A stretch of DNA of 34,347 nucleotides from an uncultured Actinomycetes bacterium (GTDB taxonomy: Bacteria; Actinomycetota; Coriobacteriia; Coriobacteriales; Atopobiaceae): positions 1-34,347 of the forward strand of contig ONMP01000029.1 of assembly GCA_900318935.1 (NCBI GenBank). The letters run 5' to 3'. How positions within the stretch are numbered: position 1 is the stretch's first letter; every line of letters begins with the position of its first letter. The translations under genes and the position numbers were made by a program. Positions 1-34,347 of this stretch are shown here, piece by piece. The notes under the pieces were generated by a model. The model had not been told where the DNA came from and made no database searches. It saw only the letters and a program-made list of their open reading frames with translations.

Positions 1-158
1 AACGCATCGCCACACTCGCCCTCCCACGTGACGGGAAGCGAGCGATCGTACGTCTCCTCGAAGCCGACGTTGAGGTGCAGCGTCGCGGAGCCGCACTGGT
101 TGGGCTGCAAGTCCATGCGGATGTATCCTTCCGTGCCCTGGATTATGGCGTAGCTCGG
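1..158 (-). pseudogene. C-terminal remnant resembling a Gfo/Idh/MocA oxidoreductase
   Basis: Read on the minus strand, bases 158 to 1 stay open and encode a peptide with the stretch SYAIIQGTEGYIRMDLQPNQ. This resembles the 'a.IqGteG.I' segment in the C-terminal half of Gfo/Idh/MocA NAD(P)-dependent sugar oxidoreductases. The reading continues off the window edge at base 1. Upstream (bases 160-280) no frame joins cleanly to it, and a minus-strand terminator lies at 287-311, so the N-terminal Rossmann half appears to be missing. This is most likely a 5'-truncated gene. The family call rests on one motif and is tentative. Confidence 0.35.
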
Positions 159-286
159 AGCGTCGCAGTGCGACGAGAATCCCCGTGGACGTAGACGGCT
201 TCTCCAACGACCTCGTGACCTTCCGCAACATGGACGACGCCCCACGCTGCTCGTCCACCTCGGCTGCCATGCTTTCCGAGAGCGCT

Positions 287-311
287 AAAAGCCCGTCCAC
301 GCGGGACGGGC
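287..311 (-). terminator. Rho-independent terminator (minus strand)
   Basis: An 8-bp GC-rich stem (GCCCGTCC at 291-298, GGACGGGC at 304-311) with a 5-nt loop is followed on the minus strand by TTTT (287-290 complement). It lies about 70 bases downstream of the minus-strand stop at 379-381 and would end that transcript. Confidence 0.7.
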
Positions 312-378
312 CTTCCACTCTTGCCTTTGTCGCTCAGGCGCGGCGAACCCTGCATGCCGCGCCATCTACGTCCGTACG

Positions 379-492
379 CTACTTCGTAATGAAGGCCGCC
401 CACGACGCGTCGTAGCCCTTGGGCACCTGGCCCTTGGGAAGGATTTGCACGTCCACCGACTCGGCACGCTTCGATACGATCAATGTGCCGCT
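379..492 (-). pseudogene. 3' remnant of an unidentified minus-strand gene
   Basis: The minus-strand frame ending in TAG at 379-381 is open for 37 codons and ends with VPKGYDASWAAFITK. Its composition is protein-like and it is followed by the terminator at 287-311. The frame is closed upstream by a stop at 493-495, and there is no start codon or ribosome binding site, so only the last part of a gene seems to be left. The family is not recognised. Confidence 0.3.
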
Positions 493-601
493 CTACCTTA
501 CGGGCCACGCGATTCGCCTTACGAAAACGTTAGTAATTACGAATGAAAACCGAAAGCATTTACATAAAGATCGTCCGCTCCGCTTCGACATACGCCGCGA
601 A

Positions 602-2185
602 TCACGCCTCCTCGATGCGGCAGACGTGGCGCTTGGACTTGCGCTCGTAGGTGACGCCCACCAGAAGGACCGGCCCGCCGAAGTCGCGCAGCACGGCCGG
701 GTAGTCGCGGTCGCGCACCTGCGCAATCACCGCCTCGGGCGAGCGATCCCACTTGAGTTCGACCACGAGTGCGGGCGCCGGGTCGCCGCGCTTGGGAAGG
801 TAGACCACGTCGGCCAGGCCCCGGCCGGAGGGGAGCTCCTCGACCGTCGCGTAGTGGTCGGCGGCGGCGATGTAGGCGGACTTGACCACCGCCCGGAGGG
901 CCTGCTCGTCGTTGTAGAAGATGGGCGCGCAGCCATCGTCGTGGGCGCGCGCAAGCGCCTCCGCCACTGCTTCCTCGTCCATGTCCCACGTGGCCCGCAG
1001 CAGCGCGTCGCTCCCACGCACGATGCGCGCGACCTCTGTGTGGCGGCTCTGCGCCACGGCCTGACGCAGCTCGGCTCGCACCTCCTCGTTGGACACGCAC
1101 GCGGTCCCCGTCGCCGCGTCGTAGCAAAGATAGCCCAAGTGGCACAGCAACGTGAGGGCGTCGTCTCGGCTGGCTACGTCATGGACGCTGTTCTCGAAGG
1201 AGTGGGTATCAACCCTCACGCCCGCGCCGCCGAGGGCCTGCACGACGGCCTGCTGCAGCCCGTCGAAGTCCAAGTCGATGTATGCCCTTAATGCGGCAAA
1301 GGCCTCCGAGCTCACCCAGTAGGATCCGACCCGCCGACGCCTGCAGGCGCGCATCACCGAATAGGGGGCATAGGCGTGCACGACCCTGCGCTCATCCGCG
1401 TCCTTGTCCCAATACGGTAGCTCGTAGCCATCGTACCACCGGCGGAGCTCTTCCATGTCTATGCGGTGCTGCTCGGCGAGCCACTCCACCTCGGCCTCCG
1501 TGAAGCCCACGTAGGGAGCGTAGTCGTCGGGCGCCAGCGCCGTGTACTCGTCAAAGTTGGAGAGCGCGGACTGCGTGCCGTAGCGCACGATGGGCAGAAT
1601 CCCCGTCATGTAGCAGGCGGCCACCGCGTCGGCCGTGAACGTCGCGTTCTTGAAGAGGAGGCGGAGGAAATACACCCAGTCCTCCTGTGACGCCCTGGTG
1701 CGGCGCTCGCGCAGGGGCGCGTCCCACTCGTCGATCACAAAGACGAACCTGCGGCCCGTCACCGCCACGAAGTCGGAGAGAGCGAGCTCTATCGCGCCCG
1801 TGCGCAGCGGCGTTCCGGGCAGCTCGCGCCGCATATCCTCGACCAGACGCTCCGTCACCGCAGCCGCAACGTCGTTCGCCCCGCGGAACCCGGTCATGTC
1901 CAGCCGCACCACGTTGTAGGCGTTGAGGTGCTCCCCAAAGCTTGGGTCGCGGGAGATTTCGAGCCCCTCGAAAAGGGAGCGCGAGTCCGCCCCGCGCGTG
2001 TAATAGGCCACCAGCGACTCGGCGGCGAAGGTCTTGCCGAAGCGGCGCGGGCGCGTGGAGCACACGAGCTTGTTCGGCGTTCCTATGACGGCATTGACGA
2101 GGGCAATGAGTCCGGTCTTGTCTACGTACTCCCCCGCAAGTATCCCGGCGAAACCCGCATTTCCCGGGTTCACGTACATACCCAT
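602..2185 (-). CDS. AAA-ATPase-like / PD-(D/E)XK nuclease superfamily protein
   Basis: 527 aa. The N-terminal part matches the AAA-ATPase-like family (Pfam PF09820 type): the opening YVNPGNAGFAGILAGEYVDK leads into a Walker-A-like loop, TRPRRFGKT, at about residues 44-52. A hydrophobic strand ending FVIDEWD supplies a Walker B. The C-terminal part carries the PD-(D/E)XK core (ADVVYLPK, then VVELKW with Glu near residue 476), as in the DUF1703 nuclease domain. These proteins are common, often multicopy, in gut anaerobes. A defence or mobile-element role is suspected but not established. I chose ATG at 2183-2185 because GGGAGG sits 5 nt upstream; an ATG two codons later (2179) is also possible. 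The gene is monocistronic and looks intact. Confidence 0.85.
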   Translation of the reverse strand: MGMYVNPGNAGFAGILAGEYVDKTGLIALVNAVIGTPNKLVCSTRPRRFGKTFAAESLVAYYTRGADSRSLFEGLEISRDPSFGEHLNAYNVVRLDMTGFRGANDVAAAVTERLVEDMRRELPGTPLRTGAIELALSDFVAVTGRRFVFVIDEWDAPLRERRTRASQEDWVYFLRLLFKNATFTADAVAACYMTGILPIVRYGTQSALSNFDEYTALAPDDYAPYVGFTEAEVEWLAEQHRIDMEELRRWYDGYELPYWDKDADERRVVHAYAPYSVMRACRRRRVGSYWVSSEAFAALRAYIDLDFDGLQQAVVQALGGAGVRVDTHSFENSVHDVASRDDALTLLCHLGYLCYDAATGTACVSNEEVRAELRQAVAQSRHTEVARIVRGSDALLRATWDMDEEAVAEALARAHDDGCAPIFYNDEQALRAVVKSAYIAAADHYATVEELPSGRGLADVVYLPKRGDPAPALVVELKWDRSPEAVIAQVRDRDYPAVLRDFGGPVLLVGVTYERKSKRHVCRIEEA

Positions 2186-2605
2186 ATTGCCTCCCATCAA
2201 ACTGATACTCCATCATAACACGCATGTTCCCGGCAGCTGGCGTCCGTCCGGTACCCCGCATGGCCACCTCCGGCAACAACACCCTCATAGCGCGCAACGC
2301 GCGCACGCACCACCCGCACGCCCGAAAACGCGGGAGAGCGCATCACTTGCGGGTGAGCTCGATTCGGTCTGGCTTGACGATGAAGAATCCGTACGGATTT
2401 TCTCCCTGAGACCTCTGCAGCCCGAGAGAACGGTGCGAATCGGTTCGCATACAGGATCAACCACGTTCGTGTAATGGAATCCGAGACCGCTCACTCTGGA
2501 ACAAAAAACCGTCTCCTCATATGTCCCTTCTCTGTTCCCCTCTCGCACACGTTCGTGTCAAAATAACAACGTGCACATGACGGGTAGCTTGCGGAAAGGA
2601 TCACG
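2186..2605. promoter_or_regulatory. Intergenic region between divergent genes, with repeated CACGTTCGTGT and a palindrome
   Basis: 420 bases with no credible gene. The region must hold the promoters for the minus-strand gene at 602-2185 and the plus-strand gene at 2606. It contains a 16-bp inverted repeat, TGCGAATCGGTTCGCA (2434-2449), and two direct copies of CACGTTCGTGT (2462-2472 and 2548-2558). The second copy is itself near-palindromic (ACACG-TT-CGTGT). These could be operator sites. I could not fix a convincing -35/-10 pair. Confidence 0.35.
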
Positions 2606-3301
2606 ATGAGTCAAGAAAAGCCCCTTGGCATGAGGATCGGCGAGAGTGCCTTTTGCGCAGGATACCTCGTGTTTGCGCTCGTCGCGGGATGCATGCTCCT
2701 TGCTTGCGCTCCCAGCGCCGGCACGTGGGCTCGCACGTGCGGAGCCATGACGCTGCTCCTAGGCTGCGGCGACGCATTTCACCTGGTGCCGCGTATCCTC
2801 GTCAACCTTCGAGGGGCAAGCGAGGACCAAAGCGTGTTGCGCAGGCGCTCCTTCGCGCTGGGACTCGGGAACCTCGTGTCCTCCATCACCATGACCCTCT
2901 TCTATCTTCTGCTCTTTGTGGGCATGTGGCAGATGGCGCACCCAGGGCAGGGCTTGGCATTCTCACCACTGGAGGCAGGCGTCTTCTGCATCCTCTGCGC
3001 GCTAGCTGCCGTACGCACCGCGCTTTGCCTCTTTCCGCAGAACCGATGGTTCGACGGGACGGGCAGCCAGGCGTGGGGCGTCTACCGCAATGCGCCGTTC
3101 GTGATCATGGGAACAATCACCGTGCTCTGCCTCGTTGGCTGGTACGGCGAGTGGCTCATGGCATCGCTCGTGTTCGTGAGCTTCGCGTGCTATCTGGGCG
3201 TGGTGCTCGGCGCGCGCAACAACCCCATGTTCGGCATGCTCATGATCCCAAAGACCATCTGCTACATCTGGCTCGTATCGCTGCTGCTAGCGAGGCTGTA
3301 G
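2606..3301 (+). CDS. Seven-helix integral membrane protein, unknown function
   Basis: 231 aa. About seven hydrophobic segments span nearly the whole length (roughly residues 17-35, 45-65, 85-107, 117-140, 160-180, 185-203, 206-230), with short polar loops between them and no signal peptide or extramembrane domain. ATG at 2606 follows GGAAAGGA by about 7 nt. The gene is monocistronic and is followed by a strong hairpin at 3342-3377. The family is not recognised. The glycine/aromatic composition fits a small multipass sensor or enzyme, but no catalytic motif is visible. Confidence 0.8.
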   Translation: MSQEKPLGMRIGESAFCAGYLVFALVAGCMLLACAPSAGTWARTCGAMTLLLGCGDAFHLVPRILVNLRGASEDQSVLRRRSFALGLGNLVSSITMTLFYLLLFVGMWQMAHPGQGLAFSPLEAGVFCILCALAAVRTALCLFPQNRWFDGTGSQAWGVYRNAPFVIMGTITVLCLVGWYGEWLMASLVFVSFACYLGVVLGARNNPMFGMLMIPKTICYIWLVSLLLARL

Positions 3302-3341
3302 CAAACGCGGCAGTGATGCCAGCCAGCCCCTGCGGCCGAGA

Positions 3342-3377
3342 AACGCCCCCGCCGGCGGGTTGCCGACGGGGGGCGTT
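3342..3377. terminator. GC-rich hairpin downstream of the membrane protein gene
   Basis: AACGCCCCCGCCGGC (3342-3356) pairs with GCCGACGGGGGGCGTT (3362-3377) with minor bulges. It sits between the plus-strand gene ending at 3301 and the minus-strand gene ending at 3459, so it could end transcription from both sides. There is no clear T-tract, so efficiency is uncertain. Confidence 0.5.
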
Positions 3378-3458
3378 CAGTCAAGGGGGTATGCCCCGAT
3401 CGCCATCCTTCGACCATTGCGGCCTAGGCATAGGTCTTGAACCTTGGGACGGCGCTGC

Positions 3459-4388
3459 CTATGCGCGGTCGAACCAGTAGAAGAGCTCCCATACTTGGAC
3501 CTCTCTGTCACGCCCTAATACCTTGGCGCTGTACGTATAGAAGTCCTTCACCTCGTTGCCCTCGGTAAGTATCGTCGTCCTTATGCTTACGTGGGTGTAC
3601 CTTGGGGCGAAGTCGAGACCGTAGCCCCTATCGTCATACTCTTCAGCATGGTTGCGGAAGCCGATGCCTGTGGGGCGCGCGTCCTTGTTCACATCGAGAC
3701 CGGCCAGCACCAGGTCCTCGCGAGGGGTACCGTGCAGGCGCCTGCGGTACTCGTCGATCTTCTCGTTGGAAATCCGCTCGTCGTTCCAGAGGTATCTGCT
3801 GCCCTCGTGCAGCGAGCAGCGCTTTATGGTGAAGCCGAGCGAGGGGCTGTACACGTTGATGTACGTATTGCCGTTGTGGTAGCCCTTCTCCTTGTCGTAG
3901 ATCCTGTCGTTGAGCTTGCGGACGTCCTCGGGGGACTGGCCTGCGGGACGCGAGGCGATCTGCCGGAGCGCGGACTTCACGTTGTCGAGCTCGGGCTGGT
4001 ACTTGTCCGCGACGACGGGGTCGGTGGCGCCGTAGAAGGTGGAAAGCACTGCCCAGGAGCACCTGATGGTGGTGTCGAGCTCGCCGCGGAAGGCCGCCCT
4101 GGCATAATAGCCCTGGGTGTCCCAGTTGAACTTCATGGACACGAGCTTGTCGAGCACGTCGATGGGGTTGGCGCCGGCATTGATGTCGTTCGCGTCGATG
4201 GACACCCACTTGCAGACGGTGGAGAGGTCCTCCCTCAGCTTGGCCATGGTGTTCTCGACGTCGATGAACATGGTGTCGTTGGTCTGGCCCTTCTTTGCCT
4301 TCTCCTGCTCCTGGAGCATGATATTGCGCAGCTCGGTGTTGTACTTGACGGCCTCGTCGTTGGAGGCGTCCACAGCAGGGGGATTCAT
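3459..4388 (-). CDS. Unidentified protein, second of a linked pair
   Basis: About 309 aa from ATG at 4386-4388, which follows GAGG at a good spacing (8 nt). The protein is soluble. The N-terminal half is charged and helical (QEQEKAKKGQ). The C-terminal half is richer in aromatic and beta-prone residues (YTHVSIRTTI, DFYTYSAK, ELFYWFDRA). No known domain is recognised. The same frame is open further upstream, to 4448, where it overlaps the end of the preceding gene in another frame. Either the two are separate, translationally linked genes, or one long gene carries a frameshift near 4420-4440. A helical N-terminal bundle joined to a beta-rich tail would be compatible with a toxin or pore-forming protein, but that is speculation. 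Confidence 0.65.
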   Translation of the reverse strand: MNPPAVDASNDEAVKYNTELRNIMLQEQEKAKKGQTNDTMFIDVENTMAKLREDLSTVCKWVSIDANDINAGANPIDVLDKLVSMKFNWDTQGYYARAAFRGELDTTIRCSWAVLSTFYGATDPVVADKYQPELDNVKSALRQIASRPAGQSPEDVRKLNDRIYDKEKGYHNGNTYINVYSPSLGFTIKRCSLHEGSRYLWNDERISNEKIDEYRRRLHGTPREDLVLAGLDVNKDARPTGIGFRNHAEEYDDRGYGLDFAPRYTHVSIRTTILTEGNEVKDFYTYSAKVLGRDREVQVWELFYWFDRA

Positions 4389-4416
4389 AGGGTTGTCCTC
4401 GCGTTCGGCGAGCATC

Positions 4417-4902
4417 TCAGCGGCTTCTATCGAACATCGCGTAGGCACTGGTAATCCTGTCCTGCATCTGCTTCACGCGCACGCTGGTCTGCGTGAAACG
4501 ATCCTCGCGGTCCTCCTTGGAGATGTCGAGCGTCCTGAGGTCGATGGAGTCGACGACCCTCCTGAGGGACTTGACCTCCTCGAGCACGTCCTTGGCCGAG
4601 ATCTCCTTCTCGCCGGCGGGGATGAGCCCGCACATCTGCAGGAGTCCCACGCCGCCCTTGGCGATGTCGATCCATTCGCCCTTGACGTAGCTGGACGCCA
4701 TGCCAAAGACGGTGGAGCCGAACTCGGCCAGGGTGCCGAGCATGGGATCGACCTTCTCGACCCAGCCGGCCGCGTATTTGAAGCCCTCCCCGATGCCGCT
4801 GAGCTTCTTGGCCTTAGCCTCCTGCTTCTTCTTCTTGGCCTCCTCGGCCTTCTTTGCGGCGTCCTCGGCGTCGTCACCGGCCCTGCCCATCTCAATAACC
4901 AT
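4417..4902 (-). CDS. Unidentified coiled-coil protein, first of a linked pair
   Basis: About 161 aa. A strongly charged Lys/Glu/Ala coiled coil (AAKKAEEAKKKKQEAKAKK) opens the protein. A hydrophobic glycine-rich helix pair (YVKGEWIDIAKGGVGLLQM) follows, then a second helical region to the end. The start is uncertain: GTG at 4905, ATG at 4902 and ATG at 4890 are all in frame, and none has a strong ribosome binding site. The palindromic element at 4913-5051 lies directly upstream and may have replaced the original 5' region. The stop (TGA) lies one base before an in-frame ATG of the next gene. The sequence after the stop in the next frame continues the helix plausibly, so a frameshift is possible. 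Confidence 0.6.
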   Translation of the reverse strand: MVIEMGRAGDDAEDAAKKAEEAKKKKQEAKAKKLSGIGEGFKYAAGWVEKVDPMLGTLAEFGSTVFGMASSYVKGEWIDIAKGGVGLLQMCGLIPAGEKEISAKDVLEEVKSLRRVVDSIDLRTLDISKEDREDRFTQTSVRVKQMQDRITSAYAMFDRSR

Positions 4903-4912
4903 CACCGCATGG

Positions 4913-5051
4913 ATGATACAGGGGGTCGGTTCCTGATACAGGGGGTCGGTTCCGATGCATCATTTGGGCTTCATCACGTGACAAGGTCAAAAGCTCTTGT
5001 CACCCGTGCGTCTTGCCGAAATGATGCAGGAGAACCGACCCCCTGTATCAT
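4913..5051. repeat. Nested palindromic element (MITE/BIME-like) with TGATACAGGGGGTCGGTTC ends
   Basis: Two tandem copies of TGATACAGGGGGTCGGTTC (4914-4932 and 4934-4952) face an inverted copy (5032-5050). Between them are two further inverted pairs: TGCATCATTT with AAATGATGCA, and GTGACAAG (4978-4985) with CTTGTCAC (4996-5003). The stretch from 4934 to 5050 (117 bp) can therefore fold into one long imperfect hairpin. It encodes nothing. This is the architecture of a non-autonomous miniature element or an extended REP cluster. It lies between the 3' end of the SDR gene and the 5' end of the unknown gene pair. Confidence 0.75.
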
Positions 5052-5061
5052 GTGTCGTCCC

Positions 5062-5907
5062 TTACTGGCGTGGCGCGTCGAAGTCGGTGGTCACGCTAAC
5101 GTCAGCCCACTTCTCCAACTCCTCGAGGCGGGCACCCAGCGCCCCACGCACGGCTGCGAGCGCGTCGGATCCGAGGTAGAGGCGCAGCGGCGTTTCTTCG
5201 GCCTCGATGGCCTTGATGATGGGGTAACCGGCCTTGAGCGGGTCACCCGGCTGCTGGCGCGCGTTGACGTTCTGCGCCACGGACCGCTTGTGGGCCGTCT
5301 CGGCGTAGTCGCCCACGGTGTTGTCGGAACCCTTGAGCGAGGTGTCGTAAAAATGCGTGCGGAAGGCACCCGGCTCCACGATCATGGCCTTGATACCAAG
5401 CGGCGCGACCTCGGCCGCAAGTCCCTCGGTCATGAGCTCTACGGCGGCCTTAGTAGCAGCGTAGTAGCCAGAGGCAGCACCTGTGCGCACGGCACCGATG
5501 GAACTCACGTTGACGATGGCACCGTAGCGGCGCTCACGCATGGCGGGAAGCACCGCCTTTATCATGGCCACCATACCAAAGAAGTTGGCGTCAAACATCG
5601 CCTGCACACCCGCCGGGTCGGCCTCCTCCACCGAGCTGCGGTAGCAGTAACCAGCATTGTTTACGAGCACATCCACCTGACCGAATCGCTCGACGGCTGC
5701 CGCGTAGGCGGCGTCAATGCTAGCCTGGACGCTCACGTCAAGGGCCACAGCGAGGGCGGTCTCGGGATAGTCTGCCACAATTCCCTCCACCTTGCTGACG
5801 GTACGCGCAGTCACGACCGCGTTGTCGCCGTGCTCGAGCACCGCACGCGCGATACCCTCGCCGATGCCACCCGCGCTGCAACCTGTAATGAACCACGTCT
5901 TTGCCAT
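5062..5907 (-). CDS. Short-chain dehydrogenase/reductase (SDR)
   Basis: 281 aa, the usual length for a classical SDR. The Rossmann cofactor loop is near the N-terminus (TGCSAGGIG, residues about 8-16, with one extra residue compared with TGxxxGIG). NNAG follows (LVNNAG, near 85), then the catalytic Ser in NVSSIG, YxxxK as YYAATK, and the post-catalytic PGAFRT. It should reduce or oxidise a small carbonyl/alcohol substrate with NAD(P)H in the cytoplasm. The substrate cannot be read from sequence. ATG at 5905-5907 follows GGAG at 7 nt. It is divergent from the LysR gene at 6033, which probably regulates it. Confidence 0.9.
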   Translation of the reverse strand: MAKTWFITGCSAGGIGEGIARAVLEHGDNAVVTARTVSKVEGIVADYPETALAVALDVSVQASIDAAYAAAVERFGQVDVLVNNAGYCYRSSVEEADPAGVQAMFDANFFGMVAMIKAVLPAMRERRYGAIVNVSSIGAVRTGAASGYYAATKAAVELMTEGLAAEVAPLGIKAMIVEPGAFRTHFYDTSLKGSDNTVGDYAETAHKRSVAQNVNARQQPGDPLKAGYPIIKAIEAEETPLRLYLGSDALAAVRGALGARLEELEKWADVSVTTDFDAPRQ

Positions 5908-6032
5908 GATGAGTCTCCTCTCCCGCCTTCCGGCGTCCATTTCCTTGATTTCATTATGTTCGGAAATCTGCTAGGAGTACAGTGTAAGCCGTGCATGCCA
6001 GGTTGCGCTTCACGCAAGCCGGAAGGAGCGTC
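5908..6032. promoter_or_regulatory. Divergent promoter region between SDR and LysR genes
   Basis: 125 bp shared by two divergently transcribed genes, the classic position for LysR-type regulator binding. AT-richer sequence lies around 5945-5980. I do not see a perfect T-N11-A palindrome that can be assigned with confidence. Confidence 0.45.
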
Positions 6033-6878
6033 ATGGAACTTGAGCAACTGAAACAACTGTCAAAGATCGCAGAAGAGGGGACGATGCAAGCCGCCGCAGC
6101 AAAGCTTCACCTCTCCCCCTCTGCCCTCTCGCGGTCGCTCCGTCGACTGGAAGAGGAGCTCGGCCAGCAGCTCTTTGACCGCACCAAGAACTCGATGCGT
6201 ATCAACGACCGAGGACGCATTGCCCTCGAGCACGCCCGCGTCATTCTTGCCGAGGAGCGCCGACTGCGTGACGACTTTGCCGATATTGCAAAGCGAGCAC
6301 GTACCATCCGCGTAGCCAGCGTTGCCCCGGCACCCGCCTGGCGCCTGAGCGCCCTCGTCCTCACCCAGAACCCGACGGCCATCGTCGAGCCCGACATCGT
6401 GGACGCCGAGGAGGCGAGCAGGCGTCTCCTGAACGGCACCTGCGATCTCGCCGTTACCACAGCCCCCATCAATCTGCCCGTGACCCAAAGCACCACGCTC
6501 CTGCAAGAGGATCTCTACGCCAACGTGCCCGAAGGGCATGCTCTTTACAACCGCGACTCCCTCTCCTTCGGCGAGCTCGACGGCCAAAGCTTTCTCGTCT
6601 ACGGCGGCATCGGCTACTGGCACGAGGTCCACGAGCGCATGCTGCCTCACAGCCATTTCGTGACGCAGCCTGACCGCATCGTCTTTCTTCAACAGGTGCG
6701 CACGAGCGACCTGCTCACCTTCACGACCAACGCACCGGAAAACACGAGCGCACACGAGTCGCGCAAGGCCATCCCCATCACCGACGCCGAGGCGCACGCG
6801 ACCTTCTGGCTGAGTGTGCGCATCGATGCCCCCACTGCCGTGCGGGCGGCGTTTGAGCTCGTCAAAACAGAAACCTAG
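6033..6878 (+). CDS. LysR-family transcriptional regulator
   Basis: 281 aa. The N-terminal winged helix-turn-helix (residues about 1-60) is typical: LKQLSKIAEEGTMQAAAAKL, then SPSALSRSLRRLEEELG and LFDRTK. A LysR substrate-binding domain of periplasmic-binding-protein type fills the rest. ATG at 6033 follows GGAAGGAG at 4-5 nt. It is divergent from the SDR gene and by position its likely regulator; the effector is unknown. Confidence 0.92.
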   Translation: MELEQLKQLSKIAEEGTMQAAAAKLHLSPSALSRSLRRLEEELGQQLFDRTKNSMRINDRGRIALEHARVILAEERRLRDDFADIAKRARTIRVASVAPAPAWRLSALVLTQNPTAIVEPDIVDAEEASRRLLNGTCDLAVTTAPINLPVTQSTTLLQEDLYANVPEGHALYNRDSLSFGELDGQSFLVYGGIGYWHEVHERMLPHSHFVTQPDRIVFLQQVRTSDLLTFTTNAPENTSAHESRKAIPITDAEAHATFWLSVRIDAPTAVRAAFELVKTET

Positions 6879-7069
6879 CACCAGCGAGATGAGTGGCGGT
6901 ACCGAAGGCCAGAGCCGTGTCAGAACTGTTGGCGTATTAGGCGAGCAACTCTCGATGCCAACGATGCCCCCCAATCAGTCAGGCAAGAACCTCCGGTCCC
7001 GCTCCTCACGTGCCACATCACCCTTAGGGCGAGGTAAGAGGAATGCACAGACGCCCTTAAGCCCAACCG

Positions 7070-7726
7070 CTATCCACGCTTGCGCTCTGCCAGCTGCTTG
7101 CGAAGCTTGGCGTTGAGCTCCTTGAACACACCCTTCGGGCTGACTTCGTCCAGAAGCTCGGCCATCTTTAGCACCTGCTCGTCCGTCAGGTCCTTGTTGC
7201 CCGTCACGTTGCGGAACTTAGTACCCACGATGTACAGGCGGATTGCGTCTTCGCTCTCGCCAGCGGCCAGCATGCGGCTGACCATCTCGCTGCCATGCGC
7301 GAACTGGATGAGCTCCTTGTTGAGCAGGGCATACGAAAGACGACCGTCCTTGTCAGTGTACGTATCAACGAGGCGCTGGTACTCGGCGCTGTCAACGACC
7401 ACCTCTACCTCAGGGATGGGCTCGTCTTCAACCACAGGCGCCTCCTCGGCTGAGGTCTCGACGAACAGCGGCTTGGGTTTGCCCTGCTTGCGATACGGCA
7501 TGCCAGCGGTCAAGGCGATGGCCTCGTCGAAGGCCTCCTGCGGGTAGAGGTCACGCGGCGTGTTGGCAGAGACAATCGCCTCGCCAGAGGTCTTGCTGAT
7601 AGACGCGATACCAGGCTGCGTGGCATCGCTGCGCACGATCACGACACCAGAGCCTCCCGACGCAAACTTTTGCCGGTACGCTACGGCAGGCAACGTGGTA
7701 AGGGTCACGCTATTGGTACGAATCAT
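7070..7726 (-). CDS. Conserved-looking protein of unknown function
   Basis: 218 aa, soluble. The N-terminal part is beta-rich (SVTLTTLPAVAYRQKFASGG). A central acidic, proline-containing linker (EEAPVVEDEPIPEVEVVVD) leads to a helical C-terminal domain (EYQRLVDTYTDK...EQVLKMAELLDE) ending in a basic tail (RKQLAERKRG). No family is recognised. ATG at 7724-7726 follows GGAGGGAG at 6 nt. A promoter with TTGGTG/TATAAT spaced 16 bp is visible upstream on the minus strand. Confidence 0.75.
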   Translation of the reverse strand: MIRTNSVTLTTLPAVAYRQKFASGGSGVVIVRSDATQPGIASISKTSGEAIVSANTPRDLYPQEAFDEAIALTAGMPYRKQGKPKPLFVETSAEEAPVVEDEPIPEVEVVVDSAEYQRLVDTYTDKDGRLSYALLNKELIQFAHGSEMVSRMLAAGESEDAIRLYIVGTKFRNVTGNKDLTDEQVLKMAELLDEVSPKGVFKELNAKLRKQLAERKRG

Positions 7727-7762
7727 GATGTGCTCCCTCCAATCTTGGTTACGGACGGAACT

Positions 7763-7790
7763 ATTATACAGCAGTGTTAATTCCCACCAA
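7763..7790 (-). promoter_or_regulatory. Sigma-70-type promoter for the gene at 7070-7726
   Basis: On the minus strand, TTGGTG (7785-7790) and a perfect TATAAT (7763-7768) are separated by 16 bp. They lie about 40 bp upstream of the start codon. Confidence 0.6.
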
Positions 7791-8136
7791 AGAGCTAGGC
7801 GATAGTTGGCATGCCATGCCCGGTAAACCGTTATTGACCTGGCACATTTGTCCAACACGTTTTGCTAGCTGAGGTAAGGAAGATAAGCAAATCGTTATTA
7901 ATCATCCAAACGAGGGTGAGCCGGCCCGTAGCGCACCGCTTCTCGTCAGTCAAGACATGCTGCATATCGAGCAATTCCCTCGCCTTGGCTAAGCGCTTCC
8001 CGCTTTCGGGCGCGCTCGGGACTTTCACCCGTTAGGTACGTGCCATGCCCGGCGCACCGAATGAGGGCGGTCGTCCCGTTTTGTACGGGGCGGCCGCCCA
8101 AAGGGATTGAATGAAAAGCCCGTCCCCCTGTCCGTC
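7791..8136. other. Intergenic region with a strong hairpin, no credible gene
   Basis: About 350 bases between two minus-strand genes. The sequence GCCATGCCCGG occurs twice (near 7814 and 8042). A strong 14-bp hairpin (GGGCGGTCGTCCCG at 8065-8078, CGGGGCGGCCGCCC at 8086-8099) lies just downstream of the glucosidase stop and may end its transcript. Short minus-strand frames here have no ribosome binding site. I see no gene. Confidence 0.5.
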
Positions 8137-9854
<1,718 letters not shown>

Positions 9855-9887
9855 AATTACGCACAACGCAGCACGATGTGCGTAGTT
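9855..9887. repeat. TACGCACA palindrome P1
   Basis: AATTACGCACA and TGTGCGTAGTT flank an 11-nt centre; one arm position is mismatched. It is the outer member of a pair with P2, whose start lies 71 bp away. Confidence 0.85.
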
Positions 9888-9925
9888 CTTCGCATTTCCG
9901 CAGGATTGATAGAAAGAAAACCGTG

Positions 9926-9960
9926 GAATTACGCACAACGGCATGCGGTGTGCGTAATTC
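9926..9960. repeat. TACGCACA palindrome P2
   Basis: GAATTACGCACA and TGTGCGTAATTC are perfect 12-nt arms around an 11-nt centre. It ends 7 bp before the stop codon (9968-9970) of the nuclease-like gene. Confidence 0.88.
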
Positions 9961-9967
9961 TCGCGCT

Positions 9968-11077
9968 CTACGAACTCATGAGCAGCGATTGCAGCTTCTG
10001 TCTCCGTATAGTTTCGACCTCACTCGGATCTGCCACCGCACCGCCCATAGCCTGAGCCACCTGTCGTGCGAGGCGCATGGTGTTTGAGATAGACTGAGCC
10101 GTGCTCTTTGTCGCGCGGAAGACCGCGTAGCCCATGGCAGTAAGCACATTTGCGCGTACGGCGTCAGAATCCGCCTTGCTTGCCCCAAGTCGGTTATGGA
10201 ACTCATCGCTTTCGTACTCCACCGCAATCTTATGGTCTTCCCACTGAAGGTCCGGCGTAATGACGGGACCACCATCCCACATGGACTCGAACTGTTTCGT
10301 TGGGATTCCCTTGTTTAGCTCTGGCTTGGGTAGGCCAAAGCCTCCAAACTCAACAGGCAACGACAGCATAAGCGCCAAAGCCGACTCCATGGGAGAAGCT
10401 GAGCGATCGAATGCCAGCTCCAACGCCTTACGAGCGCGCGACACGCCATAGAGGTTTGGGTTGGCGCCCAAAAACGCGTACTGATTCTCTAGCGTTACGA
10501 GGGGCTTCTGCCGGTAACGCGTGTCGTGCAGCGCGGTGGGCAACCGATAGTACCCCGCAAACTCTGTCGCAACAAGAGCCATCGAAATGAGCCTCGCCTT
10601 TCTTTCCCAAGAGAAGGGGTCGTCGTATACAAGCTTCTCATCACTCCCAATTCTCTTGAGGAACTCGCGCTCGTCTTGGCCTTTCTTAACAAAGTCGTCT
10701 ATCAGGGGTTCTGACTTAAAGTTTTGCGCAGCCATCTGAAACAGAACGAACTCGGGCGCACTCGCAAACAACGTGTCGCTTAGCCTGTACAGCGAATGAG
10801 CGGGAAGATCCCTGCTCCACACATGAAAGGTCGCGGACTTGCCCCTGCTGCGCGACGACGCGCTGGGAACTAGCAGGTGGACAGTATTGTCGCTCATGCC
10901 GTACGCTTTCAAATCCACCTCGCGGGCGTATTCGTGAAACGCGCGCTGCGTAGACACGCAATCTCCGTACCGCGGCAACTTGCGTGGTCGGTTTGGCCAG
11001 CGTGAAAAACGGCTTACGTCCTTGTCAAGTGCTCGCAGGGCGTCGCAGGCCGATGAATGGCTCAAGAAGGCGTACAT
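9968..11077 (-). CDS. Vsr/DUF559-like PD-(D/E)XK endonuclease-domain protein
   Basis: 369 aa. The N-terminal and middle parts resemble the AbiEi-antitoxin-like portion of DUF559 proteins: LSHSSACDALRAL, then DNTVHLLVPSAS and FHVWSRDLPAHSLYRLSD followed by FVLFQMAAQ. The C-terminal part carries a Vsr-like core, PDLQWEDHKIAVEYESDEFH, then an ATKSTAQS tail, consistent with the D...ExE pattern of very-short-patch-repair-type nucleases. Function is unknown; defence or toxin-antitoxin-like roles are discussed for relatives. ATG at 11075-11077 follows GAGG at 6 nt. Pairs of near-identical palindromes lie just beyond both ends of the gene. Confidence 0.75.
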   Translation of the reverse strand: MYAFLSHSSACDALRALDKDVSRFSRWPNRPRKLPRYGDCVSTQRAFHEYAREVDLKAYGMSDNTVHLLVPSASSRSRGKSATFHVWSRDLPAHSLYRLSDTLFASAPEFVLFQMAAQNFKSEPLIDDFVKKGQDEREFLKRIGSDEKLVYDDPFSWERKARLISMALVATEFAGYYRLPTALHDTRYRQKPLVTLENQYAFLGANPNLYGVSRARKALELAFDRSASPMESALALMLSLPVEFGGFGLPKPELNKGIPTKQFESMWDGGPVITPDLQWEDHKIAVEYESDEFHNRLGASKADSDAVRANVLTAMGYAVFRATKSTAQSISNTMRLARQVAQAMGGAVADPSEVETIRRQKLQSLLMSS

Positions 11078-11144
11078 AACGGTCCTCTTTTCTTGCTGGC
11101 AGATAGCCCCTCGCCAAGGCGCTCTTGACGTCTGGCTATGAAAC

Positions 11145-11187
11145 CCCCGAATTACGCACACCGCAATACCGTGTGCGCAATTCGGGG
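11145..11187. repeat. TACGCACA palindrome P3
   Basis: CCCCGAATTACGCACA (from 11145) and TGTGCGCAATTCGGGG (to 11187) form 16-nt arms with a single mismatch. It is upstream of the nuclease-like gene and the inner member of the pair with P4. Confidence 0.85.
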
Positions 11188-11217
11188 ATTATAGCAAACA
11201 AAATCCAGCGCTTTTGT

Positions 11218-11258
11218 AGCCAATTACGCACAAAGAAATCCATTGTGCGTAATTGGCT
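11218..11258. repeat. TACGCACA palindrome P4
   Basis: AGCCAATTACGCACAA and TTGTGCGTAATTGGCT are perfect 16-nt arms around a 9-nt loop, the best-preserved copy in the window. Confidence 0.9.
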
Positions 11259-11433
11259 GCGAAAGAATGGCATCGTGATGGCGGTCAACCGCAAAATCGC
11301 GCTCTGCCCAGTACTGGATGCAGTCGAAGATGATTCCGTTCCAGGCCATGACCAGCCATGAAAGGGCAGATGCTACCCTCTCATAAGATACCTGCGCGGC
11401 TCGATCCAGTTGTCGGGCGCGTAGCCCCAACAT
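11224..11433 (-). pseudogene. Possible remnant of an unidentified gene ending at palindrome P4
   Basis: A minus-strand frame of about 69 codons encodes a protein-like helical stretch (WLVMAWNGIIFDCIQYWAE) and then runs into palindrome P4, where it stops. No ribosome binding site precedes it. If it is real, it is the end of a gene capped by the palindrome, as at the other palindrome sites. It could equally be chance. Confidence 0.25.
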
Positions 11434-11443
11434 GCTCTATATG

Positions 11444-11472
11444 TTGACGGGATACGCCCTTTTCCCTAAGAT
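11444..11472 (+). promoter_or_regulatory. Sigma-70-type promoter of the nitroreductase operon
   Basis: TTGACG (11444-11449) and TAAGAT (11467-11472) are separated by exactly 17 bp and lie 35 bp before the start codon. The AT-rich stretch that follows (ATCTATCATTAGTACAACTT) is a candidate operator for the Rrf2 protein encoded in the operon. Confidence 0.65.
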
Positions 11473-11506
11473 GTATCTATCATTAGTACAACTTAGGAGG
11501 TTTTTT

Positions 11507-12319
11507 ATGGCACGGATCGTCGACATCATCAAGAGCCGTCGCAGCGTTCGGACCTTTGAAGATCGGCAGCTGATGCCCGAGAACCGCGCATACGTCGAGG
11601 ACGTCATTCAGAACATCGAGACTCCCTTTGGCGTGCCCATGGAGTTCCGACTCCTCGGCGCGGCCGAACACGGGCTGAAGAGTCCTGTCATCGTAGGCGC
11701 GCACGACTACGTCGCCGCCAAGGTCAAGCGCGTCCAAGGAGCAGAGCTCTCACTGGGATTCGCCTTCGAGACCTTCTGCCTCCGCGTGGCGGAGTGCGGC
11801 CTCGGCACCGTCATGCTAGCGGCGTCGCTCTCCCGCAAGTCGTTCGAAGAGGCCATGGAAGTCGGACCCGGCGAGGTCATGCCCGTGGCGAGCCCCGTCG
11901 GCTACCCCGCCGCCAAGATGTCCCTACGCGAAGGTATGATGCGCAAAGCCATCAAGTCGGACGAGCGCTTGCCCTTCTCACAGGTCTTCTTCAGGGGGTC
12001 CTTTGGCACGCCACTCTCCCCTGGCGAGGCGGTCAGCTTCGAAGCCCCGCTACAGATGCTGCGCCTCGCCCCCTCCGCCACGAACAAGCAACCTTGGCGC
12101 GCCGTCGTAGACGGCAACGCTGTGCATTTCTTCGAGGAGCACGGCCTGAAGGAGAGCGCACTCGGCGACATCCAGAAGGTGGACATGGGCATCGCGCTCT
12201 CGCACTTCTGGCTGACGGCGCAGGAGCAGGGACTCGAGGGGCGATTCGTTGCCCACGACCCGAGCATTGCCGCCCCAAAGAACACGGAGTACATCACCTC
12301 GTTTGAGGCTGTGCTATGA
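11507..12319 (+). CDS. Nitroreductase family protein (tandem-type, FMN-dependent)
   Basis: 270 aa. The start RIVDIIKSRRSVRTFEDR is the flavin-binding opening of nitroreductases (the conserved R-R-S-x-R). ETFCLRVAECGLGTVML matches the family's central helix, and LRLAPSATNKQPWRAVV is a second conserved FMN-pocket segment. FMN-dependent reduction of nitro or quinone-type compounds is the family role; the substrate is unknown. ATG at 11507 follows AGGAGG at 6 nt. The stop overlaps the start of the Rrf2 gene (ATGA), so the two are co-translated. Confidence 0.88.
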   Translation: MARIVDIIKSRRSVRTFEDRQLMPENRAYVEDVIQNIETPFGVPMEFRLLGAAEHGLKSPVIVGAHDYVAAKVKRVQGAELSLGFAFETFCLRVAECGLGTVMLAASLSRKSFEEAMEVGPGEVMPVASPVGYPAAKMSLREGMMRKAIKSDERLPFSQVFFRGSFGTPLSPGEAVSFEAPLQMLRLAPSATNKQPWRAVVDGNAVHFFEEHGLKESALGDIQKVDMGIALSHFWLTAQEQGLEGRFVAHDPSIAAPKNTEYITSFEAVL

Positions 12320-12753
12320 GGGACACCCGCTTCTCGTCTGCCCTACATCTGCTCGTCCTCGTCTCGGAAGCAAAGGCTCCCATGTCATCCGAGCAGATGG
12401 CTACGAGCATGGGCACGAACGCGAGCTACGTGCGCAGACTCTCGGGGTCGCTTCGCAAGGCGGGCATCGTGCAAAGCCGCAGGGGATCGACGGGGCTTCG
12501 TCTCGTGCCGAATGCCTCGGAGCTCACACTGCTCGACGTGTACCTCGCCGCCTGTGAGACGGACCATGTAGAGCTGTTTGAGCTACATCGCAATCCCAGC
12601 GACCAGTGCATCGTAGGCAGACACGTCGCACCTGTGTTGGGAGACATGTTCAAGGACCTAGAGGAAGAGGTCGCACGAGAGCTGCGGTCCCGCACGCTCG
12701 CCGACTGCATAGCCGCCTTGCGCGCACATGCCGCGCAGACAAACGACTTGTGA
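12316..12753 (+). CDS. Rrf2-family transcriptional regulator
   Basis: 145 aa. A winged helix-turn-helix opens the protein: RFSSALHLLVLV, then SSEQMATSMGTNASYVRRL and AGIVQSRRGSTGLRL. A dimerisation helix follows. Only two cysteines (in LAACETD and DQCIVGRH) lie in the region where IscR-type members carry three, so an iron-sulfur cluster of the IscR kind is doubtful. It overlaps the nitroreductase gene by 4 bp and probably controls the operon. Confidence 0.9.
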   Translation: MRDTRFSSALHLLVLVSEAKAPMSSEQMATSMGTNASYVRRLSGSLRKAGIVQSRRGSTGLRLVPNASELTLLDVYLAACETDHVELFELHRNPSDQCIVGRHVAPVLGDMFKDLEEEVARELRSRTLADCIAALRAHAAQTNDL

Positions 12754-12812
12754 GGACAGTGGGGGACGGGGGCATTTGTCCGCAGGACAAACACCCCCGT
12801 CCCCCACCGTCC
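12754..12812. repeat. Head-to-head GGACA...TTTGTCC REP pair between convergent genes
   Basis: Two REP units face each other: GGACAGTGGGGGACGG... (12754-12781) and its near-exact inverse (12785-12812), with a 3-nt turn. It can form a hairpin with 28-nt arms and probably serves as a bidirectional terminator between the Rrf2 gene (stop 12753) and the ZIP gene (stop 12813). The same unit (GGACA, GGGGACGG, TTTGTCC) recurs at 17308 and 17583. Confidence 0.85.
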
Positions 12813-13592
12813 TTACCCCAGCGCGACGTCTAGCACCATCATGAGCACGAATCCCAGCGCGAACGCGATTGTTCCCACGTTGGAGTGCTCGCCCTCGCTC
12901 ATCTCGGGGATGAGCTCCTCCACCACCACGTAGAACATGGCGCCTGCCGCGAAGGCCAGCGTGTAGGGCAGGACGGATGACACAGCGCTCGCCGCGGCAA
13001 TGGTAACGAGCGAGGCGACAGGCTCCACGGCGCCCGAGAGCATGCCGTACAAGAAAGTCTTCCCCTTAGGTATGCCCGCCGCCCGCAGCGGCATCGACAC
13101 GATGGCTCCTTCGGGAAAGTTTTGCAGCGCGATGCCGAGGGCTAGCGTGAGGGCCGCCGCCGCACTCACGGCCCCCTCTCCCGCCAGCCAACCCGCATAG
13201 ACCACGCCCACGGCCATGCCCTCGGGGATGTTGTGCAGCGTGACGGCGAGAATCAGCTTGGTGGTGCGCGCAAGGCTGCTCTTGGGGCCTTCAACCTGCT
13301 CGTCCATGTGCATATGCGGAGTCACGGTGTCGAGCAACAGCAAAAAGCCGATGCCAACCAAGAACCCCACCGCAGCGGGCACGAACGAAAACCTGCCCAT
13401 ATGCTCGGCACCTTCCAGGGACGGCTGCAGCAGACTCCAAAAGGACGCAGCGACCATCACGCCCGCGGCAAAGCCCGTGAGCATGCGCTGAACCTTGTCA
13501 GAAATCTGGTCCTTGAGAACGAACACCATTGCGGCACCCAAACTCGTGCCCAAAAAAGGCAGCATGATGCCATAAAACACCTGCAGGTTCAT
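12813..13592 (-). CDS. ZIP-family divalent metal transporter (GufA/ZupT-like)
   Basis: 259 aa with about eight transmembrane segments. The two metal-binding helices carry the family signatures HNIPEGMAVGV and QNFPEGAIVSMPL. EELIPE near the end is a further conserved acidic motif. A His-containing loop (TPHMHMDEQ) lies between helices III and IV. It would import Zn2+ or another divalent cation. ATG at 13590-13592 lies 10 nt after GGAGG; a GTG two codons upstream (13598) is the alternative start. Confidence 0.92.
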   Translation of the reverse strand: MNLQVFYGIMLPFLGTSLGAAMVFVLKDQISDKVQRMLTGFAAGVMVAASFWSLLQPSLEGAEHMGRFSFVPAAVGFLVGIGFLLLLDTVTPHMHMDEQVEGPKSSLARTTKLILAVTLHNIPEGMAVGVVYAGWLAGEGAVSAAAALTLALGIALQNFPEGAIVSMPLRAAGIPKGKTFLYGMLSGAVEPVASLVTIAAASAVSSVLPYTLAFAAGAMFYVVVEELIPEMSEGEHSNVGTIAFALGFVLMMVLDVALG

Positions 13593-13734
13593 CTTCACCG
13601 CACCTCCCGTGCGCTATCCCAGCGATGGCATGAGTGTACTCGCAATCATGTACGTTTGCGTGGGGAACGCAAAGATCACGCGCGTGTCGGGGGACGAAGG
13701 CATTTCACATCGGATGCTCTCCCCAGCTCGCAAC

Positions 13735-13781
13735 TTGACAGGCTCCCTTCTTCTATCATAATTATGATAGAAGCAGGGAGC
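13735..13781 (+). promoter_or_regulatory. Toxin-antitoxin promoter overlapped by a palindromic operator
   Basis: TTGACA (13735-13740) and CATAAT (13757-13762) are spaced 16 bp. The -10 lies inside a perfect 22-bp palindrome, TTCTATCATAA/TTATGATAGAA (13751-13772), whose symmetry extends outward to GCTCCCT (13742) and AGGGAGC. This is the expected layout for autorepression by the Phd-type antitoxin. Confidence 0.8.
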
Positions 13782-13785
13782 AACT

Positions 13786-14067
13786 ATGAAGAGTATCAGG
13801 CCAGTCTCGGACCTTCGCAATCGCTTCGCGAGCATTTCAGACGACGTGCATCGAACGGGTCAGCCCGTCTTTCTTACGAAAAACGGTACTGGCGACATGG
13901 TAGTGATGAGCATGGAGGCATACGAAAACCTCGCCTTCGAGAGCGAGGTTTACACAGCCTTGCGAGAGGCGGAGATCGAAGCCTCGCTCACGGAGACCCG
14001 CTACTCCCCCGACGAGGTTCTTGCCGGGCTTCGCGCTCGCATCGATTCGGTCTCAAAGGCGGGGTAG
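13786..14067 (+). CDS. Type II antitoxin, Phd/YefM family
   Basis: 93 aa. The N-terminal DNA-binding fold reads SIRPVSDLRNRFASISD, then QPVFLTKNGTGDMVVMSMEA, a close match to the Phd/YefM pattern. The C-terminal half is the charged toxin-binding tail (ALREAEIEASLTETRY). ATG at 13786 follows GGGAG. The toxin gene begins 2 bp after its stop. It should neutralise the toxin and bind the palindrome at 13751-13772. Confidence 0.93.
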   Translation: MKSIRPVSDLRNRFASISDDVHRTGQPVFLTKNGTGDMVVMSMEAYENLAFESEVYTALREAEIEASLTETRYSPDEVLAGLRARIDSVSKAG

Positions 14068-14069
14068 TC

Positions 14070-14390
14070 GTGCCGATCGATTACAAGGTCGAGGTCCAGC
14101 CCCTTGCGCTGCGTGACATGGAGGAGATTGTCTCCTATGTTGCCGGCGAGTTGAAGAATCCGCCAGCCGCTCAGCGACTGGCGGAGGAGCTTGTCGCGGG
14201 CATGAAGTCCCTTACTCACTTGCCATCTCGCTGCCCGATGCACGTTCCCGTGCGACCCCTTAAACACGAGTATCGAAAGCTGGGAATGGGTAATTACCTA
14301 GTGTTCTTTAGGGTGTCCGAGAAAAAAGAGGTAGTGACCGTCGCACGAGTGCTGTACGGCCGAAGGAGTTTGGATTCGCTTCTTGATTAA
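14070..14390 (+). CDS. Type II toxin, RelE/ParE superfamily
   Basis: 106 aa from GTG at 14070-14072. The fold signature is clear: YKVEVQPLALRDMEEIVSYV at the N-terminus, NPPAAQRLAEELVAGMKSL in the helical hairpin, YRKLGMGNYLVFFRV in the core and VARVLYGRRSLDSLL at the end. The VLYGRR ending is typical of ParE-like members. It is translationally coupled to the antitoxin. Its last 93 bp overlap, on the other strand, the extended 3' end of the large secreted protein gene. Confidence 0.9.
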   Translation: MPIDYKVEVQPLALRDMEEIVSYVAGELKNPPAAQRLAEELVAGMKSLTHLPSRCPMHVPVRPLKHEYRKLGMGNYLVFFRVSEKKEVVTVARVLYGRRSLDSLLD

Positions 14391-17204
14391 GGGCGGAACG
14401 GCGTGCCGTGAACGGGAAACTACGCCCAAGGAAAACCATTTGTGGTAGGCCCATAGGGCCTTGGAGAGGTCGACGAGCGCCGGCTCGCTGCCCGTGCCCT
14501 TAAGCGCGCCATACACGTAGGAGAGCGCGTCCAGCTTCACCTCGTAAGTGCCGCCGTTGAAGGACACGGTGTGCCCGTTGGCCAGCTTGGCCACGCCGAT
14601 GGGGCCAACCTGCACGTAGTACTTGTTGCCCTTGCCAATATGGACGAGACCAGCCTCGTTGCCGTCGAGCTCCACCTCGAGGGAGGAGGGGTCCTCGCAG
14701 GTGAAGTAAAGCCTGAGCGAGGTGTCGGAGTCGAGCAGCAGCGTGACGCCGGTGACGGCGAGGCCCTCGGGCCTGTCGCCCTCCGCGACAGCCCTGTGGG
14801 CGGCAACCCCCGACGAGGCGGCCGTGACATCGGGTAGCGCGTCGACGCCCTCGGGCAGCGCCGTGCCATACTTCCACCTGACGGCGTACGCGCAGTAGGT
14901 GTAGGTAGCCCTGACCTTGGCCTTCCACCCCTCGTCGAGCGGCGAGCCCTCGGAGAGCGCGTCCTGGCAGTACCTGTAGACGCTGTAGGTCATGGAGTCG
15001 CCCTCGAGCCGCTCTCCCTTGGAGTTGCGGAGGGCCAGCTTGTTTCCGTCCATGTCGTGCAGCGTCAGGGTGATGTCCTTGTCGGTCCTGATCGCGGCGA
15101 CGGGGTAGCTCAACTTGTACCTGCCCTCACCGTCCTTCTTGAGACCATCGAGCGCGATCTCCACAGAGCCCTGGGGGCCGTCCAGGACAGCCTTGGCTCC
15201 GCTGGTCACAACGTCGTCAGGCACGGAAAGGAAGAAGTTCAGCCCCAGCTCGCCGCCGAGCGTGACGTTCGCCGAGAGCACCGCGGCGGCATCCACGACG
15301 AGCGTGTACTCGACCTCGGCGGTCGCGCCCTCTACCGTGACCGAGGCGGTGTAGGTCCCCGCCTTCGTGGGGGCACCGTCAAGCACCGTGTCGCCCTGCT
15401 TGTAGACGATGGCGTCATCGTATTCGCCGGTGAACGCTTTGTCACCAGATATCGACAACGTAGCGGATTTGGGTTGGCCGTCCGTGGTGAGGTCTTCGGG
15501 CGCAGCAATGGTTAGGGTCTCGCTGGGCTCCAAGCAGACGCCCTCCGCAACGCCCTCACAGGTCGCGGTGATGGTCGCACCTTCGGCGGTGTAAGCCCAA
15601 GAATGGGCGTGGGGGGCATCAGCAGCATCAATCAAGACATCGTCAAGGCCAACGCCGTGCCCGTCGTTGGCGGTCGCCTTGAACCCGATCTGGACCATCT
15701 CCGTCAACACCCCATCAGGCAGGCCGAGCGTCAAATTCGTCCAGGACTCGTGCCCCTCGGTGGTGGAAAAGAGTTCTTCCCAAGCTTCTCCGCCTACACG
15801 GTAGTACACGCCGAACTCATCGGTGTCGCCAGCCCAGGAGCGATTGATGTACCAGAAATCCAGCGTCGCAGAGGCGAGGCCGCTCAAATCAAACTCGGGC
15901 GTGATGAGCCAGGCCTCACCGTCGCTCGATTCTTTTGCAATGAAGTTCTTTTCTCCACCGTGAGCACCCGTTGAAGAATCGCGATCGCCCGTGCCTACCT
16001 CCCAGCTATAGTCGCCGCTGATCGTCCAACCGTCGGGCAATTGGCCGCTTTCGCCACCCTCGCAGATGCTCGTGCCCCTTGCCCAGATCGCGATCAGGGT
16101 GACGTTACCCGTGATGGGGGTGGAGAAGTCAAACTCGTTGCCGTTCATAGTCCAGCACAGGAACTTGTACCCGTTCCTGGTCGGCATCGTCGGTGCGGTC
16201 GCGCACGCACCAGGAAGAACATACTGCGCGTCAATGACGCTGCCGCCGTTGGAATCGAAGTCCACGGCCCAGGCGTCGCTCCACTGAGCGGTGAAGATCA
16301 CATCCTCGGTCAGGGTGACGGGATCACCGGGCTGGGAGACGCTTTTGTCCACGCTGGACAGCCAGCCGGAGAAGGCCTTGCCCGTTGGGGGCGTGAAGCC
16401 GTAGCCGGGAAGAGTGATGGATTCGCCGGACGGAACCGTCATGGGCCCAGGCCCATCGCCCTCCGCCCCGCCGCCTTCGAAGCTGGCGGTGCATTCACGC
16501 AGAACCGCAAACGTGAACGGACTCTGCGACGTGCCGTAACCACCGGTGACTTCTACACCATACGGTGGGGTGGAGTCGCTGTCGGCAATATTAAGATTGG
16601 ACGATGAACCGTCAAAGTCATTTATCCCGAAAGCATGCTTACCAGACTCCTGCAGGTATCCATTGTATGCTAGCGTTTTCTCCCCCGTGAGCGAACCGGA
16701 GGTATTGTCACTATCGTCTGTTATGATGTAAGTATCATCAACCCCAAAGTTGATCGTATCGCCAATGGCGTATCGGTCTCCCTGCCTTATGACGGGTTTT
16801 CCATGCACGACCTCAAACTCGAAGGGTTGGCCGTATGAGCCGTCACCACTTCTAACTCTAATGCCAGTCGGCTTAGCACCGTTCGTGTCTCCAATGTAAA
16901 GAGTCCTACTACTGGAGTCTGTTCCGTAAAATTTCAAAACATTGAATTGGTGCTGTTGATGATTAGCCAAGTAAGTCGTCCATGTTAATTGATACTCGCC
17001 TGAAAGCGCGGTTGATTCTGCTTTTTGATCATCTGGACGTATGTAGCTCGCTTCTCCAAAATTGATCATGTCATCAATATTATATACTGCACCCACATGA
17101 ATCACGTCATCCGCGCTCGCCGTGGCGTCCATCGCCACAACGCAGACCATTGCGATGAAGAGCGACAGAAACACGCACAGCATTCTTTTCCCTGCTTGCC
17201 TCAT
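14298..17204 (-). CDS. Large secreted repeat protein with InlB-type and jelly-roll domains
   Basis: 968 aa. Signal peptide 1-31 (cut near SADD). Two tandem copies of an unrecognised ~95-aa domain follow (about 40-134 and 144-237; shared Y-I-D-x-I-N-F-G, G-x-x-F-x-F). Two InlB B-repeat-like units (about 238-308 and 309-375; ending FTAQW and IAIWA) lead to a 'choice-of-anchor J'/MAM-like jelly roll (about 376-535; AWLITPEFDLSGLASATLDF, GLDDVLID), an Ig-like domain and a C-terminal region near 650-910. No LPXTG or S-layer anchor is seen. The last ~45 residues read through a decayed palindrome (14417-14448) into the antisense of the toxin gene, so the natural end is probably near KWFSLG. ATG at 17204 follows GAAGGA. 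Confidence 0.85.
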   Translation of the reverse strand: MRQAGKRMLCVFLSLFIAMVCVVAMDATASADDVIHVGAVYNIDDMINFGEASYIRPDDQKAESTALSGEYQLTWTTYLANHQQHQFNVLKFYGTDSSSRTLYIGDTNGAKPTGIRVRSGDGSYGQPFEFEVVHGKPVIRQGDRYAIGDTINFGVDDTYIITDDSDNTSGSLTGEKTLAYNGYLQESGKHAFGINDFDGSSSNLNIADSDSTPPYGVEVTGGYGTSQSPFTFAVLRECTASFEGGGAEGDGPGPMTVPSGESITLPGYGFTPPTGKAFSGWLSSVDKSVSQPGDPVTLTEDVIFTAQWSDAWAVDFDSNGGSVIDAQYVLPGACATAPTMPTRNGYKFLCWTMNGNEFDFSTPITGNVTLIAIWARGTSICEGGESGQLPDGWTISGDYSWEVGTGDRDSSTGAHGGEKNFIAKESSDGEAWLITPEFDLSGLASATLDFWYINRSWAGDTDEFGVYYRVGGEAWEELFSTTEGHESWTNLTLGLPDGVLTEMVQIGFKATANDGHGVGLDDVLIDAADAPHAHSWAYTAEGATITATCEGVAEGVCLEPSETLTIAAPEDLTTDGQPKSATLSISGDKAFTGEYDDAIVYKQGDTVLDGAPTKAGTYTASVTVEGATAEVEYTLVVDAAAVLSANVTLGGELGLNFFLSVPDDVVTSGAKAVLDGPQGSVEIALDGLKKDGEGRYKLSYPVAAIRTDKDITLTLHDMDGNKLALRNSKGERLEGDSMTYSVYRYCQDALSEGSPLDEGWKAKVRATYTYCAYAVRWKYGTALPEGVDALPDVTAASSGVAAHRAVAEGDRPEGLAVTGVTLLLDSDTSLRLYFTCEDPSSLEVELDGNEAGLVHIGKGNKYYVQVGPIGVAKLANGHTVSFNGGTYEVKLDALSYVYGALKGTGSEPALVDLSKALWAYHKWFSLGVVSRSRHAVPPLIKKRIQTPSAVQHSCDGHYLFFLGHPKEH
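14417..14448. repeat. Decayed TACGCACA palindrome P7
   Basis: GAAACTACGCCCAAGGAAAA, then CCATTTGTGGTAG, closely matches P5 at 17386-17420 with a few substitutions and an inserted T. It overlaps the 3' end of the large secreted protein's reading frame. Confidence 0.6.
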
Positions 17205-17307
17205 TTTCCTTCACCCTTTCTTGAATCGCACTTGTTGAACAACAGCAATCAAAATCGCAGAGTCTCCGTCGGGACATGGGTCTCCAGAATGCTTGATATC
17301 GTAACAC

Positions 17308-17334
17308 GGACAAAGGGGACGGAGGAGTTTGTCC
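17308..17334. repeat. REP unit, GGACAAA...TTTGTCC
   Basis: GGACAAAGGGGACGGAGGAG followed by TTTGTCC; the ends are inverted repeats. It is the inverse of the copy at 17583-17609. Confidence 0.75.
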
Positions 17335-17385
17335 TTGAGGTCAGAGGCACTGCTGGATAGCGTTTTCTTCCCCTGCGTGAATAGG

Positions 17386-17420
17386 AAACTACGCACAAGG
17401 AAAATCATTGTGCGTAGTTT
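17386..17420. repeat. TACGCACA palindrome P5
   Basis: AAACTACGCACAA and TTGTGCGTAGTTT, perfect 13-nt arms, 9-nt loop. Confidence 0.88.
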
Positions 17421-17456
17421 TGAGAAAAAGGCCAGTTGACCCAGCCTCGCGCATGC

Positions 17457-17493
17457 CGAACTACGCACACCGCACCACGATGTGCGTAGTTCG
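17457..17493. repeat. TACGCACA palindrome P6
   Basis: CGAACTACGCACA and TGTGCGTAGTTCG, perfect 13-nt arms, 11-nt loop. It ends exactly at the stop codon (17494-17496) of the helix-turn-helix remnant. Confidence 0.88.
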
Positions 17494-17592
17494 CTACCGG
17501 CAGCCGACCTCCACGAGCACGTCCAGAATCTTCGCCACCTTGCTGATTGTGTCAGTCCTGCTACCCTGCGCCCGCTCGCCGAGGACAAACTC
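17494..17592 (-). pseudogene. C-terminal remnant of an Xre/HigA-type helix-turn-helix antitoxin
   Basis: The minus-strand frame ending in TAG at 17494-17496 encodes FVLGERAQGSRTDTISKVAK followed by ILDVLVEVGCR. This matches the recognition-helix end of antitoxin-type Xre domains ('S..dTi.kva..L.v...'). The 5' part is replaced by the REP unit at 17583-17609 and the leader of the EAL gene, so it is not a complete gene. No toxin partner remains. Confidence 0.45.
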
Positions 17593-17609
17593 CTCCGTCC
17601 CCCTTGTCC
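17583..17609. repeat. REP unit, inverted copy
   Basis: GGACAAACTCCTCCGTCCCC followed by CTTGTCC, the inverse of the unit at 17308-17334. The pair flanks palindromes P5 and P6. Confidence 0.75.
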
Positions 17610-17656
17610 GCGCAATTCGTTACAATCGTCAACGTTGGGCATGAGAGGAGGACAAG

Positions 17657-19351
17657 ATGGCCGTCGTTCCCCCACGTCAGGTTGCAGTTCTGAGCCTGGC
17701 GAATTATGACGAGGTTGTTAAGACGGGAGGTCGGACTGTCGGAGAGGCCGCGCTCGAATCGCTTAGGAATCTCGCGGTCACCTGTGGCGTAGACCCGGGC
17801 TACATGCGCGCGATGGATGAAAGGACGCTGCTTCTGCGTCTGGACGAGCTGCCACACAAGGAGTTTCTTGCGGCTATACAAGGCATGGCTGCCAAAACGC
17901 GCCGTCTCGCAGCTCCCACCATTCCAGACCTCATGCTCAAGGTTCGAGTTGGAGCCATGAGCGAACGGGCATTGCGCTCACTGGTCAACGATGCCGCACG
18001 TGACCTTATCGCATACATGGACCACTTGGACCGACGCGCCGCGTTCCTTGCGGGTGACGAACTGGACATCTGGCAGCAGATGGGGTCGACGGACGTAGAC
18101 ATCATTTCGCACGAACAGCTCAAGTACTTCGACGCCTTCACCGGCATGCTAACGACTGAGCGCTTTTTGGATCTGCTGCAGTATGCGATAGATGATCCGC
18201 ACAGGCCGGAGAGCATGGCGATCCTGTACTTTGACATCGATGACTTCAAGTCTTACAACCGCACCTTCTCGCATGAGGATGGCGATGACTTACTCCTGTT
18301 TGTAGCCAGTCAGATCAAGGAAGCCTTCTCTGCCGACGTGATGGCCCACCTCTCGATCGATCGCTTCGCGGTGCTTTCGAGCAGTCCCGACATCGTTTCC
18401 AAATGCGCAAAGATTCACGCCGCGACTCGCGCATTTCGGCTGTCCTTTGCCCCAGAGGTCAAATGCGGCATATATATGCTTATGGATAAGACGGTCACAC
18501 CCTACGTGGCCCTCGACTGCGCGAAACTCGCCTGCGAGAGCATCAAAGGGCGCTACGACAAGACGTACTGTTACTTCGACGAGGACCACAAGGACCGCCT
18601 CTTTGTCAGACGATATGTAGCACATCATGCAGAGCGTGCTGTTGCAGACGGCTGGATACGCACCTTCGCGCAACCGGTCATAGACACTCGAACGGGTGAG
18701 CTCTGCGGTTTCGAGGCGCTCGCTCGCTGGGACGATCCCGAGCGTGGTCTCCTCGCTCCATTCGTGTTCATTCCCACACTTGAAGATGCGCGCCTCATCC
18801 ACAGACTCGACGTTTGCGTCGTGGACACGGTGTGTCGCCATCTGTCCAAGTGCCGTGCGCAGGGGCTGTCCCACGTCCCGGCGAGCATCAATCTCTCGAG
18901 ACTCGACTTCGACCTGTGCGACATTCTTGACGTGATTTCCACACTCTGCGACCGTTGGAGCATACCCCACGAGCTGCTTGCCATCGAGATTACCGAGAGT
19001 GCGCTGCAAGAGGGATCGAACCTTCGCGTCGAGATTGAGCGCTTCCGTGCTGCGGGATTCGAAGTGTGGATGGATGACTTCGGCTGTGGTTACAGCTCGC
19101 TCAACCTGCTCAAAGACTACGAATTCGACGTCCTCAAGGTCGACATGGAGTTCTTGCGCGACATGGAGACCAACGTTCGCTCAAAGAAGATCCTGCTGTC
19201 GGTACTGGAAATGGCGCGTAACTTGGGAATTCGAACACTTGTCGAGGGGGTTGAGACAAAGACCCAGCACGACTTCCTGCTTGAGGCGGGATGCGACATG
19301 ATGCAAGGCTACCTGTTTGGCAAGCCTGGGCCGTTGGAGCTCGGATTGTAA
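17657..19351 (+). CDS. Cyclic-di-GMP phosphodiesterase (EAL) with two degenerate GGDEF-like domains
   Basis: 564 aa, no transmembrane segment. Residues about 8-110 look like a very diverged GGDEF fold (VAVLSLANYDEV; MDERT where GGDEF should be). Residues about 160-310 form a second, clearer one (MAILYFDIDDFKSYNRTF) with SIDRF in place of GGDEF, so no cyclase activity is expected. The EAL domain (about 320-560) is complete: FEALARW, SINLSR, IEITES, MDDFGCGYSS, LKVDMEF, VEGVET and MMQGYLFGKP carry the metal and catalytic residues. It should hydrolyse c-di-GMP, with the degenerate domains as possible GTP or ligand sensors. ATG at 17657 follows GAGGAGG. Confidence 0.9.
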   Translation: MAVVPPRQVAVLSLANYDEVVKTGGRTVGEAALESLRNLAVTCGVDPGYMRAMDERTLLLRLDELPHKEFLAAIQGMAAKTRRLAAPTIPDLMLKVRVGAMSERALRSLVNDAARDLIAYMDHLDRRAAFLAGDELDIWQQMGSTDVDIISHEQLKYFDAFTGMLTTERFLDLLQYAIDDPHRPESMAILYFDIDDFKSYNRTFSHEDGDDLLLFVASQIKEAFSADVMAHLSIDRFAVLSSSPDIVSKCAKIHAATRAFRLSFAPEVKCGIYMLMDKTVTPYVALDCAKLACESIKGRYDKTYCYFDEDHKDRLFVRRYVAHHAERAVADGWIRTFAQPVIDTRTGELCGFEALARWDDPERGLLAPFVFIPTLEDARLIHRLDVCVVDTVCRHLSKCRAQGLSHVPASINLSRLDFDLCDILDVISTLCDRWSIPHELLAIEITESALQEGSNLRVEIERFRAAGFEVWMDDFGCGYSSLNLLKDYEFDVLKVDMEFLRDMETNVRSKKILLSVLEMARNLGIRTLVEGVETKTQHDFLLEAGCDMMQGYLFGKPGPLELGL

Positions 19352-19446
19352 GAACGCAACGTCGATCTCCGGGAATGCCCCGCGGAGCTGGACGGACAGC
19401 TCATACGCGGGGGCCAAACGGCACCTCTTTTGCCGTCGCGCACTCG

Positions 19447-20001
19447 CTATCCATAGATGCTGTAGTACTCCTCGGCCTTGGCTTCCGCCAAGCGTGAGCC
19501 GTTATGGCAGCGGGGATTGTCAAGGGAGCAGTTGCGCCGACAGGATCCGCAGGTAAAGCCGCTCAGATACTCTTCCAACGAGGGAACGTCAGCGACCTGC
19601 TCCTCTTGGTCAACATCCTGCGGCTCCGTTTCCTCCTGCTCTTCCCACACCACAGAATCGGAGCGTTCGGACGAGTCATCTGGCTCAGGCTGCGCCAGAG
19701 GCTCGCTTTGTGCGGTGGAGCTGGGGGACGTATGCTCCCTAGGCTCTACGCGTTTCATCGGCTTGACCCGCTCTGTCGGCTCGTCCTGAACCGATAGCTC
19801 TTCCTGCACCGTCGGCTCGTCCTGCACCGTCGGCTCGTCCTGCTTCGCCGACTCCGTCGCGCTGGGCGCTTCCCCTACGCCTTCAAGCGCTACCGCCGAG
19901 CTGTCAATAAAGCCCGCCACCGCAGTGCGCACACCCACATAGGACAGGCACACCACGCACCACACCGCCACGAAAGCCCGAATGATCTTGTTTCTTTGCA
20001 T
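19447..20001 (-). CDS. Membrane-anchored protein with QDEPT repeats and a Cys-rich tail
   Basis: 184 aa. One N-terminal hydrophobic helix (residues about 6-31) acts as signal or anchor. A long Pro/Glu/Ser linker follows, with short repeats (QDEPTVQDEPTVQEE, then SVQDEPTERVKP). The conserved-looking tail carries four cysteines spaced as CGSCRRNC...PRC and ends SRLAEAKAEEYYSIYG. The tail could bind an iron-sulfur cluster or another metal outside the membrane. It is divergent from the dehydratase-type operon at 20172 and may belong to that system. ATG at 19999-20001 follows GGAG; an ATG at 20013 is an alternative. The family is not recognised. Confidence 0.7.
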   Translation of the reverse strand: MQRNKIIRAFVAVWCVVCLSYVGVRTAVAGFIDSSAVALEGVGEAPSATESAKQDEPTVQDEPTVQEELSVQDEPTERVKPMKRVEPREHTSPSSTAQSEPLAQPEPDDSSERSDSVVWEEQEETEPQDVDQEEQVADVPSLEEYLSGFTCGSCRRNCSLDNPRCHNGSRLAEAKAEEYYSIYG

Positions 20002-20060
20002 CGCGTACTCCATCTCGAAGATATTCCTAGCTTCCCACGAACCATACCCCACGGACTTGA

Positions 20061-20121
20061 AACGGAGTTAAAGCCTCTAGCAGATTCTCCACACGCTAAG
20101 GCCCACGCCTTTAACTCGGTT
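20061..20121. promoter_or_regulatory. Inverted repeat in the divergent operon promoter region
   Basis: AACGGAGTTAAAGCC (20061-20075) and GCCTTTAACTCGGTT (20107-20121) are imperfect inverted repeats 31 bp apart, between the divergent starts at 20001 and 20172. The arrangement suits an operator, for example for the response regulator at the end of the operon. Confidence 0.45.
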
Positions 20122-20171
20122 TGAAGTTCGCTCGTTATGATGCCTTCGCACCAAAGGATTGGAGGTAAGCA

Positions 20172-21449
20172 ATGTCATACGAGAGCGAGTATTCGAAGGC
20201 GCTGCAGCGCATCTACGCGGCCAACACAGACGTGCCGTCTCTGCGCTATTTCTTGGATACGGCCGCAAACTGGCACGCATGCTTCGCCCATGACCCCAGC
20301 AACATGTCCCAAAACGCTCATGCGCATCCACTTGTTGTCATCCTCGGATACGGCATCCCCGAACAGCTCATCTACGCATGCAACACGACGCCGTGCTTCC
20401 TGCTGGGCGGAAGCCACGCGTCCTGCCAGTGGTCGGATGACGCCGTGCCCCGCGACAGCGATCCCGCGAGCCGATCCATCCTGGGATACGCCCTTAGACT
20501 CGCAGCACGCGCGGACATAGACCCGCTCTTTGTGGTGCCCGTCGCGAACGACAACATGCGAAAGATCGCCTATCACCTCAAGCAAGAAGGCCATGCGGTC
20601 CTGCCCGTCGACATTCCACCCGTGTCCACGAGTCCGTCCGCACAACAGGCGTGGGAGCATTCCACCGAGACGCTGGTCCAGACAGTCGCGCGTCACGTTG
20701 GGAGGCGAGTCACGGCACGGAGCCTTCGCAACGCAAACAAGTTTGTGGGCAGGGCACGGACAGCCATCCTGGACTTTGAGCAAAGCTGCGTGAAGTGTCC
20801 GGAGGTGCTCGACAGTGAGGCGCGTCTCCTCGTGACGAACAGCTATTACCAGACCGGTAACCTTGCCCAGTGGACGGCAGCGCTCAACGAGCTGACCGCA
20901 GAGATCCAAGCGCGTTACAAGACCATCGGACGCTCATGCATCACCGCGCCGCGCATCCTTGTCGTCGGCTCACCGATACTCTTTCCCCAGCATAAGGTGG
21001 CCGAGCTCATCAACGATGCGGGTCTTTTCACACTGGCGACCGTGGATGCCGCCAGCACGTCACGCTTTGCCAGCCTCAGCGCACGGGAGAGCTCGGGCGG
21101 CACGACGGCACTCATACGCGCCATTTCTCGCAAACACTACGGCTTCGACTCATCAAGCGCCTCGGTAGTGAACTGGGCCATGGAGCGCTACGTAGAGCAT
21201 CTCCTCAACTCGATGGAGGTGGACGGCGTCGTTTGCCACATCCTCAAGGGACAGATCGAATACGACTTCGCGCTTTCGCGCCTGGAGCCACTTTTTGACA
21301 GCATGGACATTCCCGTGTTCCGTCTCGAGACGGACTACCAATACCAGGACGTGGAGCAGCTGCGCATCCGCCTCGAAGCCTTCGCCGAGATGCTCGGCCA
21401 GCGCATGCTCGTTGCCAACCGCGCGCATGCGCGCCGCCGCTGCGCATAG
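20172..21449 (+). CDS. 2-hydroxyacyl-CoA dehydratase / double-cubane-type subunit lacking cluster cysteines
   Basis: 425 aa, homologous along its length to the downstream protein at 22627 and to the HgdB/benzoyl-CoA reductase/YjiM family (GYGIPEQLIYAC; ILVVGSPILFPQHKVAELIN; VVCHILKGQIEYDF; RLETDYQYQDVEQLRIR). At each position where the partner has a ligand cysteine this protein differs: YGIPEQ against YCVQVPQE, RDSDP against RDACP, ANDNMRK against TCDCKKR, LKGQ against LRGC. It therefore probably cannot hold the cluster in the canonical way and may be a structural or substrate-binding partner. ATG at 20172 follows GGAGG. It is the first gene of the operon. Confidence 0.85.
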   Translation: MSYESEYSKALQRIYAANTDVPSLRYFLDTAANWHACFAHDPSNMSQNAHAHPLVVILGYGIPEQLIYACNTTPCFLLGGSHASCQWSDDAVPRDSDPASRSILGYALRLAARADIDPLFVVPVANDNMRKIAYHLKQEGHAVLPVDIPPVSTSPSAQQAWEHSTETLVQTVARHVGRRVTARSLRNANKFVGRARTAILDFEQSCVKCPEVLDSEARLLVTNSYYQTGNLAQWTAALNELTAEIQARYKTIGRSCITAPRILVVGSPILFPQHKVAELINDAGLFTLATVDAASTSRFASLSARESSGGTTALIRAISRKHYGFDSSSASVVNWAMERYVEHLLNSMEVDGVVCHILKGQIEYDFALSRLEPLFDSMDIPVFRLETDYQYQDVEQLRIRLEAFAEMLGQRMLVANRAHARRRCA

Positions 21450-21467
21450 CAAGGGAGATGACGTTCG

Positions 21468-22622
21468 ATGAACAAGAAAGGCCTCATAACAGCCATAGTG
21501 TGTACGTTGATGGTATTGGTTGCCTACTTTGCATGGCAGTTCGTCTTCTTTGAGTATGAGACGAACGTCTACACGACCACCGCCGAGCAACTGTTTACGA
21601 TCGACCACCTGACCAAGCTCGTGCCGCTCCTGATCATCGGCCTGCTCACGGCCATCGGCATCGTAGCGTGCATCGTGGTCCGCAACCACCTGATGCGCCA
21701 CGACACCCTCCGCGGCCCGTTTGCAACACGACGTGCGCCGTCCTCCAAGGGGCGTGTGCGTGGCCGACGCGTCTCCGCCTTCATGGTGGTGCGCTGGGTC
21801 TGCATGGTGGGCTTTTTTGCGCTCATGGTGTTCGGCGGCGTGCTGCTTGGGCAGCGTTACTCGTGGATCAGCATCCCCGTTCTGTCGTGTCCCGCCAACA
21901 TGTCCCAGCTCACTGAGGCGAGTTGCTACTACCTCGCTCACCTCGAGGAGCTTGCCGGCCTGCCGCTGATGGGCATCGTTGTCTTTGTGGTCAGCACGCT
22001 GGGGTTCGTCCTCGTGTTTGGCAGGGTGCTCTGCGGCTTCGCGTGCCCCATGGGCCTCGCCCAGGACGTCATGCACAAGATTCGGCAAGCGACCAAGGTC
22101 GAGGGCATCTCCATGACCGAGCGGATGTACCAGGCACTCGTACCGATACGTTGGGTCATGCTGCTCCTGATGATTGGTCTCAGCTTCGTCGGCGGCAACT
22201 TCTGCAATTTCTGCCCGGCGATTGCCCTCACGCCCGTTGCCGCAGGCCTCTCCGTGAGCCTGTATGCAAGCGGCTTCCTCATGGTCTTCGTCCTCATTGC
22301 CAGCTTCTTCAAGCGCCGCTTCTTCTGCACGATCTGTCCGCTTGGCTACCTTATGGGGCTGGCGCACCGCGTCCAACCGTTCCGCATCAAGAAGGACTGC
22401 ACCGCATGCACCGAGTGTGGCGCGTGCTACGAGGCCTGCCCGATGGGCATCAAGCAGCTCTATACCGAGCGCGAGCAGACAGACGTGACGGACATCTCGT
22501 GCATCATGTGCGGCGAATGCGTGCGGTGCTGCCCCGAGGACCACGCACTTTCGCTCACCCTTTTGGGGAAGGACATCTACATCTCCAAACGCTCAAGAGT
22601 CGTCGAAGGATACAGGAGGTAG
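21468..22622 (+). CDS. NapH-like membrane-bound 4Fe-4S ferredoxin
   Basis: 384 aa. About five transmembrane helices (including residues 8-27, 47-70, 105-130, 160-190, 225-285). The NapH/YccM/NosR-type motifs GRVLCGFACPMGLAQD and FFCTICPLGYLMG carry the CxxxCP cysteines. The C-terminal ferredoxin domain has two clusters, CTACTECGACYEACPMG and CIMCGECVRCCPEDH. Such proteins pass electrons from quinones or membrane donors to redox partners. Here it lies between two dehydratase-type genes and before the activase, so it is the likely electron entry point. ATG at 21468, 18 bp after the previous gene. Confidence 0.9.
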   Translation: MNKKGLITAIVCTLMVLVAYFAWQFVFFEYETNVYTTTAEQLFTIDHLTKLVPLLIIGLLTAIGIVACIVVRNHLMRHDTLRGPFATRRAPSSKGRVRGRRVSAFMVVRWVCMVGFFALMVFGGVLLGQRYSWISIPVLSCPANMSQLTEASCYYLAHLEELAGLPLMGIVVFVVSTLGFVLVFGRVLCGFACPMGLAQDVMHKIRQATKVEGISMTERMYQALVPIRWVMLLLMIGLSFVGGNFCNFCPAIALTPVAAGLSVSLYASGFLMVFVLIASFFKRRFFCTICPLGYLMGLAHRVQPFRIKKDCTACTECGACYEACPMGIKQLYTEREQTDVTDISCIMCGECVRCCPEDHALSLTLLGKDIYISKRSRVVEGYRR

Positions 22623-22626
22623 GGTC

Positions 22627-23928
22627 ATGGCATACGCAGACGTCGCACAGGAGCAACGCGAGCAGCGACGCAGACAGCGCTTCGCAACCAAGTCCATGCA
22701 CATGACGCAAAAGTACCTGCGCCGCATGCGCGACCTTGGCAGCACGCTGGAGCAGATGGAGCCTTTCTTCGATACACTGGAACGTATCTACGTGCAAGGC
22801 CTGGACGTGGAGCGGCCGCGCTCCACAAAGACGGTGGGAACGTACTGCGTGCAGGTTCCCCAAGAGCTCATCTATGCCGCCGGCGCTCGTCCGGTCAAGC
22901 TCTGCAGCGGGCACTACACGGCCTTTTCCATCGGTGACGACGTGGTGGCGCGCGACGCATGTCCACTCGTGAAAGCGATTGCCGGGTTCGAGCACATGGG
23001 CACGCTGCCCCTCTACGAGAACTGCTCGCTCATGGTGGTGCCCATCACCTGCGACTGCAAGAAGAGAATCGCCGGCCTCCTTAAGGAGAAGTGGCCTGTC
23101 CACCCGCTGTATGTGCCCGCAAACCGGGAGGACGAAGACATCGAGCACTACGTGGACGATCTTTACCAGCTCATGCACATGGTCTCGCACGTGACTGGCC
23201 AAGATGTCACGTACGAATCACTCGCAAACGCGCTCAACCTAACGGGACGTGCCCAATACGAGCTGTCGCGCTTCCTGCGCATAAAGCGCACCACGCCCAA
23301 TCTGCTGTACGGCACGCATGCGATGGCCGTTATGAACGCATCGTCGTATCTCGACGCTGGGGTGTGGGCAAGCGCAATGGGCGCGCTCAACGACGAGCTC
23401 GAGCGCAGGGCGCATGCCAACAAGCTCGTCTCGCGCAAGGACCTGCCGCGCATCATGCTCACGGGGTCGCCGATCGTCTTCCCCAACCTCAAGATTCCCC
23501 TGCTCATCGAGGAGGCCGGCGGCATGGTGGTCGCCGACGAGACCTGCATGGGGGAACGCGGCATGTCCGACCCGGTCGTTCCCGTAGACGCGTCGTTCGA
23601 CGGGCTCATGCGCTCGCTCGCCATCCGCTCGCTGCGACCTTGCCCGTGCCCCACCTTTGCGGACAACTCGCAGCGCATCTACCGACTCCGTCAGATGGTG
23701 CGCGACTACCGCGTGGAGGGCGTCATCTACCACGTGCTGCGCGGATGCCTGGTCTACGACTACGAGTTCCGCCTCGTAGAAGAGGAGCTCGAGAGCATGG
23801 GCATTCCCGTCATCCGCCTCGAAAGCGACTACACCGACCAAGACGTCGAACAGCTGCGCATTCGCTCGGAGGCGTTCGTGGAGACCATCAAGCTCAAGAA
23901 GGGACCGCTCAAGGCCAATCGAGGCTAG
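22627..23928 (+). CDS. 2-hydroxyacyl-CoA dehydratase / double-cubane-type subunit with intact cysteines
   Basis: 433 aa. It carries the full cysteine set of the family: GTYCVQVPQELIYAAGA, VARDACPLVKAI, MVVPITCDCKKRIAG, DETCMGERG and YHVLRGCLVYDYE, with the C-terminal RLESDYTDQDVEQLRIR. In characterised relatives these cysteines hold a [4Fe-4S] or double-cubane [8Fe-9S] cluster driven to very low potential by an ATP-dependent activase. The substrate is unknown; no CoA-transferase or acyl-CoA gene is nearby. ATG at 22627 follows AGGAGGT. Confidence 0.9.
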   Translation: MAYADVAQEQREQRRRQRFATKSMHMTQKYLRRMRDLGSTLEQMEPFFDTLERIYVQGLDVERPRSTKTVGTYCVQVPQELIYAAGARPVKLCSGHYTAFSIGDDVVARDACPLVKAIAGFEHMGTLPLYENCSLMVVPITCDCKKRIAGLLKEKWPVHPLYVPANREDEDIEHYVDDLYQLMHMVSHVTGQDVTYESLANALNLTGRAQYELSRFLRIKRTTPNLLYGTHAMAVMNASSYLDAGVWASAMGALNDELERRAHANKLVSRKDLPRIMLTGSPIVFPNLKIPLLIEEAGGMVVADETCMGERGMSDPVVPVDASFDGLMRSLAIRSLRPCPCPTFADNSQRIYRLRQMVRDYRVEGVIYHVLRGCLVYDYEFRLVEEELESMGIPVIRLESDYTDQDVEQLRIRSEAFVETIKLKKGPLKANRG

Positions 23929-23980
23929 GCGCGGTCCGAAGCGGCGCACGGCCACGAAGTCGTGCTGGAACGGAGGAAAC

Positions 23981-24769
23981 ATGAAACGGTACTACATAGG
24001 ACTGGACGGCGGCTCGACCTACCTCAAGGCGGCTATGATCGACGAGCGGGGCAACGTCATCGACACCATGGTGCGCAACACGGGCATCGACAACAGCGGT
24101 ACCGCGAGCGCCCTCGTCGACACGCTCTGCCAGCGCAGCCAGATCACGGACCGGCAGCTGGGCTACATCATGGCGACAGGCTACAGCCGCAAGGTGCTCG
24201 ACGTGGCAGACGATGATATCAGCGAGATCACCGCCCATGCGTATGGCGTGCGCATCACCGCCCCGCCGCAATGGCGACCGGGCATGATCGTCGACGTGGG
24301 CGGACAGGACAGCAAGATCATCTATCTGGACGCCAACTACACCGTGAAGAACTTCTCGATGAACGACAAGTGCGCTGCGGGAACGGGCAAGTTCATGGAG
24401 GTCATTGCGCAGATTCTCGAGACGACCATCGATCAGGTGGGGCCTTTGTCACTCCAGAGCACCGAGCCGTGCGACATCAACTCCACCTGCGTGGTGTTCG
24501 CACAGTCGGAGGTGATCTCGCTCGTCGCGCGCAAGTACGACCGGCGCGACATACTCGCCGGCATGCACCTGTCCATGGCGCGGCGCATCATCAAGATGAT
24601 GCGCAAGTCAGAGAAGGGCGGCGACGTGCTGATGAGCGGCGGAGGCGCATTGAACGTCGGGCTTCGCCAGGCCTTTGAGGAAGAGCTCATGCAGGACGTG
24701 TACGTAGCCGCACACCCCCAGTTCAACGGGGCCATCGGCGCGGCGCTCATAGGGTGCGAAAGGGGATAA
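23981..24769 (+). CDS. ATP-dependent acyl-CoA dehydratase activase (BadF/BadG/HgdC family)
   Basis: 262 aa, a full-length activase of the ASKHA fold. Phosphate loops: GLDGGSTYLKA (residues about 7-17) and VDVGGQDSK. The cysteines that bridge the homodimer's [4Fe-4S] cluster are in NDKCAAGTGKF and STCVVFAQSE. GGGALNVGL and GAIGAAL complete the nucleotide site. It hydrolyses ATP to fire electrons into the dehydratase-type subunits encoded upstream. ATG at 23981 follows GGAGG; its stop overlaps the next gene's alternative start (TAATG). Confidence 0.94.
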   Translation: MKRYYIGLDGGSTYLKAAMIDERGNVIDTMVRNTGIDNSGTASALVDTLCQRSQITDRQLGYIMATGYSRKVLDVADDDISEITAHAYGVRITAPPQWRPGMIVDVGGQDSKIIYLDANYTVKNFSMNDKCAAGTGKFMEVIAQILETTIDQVGPLSLQSTEPCDINSTCVVFAQSEVISLVARKYDRRDILAGMHLSMARRIIKMMRKSEKGGDVLMSGGGALNVGLRQAFEEELMQDVYVAAHPQFNGAIGAALIGCERG

Positions 24770-24771
24770 TG

Positions 24772-25464
24772 ATGGGTCTCACGCTGTTGTTGGAGGGCGT
24801 CTCGGTTGCGACGTCGGTGGGGTTGGGTTGCGGCACCTGTTGTGGGTCGGGCGCTGGGATTCTGCTCTCGGGCTACGTCATGACGCACGCACGCAACGCG
24901 CGGCAGTCGATGATTGCCTTCCTCTCATTCTATCTCGGCAAGGTTGCAAGCGTCGCCGCGCTCTGCCTCGCAGCTTCCCTCGTTGGCCAGTCGGGGTTTT
25001 TGCAAGGTGAGCTGTTTGCCGCAGGGTGGGTCAATCGCGCCTTCGACCTGTTCATCATCGGCATGGGGATCTATTTTCTATACGGCTGGGTGCAAGAGGC
25101 GCGCGGCGACAAAGTGTGCGGAGAGCAATGCCGCGACCACCACAAGATGCGCGAGGCTGTGGAGGGAGGCATTCACATCCCGGCGCTCTTCTTGGCTGGT
25201 GCCGGGTTCGGCATCTCGCCGTGCGCTCCCCTGCTCATCGTAGCGGGCCTGTGCGTGACGCTTCCGGTGGGCTTTGCGGTGGTGACCGGCGCAACCTTCG
25301 CATGCGCCAGCATCGTCTCGCCGCTGTTGCTCGTCTTGCTGCTCTCGGGAGTCCTGACCACGCGCATGCACAAGGAGATTCCCGGCATGCTTCGGTGGTT
25401 ACGCCTCGTGTGCTATTTTGGGATGATTGCGTTCTATATCTTTGACCTGGCGCAGACGTTCTAG
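24772..25464 (+). CDS. DsbD_2/UreH-like six-helix membrane protein
   Basis: 230 aa. About six transmembrane helices, with cysteine motifs at helix starts (GLGCGTCCGSGAG near residue 17, and FGISPCAPLL about residue 145), the pattern of the cytochrome c biogenesis/DsbD transmembrane family and UreH-like proteins. A cytoplasmic or external loop has a further VCGEQCRDHH. It may move reducing equivalents or a metal across the membrane. ATG at 24772 is 6 nt after AGGGG; ATG at 24769, overlapping the activase stop, is an alternative. Confidence 0.75.
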   Translation: MGLTLLLEGVSVATSVGLGCGTCCGSGAGILLSGYVMTHARNARQSMIAFLSFYLGKVASVAALCLAASLVGQSGFLQGELFAAGWVNRAFDLFIIGMGIYFLYGWVQEARGDKVCGEQCRDHHKMREAVEGGIHIPALFLAGAGFGISPCAPLLIVAGLCVTLPVGFAVVTGATFACASIVSPLLLVLLLSGVLTTRMHKEIPGMLRWLRLVCYFGMIAFYIFDLAQTF

Positions 25465-25473
25465 GGAGTCATG

Positions 25474-26154
25474 ATGAAGCTGCTCTTTGCGGAAGACGAT
25501 CCGGACATCGTGCGGGGAGTCACCATACTGCTCCAGCGAAGCGGCTATACCGTGGACGCGGTAAGCAATGGGAGGGACGCTCTCAACCATTTGATAAACG
25601 GCGACTACGACGCCGCCATTCTCGACATCATGATGCCGGGCCTGAGTGGCCTCGAGGTACTCAAGGAAATCAGACGGCGAGGCATGGGGCTGCCCGTGAT
25701 GATGCTCACCGCTCTGGGCGAGCTCGACGACCGCGTCACGGGCTTCGACAGCGGGGCCGACGACTATCTGCCCAAACCGTTCGCGGGCAAAGAACTGGTC
25801 TCGCGTGTGCGAGCGCTCCTTCGCCGGGCCGAAACCTTCACACCGGACGTGGTCTCGTTCGGTGACGTGCAACTGGATAGCGGGACCTACCAGCTGACCT
25901 GCGGCACAAAGAGCACGCGCCTTGGGAACAAATGCTTCCAAGTCATGGAGATGCTCATGCGCAACCCCAGCAAGATCGTGAGTGCCGACGAATTCATGTC
26001 CCACATATGGGGATGGGATTCCGAGGCGGAGATCAATGTGGTGTTTACCAACATCTCCTATCTGCGCAAGAACCTCGCGAAGATAGGCTCCGAAGTCAAG
26101 ATTCGCGTCGTACGCAATGCCGGATATCTCCTTTCGTACGGGGAAGAGTCATGA
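25474..26154 (+). CDS. OmpR/PhoB-family response regulator
   Basis: 226 aa. The receiver domain has the acidic pair EDD near the N-terminus, the phospho-acceptor Asp in AAILDIMMPGLSG, the Thr in MLTALGE and the Lys in YLPKPF. A C-terminal winged helix follows (SADEFMSHIWGWDSEAEINV, RVVRNAGYLLS). ATG at 25474 suits the GGGAG spacing better than ATG at 25471. Its stop overlaps the kinase start (ATGA). It probably controls this operon in response to the cognate kinase. Confidence 0.95.
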   Translation: MKLLFAEDDPDIVRGVTILLQRSGYTVDAVSNGRDALNHLINGDYDAAILDIMMPGLSGLEVLKEIRRRGMGLPVMMLTALGELDDRVTGFDSGADDYLPKPFAGKELVSRVRALLRRAETFTPDVVSFGDVQLDSGTYQLTCGTKSTRLGNKCFQVMEMLMRNPSKIVSADEFMSHIWGWDSEAEINVVFTNISYLRKNLAKIGSEVKIRVVRNAGYLLSYGEES

Positions 26155-27518
26155 GCGACTCCGTGATCAAGCGACTGAGACGAAAGATCGTCCTTGTATC
26201 GATTGTGGCGGTGTTCCTGTCGCTTCTTGTCTTGATATCTGCCATAAACTACGCGCACTACCTGCAGGTCGACGCAAATCTTCACCGTGCGCTCACCGAG
26301 ATCGCAAGCGAGAGCGGCACGGGCTTCGACGCCGACCAGCGATTCCAGGGAGGCGGGAGCGATCAGCAGCTCCCCAAACAGGATGTCGAGGACGGCCAGC
26401 ACGTTGCGGGGCAGGACGGCATGCAGGCGCCGGACTCTGAGCTCGATGCCTTGAAGCGCATGGAGCACGGCGGGCGCAAGTCCGCGCGCACACAGTACGG
26501 CAGTCGCTTTTTCTGCGTACTTGTGGCCGAGGACGGCAGCGTGTACGTAAAGAGCCGGGGGGATGGCGAGCTTGCCGATGAGTACGCCCGTCAACTCACC
26601 CAGAGCGCCCTCGGTTTGGGAAAGCCGGAGGGGTATCTGGATGACTACAAGTTTTTGGTCGACGAGTCTGCAGCTCAAAGAAGGGTCTTTTTTCTCGACT
26701 GCACTACAGACCTGGAGGCCTTGCGACAGCTGCTTATGGTCGGGCTTATCGTCGGCGGATGCGCGTTTGTCATCGCCTCGCTCTGTATGGTTCGCCTCTC
26801 CGACCTCATCGTGCGACCTCTGGAGGAAAGCGCGCGAAAGCAGAAGCAATTCGTCGCGGACGCCGGGCACGAGCTCAAGACTCCCCTCTCCGTCATAGCG
26901 ACCAACATGGACATCCTGGAGCTGGACCTTGCGGACCAGCCCGAGGAGCAGGAGTGGATTGACAGCACGAACCGCCAAGTCAGCAACATGAGGCAGCTCG
27001 TCAACGACCTGATCGTCCTCTCAAAGATGGAGGAGCAGGAGGACGACGTCGTGCTCTGCGACGTATCACTGAGCGACACCGCATTCGAGTGCATCCAGAC
27101 CTTCTCGCAGATCGCCATCGCACAAGGCAAGAAGCTCGTGTCATCGATTGAAGAGGACGTGCGCGTGAGGGGCGACGAGCCTGCCATACGGCAGCTCATG
27201 CAGATCCTCGTTGACAACGCCATCAAATATGCGACGGGCGACAGGACGATTTTGGTGGAGGTGACGAAGGCAGGCCGCACCGCCGTGTTTGCAACGCGTA
27301 ACGACTGGGCGCACGACGTCGAGTCGCGAGAGCTCTCGACGCTCTTCGACCGGTTCGTGCGTGGAGAGCGATCGCGCGACCGCTCGGGAGGCAAGGTCGG
27401 CTACGGCCTCGGCCTTTCGATCGCGCGGGCAATCGCCGAAAAGAACGACCTTAAGCTCGAGGTGGACGAGGACGACGCAGGCAGAATCGTCTTCCGCGCT
27501 CTTTTCCCCGCCCGATGA
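26151..27518 (+). CDS. Sensor histidine kinase
   Basis: 455 aa. Two transmembrane helices (about residues 13-36 and 185-210) bracket an extracytoplasmic sensor of about 150 aa with a Gln/Asp-rich linker. A short HAMP-like linker (RPLEESARKQKQFVADAGHE) leads to the H box (HELKTPLS). The N box (ILVDNAIKY) and the G box (YGLGLSIARAI) of the ATP-binding domain follow. The D/F region (FDRFVRGERSRDR) is intact. ATGA overlap with the response regulator gene. The signal is unknown; by context it may be the substrate or redox state of the reductive system. Confidence 0.95.
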   Translation: MSDSVIKRLRRKIVLVSIVAVFLSLLVLISAINYAHYLQVDANLHRALTEIASESGTGFDADQRFQGGGSDQQLPKQDVEDGQHVAGQDGMQAPDSELDALKRMEHGGRKSARTQYGSRFFCVLVAEDGSVYVKSRGDGELADEYARQLTQSALGLGKPEGYLDDYKFLVDESAAQRRVFFLDCTTDLEALRQLLMVGLIVGGCAFVIASLCMVRLSDLIVRPLEESARKQKQFVADAGHELKTPLSVIATNMDILELDLADQPEEQEWIDSTNRQVSNMRQLVNDLIVLSKMEEQEDDVVLCDVSLSDTAFECIQTFSQIAIAQGKKLVSSIEEDVRVRGDEPAIRQLMQILVDNAIKYATGDRTILVEVTKAGRTAVFATRNDWAHDVESRELSTLFDRFVRGERSRDRSGGKVGYGLGLSIARAIAEKNDLKLEVDEDDAGRIVFRALFPAR

Positions 27519-27580
27519 ACGAGCTGCTGGGGCACTAGCCCATCATCTTTTGGCTCAGGTCCAAAACCTGTGGGTGGAGG

Positions 27581-27908
27581 TCATGCTTCTGGCATTCTCG
27601 GACACCGCCGCATCTCTCGGCGCACTATCCCCGAGCGACCCGAGTTAAGTTCGCCGATGCCAAACACATTCGTCATCTTGCCGGTCGCCTGATGAACATG
27701 GTTGTAAGCCCGCACACAACCAGCACGCGAGCCCGGCCCATCAACGAGCATGTCGATGTCGGAAGAACCGCTCGCCTCGAGAACGGAAAGACTTGCTGTG
27801 TCATCTTCCTCGACGATAGCCAGATCTCTGTAAAACAAGAAGCGTGCCGAGCTCAGGTTTGCCTTATTGACAAGATTGATGCCCGTCGAAATCGACGTCT
27901 CAGTAATC
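27581..27908 (-). pseudogene. Unidentified remnant with a nucleotidyltransferase-like GSSDIDMLVDGP motif
   Basis: A minus-strand frame open from about 27915 to the TGA at 27581 encodes a protein-like stretch with GSSDIDMLVDGP, which recalls the GS...D(V/I)D(L/M)LV core of MNT/DNA-polymerase-beta-like nucleotidyltransferases, and FLFYRDLAIVEEDD upstream. The typical GSxxRG lead-in is missing and no ribosome binding site is present. It abuts the end of the YafQ gene. It may be a decayed gene; the family call is weak. Confidence 0.3.
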
Positions 27909-28199
27909 TCAACGGAAGAGCTCGTCGTGTGAACCCGTGCGCTGGAAAACCGCGAGCCCGTTTCCCGTCTTCCAAATCACAAGCCAGTCGCTTGCGTTTG
28001 CGACATGACACTCGTTGCTACCCGACCAAGCGCCTTTCAGCGAATGCATGTTATGGTGCTGCTGCAGTATGAGCTTCGATTCTTCGGTGTCCTCAAGGAT
28101 AAGGTCGACTACCTCGGCAAGGGGCGCGATCTCGTAGTGTTTCTTTACGAGCGCTTTTACATCGCGCTCGTATTTCGAGGTATACAGGGCTTGCAGCAT
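27909..28199 (-). CDS. yafQ: Type II toxin, YafQ/RelE family mRNA interferase
   Basis: 96 aa. The N-terminus LYTSKYERDVKALVKK and the core LKGAWSGSNECHVANASDWL match YafQ. The residues known to be needed in E. coli YafQ are present in order: His in ECHVA, Asp-Trp in SDWLVIW, His and Phe in GSHDELF. It would cleave translating mRNA. Its ATG (28197-28199) follows directly on the antitoxin stop, so the two are co-translated. Confidence 0.93.
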   Translation of the reverse strand: MLQALYTSKYERDVKALVKKHYEIAPLAEVVDLILEDTEESKLILQQHHNMHSLKGAWSGSNECHVANASDWLVIWKTGNGLAVFQRTGSHDELFR

Positions 28200-28469
28200 C
28201 TACAGCCCCATCGCCTTGAACATCTCCGCTGCCGAGCTGTAGCCGGGACCGCCTGCAGCAATAAGTTCGTCGGCCTCACGAATCGACTCCAGGGATTCGG
28301 CGTTGGGCTCGGGGTTAGAAAGGTTAAGGGGAATTCTGTTCTCGCGGATCATCTGCTTATAGAATGCGCGCGTTACAGAAGAGAGGTCGAAACCGAAATA
28401 CTCCGCGATGCGCGAGGCACCTTCCTTGATGTCGCTATCGACCCTGATTGTCACTGACGACGCAGCCAT
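28200..28469 (-). CDS. dinJ: Type II antitoxin, RelB/DinJ family
   Basis: 89 aa. The ribbon-helix-helix N-terminus reads SVTIRVDSDIKEGASRIAEY, then FGFDLSSVTRAFYKQMIREN, and the C-terminus is the toxin-wrapping tail (PNAESLESIREADELIAAGG). ATG at 28467-28469 follows GGAG. It precedes the toxin, as is standard for dinJ-yafQ, and should autorepress its promoter. Confidence 0.94.
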   Translation of the reverse strand: MAASSVTIRVDSDIKEGASRIAEYFGFDLSSVTRAFYKQMIRENRIPLNLSNPEPNAESLESIREADELIAAGGPGYSSAAEMFKAMGL

Positions 28470-28585
28470 ATTATCTCCAATTCTCGAATGTAGTAACAAT
28501 GTAAGTATATTGTCTTGCTCAACTCCATTCAAGGCGAAATGACTCATGCGGCCGGGGATAGTGGGGACGGGCCATCGCGAGTGCG

Positions 28586-28903
28586 CTACAGGATGTCCCA
28601 GTTTTCCACGAGATAGCGGTACTTATCCATCTCGAGCTGGTACTCCTTGCTGCTGGGCCCAAACTGAGCGTACACCGCAACCGAAGACGCGATGTACACT
28701 TCTCCCGCCTCTTCCCTGCTCATTCCAGACTGCTTCGCGTTGGCGATCACGGCCTTCATCTCCTTGGCTACGGCAGCTGGGTTGTAGGCGTTCGGGTCAT
28801 ACCCGCCGACGATGCCATCGAGCAGCTCATCGGAGACCTCGAAGCTGGCGCGATTCTGGCTCGGTTGCTGGGCAAGCCCCTCTTTGCTCGGCTTTTCTGA
28901 CAT
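28586..28903 (-). CDS. Small protein with a Gly-Gly leader-like motif
   Basis: 105 aa. The N-terminal third is charged and contains SFEVSDELLDGIVGGYDP, which looks like the ELxxIxGG leader of NHLP/bacteriocin-type precursor peptides. The remaining ~65 residues are helical with tyrosines and no cysteines (MKAVIANAKQSGMSREEAGE). It could be a leader-bearing peptide exported after cleavage at GG, or an ordinary small regulator where the motif is chance. No transporter or modifying enzyme is adjacent, though a methyltransferase lies divergently at 29155. ATG at 28901-28903 follows GGGAGG at 5 nt, so it is certainly expressed-looking. Confidence 0.7.
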   Translation of the reverse strand: MSEKPSKEGLAQQPSQNRASFEVSDELLDGIVGGYDPNAYNPAAVAKEMKAVIANAKQSGMSREEAGEVYIASSVAVYAQFGPSSKEYQLEMDKYRYLVENWDIL

Positions 28904-28947
28904 GTTGTCCTCCCGTTGTTAGACCGCGTCTTGCAAATGCCTGCTCA

Positions 28948-28965
28948 TATGATACGCAAATCATA
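28948..28965. promoter_or_regulatory. TATGAT-N6-ATCATA inverted repeat
   Basis: TATGATACGCAAATCATA lies 45 bp upstream of the small GG-motif protein gene and 190 bp upstream of the methyltransferase. It is placed to be an operator or to contain the minus-strand -10. Confidence 0.4.
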
Positions 28966-29154
28966 GGCAAGCGTCTCAGGAAGACTGGAGGACGGCATCA
29001 TGCGTCAGGCAAGCCAGGGGAAGTGGTCAACCTTGGCAGACTGCTAGCTCTTCGTCGGCTTGTTTCTCTTGGCTGGGTTTCGCCCGCGCCATGCGCCGCA
29101 GGCGCACAGATGCCTTAGAATTGCGAAACGACGATCGGTTCTCCAAAGGGGTAG

Positions 29155-29649
29155 GTGACGAAGGTGGAAGCCAGAAGAGATGCCGTGGGATACCTAATGG
29201 GCTTCGCGCTGTTCGTCTTGGGCGTGCCCGCCATCATGTGGCTTGCCTCGGGCCCTTTTGAGTTCTCGGCGGCGAGGGGCGCTGCTTTCGCTACCCTGGC
29301 GGTCATCGGCCTCGGCCTCAGCGTCTGGTCAATCGTGCACATGAGGAACGTGGGGAAAGGAAACCCCATGGACGCCTTCAACCACGAGGTCGCCCCGCGG
29401 ACCAGCGAGCTCATGACCGATGGACCCTACGCCATCTGCCGCAATCCCATGCTGCTCGGAATCCTCATCTACTACCTCGGCGTCATCGTCCTCCTTTGGA
29501 GTGTGGGCTCCGCACTCGTCTTCGCTGCCTACGCGCTAATCATGTCCGTTCAGGTGCTCTTCGAGGAGAAGCGTTTGGAAAAGGACTTTGGCGAGGCGTA
29601 TGTGAGGTACAAGGGGAAGACCAAGCGGCTCATCCCGTTTGTCTGGTGA
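29155..29649 (+). CDS. Isoprenylcysteine carboxyl methyltransferase-like membrane methyltransferase
   Basis: 164 aa with four transmembrane helices. The PEMT/ICMT C-terminal signature is clear: DGPYAICRNPMLLGILIYYL, then EEKRLEKDFGEAYVRYKGKT, the SAM-binding end of the family. The substrate in bacteria is usually unknown (lipids or small isoprenoid-like molecules). The start is uncertain: GTG at 29155 is close to AAAGGGG, and a GTG three codons later is possible. Confidence 0.85.
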   Translation: MTKVEARRDAVGYLMGFALFVLGVPAIMWLASGPFEFSAARGAAFATLAVIGLGLSVWSIVHMRNVGKGNPMDAFNHEVAPRTSELMTDGPYAICRNPMLLGILIYYLGVIVLLWSVGSALVFAAYALIMSVQVLFEEKRLEKDFGEAYVRYKGKTKRLIPFVW

Positions 29650-29875
29650 GCGAGGGCTGGGGCCACGTGCGGGTGATGGCCGCTCGAGGCTCGGCACTCT
29701 TCCCGCGACACTTGCGACTGGCGGAAAGCTCAAACGGGTACGCCCGAACGAAGCATGTTTCGTTGGCGCACCGCAGCCGGGTCGAGGAGCAGGAATCCGA
29801 ACACGTTCCAACCAATCAGGTTTTCCGAATATAAAGGCGGACCCCGAAGAGCTCGCGAGTAGTTGGTCGCGCGAG
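29650..29875. other. Intergenic region, no gene seen
   Basis: About 225 bases downstream of the methyltransferase. Short frames here lack ribosome binding sites and family features. I see nothing else to annotate up to the tRNA fragment. Confidence 0.5.
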
Positions 29876-29916
29876 GCCCGGAGCTGGATTTGAACCTACG
29901 ACCTCCGGGTTATGAG
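29876..29916 (-). other. tRNA-Met (CAT) 3' fragment, probable attachment-site remnant
   Basis: On the minus strand, 29916 to 29886 reads CTCATAACCCGGAGGTCGTA then GGTTCAAATCC: anticodon loop with CAT, 3' anticodon stem, variable loop and T-arm of a methionine-type tRNA. The 5' side of the anticodon stem does not pair with it, and no D-arm or 5' acceptor lies upstream, so this is not a functional tRNA. A 3'-half copy of a tRNA beside an integrase is the usual footprint of an integrative element's att site. Confidence 0.75.
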
Positions 29917-30136
29917 TGACCCAGAGGCGTGTTCAGCCCTTCCCCAGAGTGTCCGTGCTTCTGCCCGCAGGCCTTTTACGTGCAGAAACTGTGGACATTC
30001 TAACCCATGCTTCCATGGGCTGTCACGTTTTTCAGCGCTTCCGACATCTCGTTGGCGGTCATTTGTCGGTCAACATGTCGGTCAGGTGATCGAGGGAAGG
30101 GCGCAAGGGCGCCCGAATCGTCGACGGGAGACGAGC

Positions 30137-30457
30137 ATGTCAGAGGTCAGGTACAAGTACAGGGGGGATGCGCCGCAGGCGCGGGACCGACAAGTGGGAG
30201 GTCACCCTCTCCCACACCAACCCCATGACCGGGGAGACGGTCAGGACCTTCCACACCATCGAGGCGAAGACGGAGAGGCAGGCCAAGCGCAGGCGCGACG
30301 AGCTGATCCTCGACCTGGAGCGCAGGGGAGGCGCACTCGCCAGCAGCCTCACGCTCGCGGAGTTCATGGAGCGCTTCGTGGACTACAAGCAGGAGTCCGG
30401 CACCATCGAGCCCTCCACCGTGCGCGGCTACCGAGCCGAGGCTCAGGGGGCCGCTTA
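30137..30457 (+). pseudogene. Truncated tyrosine-recombinase (integrase) N-terminus with a G-run frameshift
   Basis: ATG at 30137 (after GGGAG) begins MSEVRYKYRG. After a run of six Gs (30162-30167) the reading must shift by one base to continue with RRRRGTDKWEVTLSHTN, then ERQAKRRRDELI and LASSLTLAEFMERFVDYKQE, the arm-type and core-binding (SAM-like) domains of phage integrases. The frame ends near 30457, shortly after TVRGYRAEA, before any catalytic domain. It sits 220 bp from the tRNA fragment, so it is the relic of the integrase that used that site. Confidence 0.8.
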
Positions 30458-30490
30458 ATGCCGCCAGCTATTTGCCGCAGGAACGTTTCG

Positions 30491-30690
30491 GCGCTGCCGG
30501 AATGGGGTATGATGTAGTCACTGGGTTTGCCGTAATGCACGCCCACCCTCGGGCGGGGACTATTTCCCCGCCGCATTTCTCCTTTGCACAGGCCGCCCTT
30601 GCGCTGACCGCCGAAATTGGGTATAAAGTAATTGGTCGTCCCCTCTGGGGAAGGCTTCCGAGTGCCGGGAGTTGTCTCCCGGCTTCTTTT
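30491..30690 (+). ncRNA. Probable structured RNA upstream of the DUF3800 gene
   Basis: The 200 bases before the DUF3800 gene contain two near-copies of a promoter-like segment (30491-30524 with TATGAT; 30601-30634 with TATAAA), a strong hairpin GGCGGGG/CCCCGCC (30552-30572), a second hairpin TCCCC-TCT-GGGGA (30639-30651), and a perfect terminator (30664-30690). No protein frame is convincing here. Several conserved RNA motifs named after DUF3800 have been described upstream of such genes by comparative genomics. Whether this one belongs to a known class cannot be told by eye. Confidence 0.45.
30664..30690 (+). terminator. Rho-independent terminator between the RNA and the DUF3800 gene
   Basis: GCCGGGAG (30664-30671), loop TTGT, CTCCCGGC (30676-30683), tail TTCTTTT. 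Eight perfect base pairs. It lies 5 bp before the DUF3800 ribosome binding site, so the short RNA would be made in excess of the mRNA. Confidence 0.85.
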
Positions 30691-30708
30691 GTATGGAGGG
30701 GTGGTCTG

Positions 30709-31377
30709 ATGCCGCTGGAGCTCAGCGTGATGGTCGATGAGAGCGGGTCCGAGGACTCGCGGTACTACCTTGTCACCCTCGTCTTCCACGACCAGGCGAA
30801 GGACATATCCGGTCCCATCGCCCTCTACGAGGCCGCCCTCAGGCAGAAGGGCCTACCGGACGTCCCCCTGCACGCGTCTCCGCTGATGAACGGCCATGAC
30901 GACTACCGGGGCATGGGCATAGAGCAGCGCAAGAGGATGCTGTCAGCATTCTTCATGATGTTCCAGCACATGCCCGTTCGATATCGCACGCTCTCCTACG
31001 TCAAGCGCGAGGTCAGCGACAGGGACGCCCTCACCGCGCGCATCCGGCGCGACATCGTCAACCTCATCTTCGACGAGCTTGCCTACTTCCAGTCATTCGA
31101 TGCGGTCAAGGTCTACTACGATCAGGGCCAAGGCATCGTGACCAAGGCAATCCACGATGCCGTCGAGTACGCGCTCTCGAAGAACGCAATTGTCTATCGC
31201 GACGCCAGCCCGGCGCAGTACCGCCTCCTGCAGGTGGCGGATCTGCTGTGCACGCTGGAGTTGACCGAGATCAAGTATCAGGCGCACGAGCAGACCGCCA
31301 CCGACGAGAAGGTGTTCGGCACACACGGCAGGTTTAAGAAGCTCTATCTGAGGGTAGCCAGAAGGAAGCTTCTCTAG
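30709..31377 (+). CDS. DUF3800 domain protein
   Basis: 222 aa, normal length for the family. It opens with the signature LSVMVDESGSEDSRYYLVTL (the DESG motif of DUF3800, a predicted RNase H-like fold). Other conserved acidic positions appear in VKVYYDQGQG and LLQVADLLC. The family's function is unknown; it is often carried on mobile or defence-rich DNA. ATG at 30709 follows GGAGGGG. An attenuating terminator and probable RNA lie directly upstream, next to an old integration site. Confidence 0.88.
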   Translation: MPLELSVMVDESGSEDSRYYLVTLVFHDQAKDISGPIALYEAALRQKGLPDVPLHASPLMNGHDDYRGMGIEQRKRMLSAFFMMFQHMPVRYRTLSYVKREVSDRDALTARIRRDIVNLIFDELAYFQSFDAVKVYYDQGQGIVTKAIHDAVEYALSKNAIVYRDASPAQYRLLQVADLLCTLELTEIKYQAHEQTATDEKVFGTHGRFKKLYLRVARRKLL

Positions 31378-31384
31378 CACATGC

Positions 31385-31528
31385 CTACGCCTGCACCAGC
31401 ACGCTCGCGACGGCGAAGGCCCACGAGAGCGCCGTGACCATGGCGCATGCGCCAAGCATAACCACGCCCAGCAGCCCGACACACAGCGCGACCACCATGG
31501 CCGAGCCGGGAAGACCGTCGTCACTCAT
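31385..31528 (-). CDS. Small membrane protein (47 aa), translationally coupled
   Basis: 47 aa. It begins MSDDGLPGSAMVVALCVGLL and is almost entirely one or two hydrophobic helices. Its ATG overlaps the stop of the gene before it (ATGAGTGA). Its opening resembles the internal MSDGAIAVVCVLII of that neighbour, hinting at a shared origin. No function is recognised. Confidence 0.6.
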   Translation of the reverse strand: MSDDGLPGSAMVVALCVGLLGVVMLGACAMVTALSWAFAVASVLVQA

Positions 31529-32012
31529 AGCCATAACCCTCGCCCGTCTCGTCGTAGCCGTAGTCATAGTCGTAGGATTGCTCGTCGCCGCCAGTCTCGC
31601 CGGCACCGTCGGAGACGCCCATAACGTTGCCATTGCTGTCGAGCCTCACGCAGCAGCCGCCACGGTCGTTCACGAGGTACTGGATGCGGTAGTCCGGGTC
31701 CGTCATCACGTACCAGTGGATCAGCTCGCCGTCGTAGGTGCTGGTGGCGGTCATCGAGTCGTGCGTTACCTTGTGCGTGGGAAGCTCGGCCTCTTCCTCC
31801 CGGACGGGCCGCGTGAGCGTCATCCCCAGCCAGGCCATGAGGCCCATGATGCAGATGATGAGCACGCAGACGACGGCGATCGCGCCGTCGCTCATGTGCG
31901 GCTCGGCGTGGCGCCTCGGGTACACGCCGCGTGGGCGGTCGTCGTGCCTGCGCGGCCCGCGCTCTGCATACGCCTCGCGGTCCCAGCGCTCTGTGCTCCC
32001 CGGCGCGATCAT
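31521..32012 (-). CDS. Single-helix membrane protein with a DUF6440-like domain
   Basis: 163 aa. About 45 polar, Arg-rich residues precede one transmembrane helix (AIAVVCVLIICIMGLMAWLG). The soluble part contains YRIQYLVNDRGGCCVRLDSN, which follows the DUF6440 pattern (V-x-Y-L...G...LD.nG). The tail is Tyr/Asp/Gly-rich (QSYDYDYGYDETGEGYGYE). ATG at 32010-32012 is preceded by GGGGG. An upstream in-frame start at 32072 is possible. The role is unknown. Confidence 0.7.
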   Translation of the reverse strand: MIAPGSTERWDREAYAERGPRRHDDRPRGVYPRRHAEPHMSDGAIAVVCVLIICIMGLMAWLGMTLTRPVREEEAELPTHKVTHDSMTATSTYDGELIHWYVMTDPDYRIQYLVNDRGGCCVRLDSNGNVMGVSDGAGETGGDEQSYDYDYGYDETGEGYGYE

Positions 32013-32152
32013 GACCAGGCCCCCGCGTTGAGCGAGCGCTGCACGGCTGAGCTGTAATCTTATAGTGGACAAGGGGTTAATAGGGTAAGGGCCCGCCCTG
32101 ATTGCTATTGTCCTTAGTCCTTACATAACTACTACAGCTAGGAGTTTCGAAC

Positions 32153-32497
32153 ATGTCAGTAAGCGCGAGCGAGGTCGAGAAGATGGAGGCCTCGAGGAAG
32201 GCGGCCGCGAGGAGGCGCTACACCGAGGAGTTCAGGGTCGAGGCGGTCCAGTACTATCTGAAGGCGAGGGAGCTGGATCCCAAGAAGACGATCAGGGGCT
32301 GCGCGAGGGAGCTCGGCCTGAACGACAAGACCCTCAACGACTGGATCCTGAAGTTCGGAGACCAGGGCAAGGTGACGCGCGGCAGGACCGACGAGCAGAG
32401 GGCCCTCGACGAGGCGAACAGGCGTATCAGGGAGCTCGAGCTCGAGAACGAGTTCCTAAAAAAAGCGGCAGCCTTCTTCGCCAGGAGCCAAGCGTAG
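32153..32497 (+). CDS. IS3-family transposase OrfA
   Basis: 114 aa. A helix-turn-helix (RRYTEEFRVEAVQYYLKARE; CARELGLNDKTLNDWILKFG) is followed by a leucine-zipper-like coiled coil (ELELENEFLKKAAAFF), as in IS3-group OrfA. A run of seven As (32458-32464) before GCG is the classic -1 slippage site that would join OrfA to OrfB; reading -1 from it leads directly into the OrfB frame. Confidence 0.9.
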   Translation: MSVSASEVEKMEASRKAAARRRYTEEFRVEAVQYYLKARELDPKKTIRGCARELGLNDKTLNDWILKFGDQGKVTRGRTDEQRALDEANRRIRELELENEFLKKAAAFFARSQA

Positions 32498-32514
32498 AGG
32501 ACAGGCACCGGCTG

Positions 32515-32912
32515 ATGCTGGAGGAGAGGGCGAATTTCGGCGTGGCCATGATGGCGCGCGCGCTCGGGGTGAGCAGGAGCGGGTTCTACAGGTGGCTGAA
32601 CGCGAGGCCGGACGGCGCGGACCCGTGGGCCGGCCTCAAGGAGGCGATGCTCGGGATATGGAGGGCGAGCAAGGGGAGGTTCGGCTTCCGCAAGGTGCAC
32701 TCGAGGCTCGCCGCCGACTTCCCCGAGTTCGCGGGCACGACCCGCTACCGCGTGAGGAAGTACATGCGTGAGCTGGGCATTCGCGGAAGGTGCCCCAACG
32801 CCTCGAGGACGACGACCGTGCCGGACGAGGGCGCGCCGGCCAGGCCCGACCTCGTCCGCCGCGACTTCGAGAGCCCCGTGCCCACCTACAAGCTCGTGGG
32901 CGACAGCTTCAG
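32515..32912 (+). pseudogene. IS3-family transposase OrfB, 3'-truncated
   Basis: The frame begins with MLEERANFGVAMMARALGVS and continues through the HTH_21 region (SRSGFYRWLN; GRFGFRKVHSRL) to PTYKLVGD, where the integrase core (usually 'DITYL...') should start. From there the sequence is foreign and the frame soon ends. No catalytic residue remains, so the element cannot move by itself. Confidence 0.88.
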
Positions 32913-33147
32913 ACGTAACCAAAATGTCACCACGTTCTATTTCGTCTGGCATCCACTTTCTATACAAAGCCGCATCAACGAATCGAATTGCATCTGGTTG
33001 CACGATAATACCTGTTTTGATGTTTTTTGCAGATAAGGCTCGATAGCCAGCTTCCGCCCAGTTTCCGCCAAGTTTTGCGGGTGTTTTACCACGATGATCT
33101 ATGCAGAGTGTTATGCAGTCCCCAAGAGGCAGCGTCTTAAAGCCCAT
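32912..33147 (-). pseudogene. hsdS: HsdS (type I restriction specificity subunit), 3'-truncated by the IS3 remnant
   Basis: About 79 codons from ATG at 33145-33147: MGFKTLPLGDCITLCIDHRG, then YRALSAKNIKTGII and RGDILVTSEA, the start of the first target-recognition domain. The next residues (normally APLGEV) are replaced by antisense IS3 sequence. The start overlaps the end of hsdM (ATGGGCTTTAA). No functional specificity subunit can be made from it. Confidence 0.8.
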
Positions 33148-33838
33148 ACCCGATCGCCTCCAAGTTCTTCCGAATCTGCTCTTGCAAGCGGTTCGACTCC
33201 TCGAAGCACTTGGCAAGCTCGCCGGTCAGACGTGCCATCTTTTCCTCGAAGGGCTCACCGTCGTCCTCCTCGTCCCTGATGCCTACGTAGCGGCCAGGCG
33301 TGAGGATGTACTCCTGCTTGGCGATGTCCTCGATGTCAACGGCCGCGCAAAAGCCCTTCTCGTCTTCCAGCTCGCCCCTGCGGAAGGCGTCGAACGCCTT
33401 GGCTACTTTGGCAATGTCCTCGTCGGTGAACTCGCGCAGCCTGCGACTCACCATGGTGCCCATCTCTCGAGCGTCAACGAAGAGCGTCTTGCGCTGACGA
33501 CCTGGCTCCTTGCTTATGATCCAGAGGCTCACGGGGATACCCGTGCTGTAGAAGAGGCGGTCCGACATGGCAACGATACCCTCGACCAGCCCCGCCTCGA
33601 CGATGGCCCTGCGGATGCTTCCCTCGTTGTTCGTCTGCGAAGACAGTGAGCCATTGGCAAGGACCATTCCCATGTGTCCGCCCTGCGCAAGGTGGTGAAT
33701 CATGTGTTGCATCCAGGCGAAGTTCGCGTTGCCAGCAGGCGGCGTTGCGAACTCCCACCTCGGGTCCTCGGTCAGCTGGTCACCACCCCAGTCCTTCATG
33801 TTGAACGGCGGGTTAGCAAGTACAAAGTCTATCCCTCT
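33137..33838 (-). pseudogene. hsdM: HsdM (type I N6-adenine methyltransferase), 5'-truncated
   Basis: About 233 codons remain. The adenine methylase motif IV, ANPPFNMKDWGG, is at the upstream end, followed by FAWMQHMIHHLA, GGHMGMVLANGSLSS and a C-terminal coiled coil (EKMARLTGELAKCFEE). The first half, with the HsdM N-terminal domain and SAM motif I, is missing; a 31-nt-arm inverted repeat lies just upstream. It overlaps hsdS by 11 bp. Confidence 0.82.
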
Positions 33839-33855
33839 CGCAGATTTGATACAAT

Positions 33856-33930
33856 AAAACGATGAACCCCTTTGAACCCTCCCCCCAACGTGTGATTGTA
33901 AGGGGAGAATTCAAAAGGATTCATCGTTTT
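33856..33930. repeat. 31-nt-arm imperfect inverted repeat
   Basis: AAAACGATGAACCCCTTTGA... (33856-33886) and its near inverse ending TTCATCGTTTT (33900-33930) are separated by 13 nt. The few mismatches are transitions. It is noncoding and located at the broken 5' end of hsdM, so it may be a miniature element that caused or marks the truncation. Confidence 0.75.
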
Positions 33931-34347
33931 GAATGCCGACATATTGAAGCGATATATTCCCTTGTACCGGATGGCACGAGGAAATGAAATAGATAGTCAT
34001 TCTTCGTGCCTGTTCGCAAAAATGCGGTCAGGAACATATCCACGATTCTGCCTGTTCGCACTTTTGGCTCCAGGAACATATCCACGGTTTTTAGGTTCGC
34101 AAGGAACATATCCACCGGTTTTTGCCCATTGGACGTTCGTGGGAACATGTCGAGCAGAACACAAACTCCACATTCAATACTCTCCACCTGTCGTGCATCA
34201 GTAAAAATGCCGAATCTGATGCTGACTTTGTCTGTACTCTCTTTCGCGGATAATACATCGCACAGGAACTCACTGATCAACCGCTCATAATCATCCTGAT
34301 GTGGGCAGTATAACAGGAAGATGTCGTCTTCCTCTCTGCAGCTGATC
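33921..34347 (-). pseudogene. Partial unidentified gene running off the window, 3' end replaced by repeats
   Basis: The minus-strand frame is open from the window edge (34347). The first ~60 codons look like a real protein (EDDIFLLYCPHQDDYERLIS; KVSIRFGIFTDARQVESIE). From about 34160 the same frame passes through the GGAACATATCCAC repeats, giving VDMFL three times, and stops at 33921. The true C-terminus is probably lost. The family is not recognised. Confidence 0.4.
34031..34153. repeat. GGAACATATCCAC repeats, IS21-like element end
   Basis: GGAACATATCCAC occurs at 34031-34043, 34073-34085 and 34103-34115, with a diverged copy at 34142-34153. Multiple short repeats of this kind (GTGGA.ATGTTCC on the other strand) are typical of the ends of IS21-family elements, where they bind the IstA transposase. 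No istA or istB gene is present, so this is at most an orphan end. Confidence 0.5.

Follow-up and report, generated by a model that had tools for sequence, protein, structure and literature searches.

The operon at positions 20172-27518 of the window (the whole stretch of 34,347 bases analyzed here) encodes, in the reading we lean toward, an ATP-driven low-potential reductase of the DCCP kind having a new layout, in which a one-cluster DCCa-DCCb heterodimer would be set on a transmembrane Fe-S/thiol relay. All of the operon genes lie on the forward strand. DCCa, a cluster-less double-cubane paralogue (20172..21449; PF06050, 168 bits), is followed by a NapH-like membrane polyferredoxin (21468..22622; Fer4_5 and Fer4_9), DCCb, a double-cubane-type subunit with six cluster Cys residues (22627..23928; PF06050, 278 bits), an activase that is an ASKHA ATPase of the HgdC/DCCP-R type (23981..24769), a DsbD_2/CcdA-like membrane protein (24754..25464), an OmpR-type response regulator (25471..26154; Response_reg plus Trans_reg_C) and a sensor histidine kinase (about 26142..27518; HisKA plus HATPase_c). 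A sequence-only reading of this DNA had described two dehydratase-type proteins around a membrane ferredoxin, followed by an activase, a DsbD_2 protein and a two-component system, and every one of these genes was found in its place. The operon and a divergent gene encoding TAIL, a Cys4-tail membrane protein (19447..20052, reverse strand), were confirmed to be one set, and thus the feature is larger than first noted.

With DCCa as the only query, 84,980 species genomes yielded 79 loci in Coriobacteria and Clostridia (Ruminococcus albus and Acetobacterium among them). Of these, 55 had sufficient flanking sequence for neighbors to be counted. The comparison of gene order suggested with the sequence-only reading showed that the module recurs: NapH was present at 54 of the 55 well-flanked loci, DCCb and the activase at 53 each, DsbD_2 at 52 and TAIL, in variable position, at 48. 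Across the 79 loci no neighbor beyond the module was conserved, and the lack of a CoA-transferase or acyl-CoA enzyme claimed earlier was borne out, as no such gene was found in the conserved neighborhood. Genome context therefore gives no clue to the substrate.

The two PF06050 proteins differ most tellingly at the cluster. Ligand positions were defined as the six Cys residues shared by Carboxydothermus hydrogenoformans DCCP and BzdN in the alignment, both of which have a known [8Fe-9S] cluster. In DCCb these positions are C74, C112, C142, C307, C341 and C374, whereas in DCCa they are G59, D97, N126, A293, S328 and Q361. Cys occupies all six positions in 64 of 64 DCCb sequences, and the full set occurs in 0 of 78 DCCa sequences, these counts being of related sequences rather than of independent events. 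Four of the DCCa positions carry fixed non-Cys residues (Gly59, Asp97, Ser328 and Gln361) in at least 75 of the 78 sequences, and no invariant Cys was found elsewhere in DCCa among the census sequences. The two families are fixed differently at 15 positions, of which four are cluster-ligand positions. Within the host genus the dN/dS of DCCa is about 0.18-0.23, indicating purifying selection. Given the invariant Cys set of DCCb, the fixed substitutes of DCCa and this dN/dS value, the asymmetry is due to neither chance nor decay, and the earlier claim that the cluster Cys residues are kept in the protein at 22627 and substituted in that at 20172 holds throughout both families.

A one-cluster heterodimer had also been proposed. 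The asymmetric pair, one cluster-bearing and one cluster-less subunit, stands as observed, and we favor its assembly into a DCCa-DCCb heterodimer having a single [8Fe-9S] cluster because this genome and six of eight further host genomes contain no PF06050 proteins other than DCCa and DCCb. Both are present in 9 of 16 genomes of the genus and both are absent from the other 7. Gene linkage, the lack of other partners and family precedent are the grounds for the complex, and a DCCb homodimer could also form. In C. hydrogenoformans, DCCP forms homodimers in which each subunit carries a cluster (PMC11971306), and DCCa evolves at about twice the rate of DCCb. Both facts speak for an alternative in which DCCb is a normal homodimeric DCCP and DCCa, its redox function lost, acts separately in regulation, as a chaperone or in cluster assembly. 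We consider that explanation quite unlikely. The AF2 model of DCCa (pLDDT 88.8) matches PDB 6eno with a Z score of 39.4 across 386 residues, a complete DCCP fold, and 43 residues, many within the C-terminal block, are fixed identically in the two families. Moreover, DCCa lacks an accompanying DCCb at only two well-flanked loci (L099 and L107), and elsewhere the duplicate pairs of this family are heterodimers (HAD and BCR).

Phylogeny and profile scores place the heterodimer candidate close to DCCP in kind although outside its clade. DCCb aligns with C. hydrogenoformans DCCP over its full length (phmmer E 1.7e-64), including the six cluster Cys residues that mark the DCCP family and that DCCa lacks. 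Against the DCCP equivalog model NF040772 (cut-off 350 bits) DCCb scores 307.8 and DCCa 143, both below. In the tree DCCa (99) and DCCb (99) form separate groups, both apart from DCCP, HadC, BzdN, MbdN and YjiM, and the C. hydrogenoformans protein sits with other single-gene DCCPs; long branches leave the deep order of this tree unsure. The system thus resembles DCCP/DCCP-R of C. hydrogenoformans (PDB 6eno, 7yyl) in the DCCb sequence, the DCCa fold and the adjoining cognate activase, but differs in having one partner without cluster ligands and in its near-constant neighbors NapH, DsbD_2 and the Cys4-tail protein. The activase scores 207.1 bits against TIGR00241, above the cut-off of 125.4, and its C131 is conserved in 58 of 58 sequences and C164 and C170 in 57 of 58.

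A 2-hydroxyacyl-CoA dehydratase or benzoyl-CoA reductase of the ordinary kind whose second subunit had degenerated would share the Pfam family and the activase, and the enzymes of both groups are likewise asymmetric heterodimers, yet this alternative is disfavored to the point of being very improbable. The tree separates both subunits from HadC, BzdN, MbdN and YjiM, and DCCb scores only 48-85 bits against the NCBIfam HadC, BzdN and BcrC models, for which the cut-offs are 421-700. Class I benzoyl-CoA reductases (BzdNO/MbdNO) are similar in being duplication-born heterodimers with [8Fe-9S] in one subunit (BzdN) and an ATP-driven activase, but BzdO has a catalytic [4Fe-4S]-OH2 cluster held by three Cys residues, whereas DCCa is without the cluster Cys set and no benzoyl-CoA gene set is found here. 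The (R)-2-hydroxyacyl-CoA dehydratase system HadBC/HadI also has two homologous subunits and an archerase-type activase, but HadB and HadC each carry a [4Fe-4S]-type cluster, the substrates are CoA thioesters, and the clade and gene set differ. In short, HadB and BzdO keep a [4Fe-4S] site and DCCa has none. The sequence-only reading had set the operon apart from fermentative 2-hydroxyacyl-CoA dehydratases, to be abandoned if both proteins fell in an acyl-CoA dehydratase clade with a substrate gene set. Such a placement was not found, as the subunits lie outside every sampled characterized acyl-CoA dehydratase and benzoyl-CoA reductase clade and no CoA gene is conserved. The isoprene reductase of A. 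wieringae is a different protein that is flavin- and Hyp-linked. The literature searched, which for double-cubane papers comprised titles and abstracts, contained no match to this module layout.

The membrane components would make up a redox relay. Hydropathy and charge predict six transmembrane helices in the NapH-like protein, together with two cytoplasmic [4Fe-4S] motifs and the Fer4_5 Cys residues. Its score against the NapH model TIGR02163 is 72.3 bits (cut-off 213), hence NapH-like rather than NapH. Polyferredoxins of the NapH/NosR/CcoG type share the Fer4_5 Cys residues and a C-terminal dicluster ferredoxin, but the present protein has four additional Cys residues (C141, C153, C246 and C249), invariant in 70 of 70 sequences and predicted to lie at the outer face, and its hosts mostly lack menaquinone genes. 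C141, C246 and C249 are missing from E. coli NapH. The structure model of the protein was poor (mean pLDDT 51.6) and was left out of the fold search. The DsbD_2 protein scores 30.2 bits against PF13386, above the gathering cut-off of 24.9, and its invariant Cys residues (C26, C30, C126 and C157, with C26, C30 and C157 in 54 of 54) include those in the first transmembrane region and the GxxPCAP region required of the DsbD_2/CcdA-like family. TAIL has one N-terminal transmembrane helix, an acidic linker and an extracytoplasmic C-terminal C-x2-C-x3-C-x6-C motif (residues 168-182 of the 201-residue frame; 49 of 49 homologues), the charge distribution indicating an N-in/C-out orientation. Translation of the protein probably begins close to 20004. 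Neither the window protein nor its homologues gave a Pfam match, and the TAIL domain also occurs fused to DUF4405/b561-like membrane proteins. An anti-phage role was rejected: the weak PADLOC match of TAIL (23 bits) was taken as compositional, as it spans the N-terminal and acidic-linker parts and excludes the Cys4 tail.

The direction of electron flow bears on the one part of the sequence-only reading that was weakened. That reading held up in its asymmetric pair, its clade and its CoA-free context, but it also had the membrane as a possible electron source through the NapH-like protein, which for NapH usually means quinol. MenD was above cut-off in 0 of 16 host genomes (a near miss in Ruminococcus sp. 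YE71 scored 238 against 244 bits) and MqnA was present in 1 of 16; the host genus lacks MqnA and any MenD above cut-off. Quinol is thus an unlikely electron input, as menaquinone genes are missing from nearly all hosts checked. Outward flow is also possible given that the extra NapH Cys residues lie on the outer face together with DsbD_2 and the Cys4 tail. In its full form, outward flow would make the DCC pair and activase an ATP-driven pump with NapH as outlet to an extracytoplasmic acceptor and no cytosolic substrate. The thiol carrier DsbD_2, the invariant outer-face Cys residues, the external Cys4 tail, an optional extracytoplasmic NapH domain (18 loci) and the scarcity of menaquinone genes all agree with export, which we regard as a tentative and rather unlikely explanation. 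It fits poorly with a divergent type II lineage (L167/L168) that has the same DCCa, NapH and DCCb core, with G, D and Q kept at three DCCa sites, but in which DsbD_2, TAIL and three of the four outer NapH Cys residues (C141, C246 and C249) are missing together, which indicates that the core functions without the outer parts. Moreover, the DCC clusters of relatives pass electrons to bound substrates or to a partner cluster. That the one-cluster heterodimer itself acts as an ATP-driven transmembrane pump, sending very-low-potential electrons through a NapH-type Fe-S wire to outer-face Cys residues in mostly quinone-free fermenters, is likewise a doubtful proposal. Note that an Hcp gene lies near the type II locus L167 but is absent from L168, and so no link to nitrogen oxides is claimed.

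Activases of DCCP/DCCP-R, HAD and class I BCR deliver electrons one at a time in an ATP-driven manner. In the reductase we prefer, DCCb would hold the single [8Fe-9S] cluster, and DCCa, a duplicate that lost the ligands and kept the fold, would be its obligate partner, shaping a polar pocket and an asymmetric docking face. ATP hydrolysis by a homodimeric activase would push single electrons onto the DCCb cluster. On the cytoplasmic side, two [4Fe-4S] clusters of the NapH-like protein would lie beside the activase, with a link across the membrane to the outer Cys residues, the DsbD_2 thiol carrier and the Cys4-tail protein. We place the enzyme on a transmembrane relay because NapH would join the activase side to the outer thiol parts; the composition and topology of the relay are predicted from sequence, and the electron path and its direction may be as drawn here. 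The reaction would most likely be the reduction of a small non-CoA molecule, although the small substrate suggested by the sequence-only reading is still a guess.

The operon and the TAIL gene appear to share a control region. Between them lies a mirrored operator-like pair (20055..20127), found by pattern search and genus comparison, with the left repeat ACTTGAAACGGAGTTAAAG at 20055-20073 on the forward strand and the right repeat ACTTCAAACCGAGTTAAAG at 20109-20127 on the reverse strand. Each is a direct repeat of 11-bp period, of the type bound by OmpR/PhoB-type regulators, and a relaxed form of the pattern occurs only twice in the 34,347 bases, both at 20055-20127. In the genus the right copy is conserved in nine of nine members and the left in six of nine, and Anaeromicropila locus L098 also has a mirrored pair upstream, but in front of most Clostridial loci the motif was not found. 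For the histidine kinase, two transmembrane helices are predicted, with a sensor region of about 160 residues outside the cytoplasm. In the host genus the two-component system may act at the mirrored repeats to switch the TAIL gene as well as the operon. Signal regulation, as first suggested, is therefore upheld by the conserved operator within the genus but not as a general trait of the module, since a cognate response regulator homologue is attached at only 24 of 55 loci. Assignment of the regulator to the RppA or heavy-metal type was rejected, as those models scored below cut-off. The divergent Cys4 membrane protein (19447-20052, reverse strand) and the mirrored repeats had both escaped the sequence-only reading.

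The BCR I/HAD/DCCP superfamily has been described as a series of cluster losses, from two [8Fe-9S] clusters in DCCP to [8Fe-9S] plus [4Fe-4S] in BzdNO and smaller clusters in HAD, and the biological role of DCCP has been stated to be unknown (PMC11971306). DCCa would be a further loss step, a partner without the ligand set that is nevertheless conserved in two phyla, and the DCCa-DCCb pair has a regulator and a fixed set of membrane redox proteins beside it. As the module is present in the culturable Ruminococcus albus, Acetobacterium and Anaeromicropila, the role of double-cubane enzymes becomes testable; in the literature searched no expression report naming the module in R. albus or Acetobacterium was found. 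The analysis also defines two uncharacterized redox parts, the outer four-Cys site of the NapH-like protein and the Cys4 tail domain. The host of the window is a rumen and gut bacterium.

The operon was found in a metagenome-assembled genome (completeness 88%) of an Atopobiaceae/Coriobacteriales genus from the ruminant gut. Its seven genes, all on the + strand and overlapping or spaced by 4-52 bases, encode a PF06050 paralogue without double-cubane ligands (20172-21449), a NapH-like protein (21468-22622), a PF06050 partner with six cluster cysteines (22627-23928), an activase (23981-24769), a DsbD_2 protein (24754-25464), a response regulator (25471-26154) and a histidine kinase (ending at 27518). 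The names DCCa and DCCb were coined in this analysis for the first and second PF06050 genes. Divergent from the operon is the gene of the tail protein (19447-20052, - strand), which is anchored in the membrane and has a conserved Cys4 tail. A GGDEF-EAL protein is encoded upstream of the module (17657-19351, + strand), and its 88% identical homologue at locus L034 (16014-17705) lies downstream of the kinase, on the opposite side of the operon.

Searching 84,980 species, one genome each, with DCCa only gave 79 loci, and because DCCa alone selected them the partner genes are not present by construction. The hosts include the window's genus, Ruminococcus albus and other rumen Ruminococcus, Parasporobacterium, Blautia, Anaeromicropila, Acetobacterium wieringae, A. 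dehalogenans and A. fimetarium, among others. In the 55 loci whose downstream flank measures 5.3 kb or more, DCCa is accompanied by NapH in 54, DCCb in 53, activase in 53 and DsbD_2 in 52. The tail protein was present in 48 and a cognate response regulator in 24, L099 and L107 being exceptions to the gene set, and no conserved neighbours beyond the module were found around the DCCa loci. The tail gene, found downstream (24 loci), upstream in the same direction (14) or upstream and divergent (10), changes place but remains with the module. Gene set and linkage are established. Within the window's genus, 9 of 16 genomes carry both DCCa and DCCb and 7 carry neither; one genus member lacking DCCa (G159) retains a lone tail-protein remnant (L191:8350-8916; 73% identity over the tail, N-terminus disturbed), as if left over from a lost operon. 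True DCCa occurred in 4 of 391 sampled Clostridia, and within this sample full-length tail proteins were confined to three of these four (the fourth has DCCa on a 3.5-kb contig). DCCa and DCCb are the sole PF06050 genes in the window's genome and in six of eight other hosts.

An [8Fe-9S] cluster on six cysteines has been established for BzdN, and the double-cubane cluster protein (DCCP) of Carboxydothermus hydrogenoformans is treated as the archetype (PMC11971306). Both proteins share six Cys positions with DCCb (C74, C112, C142, C307, C341 and C374, DCCb numbering). When 78 DCCa and 64 DCCb sequences were aligned, each position was Cys in 64/64 DCCb, whereas DCCa had G59 (77/78), D97 (78/78), S328 (75/78) and Q361 (78/78), with Ser, Asn or Cys (12 cases) at position 126 and a variable residue, Cys in five, at 293; no invariant Cys was found across the DCCa sequences. 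The cysteine asymmetry seen in the sequence-only reading thus holds at family level, with fixed non-Cys residues at four DCCa sites. Fifteen positions, four of them cluster-ligand sites, are at least 95% fixed within both families yet differ in residue between them. Conservation of the peptides ETDYQYQ and H[AE]SC[QAR]WSD is biased, since the loci were found with them, and all six ligand positions lie outside both. Within the genus DCCa has a dN/dS of about 0.18-0.23, and DCCb one of about 0.07-0.10. One main rival explanation is a DCCb homodimer with DCCa as helper. We favor a heterodimeric one-cluster reductase upon a membrane relay, in which DCCa would pair with DCCb, the [8Fe-9S] cluster would sit on DCCb, the activase would perform ATP-gated electron transfer and NapH would serve as electron relay.

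An AlphaFold2 model of DCCa built from the DCCa alignment (pLDDT 88.8) matched 6eno best (Z 39.4 over 386 residues, 2.5 A, 19% identity), followed by the DCCP:DCCP-R complex and then HadC, BzdN and MbdN type subunits (Z 32-37), versus Z 25 for HadB and BzdO type subunits. DCCa is therefore predicted to be a full-length member of the DCCP fold with its cluster site emptied. In a tree of 96 proteins DCCa and DCCb each formed one group (support 99 for both), outside which fell C. hydrogenoformans DCCP, single-gene DCCPs of Coriobacteriia and Clostridia, E. coli YjiM, BzdN, HadC and MbdN. Given the long branches and an arbitrary root, we claim only that on this tree neither protein lies within a characterized acyl-CoA clade.

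A divergent form of the module, type II, is present in two Clostridia, L167 (6622-11091) and L168 (6562-10805); it encodes DCCa', a small two-helix membrane protein, then a short NapH', DCCb' and activase, together with a divergent Crp/Fnr regulator. DCCa' (25-30% identity) retains G, D and Q at three fully or nearly fixed sites, and in the 96-protein tree the type II proteins grouped with their DCCa and DCCb counterparts (support 99 and 90). Neither DsbD_2 nor the tail protein was found in these two modules, and thus DCCa-NapH-DCCb-activase is the core of the system. A hybrid-cluster protein (Hcp) gene lies near the L167 module.

From hydropathy and charge, the NapH-like protein is predicted to have six transmembrane helices with strictly alternating loops, placing the ferredoxin and Fer4_5 cysteines inside and C141, C153, C246 and C249, invariant in 70/70, in two outer loops. 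Three of these four are missing from E. coli NapH and type II alike, an apparent C153 match in type II probably being a misalignment; the structure model was too poor for judging the closeness of the outer cysteines. At 18 loci (L060:10239-12056, L091:10214-11998, L114:10227-12053 and 15 more) a domain of about 200 residues, with weak DUF4198/CarboxypepD_reg similarity only, is inserted into an outer loop. DsbD_2 retains C26, C30, C126 and C157 in 54/54, and charge places the Cys4 tail outside. The Cys4 tail is an unnamed recurrent, putatively redox-active domain: one or two copies lie C-terminally in DUF4405/cytochrome b561-like membrane proteins of four other Clostridia that lack the DCC module (L187:6444-7760, L188:8113-8931, L189:6941-7993, L190:7096-8190), which would fit an outer redox role. 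The other main rival is an electron exporter. The electron donor would likely be reduced ferredoxin. Among 16 host genomes checked MenD was below cut-off in all, with one near miss, and MqnA was present in one, so that judging from gene content quinol feeding via NapH seems unlikely in most hosts.

OmpR/PhoB-type regulators bind direct repeats with an 11-bp period. Two such repeats, mirrored copies of ACTT-AAAC-GAGTTAAAG, lie between the tail gene and DCCa, and the window has no further match to a relaxed pattern. All genus members compared (9/9) keep the right copy, and Anaeromicropila has the same divergent layout and regulator and also a mirrored pair. This candidate operator pair makes a single regulon of tail gene and operon likely.

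Directly downstream of the operon is a RelB/YafQ type toxin-antitoxin pair (27909-28508, - strand), followed by a small protein without Pfam match (28586-28903, - strand), possibly a peptide precursor, with a double-glycine-like leader (ELLDGIVGGYDP). Elsewhere in the window are a surface-type protein of 968 aa that carries a Listeria-Bacteroides repeat and a MAM-like domain (14298-17204, - strand) and, at 32153-33799, IS3-type transposase pieces, the second frame short, adjoining a truncated N6 DNA methylase frame.
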